A stretch of 64,000 bases of DNA from NCBI GenBank assembly GCA_001771585.1, contig MEUE01000003.1, forward strand, positions 248,001 to 312,000, in the 5' to 3' direction. Positions within the stretch are counted from its first letter, which is position 1; every line of letters begins with the position of its first letter. The notes below the pieces were generated by a model. The model was not told where the DNA came from. It saw only the letters and a program-made list of their open reading frames with translations, and searched no databases. Positions 1 to 64,000 of the stretch are shown here, one piece after another. The position numbers and the translations under genes were made by a program. This stretch comes from a candidate division WOR-1 bacterium RIFOXYB2_FULL_46_45 (GTDB lineage Bacteria; Margulisbacteria; WOR-1; XYC2-FULL-46-14).

Positions 1-252
1 GGGCGCAAAACCGCCGTCCTGGGAGACATGCTGGAGCTGGGAAGCGGAGCGAAAAAAAAGCATAAAGAGATCCTGGCCTTCGCGAAAAAGATCGGGATCG
101 ACCGCGTTTTTACCTACGGGGACAACTGGCCGAAAAAATCGCCTGTAAAAAATATCCGTCCGGGTGATATAATTCTTGTTAAGGGTTCGCGGGGGATGAA
201 GATGGAAAATATAGTTGCCGGGATGGCGGAACTGGCAGACGCACACGATTAA
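1..252 (+). CDS. murF: UDP-N-acetylmuramoyl-tripeptide--D-alanyl-D-alanine ligase, C-terminal fragment (runs off window start)
   Basis: Frame 1 is open from base 1: GRKTAVLGDMLELG...GDIILVKGSRGMKMENIV, typical of the MurF C-terminus. Confidence 0.85.
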   Translation, partial: GRKTAVLGDMLELGSGAKKKHKEILAFAKKIGIDRVFTYGDNWPKKSPVKNIRPGDIILVKGSRGMKMENIVAGMAELADAHD

Positions 253-298
253 GGGTCGTGCGCCGCAAGGTGTGGGAGTTCAAATCTCCCTCCCGGCA
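217..298 (+). tRNA. tRNA-Leu, probable anticodon AAG, class II with long variable arm
   Basis: Acceptor GCCGGGA(217-223)/TCCCGGC(291-297); anticodon arm CACGA-TTAAGGG-TCGTG; variable arm; GTTCAAATC T-loop. Confidence 0.9.
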
Positions 299-378
299 AT
301 CTTATCTCAAATTCCCGCTTGCGCGCACAAGTTTTTGGGGTATAATAACGAGTATTATAATACCGGGAGGAGAGAATT

Positions 379-1116
379 TTGAACCAAGGACCGATCAAGC
401 CCAAAGATATTTCCATACCCGGCCTGTCGGGGGAAAACCCTGCCCAAAAAAAACGTTCCGACGGATCTTTTGAAATTGTTTTAAACGGCGCCGAAGCCGA
501 CCTCGAAAAAAAGAAAAAGATCATGAATATCAGCTGCTGGGCTGAACTTGAAAAATTTTTCAACATTCTCCCTCTTGAATTCAAGTTTGATTTTGCCTCC
601 CAAAAACTTTCCGAAAATCCCCTGCCCAAAAATAAGGAACAGGTAAAAAACAACGATAACGGCGGCGCTCAAGCCGAAGTGAAACAGGCGACAGCAAAGA
701 TACAAAACACCGAAGCGCTGAAAGAGGCCTTAATCAACCACATCCCTCTCCCCTCAAACATTCCCGTCCCTTCAACTTCTTTTATGTCGCTTTTTGTGAA
801 CATGGAACCGCTCTCAAAAAGCAATCTGCAGGCTGTGATCAACGAGATCGTCAAACAGGCCAAGCTGGTCAAGACCGGGGAAAAGACCGAGCTCTCCCTT
901 TCTCTTCTGCAAAAAGAACTGGGAGAGATGTACGTCACGCTTTCGATGAAAAACGGACAGGTCTTGATCCAGATCAATGCCGGGGCGGAAACCAAAAAAC
1001 TTTTTGAAAACCACCTAGAAGAGCTGAAAATGGCATTGAAAGAAGCCAAAGTGCAATTAGACGGAATTAAAATTACGGAGGTGGATTATGAGCGTAGCTC
1101 CCGCAACCCTGGCTAG
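379..1116 (+). CDS. fliK: flagellar hook-length control protein, FliK C-terminal-like
   Basis: TTG start after GGGAGGAG; C-terminal ELGEMYVTLSMKNGQVLIQINAGAETKKLFENHLEELKMALKEAKVQLDGIKITEV resembles Flg_hook domain; first gene of flagellar operon. Confidence 0.65.
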   Translation: MNQGPIKPKDISIPGLSGENPAQKKRSDGSFEIVLNGAEADLEKKKKIMNISCWAELEKFFNILPLEFKFDFASQKLSENPLPKNKEQVKNNDNGGAQAEVKQATAKIQNTEALKEALINHIPLPSNIPVPSTSFMSLFVNMEPLSKSNLQAVINEIVKQAKLVKTGEKTELSLSLLQKELGEMYVTLSMKNGQVLIQINAGAETKKLFENHLEELKMALKEAKVQLDGIKITEVDYERSSRNPG

Positions 1117-1420
1117 TTTAGGTTATTTGACCGGAACAAAAAACACCGAATCCGCGCTGATCGGCTCCGGGTCGATTTATTCCAATCCGGAAATTTTTAA
1201 GATCATGCTGGCCCAGATGATCAACGGCAGTCCTTCTGATCTCGAGATATTGTTCGGCAACGACAACGAAGAAGAAGAAAATTCTTCGGACTGGTTTTTG
1301 GGGAGCTCGATCTTTTCCAACAATCCCCTCCAGACCGCCAATTTGACCGATACCAACGGTTCAAACATCGTTTTAAACAGTAATCTGGCAATCAATAATT
1401 TGATTTCCAATCTTATTTAA
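1088..1420 (+). CDS. small flagellar-operon protein, possible reduced FlgD-like hook-cap protein
   Basis: 110 aa between fliK and a hook gene, the usual flgD position; NPEIFKIMLAQMINGSP weakly resembles the FlgD N-terminus. Confidence 0.4.
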   Translation: MSVAPATLASLGYLTGTKNTESALIGSGSIYSNPEIFKIMLAQMINGSPSDLEILFGNDNEEEENSSDWFLGSSIFSNNPLQTANLTDTNGSNIVLNSNLAINNLISNLI

Positions 1421-1434
1421 GGAGGCGGAACAAC

Positions 1435-2238
1435 ATGTTTGACATAATGAACCAGGCCAAAAACGCGATTGAATCGTACAACTCGGCCCTTTCGATCCAT
1501 TCGGCCAACATTGCCAATATGTCGGTCAACGGATACAAGGCGCTCAATGTCTCTTTCGAATCGATTTTGGCGCAGGTTATGAACGGCGGTTCGGCCGCCT
1601 CAATCGCCGCAAACAGAGGTGGAACCAATCCTCTCCAGTACGGATCGGGAACCGGCATCGCCGAAGTTTCAATCGATTTTTCACAGGGCACCGCGGTATC
1701 CGCTTCCAGTATCGACCTGGCCATAAGCGGCATCGGTCTTTTCATCGTTTCGGCGGACGGGGGGAGTAGCTACCGCTACACCCGCTCCGGTGATTTTACG
1801 GTTGATTCGACCGGTCACCTGCTCACCGCCGCCGGCCATCAGGTTTACGGATTGAACGCTTCAGGAACGCTTGTTCCGATTAACGGTCTTTCCGGAACTT
1901 CTTCACAATACAGCTGGGATACCTCCGGAAATCTGCTTTACAACGGCAGTTCAACCGGTTTTCGGATCGGCCTGACTTATTTTAACAACCCGGGAGGGCT
2001 GGGACAGGCGGACGGGACCACTTTTGTGGAAACACTTGCTTCCGGCTCCGCCGCGTCGGCTTCCGCTCCGGGAGGGACCGCCGGGACGCTTTTGACCGCT
2101 CAGCTTGAACAATCCAACGTCTTTTACCTTGGAGAGACGATTGATTCTCTTGAAATACAGAGAGCGCTTAGCGCGAACCTGTCGGTTGCCAAGATGGCGT
2201 CGGACATTATCGATAATTTCATAAGCAAGCTGGGATAA
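1435..2238 (+). CDS. flagellar hook/basal-body protein (FlgE/FlgF/FlgG family)
   Basis: N-terminal SALSIHSANIANMSVNGYKA and C-terminal LEIQRALSANLSVAKMASDI heptad-type ends. Confidence 0.8.
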   Translation: MFDIMNQAKNAIESYNSALSIHSANIANMSVNGYKALNVSFESILAQVMNGGSAASIAANRGGTNPLQYGSGTGIAEVSIDFSQGTAVSASSIDLAISGIGLFIVSADGGSSYRYTRSGDFTVDSTGHLLTAAGHQVYGLNASGTLVPINGLSGTSSQYSWDTSGNLLYNGSSTGFRIGLTYFNNPGGLGQADGTTFVETLASGSAASASAPGGTAGTLLTAQLEQSNVFYLGETIDSLEIQRALSANLSVAKMASDIIDNFISKLG

Positions 2239-2239
2239 T

Positions 2240-3478
2240 ATGCCCGAAAAACAACGTTCTGAAATCGGGGCGCAGAAGAGAAGTTTAAAACTCTCCCCCG
2301 CCCTTGGAGATTGGACCACCTACAAACCTAATCGAATATTGGTTAAAAGAGTCAAATCCGGTCTCTATGGTTTTGACCGGCTTTCCAAAGAAGATCTGGA
2401 GGCGGCCCACCTTGAACACTACGGCTTTGCCGAAAAGTTTTGTGAAGCAATAAGAAACGATTTAGGCATAAGTTCCGAAATCCATTCGGTTGAAGCGCTG
2501 CAGAGCACCTATTCAAACTTCTTGACTTCCGTCTTTGATCCGCTGGTGGAGGGTAAAGTTGTTATCCCAAACGCCAAAGAGAACGCGCTCTTTTCAATTG
2601 ATCTCCCACTGGCCGGTTCGATTATCAATTCGGTTCTGGGCTTAAACGACACCGGCTTAAACCAGAGGGAATTGACCGAAGCCGAATACAAAATCTTAAA
2701 TACCGGGCTGAAAGATTATGCCTCCCTGTGCCCGTTTGGGGCTTCGGAAATCGAATTCTTTTCTTCGATGCACTTGACCCCCGCCCCTTCGACCCCTCCC
2801 TCATCCTCCTTCGCCTACTTTGTGATTGAGATCAAAATAAACGAAGCTTACGGAAAAATTGTCTTCGGCTATCCGGGAAAACTGCTCAAGCAACTCGTCA
2901 AAAAACTAAAAAGCGAAGCGCCTACCCTACTTAGGCCGGAGCGCCTGCCGGCGGGAGTCGCCGGACAATCGTATGAACCGCTGACCGCGAAGCTGGGGAC
3001 AACCGAAATCTCTTCTTCCGACATCAATTCGCTTGAGATAGGCGATGTCCTCTCGCTTGACCGGTCAATTTTTTCGGCTCTCCCTGTTTACCTGGGTGAA
3101 AAAGAAGTTTTCATGGTGCAGCCGGGCGTTAAAAATGGTAAGATTGCGCTAAAAGTAATCAGCGTTGAAAAAGACCGGTTCCGGGTTTCCGCTCCACCGC
3201 CGGTGATTGAAGAAAAGGTGGAAGAAAAGATTGAAGAAGAAGCAATAGAAGAAAAACCGGAGGAACCCTTCGAAGAACCGCTTGAAAACGATGAGGATAT
3301 TTTGGGAGAAGAGGGTCTGGAAGAAGGGCTGGAAAAAGAACCGGAAGAAAATCGGGAAGAAGAACTTGAAGACGATAACGATCTGAATGACGAGAACGAA
3401 GAAAACGAAGAGACAAACGAACCCGGTTTTGACGACGATTTTACCGAAGAAACCGGAGAAGAGGAGGATAAATTATAA
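2240..3478 (+). CDS. fliM: flagellar motor switch protein FliM with long acidic C-terminal tail
   Basis: FliM-like core, SpoA-like region (LEIGDVLSLDRS...VYLGEKEVFMVQPGVKNGKIALKV), then about 95 Glu/Asp-rich residues; directly upstream of fliN. Confidence 0.8.
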   Translation: MPEKQRSEIGAQKRSLKLSPALGDWTTYKPNRILVKRVKSGLYGFDRLSKEDLEAAHLEHYGFAEKFCEAIRNDLGISSEIHSVEALQSTYSNFLTSVFDPLVEGKVVIPNAKENALFSIDLPLAGSIINSVLGLNDTGLNQRELTEAEYKILNTGLKDYASLCPFGASEIEFFSSMHLTPAPSTPPSSSFAYFVIEIKINEAYGKIVFGYPGKLLKQLVKKLKSEAPTLLRPERLPAGVAGQSYEPLTAKLGTTEISSSDINSLEIGDVLSLDRSIFSALPVYLGEKEVFMVQPGVKNGKIALKVISVEKDRFRVSAPPPVIEEKVEEKIEEEAIEEKPEEPFEEPLENDEDILGEEGLEEGLEKEPEENREEELEDDNDLNDENEENEETNEPGFDDDFTEETGEEEDKL

Positions 3479-3771
3479 TGGACGTTAAAAAAGTGCATTT
3501 CCCGGAACTTGAAGAACAGGAAGCCAAAGGGGCCTCATTAAGCGACCGGACCCTAAGCGATATTCCGATTGAGGTGACCGTTGAGCTTGGAAGGACCAAA
3601 ATGACCTTGCGGGAAGTGCTTGACCTAAAAGAAGGATCGATTGTGGAACTTGACCGCCTGGCCGGAGAACCGCTCGACCTTAAAGTCGGGGGACAATTGA
3701 TCGCCCAGGGAGAGGTAGTAGCGATTGACGATTGCTACGGCCTGCGTGTGACCAATGTGGTGATCAAATGA
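3478..3771 (+). CDS. fliN: flagellar motor switch protein FliN
   Basis: IPIEVTVELGRTKMTLREVLDLKEGSIVELDRLAGEPLDLKVGGQLIAQGEVVAIDDCYGLRV. Confidence 0.95.
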   Translation: MDVKKVHFPELEEQEAKGASLSDRTLSDIPIEVTVELGRTKMTLREVLDLKEGSIVELDRLAGEPLDLKVGGQLIAQGEVVAIDDCYGLRVTNVVIK

Positions 3772-4082
3772 CCTTTGTCGCATTTATAACCTCCGAAGCG
3801 GTAACTTTTCAAAAAACTCCGATCGTAACTTTTGGCTACATCATGCAGGTCATCTTTTCACTGCTGATCGTTTTGGCCTTGCTTTATATCTCTTCAAAAT
3901 ACCTGCTCCCGCTTTTGAAGACCAATCCGAAGGGGAAGCTTGTTGAAATCGAAGACCGCCTGACTTTGGAGCCGGGAGTTTCAGCCTATGTCTTAAAAAC
4001 CAAAACCAAAAGATATCTCATCACCGTCAGCCAGAAAACCAGCACGTTAATCGACAGCTTTGAAGGAGAAGACTTGATTTGA
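3768..4082 (+). CDS. fliO: flagellar biosynthetic protein FliO
   Basis: ATGA overlap with fliN; single TM; position between fliN and fliP. Confidence 0.75.
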   Translation: MTFVAFITSEAVTFQKTPIVTFGYIMQVIFSLLIVLALLYISSKYLLPLLKTNPKGKLVEIEDRLTLEPGVSAYVLKTKTKRYLITVSQKTSTLIDSFEGEDLI

Positions 4083-4831
4083 AAAAATCTTTCTTTTTTA
4101 TTTTTCTCATTCTTCTCCTTATCCTTATCCCTTCTTCCGTGTTCGCCGCTACGGCCAATCCCTATGCCCAGGCCTTGAACGTGAACAAGATCATGGCCTC
4201 TCCGCAATTTGGAAGCAGTATCCAGATGATCCTGGGAATTTCCATGATCTCGCTGGTCCCTTTTTTCCTGATCTCTATCACCAGCTTTTTGAGGATTATC
4301 GTTGTCCTGTCGCTGGTAAGGACCTCAATCGGGACCCAGCAGGTCCCCCCCTCTTCGGTCCTGGTCAGCTTGGCGATCTTCATGACCATTTTTGTGATGG
4401 CGCCGGTCTGGAACGAAGTAAACCAAAACGCCGTAACCCCCTACTCGCAGGGGAAAATATCGGAGATGAAGGCGGTTGAAATCGGACTGAAGCCGATCCG
4501 CAATTTTATGGTGCGGCAGGTGCGCGAAAAAGATCTGGAGCTTTTTGTCGGCTTCGCCAAAATCGCTCCGCCCAAAACGGTGGACGAGGTCCCAACCCAG
4601 GTGTTGATCCCGGCCTTTATGATCTCGGAACTGAAGACCGCCTTCCAGATCGGCTTTTTGCTCTTTGTCCCGTTTTTGATCGTCGACCTGGTCGTTTCAA
4701 ATATCCTCCTATCGCTTGGTATGTTCATGTTGTCGCCGGTGATGGTTTCTCTCCCGTTTAAGATCCTGCTTTTCGTCTTAGTAGATGGATGGAATTTAAT
4801 TTGTAAAGGATTGCTGTTGAGCTTTAGGTGA
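4079..4831 (+). CDS. fliP: flagellar biosynthetic protein FliP
   Basis: SFLRIIVVLSLVRTSIGTQQVPPSSVLVSLAIFMTIFVMAPVWNEV; signal peptide. Confidence 0.97.
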   Translation: MKKSFFFIFLILLLILIPSSVFAATANPYAQALNVNKIMASPQFGSSIQMILGISMISLVPFFLISITSFLRIIVVLSLVRTSIGTQQVPPSSVLVSLAIFMTIFVMAPVWNEVNQNAVTPYSQGKISEMKAVEIGLKPIRNFMVRQVREKDLELFVGFAKIAPPKTVDEVPTQVLIPAFMISELKTAFQIGFLLFVPFLIVDLVVSNILLSLGMFMLSPVMVSLPFKILLFVLVDGWNLICKGLLLSFR

Positions 4832-4835
4832 AGCT

Positions 4836-5105
4836 ATGAACCAAGATTTCGCGGTGCAGGTTTTATATCAAGGGGTAACACTAACTCTACTGCTCTCACT
4901 TCCGGCGGTCGGAGTCGGTCTTTTGGTCGGCTTTATCATCAGCTTGTTCCAGGCGGTCACGCAGATCCAGGAACAAACGTTGACCTTTGTGCCGAAAGTG
5001 GTCTCGGTCTTTTTAATTATCGCCTTCACCTCCCCCTGGATCTTTTCGATGATCATCGATTTCACCAACAGCCTTTGGGCCAATATCCCCGCCATGGTGC
5101 GTTAA
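4836..5105 (+). CDS. fliQ: flagellar biosynthetic protein FliQ
   Basis: 89 aa, VGFIISLFQAVTQIQEQTLTFVPKV. Confidence 0.97.
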   Translation: MNQDFAVQVLYQGVTLTLLLSLPAVGVGLLVGFIISLFQAVTQIQEQTLTFVPKVVSVFLIIAFTSPWIFSMIIDFTNSLWANIPAMVR

Positions 5106-5879
5106 ATGATCGTAAGCGCCGGACAGGTCATGTCATACCTCCTGATGCTGGCGAGAGTCGGCGGCTTGTTTGTCGAAGCTCCCCTTTTTAATTCGCGTTC
5201 GATCCCGGTCTTTTTGAAAGTCGGCATCGCCGTCTGGTTTACCGCTTCCATTTGGTTTGTCTCTCCGGTAACCGACACCCTCCCCTTCAGCCTGTTTGAT
5301 TTTATGCTAAGGCTGGTGAACGAAGCGGCAATCGGTTTTTTGATCGGTTTTATCTTAAACATTCTTTTCCTGGCCCTGCAGGCCGCCGGAGAAATTATTG
5401 ATATGCAGATGGGGCTTTCGGTAGCATCCGCGCTCGACCCGGTCTTCGGAGCGGTCATCTCGGTAGTCGGACGTTTTATTTTTATGACCGCCCTTTTTAT
5501 TTTCTTAATCTTCAACGGCCACCACCTGATTTTAACCGCGCTTCAGCAAAGTTTCACAATGATCCCCGCAGGAAAGCTGGCAAACTGGACCTCCCCCGGA
5601 CTGATAACGGAGATGATCGAACTGGGAAAGATGCTCTGGTTAACCGCCATCAAGATCGCCGGACCGGTGGTTCTGGTTATTTTCTTGTCCGACTTCGCCT
5701 TCGGGATCGTATCGAGGGTGGCGCCGCAGGTAAACGTCTTTATGCTCGGCTTCCAGGTGAAACCGTCGCTGGGGCTTTTGACTATTTTATTCACCTTCCC
5801 TCTTTTTATCAAACAGATCTCAAAACTGCTGGAGACATCGGCGGAAAAGATCCTAACCGTGCTGATGTATATTAAATAA
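5106..5879 (+). CDS. fliR: flagellar biosynthetic protein FliR
   Basis: RVGGLFVEAPLFNSRSIPVFLKVGIAVWF...; follows fliQ. Confidence 0.95.
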   Translation: MIVSAGQVMSYLLMLARVGGLFVEAPLFNSRSIPVFLKVGIAVWFTASIWFVSPVTDTLPFSLFDFMLRLVNEAAIGFLIGFILNILFLALQAAGEIIDMQMGLSVASALDPVFGAVISVVGRFIFMTALFIFLIFNGHHLILTALQQSFTMIPAGKLANWTSPGLITEMIELGKMLWLTAIKIAGPVVLVIFLSDFAFGIVSRVAPQVNVFMLGFQVKPSLGLLTILFTFPLFIKQISKLLETSAEKILTVLMYIK

Positions 5880-5881
5880 CC

Positions 5882-6988
5882 ATGGGAGACCAGGGCGGAG
5901 ATAAAACAGAAGAACCGACGCCGCACCGCCTGCGCGAAGCGAGGGAAAAAGGACAGGTCGCCAAAAGCAAAGAGATAACAACCGCGGTTTTACTGCTCCT
6001 CTCTTATGTCCTTTTCCGCTACATGGGCGAATTCATGTGGAAAGAGCTGGCCGGAATGGCGGTCGCGCTGTTCAATATGGTGCCGCACGTCGCGAACGAA
6101 TTTTCTTTGGCTATGATCGGCTACATCTTTTTAATCGGCCTGCGCGGCTTCGCCTTCACGGTTACTCCGATTTTCGCGATCACCTTTGTCGCCGCACTGA
6201 TTGCCGAAGCGCTCCAGACCGGCTTTGTGGTGGCAATGGATCCCCTCTCGCCAAAACTGGAGAGGGTCAATCCGCTTGAGGGCTTCAAAAGGATGTTTTC
6301 CATACAGGGCGCCGTAGAAACGATAAAATCAATCTTAAAAATACTTATCGTCTTCTGGATCGTCTGGACGGCGGTGAGGGACGATCTCCCTTATATTATA
6401 GTCCTGATTGAAGGACAACCGTGGGATCTTTTGGTTTTGGGAGGCTCAATCGCCTATAACGTCGCCATGCGGGTCGGACTTTTTTATATCGTCATCGCGA
6501 TTTTGGACTATCTTTATAAAAGATGGGAATACATGCGCAATCTAAAGATGAGCCGGCAGGAAGTAAAAGAAGAATACAAGCGGCTGGAGGGAGACCCGAT
6601 GGTGAAGCAGAGGATGCGCGACCTCCAGCGCCAGGTTGCCCAGCAGAGGATGATGGCTTCGGTCCCCAAAGCGGATGTAGTGGTCACCAACCCGACCCAC
6701 GTCGCGGTGGCCTTAAACTACAAGACCAAACAGATGAAGGCCCCTCTGGTACTCGCCAAAGGCCTGCGCAAGGCGGCGGAAGCAATAAAAAAGATCGCGG
6801 AAGAACATGAGGTGCCGATCGTCGAGAACGAGCCGCTCGCCCGTTCAATTTACCGGACCACCGACGTCGGAGAAGAGGTCCCTCGTGAATTGTACCAGGC
6901 GGTGGCGGAAGTTCTGGCCTATATTTATAAGATGAAACGGGAGAGGGCGGCCAGGAGAAAAGCCACGCTTGCCCCGCAACCACGCTAA
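5882..6988 (+). CDS. flhB: flagellar export switch protein FlhB
   Basis: DKTEEPTPHRLREAREKGQVAKSKE and NPTHVAVAL autocleavage motif. Confidence 0.98.
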   Translation: MGDQGGDKTEEPTPHRLREAREKGQVAKSKEITTAVLLLLSYVLFRYMGEFMWKELAGMAVALFNMVPHVANEFSLAMIGYIFLIGLRGFAFTVTPIFAITFVAALIAEALQTGFVVAMDPLSPKLERVNPLEGFKRMFSIQGAVETIKSILKILIVFWIVWTAVRDDLPYIIVLIEGQPWDLLVLGGSIAYNVAMRVGLFYIVIAILDYLYKRWEYMRNLKMSRQEVKEEYKRLEGDPMVKQRMRDLQRQVAQQRMMASVPKADVVVTNPTHVAVALNYKTKQMKAPLVLAKGLRKAAEAIKKIAEEHEVPIVENEPLARSIYRTTDVGEEVPRELYQAVAEVLAYIYKMKRERAARRKATLAPQPR

Positions 6989-7004
6989 GAGTATAATATG
7001 AGGC

Positions 7005-9098
7005 ATGGCGGCACCAGCGTTCAATTTTGAAAACATAAAGAACCTTTTCGCCGCCGCCGATTTTGCGGTCGCCGTCCTTTTAATCGGGATCATCGCGCTG
7101 ATTATAGTTCCGCTTCCGGCTTTTCTGCTTGATATGCTTTTGACCCTGAGCATCGCCTTTTCTCTGGTTATTTTATTGGTGGCAATGTACCTGAAGGAAC
7201 CGCTGGACTTTGCCGCCTTCCCGTCGATTCTCTTAATCGTCACGCTGCTGCGGCTTTCGCTCAACATCGCCGCTTCACGACTGATCCTCCTAAACGGCTA
7301 CGCCGGACAGGTCATCAATTCGTTCGGCAACTTCGTGGTCGGAGGAAATTATATCGTCGGCGTGATCGTTTTTATCATCATCACGATTGTCGAATTTGTC
7401 GTCATCACCAAAGGCTCCGAGCGCGTGGCCGAAGTTGCCGCCCGGTTTACCTTGGACGCCATGCCCGGAAAACAGATGTCAATCGACGCCGATTTGAACG
7501 CCGGGTTGATCGATGCCACCGAAGCCAGGGCGCGCAGGAGAAAGATCGAACAGGAAGCGACCTTCTTCGGTTCGATGGATGGTAGTAACAAGTTTGTCCG
7601 CGGCGACAGCATTGCCAGCATCATTATCGTCATCATAAATATTCTTGCCGGAATTTTGATCGGCTGGCTGCAGCGTGGGATGGATGTCATGACCGCCTTG
7701 AGCACCTACACCCAGCTTACGATCGGATCCGGGATCATCGCGGCTCTAACCGCACTTTTAATCTCCGTCGGGACCGGCCTCGTGATCACCAAATCGGCTT
7801 CGGAGATGAGTTTGGGGACCGATGTGGCCAAACAGATCTTTGCCCAGCCGCGCGCCTTTGCTTTTGTCGCGATCATCCTGACTGTCTTCGCGGTTATTCC
7901 CGGCTTGCCCACCTTCCCCTTCCTGGTTTTGGCGGCCGCCTCCGGAGTCACCGCGGTCCTGCTGATCCAGGCACAGAATAAAAAAGACGAAGCGAAACTG
8001 GGCGGGGATGAAGTCGGCAGCAGCGGCAGTAAAGATATGCTGAAAAAACCGGAAAGTATTTTGGGAACACTCGGACTTGATCCACTTTCCCTGAAAGCCG
8101 GCCGGAATTTAATCCCGTTAATCGATCCGGCGCAAAAGGGTCCGCTTTTGGAGAGAATAACTTTGATACGATACCAAATCGGACAGCAGCTCGGCTTTGT
8201 TATTCCGGGAGTCCGGGTGATGGATGACCTGTCGCTCCCGCCGCACCAATATGTGATTGAAATCAGGGGGTCCAGAGTTTCAACCGGCGAGGCCTACCCC
8301 GGACACCACCGGGTTGATATGGGTCTGCACTCTTTGAAAGCAAAAAAAATCTCGGGAATCGAAAGCCGCGATCCGGTGAGCGGCGATTATGTAACCTGGG
8401 TACCGGATGAATTTTTGGCCGATTTGCAGAAGGCCGAAATCGCTTCGATTGATATTATCGAATCGGTGGCAATTCATTTTACCGAAGTGGTCAAACGCTA
8501 CGCCGACGAGATCATGACCCGCCAAAACGTCCAGTCGCTGATCGAACTGGTCAAAAACACCAACGCGGCGATTGTGCGCGAACTAATTCCTGATTTACTT
8601 TCTTTGGGACAGGTACACAAAGTTTTGCAATTGCTGGTGAGGGAGCGGGTTTCAATCCGCGACCTGTCGACTATTTTAGAACGGCTGGCCGACTATGCCC
8701 ATCTTTCGCGCGATGTGAACGTTTTGGCCGAATATGTGCGCCAATCGCTGGCGCGGCAGATCTGCGAAAGTTATTCGGATAAAGAAGGGGTGATCACCGT
8801 GATCACAATCGATCCCGCTCTGGAAGAAACTTTGACCGGAACGATCCACCAGTCCGAATACGGCTCGTTTTTGGCGGTTGATCCGAATATGGGAGAGAAG
8901 ATTTTACTGCAATTGCAAAGGCACATGCGTAATTTTAAGAGCATGAAATTACAGCCGGTGGTTTTGAGTTCTCCCCGCCTCCGCCCCCACTTCAAGCGCT
9001 TCATCGAACGAAGCTTTCCCGATGTGGCGGTTTTATCTTATAATGAAATTGTGCCGCAAGTTAAAGTCCAAAGCATCGGTATGGTTTCAACCGATTAA
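7005..9098 (+). CDS. flhA: flagellar export protein FlhA
   Basis: FPSILLIVTLLRLSLNIAASRLIL, FTLDAMPGKQMSIDADLNAGLI. Confidence 0.98.
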   Translation: MAAPAFNFENIKNLFAAADFAVAVLLIGIIALIIVPLPAFLLDMLLTLSIAFSLVILLVAMYLKEPLDFAAFPSILLIVTLLRLSLNIAASRLILLNGYAGQVINSFGNFVVGGNYIVGVIVFIIITIVEFVVITKGSERVAEVAARFTLDAMPGKQMSIDADLNAGLIDATEARARRRKIEQEATFFGSMDGSNKFVRGDSIASIIIVIINILAGILIGWLQRGMDVMTALSTYTQLTIGSGIIAALTALLISVGTGLVITKSASEMSLGTDVAKQIFAQPRAFAFVAIILTVFAVIPGLPTFPFLVLAAASGVTAVLLIQAQNKKDEAKLGGDEVGSSGSKDMLKKPESILGTLGLDPLSLKAGRNLIPLIDPAQKGPLLERITLIRYQIGQQLGFVIPGVRVMDDLSLPPHQYVIEIRGSRVSTGEAYPGHHRVDMGLHSLKAKKISGIESRDPVSGDYVTWVPDEFLADLQKAEIASIDIIESVAIHFTEVVKRYADEIMTRQNVQSLIELVKNTNAAIVRELIPDLLSLGQVHKVLQLLVRERVSIRDLSTILERLADYAHLSRDVNVLAEYVRQSLARQICESYSDKEGVITVITIDPALEETLTGTIHQSEYGSFLAVDPNMGEKILLQLQRHMRNFKSMKLQPVVLSSPRLRPHFKRFIERSFPDVAVLSYNEIVPQVKVQSIGMVSTD

Positions 9099-9667
9099 GC
9101 TACCGTATTTTTAAGTGTGCCGATCCCTTCGATTACAACCTCAACCGTATCGCCGCGTTGCATCGGCCCAATTCCGGGCGGGGTGCCGGTTAGGATAATA
9201 TCGCCGGGGAAAAGGGGCATGATCTCTAAAATAAATTTGACCAGAAACGCGGGATTAAAGATCATCTGCCTTGTGTTGGAATGCTGTTTAATTTCTCCGT
9301 TTAATAATAGTTTAATGTCGAGATTGTTCGGATCAATATCGGTAACGACTTTGGGTCCGACCGGACAAAAAGTGTTAAATGATTTCGCCCGGGTCCACTG
9401 GCCGTCTTTTCTCTGCAAATCGCGGGCGGTGACATCGTTGGCGCAGGTGTAACCCAATTTCCCGTTCTCCAAAATTACAATCGCCAGTTCGGCTTCATAA
9501 TGGAGCTCTTTGGTCGCGCTGGGATAGATAATTTTGTCCCCGTCCCCTATCAACGCGGTCGGCGATTTCATGAACAAGACCGGCTCATCCGGGATTGTTA
9601 ATCCCATCTCTTTGGCATGATCTTTATAATTCAAGCCGGCGCAGATAATCTTACTCGGCAATAACAT
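9095..9667 (-). CDS. fumarylacetoacetate hydrolase family protein
   Basis: CAGLNYKDHAKEMG...PVLFMKSPTALIGDGD...LTGTPPGIGPMQRGDTVEVVIEGIG. Confidence 0.9.
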   Translation of the reverse strand: MLLPSKIICAGLNYKDHAKEMGLTIPDEPVLFMKSPTALIGDGDKIIYPSATKELHYEAELAIVILENGKLGYTCANDVTARDLQRKDGQWTRAKSFNTFCPVGPKVVTDIDPNNLDIKLLLNGEIKQHSNTRQMIFNPAFLVKFILEIMPLFPGDIILTGTPPGIGPMQRGDTVEVVIEGIGTLKNTVA

Positions 9668-9846
9668 CCCTGAATTCTAGCATGTTATGGCAATAATAAG
9701 AAAGGGCCCGTAAAGGCCCTTCAGGGCTTGAAAGGCAAAAAAGATAACAAGGAAAATAACCCTTTTTGCCATCAGCCTTTTATCACTTTATGGGCCATTA
9801 TGGGCCTTTTGGGCCTTGTCCAAAAAAACATGTTATAATTAAAAAT

Positions 9847-10413
9847 ATGGAGATAAAAACTGTCGTGGTCGGTTCAATCCACACCAACTGCTATATCGTC
9901 TCCGAAGAAAATTCGAAAGAGGCGATCATAATCGATCCCGGGGATGAGGCGGAGAAAATCATTGCCGCGGCGGAGGGACTAAAAGTAAAAGCGGTCGTTT
10001 TGACCCACGGGCATTGGGACCATGTTACCGCCGCTCCAATTGTCGCGAAACATTTTAACGCCCCGCTTTGCATCCACAAAAACGACGAAGCGATGATGAC
10101 ATATTCCAATCAAATTAAAGCCGATAGATTGTTAAAAGCCGGCGATAAATTTGACATTGGTCATTTGTCATTTGTCATTTTGCACTCGCCGGGACATTCA
10201 GCCGGCTGTATCTGCTTATACGATGGAAAAAAGACCCTCTTCTCCGGCGATACCCTATTCAGAGGGACCTGGGGCCGAACCGATTTGCCTACCAGTTCCG
10301 AAACCGACATGGAAAAATCATTAAAGAAACTTCTCTCTCTCCCGGCAGATGTGGTCGTCTACCCGGGACATGGGAAGAAGACGACGATTGGGGAAGAGAA
10401 GAATCTGATATAA
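9847..10413 (+). CDS. MBL-fold metallo-hydrolase (glyoxalase II-like)
   Basis: THGHWDHV; HSPGHSAGCICLYDGKKTLFSGDTLF; start revised to ATG 9847 just after TATAAT. Confidence 0.9.
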   Translation: MEIKTVVVGSIHTNCYIVSEENSKEAIIIDPGDEAEKIIAAAEGLKVKAVVLTHGHWDHVTAAPIVAKHFNAPLCIHKNDEAMMTYSNQIKADRLLKAGDKFDIGHLSFVILHSPGHSAGCICLYDGKKTLFSGDTLFRGTWGRTDLPTSSETDMEKSLKKLLSLPADVVVYPGHGKKTTIGEEKNLI

Positions 10414-10484
10414 TGATAAATTAAGGACAGGACAACTTGCGCTGAGCAAAGTCGAAGCGTGTCCTGTCCCAATAAGGAGGATAC

Positions 10485-10562
10485 ATGAGAATCCGTAACC
10501 AGGAAATCAATCGGCGCAGAAGAAGAAAAGCAAAACGGCTGAAAGAAAAATATAAAAAGTAA
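10485..10562 (+). CDS. 25-aa very basic small protein MRIRNQEINRRRRRKAKRLKEKYKK
   Basis: ORF preceded by AAGGAGG 5 nt upstream of ATG; below the ORF-track length cut-off. Confidence 0.55.
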   Translation: MRIRNQEINRRRRRKAKRLKEKYKK

Positions 10563-10596
10563 GGACAGGACAGTGTCCTGTCCCAACAAAAATAAA

Positions 10597-11982
10597 ATGA
10601 AAGTTATCCTTGCCGGCTACAACCTCGATTCCGAGGTAATCGAATCGCTTAAAAGGGGAGAGAAACTTCAGGACAATGTTACTCCGGAGGTTTTGTCCGC
10701 CTCTTATGCCCGCATCTCCCGCGATCCGCGGCCGATTAATGAACTGCGCGAAATCTCCCGTCAGGAAGTCGGCAAAGCGCGCAAATCCAACCAGAATATC
10801 ATCTTTAAGATGGGGCACCACTCGGTTGCCGAGCACGCCGTCTTTAATTTTGACATAATTGATGTCTCCCGCTTCGCGATGGAGGAGATCGAAAAATTCC
10901 GCCTCTGCGCTTATACCGAAAAATCACAGCGCTACCAGAAACTGGAAGATAATTATGTTACGCCGGAAGAGATCAAAGATCCGCTTTTTAAACAAACCAT
11001 TGAACTGCAAAACCTAACTTATCAAAAAATGATCGAAAAGGGAGTTGAGCCCGAAGACGCCCGCTATATCACCGCGCTGGCGACCAAGGGACAGCTCGGA
11101 TTGACCGTTAACGCCCGCAACCTTGAACTGATGTTCCGCCGCTTTGCCTCTTCAAAATATGCCGAAGTGAGGGAGCTTGGACGGGAGATGTATAAGCAGG
11201 TTGAAAAAATTGCCCCCTCGATTATTCTATTTACCAGCCCGAATGCCTTAGACAGAGATACTTATAGGGAAATAGAAGGCATAGGCATGGGAAAGGATAA
11301 GGATAAGGAGAAGAATGAGAGAAAACAGGGAGAAGTAGCGCTGGTCGGCTATACGCCGGATGCGGATGAAATGACCATTGCCGCCCTGCTCCATTCGACC
11401 TCGAATCTACCTTTCAGGGAGTGCAGGGAAATGGCAGGGAAAATGAGGGAAGAGCAGGGAAAAGAACTGATCAAAACAGCGTTAAAGAATATGGAATTCT
11501 ATGATACGACGTTGCGGGAGTTCGAATATGCCGATTTGACATTTGAAATCGTCCTCTCCGCCGCCTGTTTCGGGCAGTTGAAGCGGCACCGGATGGCGAC
11601 TTTGACCTGCCAGGAATATAATCCTAACCTGGGAATCACCATTCCGCCTAAAATAAAAGAAGCGGGAATGGAACTGGCGTTTACCGAAGTTGTTGAGGAG
11701 ACCGAAAAAGCTTATAGGAAACTGAAAAATCCATATGTCTTAACCAACGCGCACCGAAAACGGGTTTTATTTAAATGCAACGCGCGTGAACTGTATCACA
11801 TCTCCCGCCTGCGGGAAGATGCCCACGCGCAATGGGATATTCAGAACATATCAAGAGAGATGACCGAGCTGGCCCGCAAGGCGATGCCGCTAACTATGCT
11901 GACTATTTGCGGGAAGGACCGCTACCCCGAGGTTTACGAGAAAGTTTTCGGACGTCCTCCCAAGATAAAAGCGGAGTTTTAG
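10597..11982 (+). CDS. thyX: ThyX-like protein with two ThyX-like halves
   Basis: FKMGHHSVAEHAVFNFDI...EKSQRYQ in the N half; FGQLKRHRMATLTCQEYNP...NARELYHISRLREDAHAQWDIQ in the C half. Confidence 0.75.
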   Translation: MKVILAGYNLDSEVIESLKRGEKLQDNVTPEVLSASYARISRDPRPINELREISRQEVGKARKSNQNIIFKMGHHSVAEHAVFNFDIIDVSRFAMEEIEKFRLCAYTEKSQRYQKLEDNYVTPEEIKDPLFKQTIELQNLTYQKMIEKGVEPEDARYITALATKGQLGLTVNARNLELMFRRFASSKYAEVRELGREMYKQVEKIAPSIILFTSPNALDRDTYREIEGIGMGKDKDKEKNERKQGEVALVGYTPDADEMTIAALLHSTSNLPFRECREMAGKMREEQGKELIKTALKNMEFYDTTLREFEYADLTFEIVLSAACFGQLKRHRMATLTCQEYNPNLGITIPPKIKEAGMELAFTEVVEETEKAYRKLKNPYVLTNAHRKRVLFKCNARELYHISRLREDAHAQWDIQNISREMTELARKAMPLTMLTICGKDRYPEVYEKVFGRPPKIKAEF

Positions 11983-11983
11983 G

Positions 11984-14278
11984 TTATTTAAGCGATTCAG
12001 ACAATCTTTGCTCGACCGACAAAAGGGCCTCTTTCTGTGTTGTTGTCAAAACTTTTATATCGGACCCGACTTCCGCGGCAATCCCCCTAATCTGCAGTTG
12101 CTGAATCTCTGTTAAGGCTCCGGTTATTAGCCCTTTTTTAATCACGTTAATCTTAAAAATAACAGCCTTTCTGCCGTCATCAAGATCTACGGTAAAATTG
12201 CCCGCAATATTAAACCCCATTGCCCTAAAATCGTGGGTCAGCTTTTCCAATATTCCTCTGCGGTCTTTATTTAAATAAATCGCAATATCGTATGTGTCAT
12301 ACAATGTTTTCCGTCTGTCCGGAGACAGCTTTTCATTTACCCTGTCCAAATCTCTTCTTTCTTTTTGATATAAATCACGAAAAAGATATATCATTCCTTC
12401 TACCACCGTTTTGGCCGCCAGATCCCCCGTCCCTATCTGTGTCAGTACGGCCATTAAATCGACATCCTTGCCGCGCCTTCTCACCCACATTGTAAACAAA
12501 ATTGTATCAACCAATTCCCGAGCCGTTATATAAAACTTTCGGCTCTCCTCATTCAGCGCGGCCATGGCCGCCGCAATAATTTCCCTGTTATCCCTGCTTT
12601 TAAATTCCGCACTTAACGCCTTACGGGCCTTGGGGGTATTCAAATATTGAAACCATTCCAACGGCGGCCTTACGGCTTGGTCGGTTATAATTCTTACTTT
12701 ATCGCCATGATGAATCCTGTGGTTTAAAGGAACGGAAACCCCATCAATCTCTGCTCTTGCCGCCCTCAACATGATCTGCGGATGCACCGCCGCCGCAAAA
12801 TCTAAAATAGTCGAGCCAAAAGGAAGTTGATATTTTTTTTTGCGCTCTTCCGGAACAAGATCATAATCATAGGGAACGCATTCTATTGATGCGGCATAAC
12901 GGCCAACAACTCCGTATGCCTCCGAATCGGAAATACCCGGATCTTCCAACAGTGTTCCCAATATTCCCCCAAGGAATCGGCCATGTTCCCTATACCATCC
13001 CGTCGGATTATCCCTGGCATCAACTATGATTCCCAGGTTTTTCCTGCGCATCATTTCCTCGTCTTGAATATGGATAAGAATTTTTCCCAAGGAAGCATTG
13101 ACATAGGTATGTAAAAAAGTGTGGCCATTCGGGCAGGGAACGGCAATATGGTCGACAAAAGTTTGGGGAACAGGAGAAAAAACCTTGTGCACTCGGCCCA
13201 AAAGAGAATAGCAAGAATCCGTGCTCTTTTTGCATATGACATTAACACGCCAGATATCTTCTGGTTTTAATTTTTCTATATCTTCGGCAACATAAGTTTC
13301 AAGATAAAAATCCATATTCATATTATCAACCCCAACGCTTTTCTCTCTTCTTATCTTCAAACGCTCAACAAGCTCCAACAACCCCCTCTGTTCATAGGCA
13401 ACATCAACCTCTTCGCCGCAAGAGGAAAGAGCCTCTCTTAATCTTTGGACTACCTCTCTTTTAAGTTTGACTTCACTTATTTGCGCCAATTGATCTCTCT
13501 TGTCTCTAATTTGACTATATATAGAAGGATTACAATATTGAAAAGAAAGATCCTCAAATTCCCTTTTTAACTTCCAAACCCCCAGGGCATCCGCAAGGGG
13601 ACGATAATACCAAAGCGTTTCTTCCGCTTTTGGCCTTTGTTTGCGAGGGGAAACATTTGACAGTGTTCTCATATTATGTAAGCGGTCGGCAAATTTGATA
13701 AGTATAACCCGGATATCCTTAAAACCGAGCCTTGATATTTTTCCCCATTTTTTAAGATTGGAGGGCTTCATACCGCTAAAGCCCGGCTCTTTTCCAAATT
13801 CTGTAACCCCGTCAACCAAAAAAGCCACCTCCTTCCCAAAACATTGTTCCATTGTATCCGAACCAATTTTTACGTCTTCTTCTACGTCATGAAGCAACGC
13901 AACCCTTAAAACCGCCGGATCAAAAAGCATCCACTCCTCGGTTATAATTCTAAGCACTCCAAAAGGATGGTCAATATAAGGGGTTTTTTGATCCGCGCGC
14001 AGAACTCCCAAATGTCCTTGCCATGCAAAGCCAAAAGCATTTAAAGTATCGGCATCCGCTGAAATTCCGGATAAATATTTTAAATATCTGAATCTATCCA
14101 CTCCCGGAATTAACACAAAAGGACTAATTGTTCCACTTGATCCTTCAAGACAAATAAAAGGATTTTGGGTAGAGGATAAACCGGGAAGAACCTTTCCGGC
14201 AGAAGCAAGATTGGCATTATGTCGTCTTGCCCATAAATTCCAATCTTTTGCCCTTACCAATGCGGCTGAACTTCCCAT
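11984..14278 (-). CDS. RelA/SpoT-homolog: HD hydrolase + degenerate synthetase + TGS
   Basis: YIDHPFGVL...ALLHDVEED...FADRLHNMRTL; SYSLLGRVHKVFSPVPQTFVDHIAVPCPNGHTFLHT; TGS FGSTILDFAAAVHPQI. Confidence 0.85.
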   Translation of the reverse strand: MGSSAALVRAKDWNLWARRHNANLASAGKVLPGLSSTQNPFICLEGSSGTISPFVLIPGVDRFRYLKYLSGISADADTLNAFGFAWQGHLGVLRADQKTPYIDHPFGVLRIITEEWMLFDPAVLRVALLHDVEEDVKIGSDTMEQCFGKEVAFLVDGVTEFGKEPGFSGMKPSNLKKWGKISRLGFKDIRVILIKFADRLHNMRTLSNVSPRKQRPKAEETLWYYRPLADALGVWKLKREFEDLSFQYCNPSIYSQIRDKRDQLAQISEVKLKREVVQRLREALSSCGEEVDVAYEQRGLLELVERLKIRREKSVGVDNMNMDFYLETYVAEDIEKLKPEDIWRVNVICKKSTDSCYSLLGRVHKVFSPVPQTFVDHIAVPCPNGHTFLHTYVNASLGKILIHIQDEEMMRRKNLGIIVDARDNPTGWYREHGRFLGGILGTLLEDPGISDSEAYGVVGRYAASIECVPYDYDLVPEERKKKYQLPFGSTILDFAAAVHPQIMLRAARAEIDGVSVPLNHRIHHGDKVRIITDQAVRPPLEWFQYLNTPKARKALSAEFKSRDNREIIAAAMAALNEESRKFYITARELVDTILFTMWVRRRGKDVDLMAVLTQIGTGDLAAKTVVEGMIYLFRDLYQKERRDLDRVNEKLSPDRRKTLYDTYDIAIYLNKDRRGILEKLTHDFRAMGFNIAGNFTVDLDDGRKAVIFKINVIKKGLITGALTEIQQLQIRGIAAEVGSDIKVLTTTQKEALLSVEQRLSESLK

Positions 14279-14379
14279 GTATCTTTTTCGCCTCTTTTAT
14301 TGAAAAATTTCACCCAATTTGCTATAATGATTATAGCATCGGAGCGCAAGTTTTAACCCCCAAAACACGATAAATACAT

Positions 14380-14919
14380 ATGAAGCAAACATTATTGGTT
14401 ACCTTGATTATAGCGGTTATCGCGCTGGCAAGCCAATTTGGCTTGGGCATAGCCGTCCCCGATCTGCCGGACGGCACCATCATCTCAACCGACAGCGACG
14501 TGGTCAGCTTTGTCGAAAAACATAAGGATAAAGAGTGCCTGGTTGTGGATAAGGACAAGCATCTTTTGTACTATGTCAGAAACGGCCGGCTGGTTAAAAA
14601 TTTTCCGGTCCCCATCGCAATCGGGATGGGCGGTTTTTATAAAACCCCCTCCGGCGAATTTAAGATCGACGGGAAGAACCCGAACAGCCGCTTTACCAAG
14701 TTCTTGAAATTAAACATCCCGTACAGCATTGCTCCTTACGGCATCCATGCCGGACCGACCTATCTGGCCAAAAAATACGAGAAGCTCGAACTGCAATATC
14801 CCGGAGAAAGATTTGTGACAAAGAAAGACGATACCCGCGGCTGTGTGGCGGTTGAAACCTCGGTTATGAGATACCTTTTTGAACGGATCGAAGAAGAGAC
14901 CCCGGTTTTGATCCTGTAA
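14380..14919 (+). CDS. L,D-transpeptidase (YkuD fold)
   Basis: PYGIHAGP...TRGCVAVE catalytic His/Cys motif; N-terminal TM. Confidence 0.9.
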   Translation: MKQTLLVTLIIAVIALASQFGLGIAVPDLPDGTIISTDSDVVSFVEKHKDKECLVVDKDKHLLYYVRNGRLVKNFPVPIAIGMGGFYKTPSGEFKIDGKNPNSRFTKFLKLNIPYSIAPYGIHAGPTYLAKKYEKLELQYPGERFVTKKDDTRGCVAVETSVMRYLFERIEEETPVLIL

Positions 14920-15057
14920 TTACTTACAGCAATTGTCTTTCTTTTCCGCCATGGCAACACCCTTGTTGACAACCCACATGGCGAAAAGGAAGCCCATGAT
15001 CGCGATCAATAAGACCGTGCCGCAGATAATCAGCGTCATTTGGATTGCGATTGTCAT
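14920..15057 (-). CDS. 45-aa small membrane protein MTIAIQMTLIICGTVLLIAIMGFLFAMWVVNKGVAMAEKKDNCCK
   Basis: Uninterrupted ORF filling the gap between ldt and rlmN; one TM; below ORF-track cut-off. Confidence 0.5.
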   Translation of the reverse strand: MTIAIQMTLIICGTVLLIAIMGFLFAMWVVNKGVAMAEKKDNCCK

Positions 15058-15091
15058 AATGCCCTAGATTATAGCATGTTATAATGAATAT

Positions 15092-16114
15092 ATGAACATC
15101 AACTCGCTCCTCCCCCATGAAATAGCGGAGGGCTTCCGCGGCAAGCAGGTCTTCTCCTGGCTGCACAAACAGCTGGTAACCGATTTTGCCCTGATGACCA
15201 ATCTTCCGAAAGCGGACCGTGAAAAATTGTCCGAAAACTTTACGATCCTTGTTCCAAAAATCGTTAAAATACAAAAATCGTTTGACGGGACAAAAAAATA
15301 TCTGCTGAATTTTGGGGAGGACAAGATCGAAACCGTCCTCATACAGGACAAAAGCGGCCGGAAGACCATCTGCGCCTCGACCCAAATCGGCTGTCCGCTG
15401 ACCTGCCGGATCTGCGCGACCGGAAAAATGGGCTTCAAGCGCAACCTGACCGCGGATGAAATTATCGCCCAAATCGAGCTGGTCTACCGCGAAAACGACG
15501 GAGTTGAAAACGTGGTCTTCATGGGGATGGGAGAGCCGCTGCTTAATTTGGAAAATGTTTTAAAAACCATCGAGGTCATCAACCATGAGAAGGGCCTTAA
15601 TATCGGGGCGAGAAAAATCACCGTCTCGACCGCCGGGATCCCGCATAAAATTATAGAACTCGGCAGTTACAAGAAACAGATCCGCCTGGCCGTCTCCCTC
15701 AATTCCCCCTTTGACGAAAAACGCTCGGCAATCATGCCGATCAATAAAAAATATCCCCTCCCGCTCCTCTTCTCCGCCATAAAAAAATATATCGATCTCT
15801 CCGGCCGCCGGGTCACCTTTGAATATGTTTTGATCCGTGATTTTAACGACCGGGAAAGGGACGTTGAAGCGCTTTGGAAACTCTGCAAGGATTTAAACGT
15901 CAATATCAACCTTATCCCGCTCAACCCAACCGGAAAATCCAAATATGCCCCCTCCAGCCAAAAGATTTCGGAATGGTTCGCAAACCAGCTGAAACAAAAC
16001 GGGATCAACGCGGTTGTGAGAAGAAGCAAGGGGATGGATATTTTGGGAGCGTGCGGACAGCTGGCGGCTAAAGGCTCCGGTCAACCTCCCGTGCCACCTC
16101 AAAGCCGTCATTAA
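15092..16114 (+). CDS. rlmN: 23S rRNA (adenine2503-C2)-methyltransferase RlmN
   Basis: STQIGCPLTCRICATGKMGFKRNLTADEIIAQI; NVVFMGMGEPLLN. Confidence 0.97.
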   Translation: MNINSLLPHEIAEGFRGKQVFSWLHKQLVTDFALMTNLPKADREKLSENFTILVPKIVKIQKSFDGTKKYLLNFGEDKIETVLIQDKSGRKTICASTQIGCPLTCRICATGKMGFKRNLTADEIIAQIELVYRENDGVENVVFMGMGEPLLNLENVLKTIEVINHEKGLNIGARKITVSTAGIPHKIIELGSYKKQIRLAVSLNSPFDEKRSAIMPINKKYPLPLLFSAIKKYIDLSGRRVTFEYVLIRDFNDRERDVEALWKLCKDLNVNINLIPLNPTGKSKYAPSSQKISEWFANQLKQNGINAVVRRSKGMDILGACGQLAAKGSGQPPVPPQSRH

Positions 16115-17264
16115 TCGCCCGAACGATCAGGGAAGGTCCGGTCTTCATGTCTCCCGCACAAAACTTTTCTTTCGGCTCTTCTTTTAAAAAACCGAGGGCC
16201 AAAATGACCAGGTCGGCCTCAATTTCAAATTCCTCTCCGGTTTCCCTGTTTTTGCAACGGATGGATCGTACGGACAGATCGCGATCTGTCCCTACAAACC
16301 TCTTTGTTTCAATTGACCATTTCCGTTCGCATCCCTCTTCATGCGAAGAGGAGGTCTTGACAATCGGCGGGCAAGGCAATAATTCGATCTGGACAACGCA
16401 TCTGGCTCCCTGACGATTGGCGGTCCCGACACAATCGGCACCGGTATCGCCGCCGCCGATCACAACCACCTTTTTGCCCTTTGCGTTCCCATTGCCGGTT
16501 AAAAAATCCATCGCAAAATAGATGCCCTCCAATTCACGGCCGGGAATTTTTAAATCCCTTGGCGTTAGCGCGCCGCAGGCCCAGATGACCGCGTCAAATC
16601 CGTCCGGATTTTTTTTGATATTTTTTTCGGTTTTAAAGACGATTCCTTCCTGTTCCCAAATTTTTATTCGGCGATCTAAAATATGTTTTTCCAATTTAAA
16701 TTCCGGGATCCCGTAACGCATGATCCCGCCGATCTTATCGTCTTTTTCAAAAACCGTAACCAAGTGCCCCTTTCGATTTAAATGGACCGCCGCCGACAAT
16801 CCGGCCGGACCGGAGCCGATCACCGCCACTTTTTTTCCGGTACGTTTCTTGGGGGGACGCGGCACAACCCAGCCCTTTTTGAAAGCGTGTTCAATAATCG
16901 CCAGCTCATTGTCTTTTATTGTTACCGGATCATCGTTAATCCCCAAAACGCAGGCGGCTTCGCAAAGGGCCGGGCAGACCCGGCCGGTCACTTCGGGGAG
17001 GATATTGGTCGCTTCCAAAAGCTCAAAGGCCTTTTTCCACTGGCGGTTATAAACCAGGTCGTTCCACTCCGGAATATAGTTGCCGATCGGACAGCCAAAG
17101 TTACAGAACGGGGTCCCGCAATCCATGCAGCGGCTCGACTGCTCTTCGGAATCGCGGTCGGAGCGCAGGGTAAAAACCTCATTGTAATCTTTCACCCGTT
17201 CGCAAACCGGACGATAGCCGCAAGTTTTCCTTTTTACTTTTAAAAATCCTTTTGGATTACCCAT
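16068..17264 (-). CDS. gltD: glutamate synthase small subunit
   Basis: [64 protein letters not shown]. Confidence 0.95.
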
Positions 17265-20200
17265 CTCCCACCTCTAGCAATTCAATCTCTTCTTCGGTCA
17301 ATACGCGTTTATATTCGATCGGCATCACTTTCACAAAACGTTTGATCTCGGCTTTAAAATCGTCTAAAACGGCCTTAGCAATCGGACTGCGGGTATATTT
17401 AAAATGGTTTTCCAATAGCCGCTTAACCGTTTTCTGGTCACCCAAACTTAATTCTTCAAGCTCAACCATCGCCTGATTACATTTTGGTTCAAACTCGCCA
17501 AGTTTGTCATAGACATAGGCGATCCCCCCCGACATCCCCGCCGCGAAATTCCTTCCGGTCGGCCCAAGAATAACCACTCTCCCTCCGGTCATATATTCGC
17601 AGCCGTGGTCGCCCACCCCCTCCACCACCGCGTTGACCCCGGAATTACGAACGCAAAAACGTTCTCCTGCCATTCCGCGAATGTAGGCCTCGCCACGGAT
17701 CGCCCCGTAAAAAGAGGTGTTGCCGATAACAATATTTTTTAGCGGCGAATGGATGATCAGCTTCCCGCCAAACATCCCTTTGCCGACATAGTCGTTGGCT
17801 AAACCATCCAGTTCAAAAGTTATCCCGGGAGCAAGCCAGGCGCCAAAACTCTGTCCGGCACAGCCGGTAAATTTGAACCGGAGCGAATCTTCCGGCAGGC
17901 CTTTCTCTCCGTGTTTTTTACAAATCTCGCCGGACAACATCGCGCCGACGCTCCGGTCGCTGTTTTTTATTTTATATTCCCCGCTCCCCTTTTTGATCAG
18001 CTCGCGGTCAAGAATTTTTTCGATTCCGTGCTCCTGTTTTTGCGTGCAATGGGATTCCCCTTTCGGACGATATAAAATTTTCGAATAATCCAGCCCTTTT
18101 GCTTTCCAAGGAAGAAGTTTTTCGTCAACTTCCAGAAGATCGGTCCGGCCGACCAATTCATCTATCGTCCTTATCCCAAGCAACGCCATCGTCTCCCGCA
18201 AATCGCGGGCCAGGAAATTAAAGTAATTGATAATATATTCCGGCTTGCCGCGGAACCGCTCCGCCAAAACAGGGTCCTGGGTGGCAACACCGACCGAACA
18301 GTTATTTAAATGGCAATGACGGAGCATGACACAGCCGGAAATAATCAGCATCGTGGTCGCAAAACCGAATTCTTCTGCGCCGAGCATCGCCGCGATCGCG
18401 ACATCCCGTCCGGTCCTGATCTGCCCGTCGGTTTGCAGGCGGACCCGGCTGCGCAAATTATTTAGGACCAGGGTTTGATGCGTTTCGGCTAAACCGAGTT
18501 CCCAGGGAAGCCCGGCGTGGCGGATCGAGCTGATCGGAGAAGCACCGGTCCCCCCCTCTCCGCCGGAGATCAAGATCATATCGGCATGCCCCTTGGCAAC
18601 TCCGGCCGCGACCGTCCCCACCCCGATTTCGGAAACCAGTTTCACCGAGATACGGGCGGAAGGATTCACATTCTTTAAGTCAAAAATTAATTGCGCCAGA
18701 TCTTCGATCGAATAAATATCGTGATGCGGCGGAGGAGAAATTAGAGTTACCCCTTTCGTCGTGTAACGGGTCTTGGCTATAAGGGCAGAAACTTTATGTC
18801 CGGGAAGCTGGCCCCCTTCTCCCGGCTTGGCCCCCTGCGCGATTTTTATCTGCAGCTCATCGGCATTGACCAGATAATTGGTTGTTACCCCAAAACGGCC
18901 GGAAGCAACTTGTTTGATCGCGCTGCGGCGGTTGTCTTTGAAGCGGGCCGGATCCTCTCCCCCCTCCCCGGTATTTGATTTTCCGCCGATCGCGTTCATA
19001 GCGATCGCGATCGTCTCATGGGCGGGACCCGAGATTGAACCGAAGCTCATCGCTCCGGTGGCGAAACGTTTCATTATGCTTTCAACCGGTTCCACTTCTT
19101 TAATCGGGATAGCTTTAGCGGCTTTAAATTTAAAGCTGCTGCGCAAGCTGGTCGGCTGTTTTGATTGGTCGTCGATCAAGCCGGCAAATTCTTTATACCT
19201 GCCGTAATCATTGTTCCTGGCCGCGTCCTGGATAGCGGAAATTGATTCCGGGTTCCAAAGATGAAATTCGCCGTCTTTGCGCCATTGGTAAATCCCGCCG
19301 GTATCAAGGAGATCGGATCCGTTTTCGGCAAAAGCCGCTTGATGCCTTAGCTGTGTCTCCTTTTCAATGATCTCAAAGCCGGCGCCGCCGATTCTTGACG
19401 GCGTCCCTTCAAAACATTTTTTAATAACTTCGTCCGACAAACCGAGCGCTTCAAAAATCTGCGCTCCCCGGTAACTGTTTAAAGTCGAAATCCCCATCTT
19501 TGAAAGGATCTTTTTGAGCCCCTTGTTGACCGCCTTGCGGTAATTGTTGACCGCGGTCGTTTCGTCAAGAAATAAGCTCCCCTCATCGACCAGCAGGCCG
19601 ACCGCCTCATAGGCCAAATAGGGATTGACCAGGTCGGCCCCGTAACCGAAGAGGAGGGCAAAATGATGGACCTCCCTCGGCTCTCCGCTTTCTATAATAA
19701 TCCCGACTTTGGTCCGCAGCGCTTTGCGGACCAGATGCTGGTGGACCGCGCCGACCGCCAGCAGTGCCGGAATGGCAGAGTGTTTCTTGTCCACTCCGCG
19801 GTCGCTCAAGATAAGAAAGGTGGATCCATCGTTAATGGCGGCTTCGGCTTCGGAACAGATCGCGTCCAACGATTTTGGCGACACGATTGATATGGTTTTC
19901 GTCTTAAAACCGTTTTTTTGGATCGAACGGATCCGCTCCAGTTCTTCGTTCAATAAAATCGGCTCATGGACCCGCAATTTACGGCAATGTTCGGGTGATT
20001 CGGACAAAATATCCCTTTGCGGACCGACATAACTTTCCAGACTCATCACTACCTCTTCGCGGATCGGGTCGATCGGCGGATTGGTGACCTGCGCGAACAG
20101 TTGCTTGAAATAGTTGTAAAGGAGCTGCGGCCTTTGCGACAAGACCGCGTGCGGCGTGTCGTTCCCCATCGATCCGACCGGCTCCTGTCCCTTTTCCGCC

Positions 20201-21591
20201 ATCGGTTTTATGATTATTTTCAAATCTTCGCGGGTGTAACCGAATGATTTCAATTGTAGAGACAGGTCGCGGCCTGTCCTTACGGACGATCCGGTTTTAT
20301 GCAGATCATCCAAATCAACCATATTTTCCGTCAACCATTGCCCGTAAAAACGGCTGGAATAAATTTCTTCTTTAATTTCGTCGTCTTCCACGATCCGGTT
20401 GGTTTCGGTGTCGATATAAAACATCTTCCCCGGTTCCAGCCGTCCGGAATATTTGATCTGTTCGGGTTTTATATCCAAAACCCCGACTTCGGATGCCATC
20501 ACTACCAGGCCGTCGTTGGTGACAATGTAGCGGGCCGGACGCAGGCCGTTGCGGTCCAAGACCGCGCCGACATCTTTCCCGTCGGTAAAGGCGATCGCCG
20601 CCGGACCGTCCCACGGCTCCATGAAACAGGCATGATACTTGTAAAAATCGCGGACCTCTTTGCGCATCAAATTGTCGTGCTCCCACGCGCCGGGGATCAG
20701 CATCATCATCGAATGGGCCATTGAGCGACCGGATAAGGTCAGAAGCTCAAAAACATTGTCGAGCGCGGCGGAATCGGAACCGCCGGGAACGATCACGTCA
20801 ATCCCGCGCGCCCGCATCCAATTGATATTCCCGCGCAGGGTATTTATTTCTCCGTTATGCGCTAAGAACCGAAAGGGCTGGGCCAAATCCCAGGTCGGGA
20901 AAGTGTTGGTCGAGTAGCGCGAATGGATGAGCGCGATCGCGCTTTTGAAGTCGGGATCTTTTAAATCAAGAAAAAACTCTTCAACCTGTTCCGCCATCAG
21001 CAGGCCTTTGTAGGCAACGGTCCGCGAAGAGAGGTTTAAGATATAAAAACTTTCGGCCTTTATCTCTTTTTCAATTTTCCGGCGGATCGCGTACAGCTTC
21101 CGTTCAAATTCAAGCCGGGTATTCACCCTTTTTCCTTTAAAGATAAAGACCTGTTCGATCACCGGCCTGGTTTTGCGGGCGCTCTCCCCTATTTCAGATT
21201 CATTGATCGGAACTTTTCGAAAACCGAGCAAGACCTGGCCTTCTTTTTCGACAATTTTTAAAAAGGCCTCTTTAACCGCTTTGCGTTCTTCTTTGTTTGG
21301 AGGAAGAAAGAGCAGTCCGGTGCCGTAGGATCCGAATTGCGGAAGTTTGGGGAAAACTTTTTTATAAAAATCGTGGGGGATCTGAACCAAGATCCCGGCG
21401 CCGTCGCCGGTCTGGGGATCGGCTCCCACCGCCCCGCGGTGTGAGAGGCGCTTTAGGATTTGGAGCCCTTTTTCTACAATGTCGTGGGATTTTTCGCCTT
21501 TGATGCTGACGACAAAACCGACCCCGCAGCTGTCATGCTCGAAAGCCGGAGAATATAAACCCTCTGTTTTATATTTTTCATATCCCAACAT
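17257..21591 (-). CDS. gltB: glutamate synthase large subunit
   Basis: [12 protein letters not shown]-terminal nucleophile, full GltB domain set. Start moved from 21672 to ATG 21591 because the upstream extension is repeat-derived. Confidence 0.95.
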
Positions 21592-21606
21592 TTTCAACAC
21601 CTTTGT

Positions 21607-21654
21607 TTTAGGGGCAGGCCCAAAGGTGTTGAGCCCAAAAGCCATGCCCCTAAA
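21607..21654. repeat. inverted repeat TTTAGGGGCA...TGCCCCTAAA upstream of gltB
   Basis: 10-bp perfect arms; interlocked with second IR CAACACCTTTG (21595-21605)/CAAAGGTGTTG (21621-21631). Confidence 0.8.
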
Positions 21655-21687
21655 TAAAAATCCAAATGACAAAATCCCAAATCCAAA

Positions 21688-23013
21688 CTAAAGGATTGGC
21701 AGATATTTTTTAATCTCGTACTCTGTAACCTGGATACGGAATTCGTCCCATTCCTTTTTCTTTAATTCGATAAAGCGGTTAAAGGTGTGATCTCCCAGCG
21801 TTTCACGCAGGAAGTCACTCTTTTCGGCAATTTCAATCGCCTGTCCCAAACTGGCCGGCAGTGATTGGATCCCGCGTTCCGCTCTCTCTTCATCGGTTAA
21901 ATGATAAAGGTTGAGTTCCATCGGCTCTTGTAGTTTATACTCTTCTTCGATCCCTTTCAAGCCGGCCGACAACATCACGGCCAGCTGGAGGTACGGGTTG
22001 CCGGACGGATCGGGGCAGCGCAGTTCCATCCTGGTCGCTTTTTCCGCTCCCGGTTTGTACATCGGAACGCGGATCAGGGCCGAACGGTTCCGTCTTGACC
22101 AGGCGATATAGACCGGAGCTTCGTAGCCGGGGACCAATCTCTTGTAAGAATTGACCCACGGGGCTAAAACCGAGATCATCTCCGGAGCGAACTTTAAAAT
22201 TCCGGCGATATAAGATTTACCGGTTGCCGACAGGTGATATTTGTCTTTGGCATCGTAGAACGCGTTGCTTGAACCTTTGAACAAGGACTGGTGGCAGTGC
22301 ATTCCGGAGCCGTTCTGTCCGAACATCGGCTTGGGCATGAAGGTGGCATAGACGCCATTGGCGGAAGCGACCTCTTTTACCGTCAAGCGATAGGTCACCA
22401 TGTCATCAGCCATTTTTAAGGCATCATCATAACGCATATCAATTTCATGCTGTGACGGAGCGACTTCGTGGTGGGAATATTCGACATTGATCCCCAGTTT
22501 GCGCAGGGCCAAAACCGTATCGCGGCGGAGGTTAGAAGCCATATCAAGCGGGGTTAGATCAAAATAACCACCCTCGTCCAGGATCTCGGTCCCTTTTGAA
22601 TCTTTGAAATAAAAATATTCCAGTTCCGGACCGACGTACATGTGATCAAAACCCATCTTCGCCATCTTTTTTAAAGCTCTTTTCAAGATGTAGCGAGGAT
22701 CACCTTCGTACGGCTTGCCTCCCGGCTGAAGGATATCGCAGATCATCCTGGCGACCGCCTTTTCCTGCGGCCTCCACGGGAGTATCTGGAAAGTATTCGG
22801 ATCGGGCATCGCGATCATATCCGACTCTTCGATATCTTGGAACCCGGTAATGGAAGAGCCGTCAAAGCCCATCCCGTCGGTCAGGGCCCCCTCCAGCTCC
22901 TCTTTTCCGATCGAAAAACTCTTCAGAATCCCGTTGACATCGGTAAACCACAATCTAATAAACTCGACATCGTTATCCGCAACCAGCTTCATAATCTCTT
23001 CTTTACTTGGCAT
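21688..23013 (-). CDS. glnA: glutamine synthetase type I
   Basis: MPSKEEIMKLVADNDVEFIRLWFTDVNG..., GMGFDGSSITGFQDIEESDM, NRSALIRVP; start revised to MPSKEE with AAGGAGG. Confidence 0.97.
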   Translation of the reverse strand: MPSKEEIMKLVADNDVEFIRLWFTDVNGILKSFSIGKEELEGALTDGMGFDGSSITGFQDIEESDMIAMPDPNTFQILPWRPQEKAVARMICDILQPGGKPYEGDPRYILKRALKKMAKMGFDHMYVGPELEYFYFKDSKGTEILDEGGYFDLTPLDMASNLRRDTVLALRKLGINVEYSHHEVAPSQHEIDMRYDDALKMADDMVTYRLTVKEVASANGVYATFMPKPMFGQNGSGMHCHQSLFKGSSNAFYDAKDKYHLSATGKSYIAGILKFAPEMISVLAPWVNSYKRLVPGYEAPVYIAWSRRNRSALIRVPMYKPGAEKATRMELRCPDPSGNPYLQLAVMLSAGLKGIEEEYKLQEPMELNLYHLTDEERAERGIQSLPASLGQAIEIAEKSDFLRETLGDHTFNRFIELKKKEWDEFRIQVTEYEIKKYLPIL

Positions 23014-23040
23014 TTTTTGTTCCTCCTTTTTATTAATTAA

Positions 23041-23058
23041 TAGCAACTTCTACGCCAG
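23041..23058 (-). promoter_or_regulatory. sigma54 promoter of glnA: TGGCGTAGAAGTTGCTA
   Basis: GG-N10-GC (consensus TGGCAC-N5-TTGCW) about 30 bp upstream of revised ATG. Confidence 0.75.
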
Positions 23059-23078
23059 CCAATCCAAGGGGAAATCCG

Positions 23079-23119
23079 ACAATTTTGTAGAAACAGAGGC
23101 CAAACCGCAACATTATTGT
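23079..23119 (-). promoter_or_regulatory. upstream boxes ACAATAATGT (23110-23119) and ACAAAATTGT (23079-23088) of glnA
   Basis: Two ACA-N4-TGT boxes 31 bp apart; same arrangement in two other promoters here. Confidence 0.65.
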
Positions 23120-23128
23120 CTTATTGTC

Positions 23129-23185
23129 TTATAATGCCGTCGTTCCCCTCTCCTTGGTACTGATCCTTATCGCCTCATCGACCGT
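23129..23185 (-). pseudogene. PII (GlnB/GlnK) C-terminal remnant, TVDEAIRISTKERGTTAL*
   Basis: 18 codons matching the C-terminus of PII at 25427; ends abruptly at the large repeat. Confidence 0.85.
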
Positions 23186-23737
23186 GGGACTGTCGCGAAA
23201 TAAATAAAATCCGACTAAAGAAACAACAAGAAGCATATGGGTTCCGCCCCTAGCTGGTTAAGCGACAGAAACTGGAAGCATTTACTCCTTTTACCCCGGT
23301 CCATTTTCTTTTTGGTCGGCGTGCAAAAAGAAAATGGACGAAAAGAAAAACACGCTCTTTCGCAAGCAAACACCGCCCCGCGTCCCCTTCTCCGCCACAA
23401 CCCCGCCTGTTTCGTCCCACCGGGAGCGGGACTCATCAATGCCCCTACCCATCCCTCTGTGCTTGCGGAGCTGCTTTGCTTTCTCATAACATGATCGAAA
23501 AATATAAATGTACCGCGATTTCCATTTACCTTATTTAGATGGGCGGGGTGAGGCCATAGGCGATCCCGAGCGGAGTCGAGGGAGAGACTGGGGAGGATGG
23601 CGCGGGTGAGGTTGGGCGGTGAAATTTGGAAATCGCTTGACTTTTATTTGTTACTTCCTTTGTGTCAAGACAAAGAAAGTAAAAAGAAAATTATCTTTTC
23701 CTTCCTATTTTACGGGGTAGTTTAATTTGGGAAATTT
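23186..23737. repeat. large structured dispersed repeat, copy 1
   Basis: Blocks shared with 44607-45100: GGGACTGTCGCGAAATAAATAAAATC..., 16-bp perfect hairpin, GCGATTTCC/GGAAATCGC stem, ATGGGCGGRGTGAGGCCATAGGCGATCCCGAGCGGAGTCGAGGGAGAGACTGGGGAGG. Confidence 0.9.
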
Positions 23738-23796
23738 AGGGTGAAATAATGTGGGTGGTAACATTTTATTTTAATGTCTTTACTGAGCCGTATCCG

Positions 23797-24192
23797 TTAT
23801 TTCTTAAGTTCGTTTACTATTCCCTGCGTTATGTATTTTATCAAGCGCCAAGACGGCAAAATAATTAACCAAAAGATAGCAATTCCACCAAATATAATAT
23901 AAAGTGTTTCCACAAAATCCCTTGATGAAAACTTAGTACCGTAATTGGCCATGAGAGCGATCAACAAAATCCATAAGCCAACCCAAATCAGACTAATAAT
24001 AATGGGGATTCGCCTAGATCCTACAGGATTAAGCAAGTTATTGTTTTCTGTGAAGGAAAGAATATTCTTGGATATTAGTTTGCCAAATCCTATTGCAATG
24101 GTAATTATAAAAACAAATAAAAACAGGTTCACTGGGAAAATATTCATTTTTGAATATCTGTAAAGGTATAAAGGTAAATACCAATCATTCAT
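23797..24192 (-). CDS. hypothetical multi-TM membrane protein
   Basis: 131-aa ORF with several hydrophobic segments; AT-rich. Confidence 0.55.
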   Translation of the reverse strand: MNDWYLPLYLYRYSKMNIFPVNLFLFVFIITIAIGFGKLISKNILSFTENNNLLNPVGSRRIPIIISLIWVGLWILLIALMANYGTKFSSRDFVETLYIIFGGIAIFWLIILPSWRLIKYITQGIVNELKK

Positions 24193-24329
24193 AGCTTCTA
24201 TCTATTATATATCTGTCATTTTCTGTGTCAATTGGGGTAATTTAATCACTGACAAAAAAAGCATCCTCTCTTCTAGTCTTCGATGGATGGGATGTAGGAG
24301 AAACATCCAAATTCTGATAAAATTAAATC

Positions 24330-25253
24330 ATGATAAAAGACAACACCGTGTTAATCCTAGGAGCAGGGGCAAGCGCCGATTATAACTACCCTACCGGGCT
24401 AAAGCTTAAAGATGATATTGTAAGAAACCTTGCTCCTGGCTCCAATAATTATTGGCTTGAGATTTTTGATATTGTTAATATTAGAAGAGAAGAAATTCAA
24501 GAATTCACCAAAGCATTAAGTCATTGTGGTTTAGATTCGATCGATACCTTTTTAGAACGGAACCCCAAATACCATAAAATTGGCGTGCTAGCTATTGCGA
24601 TTGGAATAACTCGAAAAGAAAATGCACAAGAAAATGGTTTTTTTAGGACAGATCGTTATAATTGGTATCAATACCTTTATGGCAAACTGGATGCACCATT
24701 TGATGATTTTGAAAATAATAGATTATCTATTATTACGTTTAATTATGATAGATCTTTGGAACATTGCTTATTTACATATTTTAGGAATACACACTTAAAT
24801 AAGAGCATTGAAGAATGTGCTCAAAAATTCATGACAATCCCCATTATTCATGTATACGGTAAGCTAGGCAATTTGCCTTGGCAGGACAACAAAGACACGC
24901 GCGAATACACAAACTTTTCGGATGAAATACAAGGGGTGATAGATGTAAGTAAAAATATTAAAATACTATCCGAACGAGATACTATATCAGAAGACTTTAG
25001 AAAAGCGCACAAATTATTGTTTGGAGCATCAAAAATTATTTTTATGGGCTTTGGGTATAATGAAACAAACCTGATAAGACTTGGATTTGACCATCTTGAT
25101 TTTGGCGGAAGAATAAAAATTTTAGGATCATCCTACAATTTAACCCCCATACAAATAGATGTAATAGAAAATAAATTTAGAAGAAAAATAAAATTCCCAG
25201 AAAAAAGTCGTTTTAAAAAAAATCTAGAGTTCTTACAAAATATTGTGTTCTAG
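24330..25253 (+). CDS. SIR2-like domain protein
   Basis: VLILGAGASADYNYPTGLKL; IITFNYDRSLE; IHVYGKLGNL; IIFMGFGYNETN. Confidence 0.75.
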   Translation: MIKDNTVLILGAGASADYNYPTGLKLKDDIVRNLAPGSNNYWLEIFDIVNIRREEIQEFTKALSHCGLDSIDTFLERNPKYHKIGVLAIAIGITRKENAQENGFFRTDRYNWYQYLYGKLDAPFDDFENNRLSIITFNYDRSLEHCLFTYFRNTHLNKSIEECAQKFMTIPIIHVYGKLGNLPWQDNKDTREYTNFSDEIQGVIDVSKNIKILSERDTISEDFRKAHKLLFGASKIIFMGFGYNETNLIRLGFDHLDFGGRIKILGSSYNLTPIQIDVIENKFRRKIKFPEKSRFKKNLEFLQNIVF

Positions 25254-25307
25254 AATAATGTTGAGGCCCCAATTCTCCCCCCATTCCCTTTAAAAATCAA
25301 TACCTTA

Positions 25308-25432
25308 GTAGATCAGAATATCAGGGTATCAGTCGGTAGAGTATTAGAAAACAAGAATACCAGGGAACCCTGATATCCTGCTCCCTGGTATCCTGCCTAC
25401 TGATATTCTGATTTCCTGATAACCTGCTACAG
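25308..25432. repeat. ATCAGGATATCAG-type degenerate repeat tract, inverted arrangement
   Basis: GATCAGAATATCAGGGTATCAG... and ...CTACTGATATTCTGATTTCCTGATAACC. Confidence 0.85.
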
Positions 25433-25771
25433 CGCCGTCGTTCCCCTCTCCTTGGTACTGATCCTAATCACCTCATCAACCGTCGAAATAAAGATCTTCC
25501 CGTCCCCCATCTTTCCGGTTGAGCAGACCTCTTCAATAATATTGATCAGTTCGTTTAACTTATTGTCATCAACCACTATTTCCAGTTTTATCTTGGGGAG
25601 AAATTCAATCCGGTATTCACCGACCCGCCATTCAAGAGTTATCCCTTTTTGCTTCCCTCTCCCTTTAACTTCGGTAACGGTCATCCCAACAAAGCCTTTT
25701 TTATCTAAGGCTTCCCTTAAATCTTCCAGTTTTTCCGGACGGACAATCGCTTCTACCCTTTTCATTTTCAT
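25427..25771 (-). CDS. nitrogen regulatory protein PII
   Basis: MKRVEAIVRPEKLEDLREAL...GKMGDGKIFISTVDEVIRISTKERG. Confidence 0.95.
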   Translation of the reverse strand: MKMKRVEAIVRPEKLEDLREALDKKGFVGMTVTEVKGRGKQKGITLEWRVGEYRIEFLPKIKLEIVVDDNKLNELINIIEEVCSTGKMGDGKIFISTVDEVIRISTKERGTTAL

Positions 25772-25780
25772 CCCCTCCTT

Positions 25781-26992
25781 TTAAATGCTCTCGGCATGCT
25801 GAGAAATATCGAGCCCGACCAGTTCTTCGTTTTTCGAAACCCGCAGGCCAAAAAACATGTCAACCAGGGTTGCCAAAACGTAGGTCACAACAAAAGAGAA
25901 AACCGCGACAATGGCAACCGTAATAAACTGGATCCACAACAGGCCGGGATTACCAAACAATAAACCGTCCGCTCCGGCCGGATTGATTGCCTTACTGGCA
26001 AAAACACCGGTTAAAACAGCGCCCCACGCTCCTCCCATCCCATGGCAGGCAAAAGCATCCAGAGATTCATCTATCCTTAATTTCATACGCAGTACAATCA
26101 TATAATAAGAGATCATAGCCGCGCTGGCTCCGATAAAGATTGCGGCTAAAGGATCGACAAAGCCGGAAGCCGGTGTTATCGCGACCAATCCGACCACCGC
26201 TCCGGTCGCGACACCAAGTACCGACGGCCGGCGGTGCAGCCAGCTTAAAACCATCCAAGTCACTCCGGCAGCGGCCGCCGCGGTATTGGTTACGACAAAA
26301 GCCGAAACCGCCAACCCATTTGCCGCTAAGGCCGACCCGCCGTTAAAACCAAACCAGCCAAACCAAAGCAGTACCGCTCCTAAAACAACCAACGGAATAT
26401 TGCTCGGTTCCATATTATCTTTCCCATAGCCGATTCTTTTCCCGATAACCAAAGCGATGGCAAGAGCGGAAAATCCGGCGGTAACGTGGACAACTGTTCC
26501 TCCGGCAAAATCAAGGGCGCCAAAAGCTCTCAACCAGCCCCCTATTCCCCACACCCAGTGGCAGACCGGATCATAAACCAACGTCGCCCAGATGACGGAA
26601 AAAAACAGAAAAGAAGAGAATTTGATCCTCTCGACAAAAGCACCGACAATCAACGACGGGGTAACGATCGCGAAAGCGGCCTGAAAGATCATAAAGGCCA
26701 GGGCCGGGATTGTGGCGGCATAACCGGGATCGGGAAGCGCGCCGACTCCCGCCAAACCTAAGGCTTGCAACCCCCCGATTATTCCGCTCTTGGTCGGACC
26801 GAAAGCTAAAGTGTAACCGTACAAAACCCATTGCAGGCTGATAACCATCAAAACCGCGAAACACATCATGATGGTGGAAAGAATATTTTTCTTCCTGACC
26901 ATCCCCCCGTAAAAGAACCCGACCGCCGGAGTCATCAAGATTACCAGAGCCGTTGAAATCAGGATCCAAGCTGTATCACCGGAATTGATCAT
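25781..26992 (-). CDS. amt: ammonium transporter Amt
   Basis: GDTAWILISTALVILMTPAVGFFYGGMVRKKN...; start at MINSGD with AGGAGG. Confidence 0.96.
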   Translation of the reverse strand: MINSGDTAWILISTALVILMTPAVGFFYGGMVRKKNILSTIMMCFAVLMVISLQWVLYGYTLAFGPTKSGIIGGLQALGLAGVGALPDPGYAATIPALAFMIFQAAFAIVTPSLIVGAFVERIKFSSFLFFSVIWATLVYDPVCHWVWGIGGWLRAFGALDFAGGTVVHVTAGFSALAIALVIGKRIGYGKDNMEPSNIPLVVLGAVLLWFGWFGFNGGSALAANGLAVSAFVVTNTAAAAAGVTWMVLSWLHRRPSVLGVATGAVVGLVAITPASGFVDPLAAIFIGASAAMISYYMIVLRMKLRIDESLDAFACHGMGGAWGAVLTGVFASKAINPAGADGLLFGNPGLLWIQFITVAIVAVFSFVVTYVLATLVDMFFGLRVSKNEELVGLDISQHAESI

Positions 26993-27020
26993 AACTGTTC
27001 CTCCTTTATTAAAGGAGACA

Positions 27021-27037
27021 GCAATTTCCATTCCCGC
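27021..27037 (-). promoter_or_regulatory. sigma54 promoter of amt: GGGAATGGAAATTGCTG
   Basis: GG-N10-GC, about 30 bp from ATG. Confidence 0.65.
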
Positions 27038-27056
27038 GAAAACAGGCAATATTAAT

Positions 27057-27096
27057 ACAACTTTGTAGAATAACGCGATAATTACTACATTATTGT
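27057..27096 (-). promoter_or_regulatory. upstream boxes ACAATAATGT (27087-27096) and ACAAAGTTGT (27057-27066) of amt
   Basis: 30 bp start to start; 22 bp to -24 GG. Confidence 0.65.
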
Positions 27097-27097
27097 T

Positions 27098-27439
27098 TTA
27101 TCCGATCGCTTTTTTACCCCGCTCCCCCGTCCGGATCCTGACACATTCTTCAAGAGGAATGATAAAAATCTTTCCGTCGCCGATCTTGCCGCTTTTTGCT
27201 CCCTTCACTATCGCATCGACAGTAAGATCAACAAAGTCGTCGTTAACCGCTATTTCAAGACGTACTTTCTTAAGCAAATTTATTTCTTGAACCACTCCGC
27301 GGTAGGTTTCGGTGTATCCCGCCTGCTGTCCGCATCCCAGGGAATTAGTAACCGACAATTTATAAACCTTCGCCTCAAAAAGAGCCTGTTTCACGTCCGG
27401 CAATTTCTCCGGTTGAATAAAAGCCGTGATCAGTTTCAT
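27098..27439 (-). CDS. nitrogen regulatory protein PII, divergent T-loop
   Basis: [20 protein letters not shown]...[25 protein letters not shown]. Confidence 0.93.
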
Positions 27440-27457
27440 TTTTCATCCCTCCTTTTA

Positions 27458-28756
27458 TTATTGCGCGGTAAAAATCTGGAAACCGGCATAGGCTTCCATA
27501 CCGTGCTCGCCGATATCCAAGCCCCTCATTTCTTCTTCGGGAGAAACTCTTATCCCCAGTAAGGTTTTAATTAAAAACCAAACCGTTAAAGAGATCAACA
27601 GGGTAAAAGAGGCAACCGCCAAGACCCCCATAAATTGGGTGCTTAAAAGCTTAAAGCCGCCGCCAAAAAACAGCCCGTTTCCCGTGGTATTGGGCATAAA
27701 AATATCCTGGGCAAAAAGCCCGACCGCCAGAGTGCCAAACACACCATTCAAAAGATGGACCGACAGCGCCCCTACCGGATCGTCAAGTTTTAAGCGGTCA
27801 AAAAAGAGGACCCCTAAAACAACCAGAATACCGGCAATCCCGCCGATTATAAGGGAACTTAACGGAGAGATATAGGCACAGGGAGCGGTAACCGCCACCA
27901 ACCCGCCCAAACAGCCGTTGATGGTCATCCCCAGATCCGGTTTTCCGGTAATAAACCAGGCCAGCAAGGTGGAGGTTAAAATTCCGGCCGCGGCGGCTAA
28001 ATTGGTGGTAACCACAATCCTTGAAATGGCGTTAACATCCGCCGCCATGGTGGAGCCGGGATTAAATCCGAACCAACCGAGCCAGAGAACAAAGGCTCCG
28101 ATAGTTGCCAGTCCAATATTATGTCCGGGAATAGCGGAAGGAGAACCGTCTTTACGATATTTACCCAAGCGCGGACCGAGCATTAAGATTCCGGCCAAAG
28201 CGGCCCAACCGCCAACCGAATGCACTACCGATGAACCGGCAAAATCCCAAAATCCCAAAGCGGCCAGCCAGCCCCCGCCCCAAATCCAATGCCCAATAAT
28301 CGGATAAATCAGCCCGACCATAAAGAAAGAAAAAATAATGAAAGATAAATATTTAATGCGTTCCGCCACCGCCCCGGAAACGATCGTAGCCGCGGTCCCG
28401 GCAAAAACCAGCTGAAAGAAAAATTTTGCCAAAAGCGGCACCGAAGCCCATGAAATGGCCGAATAAACCCCCTGATAAGCCGCGCCGACGGCAGGGCTGT
28501 TGTCCGCTCCGGAAAGCCCGACTAATCCTTGCAGTCCAATTAACGGATTTCCGTTGCCAAACATTATGCCCCAACCAACCAGCCAAAAAGCGATTGAAGA
28601 AACGGCAAAGACAATAAAATTTTTGGATAAAATATTCACCGCGTTTTTGGCCCTGGCAAAACCGGTCTCAACTGCCGCAAAACCAAGATTCATAAAGAAG
28701 ACCAGCATCGCCGTAATTAAAACCCACATTGTATCGGCAATAATCTTAAACTCCAT
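27458..28756 (-). CDS. amt: ammonium transporter Amt, second copy
   Basis: [29 protein letters not shown]...[30 protein letters not shown]. Confidence 0.96.
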
Positions 28757-28774
28757 TTTTACCACTCTCCCTTT

Positions 28775-29431
28775 TTAAATATTGATATCCAACTGCGTCG
28801 TTACAGTCGGTTTCGCGCCGTTGTTGTATGTGCCGTAACCGAAAATCACCGAAGTGTTGGGAGCAAATATCCATGAAATCCCGTAAAAGGTGGCTCCCAG
28901 CACCGATTTGGAACCGGCGTAGTCGACGCAGGCCCACAATTTATCGGTAATTGTTTTGTCCCAGGTTAAGATCAAACCAGAATTTTCACCCGCCCCGAGA
29001 ACTTTCTCGTTACCGGAAAAATAACCAACCGATAAACGTCCCAGCGGAGTAGTTTTTGCAGCTACGCCATAAAGGACATTCTGGTCGGTGACCCCGCCTT
29101 TGGTCCCGAAGCCAAAGCCGCCAACCGCGACAGCGGGCAGGATCCCGTTTTCTCCAACACCGTATTTGGCATTAAAGGTAAACGGATCGGATTGAGGCAA
29201 GAAAACATCGGCACCGACTTCAAGACCTGGAAGCAGACCGTAAGTCAACCCAGTATCGGTTGGGAAAGCATAGCCTCCTTCTGCCGGTCCTTCCAAGGTG
29301 AAGTAATTGTCGATCCCAAAATGCCAGACCCCCAACGGCTGGATATCGGTCGACGGGTTCCAGATCTGGGTCGACGGAGTCGCGAACGCTACACTCTGCA
29401 ACAGCAACAAAGCAACCAAAACTTTTTTCAT
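28775..29431 (-). CDS. predicted outer-membrane beta-barrel/porin-like protein
   Basis: Signal peptide MKKVLVALLLLQSVAFA followed by alternating aromatic/Gly strands; first gene of amt2-PII2 unit. Confidence 0.6.
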   Translation of the reverse strand: MKKVLVALLLLQSVAFATPSTQIWNPSTDIQPLGVWHFGIDNYFTLEGPAEGGYAFPTDTGLTYGLLPGLEVGADVFLPQSDPFTFNAKYGVGENGILPAVAVGGFGFGTKGGVTDQNVLYGVAAKTTPLGRLSVGYFSGNEKVLGAGENSGLILTWDKTITDKLWACVDYAGSKSVLGATFYGISWIFAPNTSVIFGYGTYNNGAKPTVTTQLDINI

Positions 29432-29458
29432 TTTTGTTCCCCCCTTTGTCCTTAACAC

Positions 29459-29475
29459 AGCAATTTTGAGGCCAG
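29459..29475 (-). promoter_or_regulatory. sigma54 promoter of porin-amt-PII unit: TGGCCTCAAAATTGCTG
   Basis: TGGC-N7-TTGC, GG-N10-GC, about 30 bp from ATG. Confidence 0.78.
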
Positions 29476-29496
29476 GGAGTTTATGAGGGGGAAGAT

Positions 29497-29536
29497 ACGT
29501 TTTTGTTGAAAATGGGGAAGCGGGTTACATTATTGT
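29497..29536 (-). promoter_or_regulatory. upstream boxes ACAATAATGT (29527-29536) and ACAAAAACGT (29497-29506)
   Basis: 30 bp start to start; 23 bp to -24 GG. Confidence 0.6.
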
Positions 29537-29569
29537 TGGGAAAAGATTTGGGTTAAGGAAATAGATTTT

Positions 29570-31306
29570 TTACTTTGTCAAAAAAGCGGCCGCAAGCGAG
29601 CTGAAAGACATTAGTGTAGGATCGGGGATCTCATTTGTTAATATATCTGCTCCTATGTTAGCTGCTGTTGGTAAAATAAATTTTGCGGCAGTAAATCTTG
29701 CAGCCTGTCCTAATGTTAAATGAGCCGTTCTTTGTGGTGTTGACCATATTAAATTACCCGCGGGAATACTAAGTCCGGCTAAAGAATTCCATAAAAGTTC
29801 TTTTGCAAAATCGGTCTTTATTTCTATTCCAACGGCAGAACTAAAGGAACGTTGCACCGCCGAAGCAACAACGCCTTGTATTGTCATATCAACCGCTTGA
29901 GTCGCAACCTTTGCCAAAGTGCTGTTTCCAATCCGTCCGGCTATTACTTCGGTTGCCGTTCCTCCCAACGCCCCTCCGGCCAAAGAGGCTAAGATTAATA
30001 CCATAGTGTTTGTGATCAGTAAATTGACCCGGTCGGTAGATTCAATATCTTTTCTAACTTGAGCAAGAACATCCTCAAGCTTGCCTTGCAGTTCGTCTGT
30101 CGGTCTTGGATCAAACGCGTCAAGATTAAAATCGGTTGTCCTTTTTGTATCACTGTTTATTCCCTGTGCCAGATCACGGATAGAGGCAGCGGTCGAGTTT
30201 GAGACTAATCCGGAATAGGTTGTTTTATGATCTTCTGCGGCTGTTTTCAGTTTTTCTTGCGCTTGTTTATTTGCTTTACATGCCCAAGCCTTTTTGGTAA
30301 AATTTTCAACTTGTGAACGGAAATCCTGCAGCCATTTTACCCTTTCGGTTCGGGCAAAAATCCTGCGAGGACGCATAAAAGCCAGGTCCCGTATACGGTC
30401 CATATCCATTCGCAGCGCCGGACTTGCACCAAGGTATTGATTGATACCTGGAAAGTGTTTATCCATACCGCTTCTAAAAGCCGCGTAGGCAAGCAGTCTT
30501 CCCAAAATAACAGCGCTTTTTTGGAATTCTTCCCTTTGAGACAGATTAATCTTAGGCTTTTCCCCCAATTGAATAACTAACCGGTAAGCTTCTTGAATAG
30601 CCGGATCGTGATGGTTTTTTTGGTAGGGAGAAGGAGGAGGAGTAAGTTTAGGATTGTAATCAACAACACTTCTTAAAATATAGTTATAGCCGGATTCATA
30701 TTCTTTCTTTACCGATAACATAAATAATCGCCTTTGGAAATAGTCCGCCGCATGGAAAAATTTTTGCATTTCACTGTCACTCCGGCCCCAAAGGTATGAT
30801 CCCAATTGGCGCGCGGTATTATAAGCCTGCCGGGCTTTTTGGTCGGAAGCTACTATTTGTCTGCTTTGGGTCGGAAGGCTCTTTAGCGAAGCAAGTATTT
30901 TGTTTGCTTCTCCTAACAATTCCCATTTATTTAAAAGATAATCGGTTTTACTTGAGATCTGTTGAAGTTCTAATTCGATTGCACCGGCATTATTCCCATC
31001 ATTTGCTTCTTTTTGCAGTTGATACAATCTTGCGCGAAGAGAATAGAGATCTGATAGAAACTCGCGTTTAGTATAAACTGCCTTGGTAACCGGGAGGCTT
31101 GTGGAATATGCTTCAAGCGAACCTAGCCCTGATGGATCAACCTTGGCCAATTTTGTTTCAAAATCATTAATTTGCCGATCGATCCGTTGCGTTAATACGG
31201 CCCCTTTGTTACTAAGGGGTTTTTCCATTAATATTTGAGCAGGATTAGCAGGACACGCTCTGATTTTCCCGCCGCAATTTTTTGCTCCAATCGTCAATGG
31301 TCCCAT
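29570..31306 (-). CDS. hypothetical protein, helical with C-terminal Gly/Ala hydrophobic region
   Basis: 578-aa ORF. Confidence 0.6.
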   Translation of the reverse strand: MGPLTIGAKNCGGKIRACPANPAQILMEKPLSNKGAVLTQRIDRQINDFETKLAKVDPSGLGSLEAYSTSLPVTKAVYTKREFLSDLYSLRARLYQLQKEANDGNNAGAIELELQQISSKTDYLLNKWELLGEANKILASLKSLPTQSRQIVASDQKARQAYNTARQLGSYLWGRSDSEMQKFFHAADYFQRRLFMLSVKKEYESGYNYILRSVVDYNPKLTPPPSPYQKNHHDPAIQEAYRLVIQLGEKPKINLSQREEFQKSAVILGRLLAYAAFRSGMDKHFPGINQYLGASPALRMDMDRIRDLAFMRPRRIFARTERVKWLQDFRSQVENFTKKAWACKANKQAQEKLKTAAEDHKTTYSGLVSNSTAASIRDLAQGINSDTKRTTDFNLDAFDPRPTDELQGKLEDVLAQVRKDIESTDRVNLLITNTMVLILASLAGGALGGTATEVIAGRIGNSTLAKVATQAVDMTIQGVVASAVQRSFSSAVGIEIKTDFAKELLWNSLAGLSIPAGNLIWSTPQRTAHLTLGQAARFTAAKFILPTAANIGADILTNEIPDPTLMSFSSLAAAFLTK

Positions 31307-31359
31307 TCGGTCGCTCCTTGCTCTTTGGCAATTATTCGGCTAAAGGACTCTGTATGTAT

Positions 31360-32682
31360 TTATCGTGATAAAAGGGGGGAAACTTGCGGATAATGCTGGA
31401 ACAGGAATTCACCTATAATACGAGCGCCGTCAACCTCGACTAATTTGGGGTGTTGGCCATTGATTCTTTCGAGCTTGCGTTTGATGCCAGCGGCTTTCCC
31501 CTTGTCCCCCTCGTGATAATAAAAATCAGCCACAGCAACGCCTGTTTCATTAGCTCCCCAAACATACTTTCTTCGTTCTGAACGCGATAATTTCTCCTGC
31601 AAAAGCATTTTACAATAATCTTTAAACAATTTTTTATTTAGACGTAAGGCCGCCTTTCTTTTTCCAAGCGCGGTATAAATTGCGACCAACTCTCTCCTTC
31701 TATTTAATAAGTTCTCAAAATCTTTTGTTTTATTAATACCCGACCCAGCTCTCCTTATTTGTTGTTGCAGCTGCTGCCTTTCTCCTCTAATGGCCATTAA
31801 TTGATAAGGATCCAAAAGACGAAAGGGGGAATAATGATGAGTAAAGGGAATTGACATTGATATCATATTTATACAGGGATAAAATCCTACGGATTGCAAT
31901 ATAACCAGCATTGCTTTTGCGACAGAAAATTTACCGGAAAATAATAATTTTAGCCCATAGATTTGCGTTTTGGTCATGGCTTCTTCTTCCGAAGCGCCAA
32001 GGGCATGAGTTGTTTCATGAAATACGGCTTCGTCATAACTTATAAATTCTGGAAATGATTTCCCTATAAAGATTTTCCCGGGATTGTGTTCGGAGAAAAA
32101 GGCTCCCTCGTTGTCACAACTAAAAATTTCCATCGGAGCATTTTCTGCCTCCAATAATGTTGGACAAGGCAGGTTCCGTTTATTAAAATTAATTACTCCT
32201 TCGATAAGTTTATAAGTTGGCAGAAAAGATGCCATAAAAAATATAGATGCAGGTAAAGATAGCGCCCCAACGGCGCTTAAAGATAGAAAGGTAAGGGGAA
32301 GCAACGCGCTAAGTGATGAGTGTAAAAAGATAAAACTTTTTTCTCTGCATAAATTGGCCAATTCTTCCGGACTAGTTATTTGCCTTGGATCAATTGTGGT
32401 TCTGCCGGCTTTTAAAAAGGCTTCGGCAACCAAATGGTCTCCGGCAATCTTGCTGTCAGCGGCATAAAATCCGTCCGGTTTAATGCTTATTGTTTCGTCT
32501 GGTTTAAGAATGAGATGTTGCCATACCTTTAGTGTTTCACGACTAAGTCCAGGAGTATAATTTGAAGAAATTTTATGTGCTACTCTGCCCAACCCATCTC
32601 CCAGGCGACTTAAGCGCGATTGCGGATTTTTATTGCAACAAGCTAAGATCTGTCTGCCAAATTTTCCAATTAATAATGCCAT
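31360..32682 (-). CDS. putative membrane-associated zincin-like protein
   Basis: HETTHALG (HExxH) after hydrophobic segments. Confidence 0.55.
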   Translation of the reverse strand: MALLIGKFGRQILACCNKNPQSRLSRLGDGLGRVAHKISSNYTPGLSRETLKVWQHLILKPDETISIKPDGFYAADSKIAGDHLVAEAFLKAGRTTIDPRQITSPEELANLCREKSFIFLHSSLSALLPLTFLSLSAVGALSLPASIFFMASFLPTYKLIEGVINFNKRNLPCPTLLEAENAPMEIFSCDNEGAFFSEHNPGKIFIGKSFPEFISYDEAVFHETTHALGASEEEAMTKTQIYGLKLLFSGKFSVAKAMLVILQSVGFYPCINMISMSIPFTHHYSPFRLLDPYQLMAIRGERQQLQQQIRRAGSGINKTKDFENLLNRRRELVAIYTALGKRKAALRLNKKLFKDYCKMLLQEKLSRSERRKYVWGANETGVAVADFYYHEGDKGKAAGIKRKLERINGQHPKLVEVDGARIIGEFLFQHYPQVSPLLSR

Positions 32683-32809
32683 TAATATATTGCTGATTAA
32701 TTCCCCTCAATCAGCTCCTATATATATATCGTTAAAAACCGAGGCAGATTTCACCCATTCTAAACCCACAAGAGCAGGCAGCAGCACAACCACATGACAA
32801 CTTGAAAAG

Positions 32810-33028
32810 TCAAAAGTTCATCTCAACCACCTTATCCTTTGACTTCAACCCCTTAACAATCCTCATTTTATTCTTCTTAATCTTGAAATATTCGGCAAGG
32901 AGTTCAATCAACGCTTCGTTGGCTTTGCCGTCCACCGGCGGGGCGTTTAGATAAACCTTCAAGCGGCCGGGTTCTTCTACCACCTTCTGCTGTTTGGCTT
33001 TGGTAATGACGCGAATGCTTACTAGCAT
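32810..33028 (-). CDS. DUF167 / YggU family protein
   Basis: RLKVYLNAPPVDGKANEALIELLAEYFKI. Confidence 0.9.
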   Translation of the reverse strand: MLVSIRVITKAKQQKVVEEPGRLKVYLNAPPVDGKANEALIELLAEYFKIKKNKMRIVKGLKSKDKVVEMNF

Positions 33029-33087
33029 GAATTAAAATTGTATCATTTTTATGTGAAATTTAATCAAAATTATAACGATAAAAAAGA

Positions 33088-34293
33088 ATGGATGCAATAT
33101 TACAGACAAGATTAGCAAGGCATGGGATATCAAGAGTTGGTGTTCCTAAAAATATGGCCCCAAATACTAGGTATTCGAGCCAGATATTTGAAGTGAAATC
33201 TTTTTTAGCCATACTTAGCATAGAAGACCGGAAAGCCTTCTGGAGATTTGCAACCTCAAGCTTTGAGCACGAAAAAGATAAAAGGTCCGCCATCATAAGA
33301 CTGATTAATCCAATTGAAATCGAAGGAAGATTAATAATGTCCTTAAGATTAAAGGGAGTTGCCCCAAAAGAAACAGACGGCAAGGTTAAAGCTTATTCAA
33401 CGGGTGCCGGATTTATTAACAAAGATATAACCTGCATGGGGAAGAATATTATCGGACTTACATACAAAAGTCCAAACGACTACCAAGCTGACGGAACAAT
33501 GACTATGACGAAACTATCTAATGAAGTAGAAGGGGCAATAATGCTTGGCCCGGAAATAACAGATTTATTGCTGGGTTTTGGATTTTTTGAGGGACTTACA
33601 TACAACGATAAGCCGGTCGGTTTTGCAATCTATGGAATGGAGAGAGAAGAAGACTTAAGAGTTGGTGAAATGCTTGACCGGGCAGAAACCCCGGAAACGA
33701 CAGAAAAATACAGGCCTTATATTATACGGGCAGCGGAGCTACACCGAATGGAACATGATAGAAGATTTTTTCACGGATTCTTACATCCTCACAATATGGC
33801 TTTTGGGCCAAAAGGTAGCTTAAGGGTTGTTGATTTAGATGGATCCTATGATTTTTCCACAAGGCCGAAAGAAGAATATCCAACTATTATTTATACAGAT
33901 CTGATTCGTCCAATTTTTGATCTCTATCAATATAGTACATTTAATGGAATCAAAGTGCACAGATATCCATTGCTAATTGAGTATCTGTTAACTTATTTTA
34001 GAAATAACCCCCTGGCATATTATTGCGAAACATTAAAAGAACACAAAAAAGCAAGATATAAAGAACAGGGTTATCAATGCCATGATTTTGTTAATCCATC
34101 ACCTATCTATATGCCGGGTATTGATCTTAGCAAAATGCAATCAAATGTATTGCTCCAGCCAATATCTAGTCTTTTTCTTGGCGGAGATGGGACACGCGTA
34201 AATTTAAGGGCAAACCTTAATTCAAATAATATGTTTTATTTTTTTATGGAAGCAATAGAGTTTACGGTAAGAAAAGTTGAAAGACAACACTAA
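33088..34293 (+). CDS. hypothetical protein with possible kinase-like motif
   Basis: FFHGFLHPHNMAFGPKGSLRVVDLDGS resembles an APH/kinase catalytic stretch but diverged. Confidence 0.5.
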   Translation: MDAILQTRLARHGISRVGVPKNMAPNTRYSSQIFEVKSFLAILSIEDRKAFWRFATSSFEHEKDKRSAIIRLINPIEIEGRLIMSLRLKGVAPKETDGKVKAYSTGAGFINKDITCMGKNIIGLTYKSPNDYQADGTMTMTKLSNEVEGAIMLGPEITDLLLGFGFFEGLTYNDKPVGFAIYGMEREEDLRVGEMLDRAETPETTEKYRPYIIRAAELHRMEHDRRFFHGFLHPHNMAFGPKGSLRVVDLDGSYDFSTRPKEEYPTIIYTDLIRPIFDLYQYSTFNGIKVHRYPLLIEYLLTYFRNNPLAYYCETLKEHKKARYKEQGYQCHDFVNPSPIYMPGIDLSKMQSNVLLQPISSLFLGGDGTRVNLRANLNSNNMFYFFMEAIEFTVRKVERQH

Positions 34294-34318
34294 ACGTATT
34301 CATCCTAAGGGAACAGGA

Positions 34319-34717
34319 TCAACCTTCTTCCCTGTTCACCCGACAATCGGCGTCATAGAGGATTTTAAAGTTTTCTGTTTCATCTTTTCTTGGGTGGTGG
34401 TGATGAGCAATAATATCCAAAACTTCGCTAATTTTCTCTTTGGGAAATTCTCTAATATTCTCCAAAATCTCTTTTGCAATCGGGGGGCCTTCTATTTCCT
34501 GATATTTTCCGGCGTTGGAATTATATTTTTTCTCCGCCTCATGGATCCCGATATCGTGTAAGATCGCCGCGGCAACAACAACATCCTCGTCTCCGCTTTT
34601 TCTTTCCATAAAAAGTTCTTCCGAATATTTGAGCACCTTCAAGGCATGATTGATTCTTTTTTGGTCATTGCCAAAATATTCCCGCATTGCTTGTATAATT
34701 TGGCCTTTGAGGTTCAT
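34319..34717 (-). CDS. HD-domain phosphohydrolase
   Basis: INHALKVLKYSEEL...ILHDIGIHEAE...IIAHHHHP. Confidence 0.85.
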   Translation of the reverse strand: MNLKGQIIQAMREYFGNDQKRINHALKVLKYSEELFMERKSGDEDVVVAAAILHDIGIHEAEKKYNSNAGKYQEIEGPPIAKEILENIREFPKEKISEVLDIIAHHHHPRKDETENFKILYDADCRVNREEG

Positions 34718-34746
34718 GGGATGATTATAACATGACAGTTAAAAAC

Positions 34747-35250
34747 TCAGTGCGCCACAAAACCAATGCAACTCGGTTTTTGTTCCGTCAACTGCCGGAT
34801 GACCTCAACCACGACCTGAATATCTTTTTCGTTTTTTAGGGTCTTGTTCTCAAGCTCCTTTAGCTTTTTTGACACTTCAACATGGCTGGATAAGATTCTA
34901 TTCAATCGGACAAATGCTCTCATGATAGCTATATTGACCAAAATCGCCCTTTCGCTCCTTAACACGGAAGACAGCATTGCAATCCCCTGTTCTGTGAAAG
35001 CATAAGGAAGGGTCCGTCTACCTCCCCAGCTTGACATTCCAGATTGGAATTTCAAGTTTTTGTATTCCTCTTTATTTAATTGAAACATGAAATCAGAAGG
35101 AAACCTCTTAATATTCCGCTTTACCGCTTTGTTTAAATTAAAAGTTGCAACCCTGTACAATTCGGCCAAGTCCCTATCTATCATCACTTTTTGGCCTCTA
35201 ATCAAATAAATTTTATTTTCAGCCCTTTCAATCGGTATCAAATTATTCAT
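34747..35250 (-). CDS. ORF6N domain protein
   Basis: IYLIRGQKVMIDRDLAELYRVATFNLNKAVKRNIKRFPSDFMFQL; start trimmed to MNNL because upstream codons are repeat. Confidence 0.9.
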   Translation of the reverse strand: MNNLIPIERAENKIYLIRGQKVMIDRDLAELYRVATFNLNKAVKRNIKRFPSDFMFQLNKEEYKNLKFQSGMSSWGGRRTLPYAFTEQGIAMLSSVLRSERAILVNIAIMRAFVRLNRILSSHVEVSKKLKELENKTLKNEKDIQVVVEVIRQLTEQKPSCIGFVAH

Positions 35251-35283
35251 TTTAATCGCCTCCTTCCCATACTCCAGCAATTT

Positions 35284-35433
35284 TGCCGCCTGCCTTGCCG
35301 GCAGGCAGGCCAATTTTGAGGGGAAATCGTCAATCGTTGTCGGTGAGGGTAGTACGTATCGTTTCTCGTTGTCGTTTTCGGCCGTTGACGTCAACGATTT
35401 ATCGATACGTTCTATCGTTAACGTAACCGTAAG
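35284..35433. repeat. repeat cluster: CCTGCCTTGCCGGCAGGCAGG palindrome plus AACGATAGAACGTATCG-type tract
   Basis: Second part shares GGTTACG..AACGATAGAACGTATCG with 60481-60527; contains GTTGACGTCAAC. Confidence 0.8.
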
Positions 35434-35441
35434 ATTCTTTC

Positions 35442-36932
35442 TTAAGCAGATAGCTTATACTTCTTAACCTTATATCCCAACATCCGTTCAGTGAGGCCCA
35501 AGGCTTTGGCCGCTTTGCGCTGGGATTTATATTTTATGAGGGCTTCCTCAATCTTTTGCTTTTCAATCGATTCCACAATCTTGGGGAGCGTCGTCCCCTC
35601 CGCCTTGACCTCCACATCCTTCGCCGATAAGTTGCCGGGCAGATCCCTGGGACCGATCAATTCTTTACCGCAAACAATCACCGCCCGCTCGATCACATTT
35701 TCAAGCTCCCGAACATTTCCCGGCCAATCATAGCCGATCAGCATATCAAGCGCCGCGCGGCTGACTCCCTCTATTTTCTTATTGTTCTCTTTATTGTATT
35801 TGTGCGTAAAGTGCGCCACCAGAAGGGGAATATCTTCTTTCCTGTCCCTAAGCGGCGGGATGGTGACCGGAAAAACATTGATGCGGTAGAAAAGGTCGCT
35901 GCGGAACTTCCCCTCTTTCACCATCTTTTCCAGGTTGCGGTGGGTCGCGCAGATGATCCGCACATCCACTTTGATGCTCTTGTTCCCGCCCAGCCGCTCA
36001 AACTCTTTCTCCTGCAGGACCCGCAGAAGTTTCACCTGCGTCGCGTGGGACAAATCGCCGATCTCATCAAGAAAAAGGGTTCCGCCGTCCGCCATTTCAA
36101 AACGGCCGGCCTTCCTCTCTATCGCCCCGGTGAAAGCCCCGCGTTCATAGCCGAAAAGTTCGGACTCGAGCAAATTCTCGGGCAAAGCCGCGCAGGCAAC
36201 CTTGATAAACGGACGTTCCGCTCTCGGACTGGCATAATGGATCGCCGCCGCGACCAGCTCTTTTCCCGTTCCCGATTCACCCTTCAGCAAAACATTGGCC
36301 TGGCTCTGCGCCACCTGCCGCGCGCCGTCCAAAACATTTTCCATAATCGGAGAAGTGAAAACAATATTGCCGAATTTGTATTTACCTTTGATCTGCTGTT
36401 TTAACTGGATATTTTCGGCGACCACCGCCTGCTTGTCCTTTTCCGCCAGTTCCCTGATCTTGACCGCCTGCCCCACCATCGCCGCGATGATCGTCAAAAG
36501 CTTGACGTCCTCTTCGTAAGAAATATCTCCTTTAAAAAGGTGGTCGACCGAAAGCGCGCCGGCCACTTTGTTGCCAATTTTGATCGGAACACAGAGAAAA
36601 GCGAATTTCCCCTTGCGGGCCTGGGTGCGGTTTAAAAAGAGCGGCTCTTCCCCGATATCTTTCACCACCATCGGCTCACCCGACTCAACCACTTTGCCGG
36701 TGATCCCCTCGCCGATCTTATATTTCCCGCGCTCTTTTTCTTCTCTGGTCAACCCCTGCGCCACTTCGATTTTTAATTCGTTGGTAAACGGATCAACCAG
36801 AGTGATCGTCCCACGCTCCATTTCGAGCGAATCGGAGAGGACCTTTAAGACAGAGGGAAGATTTTTTTCTATATCAAGTGAGGAAGATAGAATATTGCCG
36901 ATTTCCGCCAGTATCTTGACTTTTTTATCCAT
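35442..36932 (-). CDS. sigma54-dependent activator, GAF-AAA+-HTH (NifA-like)
   Basis: N-terminal GAF; ESGTGKE, GAFTGA, GGTLFLDEIGD; Fis-type HTH. Confidence 0.93.
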   Translation of the reverse strand: MDKKVKILAEIGNILSSSLDIEKNLPSVLKVLSDSLEMERGTITLVDPFTNELKIEVAQGLTREEKERGKYKIGEGITGKVVESGEPMVVKDIGEEPLFLNRTQARKGKFAFLCVPIKIGNKVAGALSVDHLFKGDISYEEDVKLLTIIAAMVGQAVKIRELAEKDKQAVVAENIQLKQQIKGKYKFGNIVFTSPIMENVLDGARQVAQSQANVLLKGESGTGKELVAAAIHYASPRAERPFIKVACAALPENLLESELFGYERGAFTGAIERKAGRFEMADGGTLFLDEIGDLSHATQVKLLRVLQEKEFERLGGNKSIKVDVRIICATHRNLEKMVKEGKFRSDLFYRINVFPVTIPPLRDRKEDIPLLVAHFTHKYNKENNKKIEGVSRAALDMLIGYDWPGNVRELENVIERAVIVCGKELIGPRDLPGNLSAKDVEVKAEGTTLPKIVESIEKQKIEEALIKYKSQRKAAKALGLTERMLGYKVKKYKLSA

Positions 36933-37983
36933 GTGATTTTAGCCTCAATTTTTTATCAATTTGCTTCTCGGTTGGCAATGCCAACTTATATTTTGAAGCG
37001 AATATTTTGTTATTTATATTGCCCAGTACATATTTGGCAAATACCGAATTTTTTTTGGAACAAAGGATAAGACCTATCGGCGGGTTTTCATCCTTTGCGG
37101 TCTCGTTTTCTCTGAAGTAATTAAGATAAAAATTCATCTGCCCGGCATCGGCGTGCGTCAATTCCCCGCGCTTAAAATCTACCAGGACAAAACACTTCAA
37201 AAACCGGTTATACAGCACCAGATCTATAAAGTAATGGCGGTTTGCCATGGTAATACGTTTCTGGCGGGATACGAAAATAAAACCCTTGCCCATTTCCAGC
37301 AAAAAATGCTCAAGCTTATCAATCACCGCTTGCTCAAGTTCCGTTTCGGTATAAGCCGTTTCTTCCTTAAGCCCGAGGAATTCCAGAAAATACGGATCTT
37401 TAACGGCGTCTTCGGGTTTTTCAACAACCTGCCCTTTACGCGACAGTTCTTTGATTTTTCTTTTGTTTTTACTCAAACACAGCCGTTCATACAACAAAGA
37501 ATCCATCTGTCTCCTAAGTTCTCGCATGGACCAGCCGTTTTCAGCGGCTTCAATTTCATAAAATGAGCGTGCTTGCAGATTGTCTTCCTTTAGCAATTCA
37601 CAATAATGTGACCAGGACAGTATAAATCTAACAGACACCGTCCGTTGCAATGCTTCTATCTTATCCGGTTTCGCAGATTCAACAGACAGTGTCTGTTGAA
37701 TCTTTATTGGAAATTCCAAATAAAAGCGGCGCATGTTTCTCAGATTTATTTCAGAAAACCCTTTGCCAAATTTAACAGACATGTCGCACGAAAGCCTTTT
37801 GATAAGTTCATCCCCATATACAGCCCTGGAATGTCCACCCTGCTCATATTCAACAATACGCCTGCCAACAAGCCAGTAGGTAACAACCTGCGCAGTATTT
37901 ACTTGTCTTAAAGCAACGCTCCGTCCCTGGGTTATAATTCCGGACAACTCTGTCAACAGGTGTTTATATTTTTGCTTCTTCAT
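36925..37983 (-). CDS. DUF1016 / PD-(D/E)XK nuclease family (YhcG-like)
   Basis: VTYWLVGRRIVEYEQGG...ILSWSHYCELLK...RHYFIDLVLYNRFLKCFVLVDFKRG. Confidence 0.92.
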   Translation of the reverse strand: MKKQKYKHLLTELSGIITQGRSVALRQVNTAQVVTYWLVGRRIVEYEQGGHSRAVYGDELIKRLSCDMSVKFGKGFSEINLRNMRRFYLEFPIKIQQTLSVESAKPDKIEALQRTVSVRFILSWSHYCELLKEDNLQARSFYEIEAAENGWSMRELRRQMDSLLYERLCLSKNKRKIKELSRKGQVVEKPEDAVKDPYFLEFLGLKEETAYTETELEQAVIDKLEHFLLEMGKGFIFVSRQKRITMANRHYFIDLVLYNRFLKCFVLVDFKRGELTHADAGQMNFYLNYFRENETAKDENPPIGLILCSKKNSVFAKYVLGNINNKIFASKYKLALPTEKQIDKKLRLKSHG

Positions 37984-38013
37984 ACAATTATGTAGTATAG
38001 ACAAAAATGTAGA

Positions 38014-40470
38014 TTATGTCAAGCAGACAACTTTCTGCGATGTAATATCCGACAACAGGCGCAGCTCATCCTCGGCAAACTCACGAACCTTGAGTACCTT
38101 CCCCAAACTTGGCAGGGAAGAAAACCATTCTTTATTAAAAAAGACCTCCTTGCTGTTCATGAACAAGGCGGCGTAGAAGATGTTGCTCTCAACCAAATCC
38201 AAAAAGAAGTGCGAGCCGAAAGAGAGCTCGGGCATAAAGCCCCCGGCCGGATCGTCAATCTCAATCAGGGCGGAGATATTGTTTATCTCCGCGAAATTGA
38301 CCGGAACCCCAAGCGACGGATCGCGCGTTCCCCACCTCCCCGGACCGATCAGGATCGTTTTCTCTTTGGTCTGCCGGTTGATCCTCCCGATCTCCCGGGC
38401 CAGCTCGTATTTTTCGGTCATCAGCAGATTGCCGTAAAGTTCGGGATCGATATAAATCAGCTTTTTGATCCCCAAAGAAACGTTCCCCCCCATAAAATTC
38501 CCCTTGGAAGAAAAAATAATTTTTTCTTTTGGAATTTTCTGTACGGGCAGAACAATGTTCTGCCCTACAGTGCCCCCTCCTTTTGCCTGCAGAGGCCGGC
38601 ATTGGACAATATTGATATTTAATTTTTTATCGGAAGAAAAATTAGCGGTAAATTCGACGTCAACCGGATAATCGTAGGCCGCTTCAAGCGTTTTTAGCAT
38701 CCGCCCCATCCTTTTTGTAAAATCTTCCTCCGAAAGAAATTTTTCAAAAGTCAGGGCCCAGGATTCTTCGTCAACTCCGATCTGCCTGAGCTTTTCCTCC
38801 GCCTCCCGGTCCCTTTTTCCGATCATCGAAAGATCGATCCCTTTTTCTTCTTTTTTCAGCTGTTCCAAAGAAACGGTCTCAAGCGCATTCTTTTTGATGT
38901 TTAAGACATCAACATCGTGCTGTGAAAACCTTTTTATTTTTTCCATGTCGGCATAGGGGCGAAGCAAAGGATTGTCGAGCGCAATGATAGCCGGATAATC
39001 CCCCTCCACCCGATTGACCGCCCGGGTCCCCAGGCCAAAAACCAGCCTGACCATCCCCGCTTTGGGATCCATTTTTTCGTGCCAGACAAAAGTGTTGTAA
39101 GAAAAGGCCACGCCGGCAAGAAAAGGGAAAAAGTATTTTTTATGGTTTGATCCGGAAACCCTCTGCACCAGAAGAGCCATCTGCTCGTCAAGCGAATTCA
39201 ATCCCCTCTGCAGGCGGTAGCTCAACGCCTCATCCGACATGGTGGAGGCAAAAACCCGGCGGACCGTCTCCTCAAAATTTTTGTAGCGCTCCTCCGGGCT
39301 CCCCTGGCTGACATTGAAAAAACTTTCGTATTTTCCGGCAAAAGCGTTGCCGAAACTGTCTTCCAGCAGGCTGGATGAGCGGACAATAATGGGAGATTGG
39401 CCGAAATATTCGATCATCTGCTGGAACTGTTCCCTGATCTCATCCGGAAATTTTCCGGTCAATAGTTTTTCCCTAAGCTCGGGGGCCTTGGAAAAATAAC
39501 CTTTTTCGGTCTTCTGTTCCAGCCACAGCTCCCACCAGCCGTTTTCCACTATATAAGAATAAAAGACATCGGAACCGATATAAAAAGAATCGTGCGGCTC
39601 GAGCTCTTTTTCTTCTTTTAAAATTTTACGGGCCAAAAGCATCCCGACCGCTTTCCCGCCGATAAAGCCGGTCCCGATCATGCGCGCTTTTATTCCCAAA
39701 ATATCCTCAAGTGTCAGATATTTTTTAATCAGCGAGAGCATCCGCTCTTCCCTGCCGAGCATTAGGCGACAGAGGCGGTTAATCGAAAGGTCTTCTTCTT
39801 TTTTTACGGCGCGAGGGGAAACCTCCGCCAGGCGGGCGGCGTCAACGCTGTTGACGACCGGGATAAACTTTTCGCCGTCTTCAAGATGCGGAAGGAACAT
39901 GGTCGGCGAATAGCGGTTCCACACTTTGAGCGGATGGACGTAAAACCGCTGGTCAAAATTATAGATATCGAGCAGAAGCTGGGTCGTCTCCCTGATCCTG
40001 GCGATGGTCTTATAAGAATGGTTGTTGCGCAAAATCGCGAAATAGGCGATCGTGTCCAGTTTAAAAAGATAGGGACAGGTGACCATGAAAAAATTTCCGA
40101 TCATCATATCGGTGGCCCAGGCGGACAAGAGGTCGGAGAGGCAGTCAAAGACATAAAAGGCCTTCAAGCCCGCTTTGGTTATAATCTCATGGACTTGCTT
40201 GGTAAAAGTTTCAAAGCCGGAAGAAGCGTCCAGTTCGTAAACTTTTATGTTTTTGTCTTTGGCAAGCAGGGGCGGATGCTTGGCAAAGCGGATATAGACC
40301 AGGTTCCTTTTTTCTTCCAGCGCTTTTTTTACATATGGCCTGATAAAATGAAGATAGCTTTCGATATTATCGACTTGAAGGACGACATTGTCACCCAGTT
40401 TGAGATTTTGCAGGATCTCGTCTAATCCTTTTAATCCGGTGCTGGCGGTGTCTAAAGACGGCATTGTCAT
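38014..40470 (-). CDS. PEP synthase/PPDK ATP-grasp domain protein with RecA/KaiC-like N-terminus
   Basis: STGLKGLDEIL N-term; GTGFIGGKAVGMLLARKIL; IIVRSSSLLEDSFGNAFAGKYESFFN. Confidence 0.75.
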   Translation of the reverse strand: MTMPSLDTASTGLKGLDEILQNLKLGDNVVLQVDNIESYLHFIRPYVKKALEEKRNLVYIRFAKHPPLLAKDKNIKVYELDASSGFETFTKQVHEIITKAGLKAFYVFDCLSDLLSAWATDMMIGNFFMVTCPYLFKLDTIAYFAILRNNHSYKTIARIRETTQLLLDIYNFDQRFYVHPLKVWNRYSPTMFLPHLEDGEKFIPVVNSVDAARLAEVSPRAVKKEEDLSINRLCRLMLGREERMLSLIKKYLTLEDILGIKARMIGTGFIGGKAVGMLLARKILKEEKELEPHDSFYIGSDVFYSYIVENGWWELWLEQKTEKGYFSKAPELREKLLTGKFPDEIREQFQQMIEYFGQSPIIVRSSSLLEDSFGNAFAGKYESFFNVSQGSPEERYKNFEETVRRVFASTMSDEALSYRLQRGLNSLDEQMALLVQRVSGSNHKKYFFPFLAGVAFSYNTFVWHEKMDPKAGMVRLVFGLGTRAVNRVEGDYPAIIALDNPLLRPYADMEKIKRFSQHDVDVLNIKKNALETVSLEQLKKEEKGIDLSMIGKRDREAEEKLRQIGVDEESWALTFEKFLSEEDFTKRMGRMLKTLEAAYDYPVDVEFTANFSSDKKLNINIVQCRPLQAKGGGTVGQNIVLPVQKIPKEKIIFSSKGNFMGGNVSLGIKKLIYIDPELYGNLLMTEKYELAREIGRINRQTKEKTILIGPGRWGTRDPSLGVPVNFAEINNISALIEIDDPAGGFMPELSFGSHFFLDLVESNIFYAALFMNSKEVFFNKEWFSSLPSLGKVLKVREFAEDELRLLSDITSQKVVCLT

Positions 40471-40721
40471 CCTCTCCCGGCGTAAAAATATTTCATCGCA
40501 AAAAGGAGGAGAACGGTGGCACAGGTAAAGGCATTAGCTGCGATGACGATCCGGTCATTGATATAAAACCCGTAAATCGTCCAGCAGATTGTCCCGACAA
40601 TAATAATGAGGAGCATAACGGTTGAAACGTCATCAAGCTTTTTGGTCTTAAATCCCCGGATGATTTGGGGGATAAAGCCGGTGGAGGTCAAAAGCGCCGC
40701 GGCCAGACCGAAGAGTTTCAT
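40467..40721 (-). CDS. SemiSWEET/PQ-loop sugar transporter
   Basis: LLTSTGFIPQIIRGFKTKKLDDVS; three TM. Confidence 0.85.
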   Translation of the reverse strand: MKLFGLAAALLTSTGFIPQIIRGFKTKKLDDVSTVMLLIIIVGTICWTIYGFYINDRIVIAANAFTCATVLLLFAMKYFYAGRG

Positions 40722-40738
40722 GATCTTATTATACAATA

Positions 40739-40806
40739 ACTCACCCAAGTAATGTTACTGACCATTGCGGCCGCTCCGTCCCCTCTCTATTCTAGAGAGG
40801 GGAAGG
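40739..40806. repeat. hairpin repeat, left-end fragment
   Basis: ACTCACCCAAGTAATGTTACTGACC..GCGGCCGCTCCGTCCCCTCTCTATTCTAGAGAGGGG. Confidence 0.9.
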
Positions 40807-40810
40807 TGCC

Positions 40811-41173
40811 TTATTGTAAATAAGAAGATATTTTTGTGAGGACTTTTTTAAGGTTGGTTGTTATTTCTTTGTTTTTGAAGCGGATTATGGTAAATCCCAA
40901 GCTTTTTAAGACGTATTCTCTTGCTTCATCATAATCTTGTTGTTTCTCGTGAATCCCGCCATCAACCTCAATAACAAGTTGTGCTTCGCTGCAATAAAAG
41001 TCGGTAATAAAAAATCTTTTCTTATTATTCCATTTATATATTACCGGAAACTGGCGGAAAAACTTTTTTCCTAACAGCTTCCTATTGCGGAGCTCTTTCC
41101 ATAAAATCCATTCTGAATCGGTCGGGTTTTTACGAAGGTTTCTGGTTAAATATTTGATTAGATTGTAGTCCAT
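40811..41173 (-). CDS. DUF559 (Vsr-like) endonuclease domain protein
   Basis: NLRKNPTDSEWILWKELRNRKLLGKKFFRQFPV...FYCSEAQLVIEVDGGIHEKQQDYDEAREYVLKSLGFTIIRF. Confidence 0.93.
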   Translation of the reverse strand: MDYNLIKYLTRNLRKNPTDSEWILWKELRNRKLLGKKFFRQFPVIYKWNNKKRFFITDFYCSEAQLVIEVDGGIHEKQQDYDEAREYVLKSLGFTIIRFKNKEITTNLKKVLTKISSYLQ

Positions 41174-41179
41174 GCTATT

Positions 41180-41366
41180 ACTCACCCAAATAATGTTGCT
41201 GACCTTTGCGGCCGCTCCGTCCCCTCTCTATTCTAGAGAGGGGCAGAAAACAACTTATCCAATTGTAACATAAGAAAAGAATGGACCTCTCCCTCTCTAG
41301 GATAGAGAGGGAAAAAAGTAGAAACAAGGACTGAAGAGTTTCATGGGTGAGTTAGAACTTACTCAC
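41180..41366. mobile_element. MITE-like hairpin repeat, complete copy plus start of next unit
   Basis: TIR ACTCACCCAA...GGGTGAGT, two internal 9-bp hairpins. Confidence 0.8.
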
Positions 41367-41458
41367 TCCCCCCCCCTCTCCGGGATTGAGAAAATTTTGA
41401 AATTGTAAAAATTGTAAAATAACCTGAAATTTTATCCTAAAGGTCAAGATAAATAGTT

Positions 41459-41923
41459 ATGATTAACCCTTTAATCCGCGGCGCTGTGGATCTCTATCCC
41501 AAAAGAGCTATCATTTCTCATATGGCAACTCAGCTTCTTTTCTGTATTGCAACAGGAAGGTTCAATGGAACAGTAAGCGAACGTAGTGCTATATTTTTTG
41601 CCGTTCGTTTACAAGAAACACTACGTTTAGCAAGTAAAATAGATGATCCTCCCATCAGAAACAGTATCCCGCCCCATCTTTATTCCGTACTGGCATGCAC
41701 TGATCCAGAGCTATTATATCATTCACAATTACCATTGATAGCACACACGGCTTTCCTTGTTGATGACGATCCCCCTACTGTTGCAGAAGGAGGATCTCAT
41801 ATTGAAGAAGGGATTAGACTTCAATCCTATGAAAGGTTCGTTACTCATGAGCAAAAAATCGGCTACGACCTTCACTTATTCCCCCCTTCAGTATTAGCAA
41901 GAATAAATTTCCCCTCTCTATAA
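41459..41923 (+). CDS. hypothetical protein
   Basis: 154-aa ORF located inside the hairpin-repeat array; no recognised domain. Confidence 0.5.
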   Translation: MINPLIRGAVDLYPKRAIISHMATQLLFCIATGRFNGTVSERSAIFFAVRLQETLRLASKIDDPPIRNSIPPHLYSVLACTDPELLYHSQLPLIAHTAFLVDDDPPTVAEGGSHIEEGIRLQSYERFVTHEQKIGYDLHLFPPSVLARINFPSL

Positions 41924-41937
41924 ATAAACAACAAACA

Positions 41938-42190
41938 CATCTCTCCCTCTCTAGGATAGAGAGGGATAATGGCGGAGACAGGGGCTAAGAATTTTCATGG
42001 GTGAGTTAGAACTTACTCACCCAAGTAATGTTGCTGACCTTTGCGGCCGCTCCGTCCCCTCTCTATTCTAGAGAGGGGCAGAAAACAACTTATCCAATTA
42101 TAACACAAGAAAGAAACGCACCTCTCCCTCTCTAGGATAGAGAGGGAAAATAGCGGAGACGGGGACTGAAGCTTATCTTGGGTGAGTAGG
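41938..42190. mobile_element. MITE-like hairpin repeat: right-end fragment then complete copy, joined by GGGTGAGTTAGAACTTACTCACCC
   Basis: Same modules as 41180-41366. Confidence 0.8.
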
Positions 42191-42193
42191 AAC

Positions 42194-43177
42194 CTACCCC
42201 ACATCCCAAAAACTTTTAAGCAGCTTAAAATCAACCAGCGCGGTTAGTGCTTTGCTTTCGGTTTTGATGCCGACTTCTTCAACCGCCGCGATCGGATTAA
42301 GTCCGCCTAAGAAGACCAGCCCGACCCGCTCGGTTGCGACCGGAACCCCCAACAAGGGCTGTCCGGGCTTCCCAATAATCCAGGGTGAGGCCAAGCCGAC
42401 TTCGCGGGCTTTTTTTAAAATCTCTTCCGCTCTCTCTTTTGAAACCGCCGGAATCTCGCGAAAACCGGCCATCACCTTGCCGGAACCGGTGTTAATCACT
42501 CCGCGGATATCGGTCATCCGACTTTTTATAAATATTTCGAGAGGATCAAGCGTTGAGCCGGAATAACTGATCAGATCGGTAAACCGGAGCGGCTTATTAT
42601 CTTTGATCTCCAGTATCCCGCCGAATTTTGATTCGACCGGAATGGAATTTTTAAGGAGGATCCCGTTCAAATTGACCGCGCAGAGCGTCCCAAACCCGAT
42701 CTTCCCTCCCGGAACTTGAACCGAACCAATTGATTCCCCCTCTTGTGCCACCAAAACCATCTGCCCGGCGCTTAATTCGTTGTCAAAAACTTGCGCTAAT
42801 GTCTGCTTGGCCATTTGGAATTTGTCTTTTGGGATAAAAGAGACGTTTAAGATTACCTTCCCCTTCTTTTTATCCAGATCAAAGTCCATTTGATAGGCCA
42901 TGCTGTCCATTCGCGAAGAGACAAAACCGACTTTCTCGGAGACAAAAGAATTCCCCAGCTCCTCCACCCCTTTTTCGGTGATAATCCGCCCCTCTTTCCA
43001 CTTCCCCTCGGTCAATCCTTTTTCATCCAGCATCTGCATATGATAACGGACCGTCCGCTCTGACAAGTCGATTCCGAGCTCCTTCAATTTGTCCGAAATC
43101 TCCTTCGATCCGACCGGCTCTTTCGACTGCGAAATTATCTTTAAAATCGCGTTTATTTTGCGTTCTACCATACGCAT
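42194..43177 (-). CDS. NrpR-like transcriptional repressor (winged helix + DUF128-type domain)
   Basis: N-terminal wHTH KEISDKLKELGIDLSERTVRYHMQMLDEKGLTE; then VGFVSSRMDSMAYQMDFDL...GSVQVPGGKIGFGTLCAVNLNGILLKNSIPVESKFGGILEI. Confidence 0.8.
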   Translation of the reverse strand: MRMVERKINAILKIISQSKEPVGSKEISDKLKELGIDLSERTVRYHMQMLDEKGLTEGKWKEGRIITEKGVEELGNSFVSEKVGFVSSRMDSMAYQMDFDLDKKKGKVILNVSFIPKDKFQMAKQTLAQVFDNELSAGQMVLVAQEGESIGSVQVPGGKIGFGTLCAVNLNGILLKNSIPVESKFGGILEIKDNKPLRFTDLISYSGSTLDPLEIFIKSRMTDIRGVINTGSGKVMAGFREIPAVSKERAEEILKKAREVGLASPWIIGKPGQPLLGVPVATERVGLVFLGGLNPIAAVEEVGIKTESKALTALVDFKLLKSFWDVG

Positions 43178-43264
43178 ATTATTATAGCACCTTTGCCGAC
43201 AGCCCCTTAATTGCTTTTTTGCCGTAAAAACGCTAACATATTACAAAAATGGAGAAGAAAGAAC

Positions 43265-44134
43265 ATGGAAGAAAAGTCCTTGGCCGTTTTTGAAAACTTT
43301 AAAATTCGCCGGATTTGGAAAGAGAAAGAAGAAAAGTGGTATTTTTCAGTTATTGATACTATTGCGGCTCTTACAGAACAAACGGATTTCAAGAAAGCTC
43401 AAAGTTACTGGACAACCCTAAAAAATCGCTTAAAAAAGGAAGGGAACGAGTCTGTCACAAAATGTGACAAACTGAAAATGCAATCTGCCGACGGAAAATT
43501 TTACAAGACTGATGTGGCCAATGTGGAAACCATTCTTCGGCTCGTGCAATCGGTACCAAGCAAAAAAGCTGAACCGATCAAATTATGGCTTGCAAAAGTG
43601 GGTTACGAACGATTGCAGGACATGCGCGACCCTGTCCGTTCGCTCGATCGCGCCCGCGAATACTGGCAAAAGCACGGCAGAAGCGAAAAATGGATCCAGC
43701 AGCGGATGATGGGGCAGGAAATCAGAAACAAATTAACGGATTACTGGGAAAACAATGAAGTAAAAGAACAGGATGAATACGCGATTCTAACAAATATCAT
43801 CCATGAGGAGTGGAGTGATTTATCGGTTAGGGAACATAAAAACTTGAAAAATCTCAAGACACAAAATTTACGTGATCACATGTCGGATGCCGAATTGGTT
43901 TTTACTGCTTTGGCAGAGCTTTCCACCCGTCAAATCGCCGAAACAATGCAAACAAAGGGATTGGAAGAAAACAAAATTCCGGCCCAAAAAGGCGGCAAAA
44001 TCGCCAAGAATGCCCGGTTGGAACTAGAATCAAAAACCGGGAAAAAAGTCATAACAGCCGAAAACTATCTTCCGTCGGTGAAAGAACAAAGGCAGATAAA
44101 GCAAAAACCGGACAATAGCGGAAACAAGAGATGA
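43265..44134 (+). CDS. BRO-N domain protein (antirepressor-like)
   Basis: [48 protein letters not shown]...[35 protein letters not shown]. Confidence 0.85.
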
Positions 44135-44532
44135 TTAAGTATAAAACAACAAAAGATTTTACTGAAAAAGAACTAGAAACTTTATTTTTATCAGTTAAAT
44201 GGTCTTCGGGAAAATATCCTGACAAATTGAAAATTGCAATGAATAATTCTGACACCGTGATATCAGCATGGGATGGCGCCAAATTAATCGGACTCATAAA
44301 TGCTTTATCAGACAAAATTATGACTGTTTATTTCCATTACTTGTTAGTGATGCCGGAATATCATTCGCAAGGAATTGGAAAAACGCTGGTAAAGAAAATG
44401 CTGGAGGTTTATCAATCATATGCTAGAAAAGCAGTAATCGCATATAATACTGAAATCGAATTTTATAAAAAATGTGGTTTTACTCCGCATGATGATAAAA
44501 AACCTATGTTTATTACTTTTTTAACAACATGA
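44131..44532 (+). CDS. GNAT-family N-acetyltransferase
   Basis: [21 protein letters not shown]...EFYKKCGF. Confidence 0.9.
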
Positions 44533-44606
44533 AAACGGCAGTCACATCGCACCATTAAGTGGCAATTTCATATTCTCCTCGATCATCACCAGAAGCGCAA
44601 CAATAA

Positions 44607-45100
44607 GGGACTGTCGCGAAATAAATAAAATCTGACCAAAGAAACTATAAGAAGCAGGGGGTTCCGCCCCTAGCTGGTTAAGCGACAGAAACTGGAAACA
44701 CTTACTCCTTTTACCCCGGTCCATTTTCTTTTTGGTTGCGCTCAAAAAGAAAATGGACGAAAAGAAAAAAGCGCTATCTCGCAAACAAACACCACCCCTC
44801 CAATCCCTTCCCCAAAAACCGCCCCTGCCAGCTCAGGAGGAACCTTCGCTATGCCCTTTGCCCATCCCTTGGTGTTTGCGGAGCTAATCTATTTCCCAAA
44901 ACATGATCGAAAAATATTCGGAAAATATAATGTACCGCGATTTCCATTTACCTTATTTAGATGGGCGGAGTGAGGCCATAGGCGATCCCGAGCGGAGTCG
45001 AGGGAGAGACTGGGGAGGGGCTGTACGGGTGAGGTTGGGCGGTGAATATTGGAAATCGCCGGGATTTTTTTCTTTACAGGATAGTTTAATTTGGAAATTC
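44607..45100. repeat. large structured dispersed repeat, copy 2
   Basis: See copy 1; same order of blocks and stems, variable interior. Confidence 0.9.
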
Positions 45101-45187
45101 TTTTAACTACTTCGGAAGTTTTATCTCCTCATGTGCTTTATGCAAATGATACCCACCTTTGAATGTGGGGGGAGTTGCAAGTTATCC

Positions 45188-45217
45188 TTGACTTACGGCA
45201 ATCGATTGCCGTATAAT
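45188..45217 (+). promoter_or_regulatory. gdhA promoter TTGACT-18-TATAAT with 20-bp perfect palindrome TACGGCAATCGATTGCCGTA (45194-45213)
   Basis: Direct sequence; palindrome fills the spacer and touches the -10. Confidence 0.8.
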
Positions 45218-45232
45218 AATTCTGTTTGGTTT

Positions 45233-46622
<1,390 letters not shown>

Positions 46623-46637
46623 TTTTTAGGCGGGTTA

Positions 46638-46661
46638 TTCCCCACATTTAAATGTGGGGAA
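46638..46661. repeat. perfect 24-bp palindrome TTCCCCACATTTAAATGTGGGGAA
   Basis: Just after gdhA; degenerate version CCCACCTTTGAATGTGGG upstream of gdhA (about 45152-45170). Confidence 0.85.
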
Positions 46662-46677
46662 TCTGCAGATACCCAAA

Positions 46678-46715
46678 AAAAAGCCCTCTAGCCAGAAATG
46701 ACTAGAGGGCTTTTT
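46678..46715. terminator. bidirectional intrinsic terminator between gdhA and LysM gene
   Basis: AAGCCCTCTAG-N10-CTAGAGGGCTT flanked by A- and T-runs. Confidence 0.9.
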
Positions 46716-46719
46716 GCTG

Positions 46720-47046
46720 TTATGATAGGTTATGAATAATTTCCATTAAGTTGCCTCTCAATTGGAATAGTAAATGACTAAGATAAGCTTCCTCACTAAC
46801 AGGCACTTTAAAAGACGCGCTACAGGGCTTAGTATCCCCTATTTTTAATTCTTGACCGGCTCGTAATTTTCTGGGATCTTTTATTCCATTGTCCGACATT
46901 AATTTTTTAACAGGAACTCCGAATTCTTTTGAAATTCCATAAAGAGTAGCCCCTCTCTTAACTCTAAGACCTACCTGCTCCCTACACTGATTTGTATTAG
47001 TAGTCCTAACCTCAAGACAAAAACCGCAACTCATTCCTTCTCCCAT
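46720..47046 (-). CDS. LysM-domain protein
   Basis: LRVKRGATLYGISKEFGVPVKKLMSDNGIKDPRKLRAGQELKI. Confidence 0.85.
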   Translation of the reverse strand: MGEGMSCGFCLEVRTTNTNQCREQVGLRVKRGATLYGISKEFGVPVKKLMSDNGIKDPRKLRAGQELKIGDTKPCSASFKVPVSEEAYLSHLLFQLRGNLMEIIHNLS

Positions 47047-47159
47047 TTTCTTTTACTCCTTTTTTGTTAGTACCGACGGGTCTTAAACTCGCCTCCTACT
47101 TAACCTATAAATATATCGTACCGTTTTGGCGGAAATTTCACGTTATTTTTTATTTCGAT

Positions 47160-48500
47160 TTATAACGCTTCCAAATACTTCTCAATCTCCCACGGGGTAA
47201 CCTGCATGCGGTAGTCGTCAAATTCGGCTAATTTGGTCTTATAAAACTGGTCAAAAGTGTGTTTGCCCAAAGCGGCTTTAATTGTTTCATCGTTTGCCAG
47301 CTCTTCGATCGCCCGCTTGATTGAAAATGGGAGCATCCCGATATTGAGCTCCTTCAACCGCGAAGAATCAAGCTTGTAAACATCCTCTTCAACCGGCTTG
47401 GGCGGCTTTGCCCCCCCTTTTATCCCCCCCAACCCCACCATCAGCATAGAAGCAAAAGCAAGATAGGGGTTGCAGGACGGATCGGGACAACGCAATTCCA
47501 AACGGGTCGACTGTTCGCGTCCCGGAGAATATCTGGGAATCCTGATTAGTGCCGAACGGTTGATCTGCGCCCAGCAGATATAAACCGGCGCTTCATAGCC
47601 GGAGACCAGCCGTTTATATGAATTGACCGTCGGCGCCAGGATTGCCGTCAGCGCCCGGGCATGTTTGAGCTGTGCCGCCAAAAAACTATAAGCAATTTCC
47701 GAAAGTTTATACTTATCTTTTGGATCAAAAAAGGCATTCTTCCCCTTCTTGTTAAAAAGCGACTGGTGGACGTGCATCCCGTTCCCCGCTTCGCCGAATA
47801 ACGGTTTGGGCATAAAAGAAGCATACAGGCCGTGCTGGGCGGCGATCGATTTGATCACGTACTTTAAAGTGATCGTGTTATCTGCAGAAGAAAGCGCGTC
47901 GGAATACTTGACGTCTATCTCATGCTGGCCGGGGCCGACTTCGTGGTGAGACATCTCCGAGGTCATTCCCATCGCTTCAAGGGCGTAAATAATATCTTCA
48001 CGGACTTCAGAAGCCAGGTCGCGCGCCGGATAATCAAAATAGCCGCCGATATCGTGGGGAACGGTGGTGATCTTGCCGTCTTCCCGCTTCAACAGATAGA
48101 ATTCAACCTCGGGGCCGGTATTATACTCATATCCCATCTTCCCCGCCTCGGCAACCGCCCGCTTTAAAATACTGCGCGGATCGCCCTCAAACGGAATCCC
48201 CTCCGGAGTATGGACATCACAGATAAACCGGGCCGACTTTTTCCCCTCAATTTTCCACGGAATAACTTGATAAGTGGATGGATCGGGACGGAGGATCATA
48301 TCCGATTCGCAGATCCGCATAAAACCCTGGATCGAAGAGCCGTCAAACCAGATCCCTTTTTCCAATATATCCTGCAACCGCGCGATCGGGATCGTGACGC
48401 ACTTCATCATCCCTAAAATGTCGGTGAACTGTAGAAGAATAAACCGGATTCCGTCGGCCTTGGCCCTTTTTAAAACATCATGCTCTTTTGCTCTCAACAC
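47160..48500 (-). CDS. glnA: glutamine synthetase type I, second copy
   Basis: GIWFDGSSIQGFMRICESDMILRPD; GNGMHVHQSLF; NRSALIRIPRY. Confidence 0.96.
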   Translation of the reverse strand: MLRAKEHDVLKRAKADGIRFILLQFTDILGMMKCVTIPIARLQDILEKGIWFDGSSIQGFMRICESDMILRPDPSTYQVIPWKIEGKKSARFICDVHTPEGIPFEGDPRSILKRAVAEAGKMGYEYNTGPEVEFYLLKREDGKITTVPHDIGGYFDYPARDLASEVREDIIYALEAMGMTSEMSHHEVGPGQHEIDVKYSDALSSADNTITLKYVIKSIAAQHGLYASFMPKPLFGEAGNGMHVHQSLFNKKGKNAFFDPKDKYKLSEIAYSFLAAQLKHARALTAILAPTVNSYKRLVSGYEAPVYICWAQINRSALIRIPRYSPGREQSTRLELRCPDPSCNPYLAFASMLMVGLGGIKGGAKPPKPVEEDVYKLDSSRLKELNIGMLPFSIKRAIEELANDETIKAALGKHTFDQFYKTKLAEFDDYRMQVTPWEIEKYLEAL

Positions 48501-48563
48501 CTTTGTTTACCTCCTTATGGAAAATTACACAATAAGTATATCATATCGTGCTATTATAGTAAT

Positions 48564-50444
48564 ATGAGATTTGTTCTGGCCTCCCAATCCCCCCGCAGGA
48601 AAGAACTGCTAAAAAAAGCGGTTCCCGAGTTTACGGTTCTTGAAAGCGGGGTAGACGAAGCGGCAATAACCAAGCGCGATCCGGTGGAATTCGCGGTTGA
48701 AGCGGCGATCCTCAAGGCCAAAGCGATCGGCGATAAAGATCCGGAAGCAACCGTGTTGGGAGCCGACACCGTGGTGGCGATCGACCGCAAAATCCTCGGG
48801 AAACCGAAAGACGAAGCGGACGCCAGAAAGACCCTGGCTCTCCTCTCCGGCACCAAGCATAAGGTGATCACCGGAATCGCCCTCTATAAAAAAGACGAGG
48901 ACAAACTGCTGACCGATTACGAATTAACTTATGTTAAGTTTAAAAAATTAAGCGAGAAGGATATTGACGAATATCTTGCCACCGGCGGTCATGCCGATAA
49001 GGCCGGCTCCTATGCCATCCAGGAGACCGGCGATAAATTTGTCGAAAAAATCGACGGCGATTACGACAATGTGGTCGGGCTACCGGTTGCGCGGCTCAAA
49101 AAACTCCTGAAAAGATTTAATGCCGAAGAGATCGCGGTTGAGATCCAGGATATTGCCCTCCCCGACAACCTGGGAGTGGCAAAATATGAGGGGGAAACAC
49201 TCTTTATCCCAAACGCCGTTTGGGGAGATAAAGTTTCCGTCCGCCTCGGTCAAAAGCACCGCGGAGTGCAATACGCCGAAATAACGAAGATCACGGAAGA
49301 ATCCTCTTTTCGCGATACCCCACCCTGCCCCCACTTTGGCATTTGCGGAGGATGTGTTTTTCAGAACCTAAAATACGAAAAGCAGCTTGAACTGAAGAAA
49401 AAAAATCTTGACCATAATTTGCGCACCATTGGAAAGACGACCCTGAGTTTTGATCTTATGGTTTACGGCTCCCCCTCCAAATATCACTACCGCAACAAGA
49501 TGGAATTCGCCTTCGGTGAAGAAGAGGGCAAAATAATCCTCGGACTCAGAAAACGGGGAACGCACCAGACCGCGGCGATTGGTCAATGCGAGATTTTCAG
49601 CCCGCTGGTTTCAAAAATCTTCCCGATTATCCTTGATTTTGTGGCGCGGCACCATCTTGATATGCGCTTTTTGCGGCATCTGGTGGTGAGAGAAGGGAAA
49701 CGTACCGGAGAGCTCATGCTTATCCTTGTAACCAGGAACGGGAAGCTCCCCGACCCGGGGCATCTGATCGCAACATTAGTCGACCAAATTCCGCAATTGA
49801 AAAGTTTTTACTGGGTAAAAAACGACCAGCTGGCCGACGTGGTGGCATATGAAGAGGTAAAACACTTATACGGCGAGAAATTTATCACCGACCTGATCGG
49901 ACCGAAGCGCTATTATATCTATCCGCAGACCTTTTTCCAGCCGAACACCCTGGGAGCGGAAATTTTGTACGGCAAAGTGGCCGAATTTGCTGAATTGACC
50001 GGGAAACAGAGAATCTTGGGTCTTTATTGCGGCGCCGGATCGATTGAAGTTTTCTTGGCCGACCATTCCAAGCGGGCGATCGGGATCGACCTTTCCGAAT
50101 TTAATATCGAAACCGCCAAAGAAAACGCCAAGCTGAACAATCTGGACAACTGCATTTTCCATGCCGGGGAAGTGGAGAAACTATTAAGGGACGGAAAATT
50201 CGACGCCGATGTTGTGGTAGTTGACCCCCCCCGCTCCGGGCTAAGCGGCAAGGCGATCAAATTGATCCTGGGGCTCAATGTCCCGAAATTAATCTATGTC
50301 TCCTGCAACCCGGCCACTTTTGCCCGCGATCTGGCGGTCCTTCAGGAAGGGAAATATTCAATTAAGGATTTGGCCGCAATTGACATGTTCCCCCAAACCA
50401 CGCATTTGGAAAGTATCGCCTTACTCACCCTGCCACAATATTGA
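48564..50444 (+). CDS. fusion: Maf-type nucleotide pyrophosphatase + RlmD/RumA-type 23S rRNA (uracil-5)-methyltransferase
   Basis: [17 protein letters not shown]...[26 protein letters not shown]...[80 protein letters not shown]. One uninterrupted frame. Confidence 0.93.
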
Positions 50445-52557
50445 GCATCTTCTTTGGGACGTAGATAATCTTTTTGATTTGTTTTCCGGAGGTAAAAGTC
50501 CGGACTCTTTCCGATTGTTGGGCCAATTCTTTGACCTGCTCCTCTCCCGCGTCGGCAGAAACGGTAATTGTATCCCGAACTTTTCCGTTTACCGAAATCG
50601 GAATCTCAATCGTCTCTTCAACAATCAGCTTGGGATCATATTTGGGCCACGGCTGCTGGTGGACTGAGTCCTGGTGACCCAATTGCTTCCAAAGTTCCTC
50701 GGATGTAAAAGGAGCAAACGGCGACAAGAAAATTAGAAACTTATCTAAAATATCGGGGCCTAAAGGCCCCTCTACGCGGGTTAATTCGTTCAAAAGTTCC
50801 ATCATCTTCGCAATCGCGGTGTTAAACGAAAATCTTTCAATATCTTCCGTCACGGCCTTGATTGTTTGATGTAATTTTTTTAATATTTGTGCTTCGGATT
50901 TAGAGTTTTGATTTTGTTTAGAGTTTAGAGTTTCGGATTTATCAGAAACGAGTCGTCTGACTCGATTAAGAAACCGATAGACTCCTTCAACTCCCTTATC
51001 CGACCACTCCAGCTCCCTCTCCGGCGGCGCGGCGAATAAAATAAAGAGCCGGGCAGAATCGGCTCCGTATTTAGCGATAATATCGTTCGGGTCAACCACA
51101 TTCCCTTTTGACTTGCTCATCTTGGCACCGTCTTTCACCACCATCCCCTGGGTGAAAAGATTGGTAAAGGGCTCGTCGCAAGAAACCAATCCGAGATCAA
51201 ACAAAACTTTGGTAAAAAAGCGGGAATAGAGCAGGTGCAAAATCGCGTGTTCAACCCCACCAACATACTGATCAACCGGCATATACTTGTCGGCCATTTT
51301 TTTTGAAAAAGCTTCTTTGTTGTTTTTTGGATCGCAATAGCGCAAGTAGTACCAGGAGGAACAGATGAAGGTATCCATGGTATCCGTCTCCCGCCTTGCT
51401 TTCCCTCCGCACGTGGGACATTTGACATTGTTAAAGGACTTTGAAGAAGCAAGAGGAGAATCTCCTTCGCCTGTAAATTCGACATCGCGCGGAAGTGTGA
51501 CCGGCAAATCTTTGTCCGGAACTTCGACCGTCCCACATTTATCACAATAAATAATCGGGATCGGCGCCCCCCAGTATCTTTGGCGGGAAATCAGCCAATC
51601 ACGCAGTTTAAAATTAGTTTTCCACTCGCCAATCTCTCCCGTAAACGGCTCCGCCTCTTTGATCGGCAAATTATTCTGCTTCGCGAATTCACGATCCCGC
51701 TCATCGTGCGCCGGGACCGCCATGATCGCTCCGGTCCCGTATTCCATCAGGACATATTCCGAGATCCAGATCGGTATTTTTTCGTTGTTGGCCGGATTTA
51801 TCGCGTATTTGCCGGTAAAGCCGCTCTTTTTTCCCTCCGCCAAAGGATGCCCCGGCGCCACCACCATAAAAGTTACCCCAAGCAAAGTATCGGGCCTGGT
51901 GGTATAGATTAATAATTCATCATCTTTGAGCTTTTCGCTTTGCACTTTGAACTTTATTTCCACTCCCCTTGATTTGCCGATCCAATTGCGCTGCATGGTT
52001 TTGACGTTCTCCGGCCAGCCGGCAAGCTTATCTATATCCGCAAGCAGCCGCTCCGCGTAATCCGTGATTTTTAAGAACCATTGTTCCAATTTTTTTTCTT
52101 CAACCAGTGAGTCGCAGCGCCAGCATTTTCCGTCTTTTACCTGTTCGTTGGCCAAAACCGTATTGCATTTCGGACAAAAATTTACCGAAGCCGCTTTTTT
52201 ATATGCCAGTCCTTTCTTGTAAAACTGGAGGAAGAGCCACTGGGTCCATTTGTAATAATCGGGATCGCAGGTTGTGACTTCGCGCTCCCAGTCGTAGGAA
52301 ATTCCGAGCGATTTGATCTGGAGAGTCATGTCTGCAATGCATTTTTTGGTCCAGTCGGCCGGATGGGTCTTGTGTTTTATCGCGGCATTTTCTGCGGGTA
52401 ATCCGAAAGCATCCCAGCCGATCGGATAGATGACTTCAAATCCTTGCATCCTTTTGTAGCGGGCCAGGACATCCCCGATGGCATAATTGCGAACATGCCC
52501 CATGTGGAGATTGCCGGACGGGTACGGGAACATTACTAGGTCGTAGAATTTCTTCAT
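50425..52557 (-). CDS. leuS: leucyl-tRNA synthetase (compact)
   Basis: [63 protein letters not shown]. Confidence 0.96.
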
Positions 52558-52593
52558 GACTATTAAAATACTAACAAAACTACGATAGAAAGT

Positions 52594-52682
52594 CTATCAG
52601 GATATCAGGGGATCAGTAGGCAGGATATCAGTAAATCAGATTATCAGGCCTTTGAAATCCTGATGTCCTAATATACTGACAA
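52594..52682. repeat. ATCAGGATATCAG-type degenerate repeat tract
   Basis: TATCAGGATATCAGGGGATCAGTAGGCAGGATATCAGTAAATCAGATTATCAGG... Confidence 0.85.
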
Positions 52683-52770
52683 CTGTCCAAATTTCGACAT
52701 TTTTGCTTGTTTTTGCCCCTTTTGTCCAGGCGCGAAAATTGCTGGATACTTGTTAAGGGGGATAAATATC

Positions 52771-53220
52771 ATGAGCATATCAAAAGATCAGGTTATCAGT
52801 AGGCAGGATCCCAGGGAATCAGAATGCCAGGTAAAAGCAGGATTTGAAACACTATGGGTTTGGCAAAAAGCGTACAAATTGATGTTGGAAGTTCATAAAA
52901 TATGCAAAACACTTCCAGGAGAAGAACGATTTAAAAGGAGAGACCAACTGGAAAGATCTTCTTCCTCTGTAGTTGACAATATAGCAGAAGGCCATACCAG
53001 TTACTACTATCAGGAGAAAATAAAAGGATTTAATGTGGCCAGAAAAGAAACAGGCGAAACACAAAATCATATCCGATCTTTGGAAGGCAAACGATACCTA
53101 GATAAAGAAAAAGCAAATGATTTAATCGCCAGATATGAAGAAGTTTTAAGAGGGATCAATGGCTATGTTCGTTGGGTCCGTGAAAAGAGGATATCAGGAA
53201 ATCGGGACACCAGTAGGTAG
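52771..53220 (+). CDS. four-helix bundle protein (23S rRNA-intervening-sequence/S23 family)
   Basis: FETLWVWQKAYKLMLEVHKICKTLPGEERFKRRDQLERSSSSVVDNIAEGHTS... Confidence 0.92.
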   Translation: MSISKDQVISRQDPRESECQVKAGFETLWVWQKAYKLMLEVHKICKTLPGEERFKRRDQLERSSSSVVDNIAEGHTSYYYQEKIKGFNVARKETGETQNHIRSLEGKRYLDKEKANDLIARYEEVLRGINGYVRWVREKRISGNRDTSR

Positions 53221-53280
53221 CATATCAGTCTATCGGGATATCAGTGGATAGAATATTAAGAACAGGCATATCAGTAAAAA
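53188..53280. repeat. ATCAGGATATCAG-type tract overlapping the S23 3' end
   Basis: GGATATCAGGAAATCGGGACACCAGTAGGTAGCATATCAGTCTATCGGGATATCAGTGG. Confidence 0.85.
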
Positions 53281-53287
53281 GGTTAAA

Positions 53288-53953
53288 TTAGTTTTTTATC
53301 AACTCTTTTAACGATGGTTTCATGCTAAAAATACTTTTTTTTAACTCTTGATTAACGTCTTTTATTCTAATAAAACTTTTTTCGCGATTTAATTCTTTAT
53401 TGTTTCTCTCAATATTTTCAACAACTTCATCGCAAAAATTTATTGAAGAGTGGATGTTGTTGTATAGGTTTTTTAACAAGAAAGCTTTTGTGCCTCTTTT
53501 CATTTTTGGATGATTTTTAATCAAACTTTGTGTTTTATTTAATTGGTCAATGGTCTCGTAAATATTTAATACTTTATTTGTTTGTCCATCTGGGAAAAAA
53601 TATAAATCCTCCAATAAAACATCAAATACCTTTGTACTATATTCGGTACTATACCACTTTAGATCTGCCAATTGCTCCATAGAATACGTGGGATAACTTG
53701 CTTCACTAAGGTAAATATGATTAAGGAGTTTGTTTTCCGTACTAATCAAATCAAGACAAAGTATTTTAGCAATCTTTTCTTTTGCCCGATCATCATCATA
53801 TTTTTTGAGCCCTACTTCTGTAAAAATACTAAGAATTGTTCCCAAAATTGTTCCGATGATTAGAATAATTAAATCTTTACGTCCTTCTTTAAAAAATTCT
53901 CTCCACCAAATACTTTGAGGTTTTTCTTTGTTTTTTAAAATATCGCTATCCAT
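53288..53953 (-). CDS. hypothetical single-TM protein
   Basis: 221-aa ORF, TM LIILIIGTILGTILSIF. Confidence 0.55.
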   Translation of the reverse strand: MDSDILKNKEKPQSIWWREFFKEGRKDLIILIIGTILGTILSIFTEVGLKKYDDDRAKEKIAKILCLDLISTENKLLNHIYLSEASYPTYSMEQLADLKWYSTEYSTKVFDVLLEDLYFFPDGQTNKVLNIYETIDQLNKTQSLIKNHPKMKRGTKAFLLKNLYNNIHSSINFCDEVVENIERNNKELNREKSFIRIKDVNQELKKSIFSMKPSLKELIKN

Positions 53954-53965
53954 TTACTGCCATCA

Positions 53966-54029
53966 ACCTGATATCCTGGTATTTTGATGCTCTACCAACT
54001 GATCCCCTGGTCCCCTGATACCCTACTTC
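53966..54029. repeat. ATCAGGATATCAG-type tract (inverted orientation)
   Basis: CCTGATATCCTGGTATTTTGATGCTCTACCAACTGATCCCCTGGTCCCCTGATACCC. Confidence 0.8.
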
Positions 54030-56908
54030 CTGCGGCCGGGCTTGCGCGGAGTTTTTTTCATGTCGCCCGATTCTTCGGAATCCTTGTCTCCTTTGACCTG
54101 GGTCTCTTCATCTTTGAACCTGGCTTCTTCGGCCGGTTTCTTTTTCTTTATCTCCGCCTGGCCGATTCTTTCAAAAACCACTTTGCAGTCGGCCATCTTC
54201 GCCCCGATCTTGTCGCCGGGAACAAATTTTCCGGCAATGATCTCGTTTGAAAGCGGGTTCTCGATCAGTTTTTGCACCGAACGGCGCAGCGGCCGGGCGC
54301 CGAATTTCGGCTCATAGCCGTCTTTTACGATCTGAGCGGTGACATCGTCGTTGATCACAAGCTGCATCTCCTGGTTCTCGATATTTTTTTCCACATCGCC
54401 GACCATTAATTTGGCGATCCGTTTTAGATCTTCTTCTCCCAGCGGATGGAAGACGATGATCTCGTCGATGCGGTTTAGGAATTCCGGACGGAACTCCCGC
54501 TTCATCTCGTCCATGACCGTCTCTTTCATCTTTTCATAACCGGTTTCGCGCTGGGCGGAGGCCATAAACCCGATCGGCCCCTGCTGGATGATCATTCTCT
54601 GCCCGATGTTGGTCGTCATGATGATCACGGTGTTTTTGAAATCAACCGTCTTCCCTTTGGCATCGGTGACCCGGCCGTCTTCCAATACTTGCAGAAGGAC
54701 GTTGAAAACATCCGGGTGGGCTTTTTCTATCTCGTCAAACAAAATCACCGAATACGGCTTGCGGCGGACCGCTTCCGTCAGCTTCCCCCCTTCTTCGTAG
54801 CCGACATAGCCGGGAGGGGCTCCCAACAGGCGGGAGACCGAATGCTTCTCCATAAATTCGGACATGTCGATCCGGATCATCGCTTCCTGGGTGCCGAACA
54901 TAAACTCCGCCAGTCGCCTAGCAACTTCGGTCTTTCCAACTCCGGTTGGTCCGGCAAAAATAAACGATCCGATCGGACGCTCCGGCGGCTTGAGCCCCGC
55001 CCTTCCCCTCCTGATCGCCTGGGAGATCGCCATCACCGCCTCATCCTGTCCGATGATGCGCTCTTTCAGTTTTTCTTCCATGTTGGTCAATTTTTCCGAT
55101 TCGGCCTTGGTCAATTTTAAGACCGGGATCCCGGTCCAGTCGGAGACGACTTCGGCAATATCTTCTTCGGTTATTATGACCGCCGCTTTATCCTGCCGCT
55201 CTTCCCATTTCTTTTCAAGCTCTTTCACCTTGTCCGAAATCGCGTTGATGCGATCCCTTAGGCTGGCCGCTTTCTCGTATTTTTGGGTGCTGAGCGCTTC
55301 GTCTTTTTCTTTTTTGGCCTGCTCGAGCTCTTTGCGCGCTTCGCGTAATTCGTTTGAAGTGTCGACCCGTTTTAAACGGACCTTGGCCGCCGCTTCGTCC
55401 ATGACATCGATCGCTTTGTCGGGAAGGAACCGGTCCGAAATATAGCGGGCCGAAAGATGGACCGCCGCCTCGATTGCTACATCGGGAATGGTGACTCGAT
55501 GGAACTCTTCATACTTGGGGCGGATCCCCTTTAAGATTTCAACCGTGAATTCCGGGGTCGGCTCATTGACCATGACCGGCTGGAAACGGCGCTCCAGCGC
55601 GGCGTCCTTCTCTATATTCTTGCGGTATTCGTCAACGGTGGTCGCCCCGATTACCTGCAGTTCCCCTCTCGCCAAAGCCGGTTTCAACATATTGGCGGCG
55701 TCAATCGCCCCTTCCGCTCCACCCGCTCCAACCAGGGTGTGGAGTTCGTCGATAAACAAAATGATCTGGCGTTTTTTGGCTAAAATTTCTTCCAGAACTT
55801 TTTTAACTCTCGCTTCAAATTCGCCGCGATACTTGGTCCCGGCAACCATCCCCCCCAAATCCAAAGCGATGACCTGCTTGTCTTTCAAAACATCGGGAAC
55901 GGTTCCGGCAACGATGCGGTTGGCCAAACCTTCAACAATGGCAGTTTTGCCAACTCCCGGGTCTCCCATCAGCACCGGATTGTTTTTGGTCCGTCTCGCC
56001 AAAATTCTGGTGATCCGGTCGATCTCTTTTTCTCGTCCAACTACCGGATCAAGCCGCCCTTCGCGGGAATCGGCGGTCAAATCCCTTCCATAAGAAGCCA
56101 AAGCCGCTTTCCTGGTTGGCGCCCTGGTCCCAATCCCGCCCCCCGCCCCTCCGAATGGCAGTCCGAAAAATCCTCCGGGACCTCCCATCTCTTCTTCTCC
56201 TCCAAAAGGGCCAAATTCTTCCGGTCCCTCCGACGGTTCAAACGGCTCCGGTCCGGCGGAAAGAGGAGGCGCCTCGCCTTTGCGCATCTGTCCGATAACT
56301 TCTTCAACTACCCGGTCGTAAGAAACTTTCCTTTTCTGCAGGGCCTGAGCGGCGATTGAATTACCCTCGCGAATAAGACCGAGTAAAACATGTTCCGCTT
56401 CAACCAACGGCGCGCCCAGCTCTTTTGCGATATTGAAAGCCAGTTCCAAAACCTTTTTTGAGCGGGGAGAAAGGGTGATTTCCCGCGGATGGGTTTCACC
56501 TCTGCCGATCAATGACTCGGTCTCCGAAAAAAGATCTACCATATCAAGTTTCAACGCTTCCAATACCTTGTAGGCCAATCCCTCTTCCTTTATTATTCCC
56601 AGCAAAAGATGCTCCGGAGTCAGATGGTCGTGGGAGAGGCGGGTTGATTCTTCTTTGGCCAGATGGATCACCTTTTGCGCCGATTCCCCAAAGTAATCAA
56701 AAATTCTTTCATCAGGGCGACGTTTGAACATGGAAGCAAAAATATCCGGTATTTCAAAAAATCCGGGAAACCCGAACTCTTCCGGCATGAAGCCCATCTT
56801 CTCCGCGCACTCGACACAAAGGTGCTTTACCACCTTTCTGCCGTTTACAACCTTTGTGACATGTACCGTCGCCGGATTAACATGACAGTTTTCGCACATC
56901 ATTACCAC
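54023..56908 (-). CDS. clpC: ClpC-type AAA+ protease ATPase with N-terminal McsA-like zinc module
   Basis: [35 protein letters not shown], then Clp-N repeats and two AAA+ modules. Confidence 0.93.
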
Positions 56909-56923
56909 TTAAATCGTCTCCTT

Positions 56924-58171
56924 TCAGAGTCCAACTCTAATTACATTATCGACTTTTTCAACAACCGCAAGTTTTTTAATTTTTGACAGCGCCCGGTTAA
57001 AATTCTCTTCAACCACTTCATGGAAAATAATAACCAGCGGCGCGGATTTACCGTGCGATTCTTTTTGTAAGACCGTCTGGATGCTGACCCCCTCTTCTCC
57101 AAAGACCTTTGATATCTGGGCCAAAACTCCCGGCTTGTCCGGAACAGTCATGCGGACATAATAGCGGCTTTTGGTCTTTGAAATATCTTTCACCCTCATC
57201 TTGGAATGCGCCCTTCTTTGCGACGGGGTCCCGTGGGCGGCGGCGATAATATCGTTAATAATTGCCGAAGCGGTCGGATCTCCCCCCGCCCCCTGGCCGT
57301 AAAACATTAATTCTCCCACCGCGTCCCCCACCACATAAATCGCGTTCATCGGTCCTCCGACCGAAGCCAGCGGATGATCTTTGGACACCATCACCGGATG
57401 GACGTGCACCTCAACTTCCCCGTCTTTCTGTTTGGCTACCGCCAAAAGCTTGATGACATAGCCGATCTCACCAGCATAGGAAATATCTTCTTTGGTAATT
57501 TTGGTGATCCCTTCAAAATAGACCTCGGAGAAATCAACCAGAACCCCGAAGGCCATCAGGGTTAAAATTACCGCCTTATAAGCCGCGTCGTAGCCTTCAA
57601 CATCATTTTTTGGATTGGCTTCGGCGTAGCCCTTCTCCTTCGCTCTTAACAGAGCTTCGGAGAACGACATCTTATCGTTGGTCATGCTGGATAAAATGTA
57701 ATTGGTGGTCCCGTTGACGATCCCGTAAACCTGATAAATATTATTGGCATAGAGGCTTTCACGCAGCGGCTGGAGGATCGGTATCCCCCCTCCCACTGCC
57801 GCCTCAAAAAAGACCGAGACGTTGTTTTCACTCGCGGTTTTTAAAATTTGATCGGCATGCAGGGCAACAACTTCTTTATTTGAAGTGACAACGTGCTTGC
57901 CGTTTTTTAACGCCTGCAGAATATATTGCAGTGCCGGCTTGGTCCCGCCGATCGCTTCAACGACTACTTCAATTGAAGGATCGTTGATGACCTCTTCGGA
58001 CTTTTTGGTCAAAAGGGGATGTTTCCTGCTTGTCTTGGGATCGGCAATCTTTACAACCTTCAATTCTATCCCCGATTTCTCCGCGATGGTCTTCCCGTTC
58101 CGATTGATGAGCGCCGCTACCGCGGAACCGATATTGCCGTATCCCAATACGCCGATGTTTACTTTTTTCAT
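56924..58171 (-). CDS. hom: homoserine dehydrogenase
   Basis: VGVLGYGNIGSAVAALINRNG...NGTTNYILSSM...C-terminal ACT. Confidence 0.95.
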   Translation of the reverse strand: MKKVNIGVLGYGNIGSAVAALINRNGKTIAEKSGIELKVVKIADPKTSRKHPLLTKKSEEVINDPSIEVVVEAIGGTKPALQYILQALKNGKHVVTSNKEVVALHADQILKTASENNVSVFFEAAVGGGIPILQPLRESLYANNIYQVYGIVNGTTNYILSSMTNDKMSFSEALLRAKEKGYAEANPKNDVEGYDAAYKAVILTLMAFGVLVDFSEVYFEGITKITKEDISYAGEIGYVIKLLAVAKQKDGEVEVHVHPVMVSKDHPLASVGGPMNAIYVVGDAVGELMFYGQGAGGDPTASAIINDIIAAAHGTPSQRRAHSKMRVKDISKTKSRYYVRMTVPDKPGVLAQISKVFGEEGVSIQTVLQKESHGKSAPLVIIFHEVVEENFNRALSKIKKLAVVEKVDNVIRVGL

Positions 58172-58173
58172 TA

Positions 58174-59124
58174 TTAGTCAAAAAGAGAACTGATCGATCT
58201 GTTCTCGTAATTCCTGCGGATTGCTTCGCTCAAAAGCTCCGCGGTGCTTAGGATTTTAAGTCCGGGAAACTGTTTTTCGTTTATGATCGGGAGAGTGTCG
58301 GTAACGACAACCTCTTTTAGCTTTGCTTCTTTAAAACGGTCGACCGCCGGCGGCGAAAAGAGCCCGTGAGTCGCTACCATATAAATATCGGGATTGCAGC
58401 CCTCTTTTCTTAAGACATTGACCCCGGCGGTGGCGGTCCCGGCGGTATCGATCATATCGTCGGTGATTATGACGGTCTTCCCTTTCACTTCACCGACCAG
58501 GTGGGTAACTTCGGACTGGTGGTGGGCGGAGCGGACCTTGTGCAAGATCGCGAGACCCGCGCCGATCCGGTCGGCCAGTTTTTTCGCCACTTTGGCCCGC
58601 CCGGTGTCGGGAGCGACTACCACCGGGTTGGGAAGCTTTTTGCTTTTAATATACTCTTCAAAGATCGGCATGGCGGTCAAATGATCAAAGGGAATATTAA
58701 AAAATCCCTGGATCTGGTCGGAATGCATATCAATCGTTATGACCCGGCCGACTCCGGCGGTGGTCAAAAGATCGGCGATCAGGCGGGCGGAGATCGGTTC
58801 GCGGGAGGCGGCTTTGCGATCCTGCCGCGCGTAGCCGAAGTAAGGGATCACCGCGGTAATTGATTTGGCGGAGGAGCGCTTCATCGCGTCAACAATGATA
58901 AAAAGCTCCATCAAATCTTCGTTCACCTTTTGGGTGCAGGTCTGAAAAACAACACAATGCTGGCCGCGGACATTCTCTTTGATACGGGTATAAATTTCTC
59001 CGCCGGCAAAAGATGAAATTTTTATCTCTCCCGCTTTCAACCCCAGCTGTTTAACGATCTTTTCGCCAAGTTCGGGATGCGACCGGCCGTAAAAAACCTT
59101 TAATTCTTCATTTCCGGGTGTCAT
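58174..59124 (-). CDS. prs: ribose-phosphate pyrophosphokinase
   Basis: FAGGEIYTRIKENVRGQHCVVFQT; PYFGYARQDRKAASREPISARLIADLL; DDMIDTAGT. Confidence 0.97.
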   Translation of the reverse strand: MTPGNEELKVFYGRSHPELGEKIVKQLGLKAGEIKISSFAGGEIYTRIKENVRGQHCVVFQTCTQKVNEDLMELFIIVDAMKRSSAKSITAVIPYFGYARQDRKAASREPISARLIADLLTTAGVGRVITIDMHSDQIQGFFNIPFDHLTAMPIFEEYIKSKKLPNPVVVAPDTGRAKVAKKLADRIGAGLAILHKVRSAHHQSEVTHLVGEVKGKTVIITDDMIDTAGTATAGVNVLRKEGCNPDIYMVATHGLFSPPAVDRFKEAKLKEVVVTDTLPIINEKQFPGLKILSTAELLSEAIRRNYENRSISSLFD

Positions 59125-60373
59125 TTGTTGTCCCTCCGTATAAAATATAACTGCGGGCAGATGTTATTGTAACATTGCCCGGTTGTCCCTTCAAGTTGGA
59201 TTTAACAATCTTGTTGGTGCGTGTGCGGCCGTTTAATATCTCCTGCGTTGTGCCGACCAATTTTTTATTTTGTTCAAGGGCCATCGCGTCGGTAACCTTC
59301 ATAATCCTTTGCAGGCGCTCTTTTTTTATCTCTTCCGGAACCTGGTTCTCCATTTTGGCGGCTGCGGTTTTGGAACGAGGGGAATAGATCGTGGTGACAA
59401 CCTGATCGAAGGCAAATTCGCGAATGCGCCCCACACTGTTGCTAAAATGCTTTTCGGTTTCTCCTGGAAAACCGATGATCATATCGGTCGTTATGGCGAC
59501 ACCCTTGATTTTATTCCTGATTTTTTCGGCGATCCGTTTATAATCGTCGACCGTGTAGCCGCGGTTCATCGCCTTGAGGATTTCATCGTCCCCATGCTGG
59601 ATCGGCAAATGGATATGTTCGCACAGATGCGGCAAGTCCGCTACCGCATCAATTATGTCATCAGACATATCTTTGGGATGGGAGGTTAAGAAACGGATGC
59701 GCTCCAACCCTCTAATCTCGCCTTCAATTGTTTTTTCAATCATATGCAATAATTTCGCAAAACCATACTTATATGAGTTCACATTTTGCCCAAGCAGGGT
59801 AATTTCCCTGATCCCCTGATTCCCTAATATCCTGATTTCCTCAAGTATTTCCTCGGGCGTTCTGCTCTTCTCCCGTCCGCGGACATAGGGGACGATGCAG
59901 TAGGAGCAGAAGTTGTTGCAGCCGTGCATGATCGTTACAAACTCACCCCCTCCTCGCTCCGCTCGGTTTCCCCCTCTCTTTTCAATAGAGGGGGAGAAAA
60001 CAAGGAACTCTTCCAACTTTTCCGAAGAATTCGGTGGGATAAAGAGGTCGACGTGGGGAAGGAGTTTTGTGATTTCGTTTTTTTTATCCTCGACGATACA
60101 GCCGCAGAAGATTATTTTGAGGTTCGGATTTTTTTCTTTGTGGTGCTTAAGGGATTTGGCGAACCAGAGGCCTTTATTCTCCGCGTTGGCGCGGACGGTG
60201 CAGGTGTTGACAACTATTATGTCGCATTGTTCTAATTCCCTAATCGCCCGGATTCCCTGATTTTCCGATATTCTAATCTCCTCATATCCCGCCCCATCCA
60301 GAATATCCGCCATCTTGCGGGAATCGGAGATGTTCATCTGGCAGCCGTAGGTTTTAATGTAATACTTTTTCAT
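59108..60373 (-). CDS. miaB: tRNA-2-methylthio-N6-dimethylallyladenosine synthase
   Basis: YIKTYGCQMNISDSRKMADIL; GCNNFCSYCIVPYVRGREKSRTPEEI; LLGQNVNSY. Confidence 0.95.
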   Translation of the reverse strand: MKKYYIKTYGCQMNISDSRKMADILDGAGYEEIRISENQGIRAIRELEQCDIIVVNTCTVRANAENKGLWFAKSLKHHKEKNPNLKIIFCGCIVEDKKNEITKLLPHVDLFIPPNSSEKLEEFLVFSPSIEKRGGNRAERGGGEFVTIMHGCNNFCSYCIVPYVRGREKSRTPEEILEEIRILGNQGIREITLLGQNVNSYKYGFAKLLHMIEKTIEGEIRGLERIRFLTSHPKDMSDDIIDAVADLPHLCEHIHLPIQHGDDEILKAMNRGYTVDDYKRIAEKIRNKIKGVAITTDMIIGFPGETEKHFSNSVGRIREFAFDQVVTTIYSPRSKTAAAKMENQVPEEIKKERLQRIMKVTDAMALEQNKKLVGTTQEILNGRTRTNKIVKSNLKGQPGNVTITSARSYILYGGTTNDTRK

Positions 60374-60480
60374 TTGGCAGCTTGCCCCGAGCGAACGTAG
60401 TGAGTCGAGGGGCCGTAAGTTTTGATGAAGTAGGCTTTGGGAGGCATATTTTATATTATAACATTTAAAAAATGATTATT

Positions 60481-60527
60481 CGGTTACGGCAACGATAGAA
60501 CGTATCGTTAATCGTCTAACGTCAACG
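60481..60527. repeat. AACGATAGAACGTATCG-type repeat, second locus
   Basis: CGGTTACGGCAACGATAGAACGTATCGTTAATCGTCTAACGTCAACG, matches 35396-35433 reverse strand. Confidence 0.75.
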
Positions 60528-60601
60528 CAAAAAATTGAGGGGAATAGCCGTCACGGACCTGGTCTTCGGTTGATACACGTATATATATTGCAACCTTCAT
60601 A

Positions 60602-61066
60602 TTATTTCTTTTTATTGAATTTAAACAACGCTCCAAAACCAAAGAAAGCAACAGTAAATAGAATAAACAGAAAAAATAAAACAATAATAATCTTTAGGCT
60701 TGTCCAGCCAATTGAAGGAAAATCTTTTAGCATTCCGGCACTATTATCTTGTATAAATATCCATCCAGCAACAACCACGAGTAAAAATGCTAATAAAAAC
60801 GGAAAAAGCCTCTCTCTTGGTATCAACCTTCCAATATATTTATCGAAAATAGCTGAAGGGGTTTCAGCATATCCATTGTCATCATCTTCTCTTTCTCCAA
60901 TAGAAGGGACATTTGTTAAATCTTCTCTTTGCCACATTCCAGAAGTTCCTAAATCAAGAGATGCCTCTGGAGTCAGAGTAGCATCAGGATTTATTTCGGG
61001 CAAACTTTTTGTTTCTTCGGCTTCGATTGCCTGTCGCCTAAGTTTGCGTTGTTTTTTTCTTCCCAT
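60602..61066 (-). CDS. hypothetical protein with two C-terminal TMs
   Basis: 154-aa ORF; last gene of a probable operon. Confidence 0.55.
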   Translation of the reverse strand: MGRKKQRKLRRQAIEAEETKSLPEINPDATLTPEASLDLGTSGMWQREDLTNVPSIGEREDDDNGYAETPSAIFDKYIGRLIPRERLFPFLLAFLLVVVAGWIFIQDNSAGMLKDFPSIGWTSLKIIIVLFFLFILFTVAFFGFGALFKFNKKK

Positions 61067-61069
61067 TTT

Positions 61070-61768
61070 TTATCCTTCTAAAACTATTTTCTTAAAATCT
61101 TCATTCCTTTTCCAAGCTCGCTCCGCAAAACCACCAACTAATTTAACGACCTCATCTTCCCTCATGGATTTTCTAGGCTTAACAGAATAATCAATATCAA
61201 AAAATAGACCTACATCAGGAAGCTGCGTAACAATTTCATCATTAAAGAATTGAGCAATCTGTGTTTTAACCATGGGTCCACTTTGAGTATTAAAATTACC
61301 TAAATCATCCGCAAAATTCCAAGGGCCAGCAAGATCAACAAGTTTTGCATTAATTATTTTCTTTGCCCTATCGGAAAGCACAATATACTTGGAAGCATAT
61401 AAATCTCTTAGTTCTTCAAAGTTTTTTTCATATTCTATACAAAATTTTGATCTCACCCCTATTCGGTCTATTAATGGGTTCTTTTCAAAGCCATCTAAAC
61501 TAAAAATAAATTTCAAGAATCTGATAGCATGATCTGGAAAATAACTTTTCGAATCCGATCGATGACAGATAAATCCCATGCCCCGAAATCCTACAAAGAC
61601 CCTATCATGATTATCCTTGCGGAATATATCAACACGATTTTCAACAATAGCCCACTCCGACATCTTCATATGTGCAGATATTTCTTCGGCCCATTGTCCT
61701 CTCAAATCAATAATTCTAGGGTTTGGCTTATACCTAATTTCCATTATATGTTCGTTCAAGTAAATCAT
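61070..61768 (-). CDS. hypothetical protein
   Basis: Start revised to MIYLNEH, which has AAGGAGG immediately upstream. Confidence 0.6.
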   Translation of the reverse strand: MIYLNEHIMEIRYKPNPRIIDLRGQWAEEISAHMKMSEWAIVENRVDIFRKDNHDRVFVGFRGMGFICHRSDSKSYFPDHAIRFLKFIFSLDGFEKNPLIDRIGVRSKFCIEYEKNFEELRDLYASKYIVLSDRAKKIINAKLVDLAGPWNFADDLGNFNTQSGPMVKTQIAQFFNDEIVTQLPDVGLFFDIDYSVKPRKSMREDEVVKLVGGFAERAWKRNEDFKKIVLEG

Positions 61769-61778
61769 CGCTTCCTCC

Positions 61779-61901
61779 TTATTTAATACGATTTTTCCAT
61801 TCAACAATTTTCTCAATCTGATCTTTGGTAAATACTGGATAATCTCGATAATCCCTTTTTGGTTTCACCCACCCCTTTTCAATCCAATAATAAAAAATCA
61901 T
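61779..61901 (-). CDS. 40-aa small protein MIFYYWIEKGWVKPKRDYRDYPVFTKDQIEKIVEWKNRIK
   Basis: ATGA overlap with the upstream gene, then SD of the next gene; below ORF-track cut-off. Confidence 0.55.
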   Translation of the reverse strand: MIFYYWIEKGWVKPKRDYRDYPVFTKDQIEKIVEWKNRIK

Positions 61902-62251
61902 CCATAATACTTATGTATCCTGCCCCTGTCTTCATTAGCCTGATCACCCTTGAAATAAATTTGGATAAAAACGACTTTTTGTTCTTCTTTATGAAAAGCA
62001 TAAACAACCCTAATTCCGCTGTTGGCACCCCTACCCTTTAGGGCTCTACAAGCAAATTTTTTAACTTTCACAATTTCATGCGGCACATTGAGGTTGCTGA
62101 TTGAAAAACTAATCGGCGGCGCGGCGGAAGGGGCAACAGATAATACTTTCTTTAATACTTCCAGATCTTCCGGCAAGCTTCGGAAACGCTTTTTTGATAG
62201 CCGTTCCAACTCTTTTTCAAACTCGGGTAAATATTCAAAGTCCACTGCCAC
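61898..62251 (-). CDS. RelE/ParE-like (type II toxin-like) protein
   Basis: YLPEFEKELERLSKKRFRSLPEDLEVLKKVL...CRALKGRGANSGIRVVYAFHKEEQKVVFIQIYFKGDQ. Confidence 0.65.
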   Translation of the reverse strand: MAVDFEYLPEFEKELERLSKKRFRSLPEDLEVLKKVLSVAPSAAPPISFSISNLNVPHEIVKVKKFACRALKGRGANSGIRVVYAFHKEEQKVVFIQIYFKGDQANEDRGRIHKYYG

Positions 62252-63038
62252 CCTCTTCAGGATAGCTCCTAACTGAATAGGCCGGCGTGCGATAAAAAAC
62301 TAGCTCGTAATCAATTACGTCCTTATCCTTTGTTGCCTTCCAGGGAAGATCCTCGTGTGAATAATTACTTATTTCTTTGGCATTTTTATCAGAATGAGCC
62401 ATTATAACCCTATCGATTACCTCTTTTTCGCTGGCTTTCAATTGGCTTAAATCCGCCTTTACAAGTGGAATATATCTTTTTTGGGAATAAGGCCCATATT
62501 TATCCCTAATTATTCTTATTTCTCCCTTATCTTCCATTTGGTCAATAATTTTTACAAATTCAATGGGAGTTGGACCATATTTATTTTTAATATATTTCGC
62601 TCCGGTCAACAGTTCCTCATAAGTTTCATAATAATTAAAATCAATAAAATAAAGCAGTTTATAAAGCACGGTTTCCCCAATATTGGGCTTCCCCGCACAA
62701 CGTTCCAATAAATACAATAACACCTGTTTAAATTTTCCCAAGTTAAGCTTTGGGACAGAAATACGCATGCTTTGTTTTCGCAAACGATCATCCTCTTTTG
62801 GCAGGGCAACTTCCAATTCTTCTTCTAACCCTAAAATATAATCGGTTGAAACCTTAAATGCTTCGGAGAAAGCCGCTAATTCTAGACTAGAAACTCCTCT
62901 TTCGTTATTTTCTATTTGGGAAATTGCCGTACGAGAAATATCAAGAATTTTTGCAATCTCTTCCTGAGACAATCCGGCCTTTTCTCTTAATGTTTTTAAT
63001 CGAGCCGCAATCGCTTTCTGATTAATTTCATGATCCAT
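62235..63038 (-). CDS. XRE-family HTH + Panacea (DUF4065) domain antitoxin-like protein
   Basis: HTH RLKTLREKAGLSQEEIAKILDISRTAISQIENNERG; C-terminal VLYKLLYFIDFNYYETYEELLTGAKYIKNKYGPTPIEF. Confidence 0.85.
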   Translation of the reverse strand: MDHEINQKAIAARLKTLREKAGLSQEEIAKILDISRTAISQIENNERGVSSLELAAFSEAFKVSTDYILGLEEELEVALPKEDDRLRKQSMRISVPKLNLGKFKQVLLYLLERCAGKPNIGETVLYKLLYFIDFNYYETYEELLTGAKYIKNKYGPTPIEFVKIIDQMEDKGEIRIIRDKYGPYSQKRYIPLVKADLSQLKASEKEVIDRVIMAHSDKNAKEISNYSHEDLPWKATKDKDVIDYELVFYRTPAYSVRSYPEEGGSGL

Positions 63039-63072
63039 AATGCCCTCCCCAAAACAAAAGCATTGTAGCAGA

Positions 63073-63112
63073 TGTTCGATATTCTGTCAATAGATATATC
63101 GAATATCGAACA
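63073..63112. promoter_or_regulatory. probable operator TGTTCGATATTC-N16-GAATATCGAACA
   Basis: Perfect 12-bp inverted repeat upstream of HTH-Panacea gene. Confidence 0.8.
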
Positions 63113-63133
63113 ATAAAACTTGCGTCAGTAGCT

Positions 63134-63640
63134 TTATCTACGCACCGTTGCATAAATCCCCACCGCAACCGCCGCCCCGGTTAGCACCTTATACCAATTA
63201 TCCTCCCACCAATCCGGCTTTTGGCTGATGTTAACGGAAACGATGTCGCCATGCTGGACAGGGGCGGCAGGGCGACCGAGGTAGGCACGCGCTTCATCTA
63301 CCGATTCGGCTTTCTTGACGTCCCAGACGTTCTTTTTGATATCATGCTGGATAACATAAATCGGCCGGGGAGTTAGGAAAACGACCACTTGAGCATTCGC
63401 GATATACTTTGAAAAGGCAGATTTGAGGTTGTTGTTGAATTCCTTCAACGTCTGTCCTTGCGCTTCTACTCTGCCCAGAAACGGCAGAGAGATGGTGCCG
63501 TCGGGGGCGATGGTTTGTTTGGTGTCGAGATCTTTTTTGCCGAGGACTTTGACTTCTAATGTGTCGCCGGGGGCGAGCAGGTATTCACCCGCTAATGACA
63601 AATTAAGGATAATTAAAAATATGCAGATTGATTTTTTCAT
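63134..63640 (-). CDS. polysaccharide export (Wza-like) domain protein
   Basis: YLLAPGDTLEVKVLGKKDLDTKQTIAPDGTISLPFLGRVEAQGQTLKEFNNNL. Confidence 0.85.
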   Translation of the reverse strand: MKKSICIFLIILNLSLAGEYLLAPGDTLEVKVLGKKDLDTKQTIAPDGTISLPFLGRVEAQGQTLKEFNNNLKSAFSKYIANAQVVVFLTPRPIYVIQHDIKKNVWDVKKAESVDEARAYLGRPAAPVQHGDIVSVNISQKPDWWEDNWYKVLTGAAVAVGIYATVRR

Positions 63641-63719
63641 GATTAGCACCTCCGCTCAAATTATTTCGGTAATTTAACGGTTATTTCGGCAATGCCTTAA
63701 TAATCGTATCATAATCGTA

Positions 63720-64000
63720 TCATTGAAAAAGGACATAATAAGTGCCTCTCCCTTTGCCAACCTTTTTGCATATTTTTTTGACAACGAGCGAAGCTAAATC
63801 CCTTGCTGCTGTAATCTTAGTTGTCGCATTTATCTCCTGATATTCTCTATTGAAGATTTTTCCTTTTTCTCGAATATAATTTAATGTCTTTTTTTGCCTC
63901 TCGTTTAATCCCGGCATTGGTTCTTCTTTTTCGATTTTGTTTAAGTCTGCGCCGAATAATGTCACAATAACGGTTCCTCCCACATCATCAAACACCGGCA
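63720..64000 (-). CDS. C-terminal part of an AlbA_2/AAA_4-type ATP-binding protein (runs off window)
   Basis: PVFDDVGGTVIVTLFG...LNERQKKTLNYIREKGKIFNREYQEINATTKITAARDLASLV; frame open to window edge. Confidence 0.6.
   Translation of the reverse strand, partial: PVFDDVGGTVIVTLFGADLNKIEKEEPMPGLNERQKKTLNYIREKGKIFNREYQEINATTKITAARDLASLVVKKICKKVGKGRGTYYVLFQ

Follow-up and report, generated by a model that had tools for sequence, protein, structure and literature searches.

Which protein reads the paired boxes that stand ahead of the ammonium-assimilation genes of an uncultured candidate division WOR-1 bacterium? The question is raised by a 64,000-nucleotide stretch of its genome (contig MEUE01000003.1, positions 248,001 to 312,000; hereafter the window). 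A sequence-only reading of the window had claimed that three nitrogen operons share a promoter architecture of two boxes plus a sigma54 element, and had proposed that a NifA-like activator encoded at 35442-36932 binds the boxes.

Promoter architecture of three nitrogen operons

In the window, three minus-strand promoters have a common architecture, in which two ten-base boxes of the form ACA-N4-(T/C)GT are followed by a sigma54 -24/-12 element (Table 1). Specifically, the layout is ACAATAATGT-21-ACAAAATTGT-22-GG at glnA (23119-23041), ACAATAATGT-20-ACAAAGTTGT-22-GG at amt-PII (27096-27019), and ACAATAATGT-20-ACAAAAACGT-23-GG at porin-amt-PII (29536-29458), with box starts 30-31 bp apart, 20-21 bp between the boxes, and 22-23 bp between box 2 and the sigma54 element. 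If the GG is taken as -25/-24, the box centres lie at about -52 and about -82. All three sigma54 elements read GG-N10-GC with TGGC/TTGC-like cores, and all three promoters and their elements are as the sequence-only reading had quoted them. Translation probably starts downstream of the positions given by the ORF finder (ATG 23013 for glnA, 26992 for amt, and 29431 for the porin-like gene); the leaders are then short and, as read from the sequence, contain a purine-rich ribosome site. The porin-like protein gave no match to Pfam or NCBIfam profiles; its gene is kept before amt in relatives.

Table 1. Positions of promoter elements, nitrogen genes and predicted regulators in the window.
Feature	Position	Strand	Remark
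gltD-like glutamate synthase small subunit	16068..17264	-	Fer4_20 + pyridine nucleotide reductase
gltB, glutamate synthase large subunit	17257..21672	-	
glnA, type I glutamine synthetase	21688..23013	-	start set at ATG 23013
glnA promoter, sigma54 -24/-12 element	23041..23057	-	TGGCGTAGAAGTTGCTA
glnA promoter, box 2	23079..23088	-	ACAAAATTGT
glnA promoter, box 1	23110..23119	-	ACAATAATGT
PII signal protein, amt-PII operon	25427..25771	-	
amt, ammonium transporter, amt-PII operon	25781..26992	-	start set at ATG 26992
amt-PII promoter, sigma54 element	27019..27035	-	GGGAATGGAAATTGCTG
amt-PII promoter, box 2	27057..27066	-	ACAAAGTTGT
amt-PII promoter, box 1	27087..27096	-	ACAATAATGT
PII signal protein, porin operon	27098..27439	-	
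amt, ammonium transporter, porin operon	27458..28765	-	
Porin-like protein, porin-amt-PII operon	28775..29431	-	start set at ATG 29431
porin-amt-PII promoter, sigma54 element	29458..29474	-	TGGCCTCAAAATTGCTG
porin-amt-PII promoter, box 2	29497..29506	-	ACAAAAACGT
porin-amt-PII promoter, box 1	29527..29536	-	ACAATAATGT
NifA-like one-component sigma54 activator, proposed box binder	35442..36932	-	GAF, AAA+ with GAFTGA, Fis-type HTH
NrpR-type nitrogen repressor, separate circuit	42194..43177	-	PF01995
Predicted NrpR operator	45195..45212		ACGGCAATCGATTGCCGT, between -35 and -10 of the GDH promoter

Distribution of the boxes in the genome and the class

Over the whole source genome (1,698,899 bases), a relaxed two-box pattern matches the three window promoters and one dissimilar site, and a one-box plus sigma54 pattern matches the same three promoters and one site within a coding ORF; the only convincing examples in 1.70 Mb are the three nitrogen promoters. 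The sigma54 gene rpoN is present in the genome (G000:C1:385966-386424).

Among the 31 genomes of the same class (source genome included), the two-box pattern has matches in six, with one control match, and the one-box plus sigma54 pattern yields 45 sites in 24 genomes, versus one for the reversed control. Once promoters are read directly, box plus sigma54 promoters are found in 28 of the 31 genomes, so that the conservation suggested as a check on the sequence-only reading is indeed seen; the genomes without them are G001, G010 (71% complete) and G015 (69% complete). The genes behind the box promoters are mostly amt, porin, glnA, type-III glutamine synthetase (GS) and gltB, and the restriction of the motif to nitrogen genes is complete in the source genome and near-complete across the class. 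A few class matches resemble chance, for example those within a phosphate-permease-like gene and ahead of a short ORF with no such link. Elsewhere in the phylum, the strict two-box pattern has one match (G055), which has no A/T-rich box and is probably due to chance.

Refined motif and spacing

A dyad scan of 39 promoters of relatives from 23 genomes, with the window left out, covered 64 trimers at 21 spacers (1344 dyads). The top-ranked dyads are TAC-N6-GTA (p 6e-52) and ACA-N4-TGT (p 1e-37), and dyads outside the same palindrome rank far below them. This refines the box to TACA-N4-TGTA, whose centre is rich in A/T, and 67 boxes give the consensus (C)TACAAAAwTGTA(G). The spacer inside the box is rigid at four bases (43 occurrences versus 0-1 for neighbouring spacers). 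In the relatives' promoters, 16 box pairs are spaced by 29-33 bp and 6 by 17-21 bp, while 13 promoters have a single box within 100 bp. The spacing of 30-31 bp therefore holds for the three window promoters, but not as the sole spacing, as relatives space their boxes by about 20 bp or by 29-33 bp, or have one box in some promoters. A rigid spacer together with box distances of two or three turns is the pattern expected of independent dimer sites on one DNA face. Furthermore, box 2 lies upstream of the sigma54 GG at a distance that varies from about 24 to about 130 bp across loci, as for an enhancer: most of the class has 20-45 bp, and the loci of other phyla have about 60 to 130 bp between box 2 and the element.

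In 41 promoters, the classical NifA site TGT-N10-ACA is not enriched (2 occurrences versus 43 of ACA-N4-TGT), so the operator does differ from that site, as the sequence-only reading had inferred. TGT-N10-ACA emerges between boxes spaced 20 bp (e.g. L208) but is absent from 30-bp pairs, and ACA-N4-TGT is therefore taken as the rigid unit.

A NifA-like activator is the best candidate binder

The 35442-36932 protein has a GAF domain in place of a receiver domain, a AAA+ sigma54-interaction domain with GAFTGA, and a C-terminal Fis-type HTH. It scores 528.8 bits against the NifA equivalog model of NCBIfam, just under the cut-off of 528.85, with the C-terminal part of the model unmatched, and its best PDB match is 9qq6, a chain named Nif-specific regulatory protein (residues 2-491). 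Its named close relatives belong to Candidatus Margulisiibacteriota (candidate division WOR-1, Saganbacteria). Full-length orthologs with 70-81% identity are found in most class genomes and often adjoin the amt operon, and the recurrent gene order in the class is GDH (divergent), nrpR, a PPDK_N protein, activator, porin, amt, PII, glnA and gltB. In G030, a box pair starts about 12 bp past the end of the activator-gene match. In G001 (94% complete), where amt follows nrpR, there is neither an activator ortholog nor a box plus sigma54 promoter, a co-absence that rests on this one genome, the activator being nearly universal in the class.

The boxes also accompany the activator family outside the class. 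For 74 more distant activator relatives, the scan took in 400 bp of flanking DNA in both directions from the gene. Pairs of ACA-N4-TGT spaced by two or three turns were found in 10 of these regions, whereas none of the other 63 trimers gave more than one. Similar pairs are found beside relatives in Omnitrophota, Nitrospirota, Spirochaetota and Desulfobacterota. If one half-site may be degenerate, pairs at exactly 30 bp are seen, among others, in Omnitrophota L197 and L198, Spirochaetota L209, L220 and L224, and Deltaproteobacterium L247, and Nitrospirae L207 and L208 have 20-bp pairs. In Termititenax (L222), a box pair lies upstream of the activator gene itself, which suggests autoregulation. 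Where an activator relative neighbours efflux genes (L252, L265), no pair flanks it.

The boxes are thus a conserved motif, tied to sigma54 promoters and nitrogen genes and associated with one activator family. Because of the gene neighbourhood, the co-absence in G001, and the boxes beside relatives elsewhere, the 35442 protein is the best candidate binder, which supports the proposal made from the window alone, and we consider it highly likely that the boxes are upstream activating sequences (enhancers) of this predicted binder. Several points count on the other side. Box 2, near -52, is nearer than many bacterial enhancers; many desulfobacterial relatives have no flanking pair; G010 has the activator yet a degenerate amt box; and the boxes are tied to the 35442 protein by neighbourhood and co-occurrence.

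Another sigma54 activator of the genome, an NtrC-type two-component response regulator, might bind the boxes instead, given that the proteobacterial counterparts of these nitrogen genes are controlled by NtrC-type regulators and that the genome has at least four other AAA+ activators. However, the other activator genes do not lie near the nitrogen operons, and the four that we read (two weaker matches aside) have, by eye, receiver domains and differing HTH motifs and recognition helices. Moreover, in other phyla the boxes are found again next to relatives of the 35442 protein, and binding by an NtrC-type regulator is therefore improbable.

NrpR, a second nitrogen regulator with its own predicted operator

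The sequence-only reading overlooked a second nitrogen regulator in the same neighbourhood, an NrpR (PF01995, E 1.9e-84; PDB relative MJ0159). NrpR is conserved beside the activator and palindromic operators fit a repressor, so that the boxes could be NrpR operators, blocking the activator or polymerase at plentiful nitrogen. NrpR, however, has a different predicted site. In genomes where nrpR and GDH adjoin each other divergently, the DNA between them contains ACGGYAA-N4-TTRCCGT inside a sigma70-like promoter. This sequence is present once per genome in 17 of 17 NrpR-bearing genomes and in G018 (an incomplete assembly), and in none of the 13 others (Fisher p 7e-8), and it sits in the GDH promoter region at every locus read. 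Its core shares its layout with the archaeal NrpR operators GGAA-N6-TTCC (PMC2723118) and GGTA-N6-TACC (PMC3177094). The boxes do not fit the NrpR regulon, as they do not have the GGNN-N6-NNCC form and their presence is independent of NrpR; they are found in 13 genomes without NrpR, including G029 (96% complete) and G027 (100% complete). We therefore reject NrpR as the box binder, a role that it is very unlikely to have. The separate NrpR site and the NrpR-independent boxes point to two regulators side by side, with NrpR predicted to act at GDH and the NifA-like activator, very probably, at amt, GS and glutamate synthase (GOGAT).

Least credible is that the boxes are due to chance, or are general A/T-rich sites of an architectural protein without a specific regulator: the box centre is rich in A/T, but 3 are observed in the window where order-2 Markov simulation predicts 0.005 per 64 kb, the four-base spacer is rigid, the boxes are confined to nitrogen promoters in the genome-wide and class-wide scans and conserved across phyla, and on the genome-wide scans, the reversed-pattern controls and the simulation a chance origin is rejected.

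Proposed mechanism

For the NifA-like activator, we infer that one dimer would physically bind each palindromic box (TACA-N4-TGTA), with two dimers placed on the same DNA face, separated by three helical turns in most cases and by two in some. The paired dimers would nucleate the AAA+ ring, which would remodel sigma54-RNA polymerase at the -24/-12 element. Under nitrogen limitation, uptake of ammonium by way of porin and amt, sensing by PII, and the GS-GOGAT pathway would thereby be switched on jointly. If NifA proteins are a guide, the GAF domain may receive its signal from 2-oxoglutarate, from PII, or from both.

Relation to known systems

At enterobacterial glnA, the sigma54 promoter is preceded by paired NtrC sites that are separated by about three helical turns. 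The window promoters resemble this enhancer in their paired sites and in the same kind of target genes, but NtrC is a phosphorylated response regulator with another site, whereas in the 35442 protein a GAF domain takes the place of the receiver. The likeness to NifA lies in the GAF-AAA-Fis architecture and in upstream sites ahead of sigma54 promoters; the difference is that the targets here are amt, PII, GS and GOGAT and the site is TACA-N4-TGTA rather than TGT-N10-ACA. No nifH over the cut-off was found in the 31 class genomes, source genome included, and a link to nitrogenase is rejected on this ground. Measured against NifA proper, the 35442 protein falls short of the equivalog cut-off, has, as judged by nifH, no nif genes to regulate, and goes with promoters in which TGT-N10-ACA is not enriched.

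DVU1949 of Desulfovibrio vulgaris is a predicted one-component nitrogen EBP, a single-component GAFTGA activator, with a predicted regulon of nitrogen metabolism and transport in 9 operons and proposed autoregulation (PMC4641369). Both proteins are single-component GAFTGA activators with a predicted nitrogen regulon, DVU1949 being from another phylum and compared here by description only; if it is orthologous and has the same motif, the operator would already be described in one lineage. EbpA of Leptospira is a GAF-type EBP that drives amtB with RpoN and is needed under nitrogen limitation (PMC12655853); it differs in being described with two GAF domains, and is likened to the 35442 protein by description only. 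The GraR box of Staphylococcus aureus, ACAAATTTGT, is a ten-base palindrome of the ACA-N4-TGT form (PMC3128592), but GraR, from a two-component system, controls unrelated genes (mprF, dlt, vraFG), and the likeness is one of sequence form alone. Two comparative EBP papers give many motifs as TGT-N9..12-ACA, and in the literature we did not find a TACA-N4-TGTA operator for a sigma54 activator or EBP. Paired enhancers in sigma54 nitrogen regulons are already known, and what is new here is the unusual operator predicted for a NifA-like protein.

Implications

These results provide a defined operator and a candidate nitrogen regulator for uncultured phyla, for which we found none in searchable papers, and one pattern predicts an ammonium-assimilation regulon across many metagenome-assembled genomes. 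They also raise the question of recognition, namely how a NifA-type HTH would read ACA-N4-TGT rather than TGT-N10-ACA. More broadly, we give even chances to the proposal that a NifA-like one-component family in Margulisiibacteriota, Omnitrophota, Nitrospirota, Spirochaetota and Desulfobacterota is a master switch of ammonium assimilation that replaces NtrC, with an operator class of its own, pairs of TACA-N4-TGTA separated by two or three turns, that is unlike described NifA or NtrC sites, and that in Margulisiibacteriota it stands beside an archaeal-type bacterial NrpR circuit. One gene neighbourhood encodes two nitrogen regulators that differ in origin, namely the activator and a bacterial NrpR whose predicted operator is of archaeal type, each with a separate predicted site. 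The box pair, found in related genomes and beside activator relatives in several other phyla, would mark a widespread nitrogen-control circuit.

Probable rearrangement of the glnA-PII cluster

In relatives, the PII gene lies immediately before glnA, and in the window a fragment similar to the PII 3′ end is present upstream of glnA (see table). The glnA/PII cluster of the window has thus probably been broken up by a later insertion or duplication. The ORF inserted between glnA and PII has no match in a Pfam search; it may be SIR2-like. The non-coding stretch ACATGATCGAAAAATAT...GGAGTCGAGGGAGAGACTGGGGA, located upstream of both glnA and the glutamate dehydrogenase (GDH) gene, is a dispersed repeat.

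Features of the window
Feature	Position	Detail
PII-like fragment	23134-23190	upstream of glnA
Repeat, first copy	23488-23640	upstream of glnA
Inserted ORF	24330-25253	start MIKDNTVLILGAGASADYNYPTG
PII gene 3′ end	25427-25485	
HD-domain protein	34319-34717	
PPDK_N-domain protein	38014-40470	
Bacterial NrpR	42194-43177	
Repeat, second copy	44900-45080	upstream of GDH
Predicted NrpR operator	45195-45212	ACGGCAATCGATTGCCGT
Second type I glutamine synthetase	47160-48500	

NrpR and its predicted operator

The predicted operator of the nitrogen repressor NrpR is of archaeal type and is positioned inside the spacer of the GDH promoter. In a class-wide comparison, all 17 genomes with nrpR also carry the operator site, which is further present in one incomplete assembly. 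The second glutamine synthetase keeps its position near nrpR and GDH in relatives, and a genome-wide one-box plus sigma54 pattern scan detected no such promoter for it. The PPDK_N-domain protein is placed between nrpR and the NifA-like activator in many relatives, and the HD-domain protein remains a neighbour of amt or glnA in some (G030, G012, G005).

In G001, a relative whose genome lacks the activator, nrpR is followed directly by amt and PII (locus L117, 4968-10947), a gene order that looks as if NrpR had taken over the control of amt.
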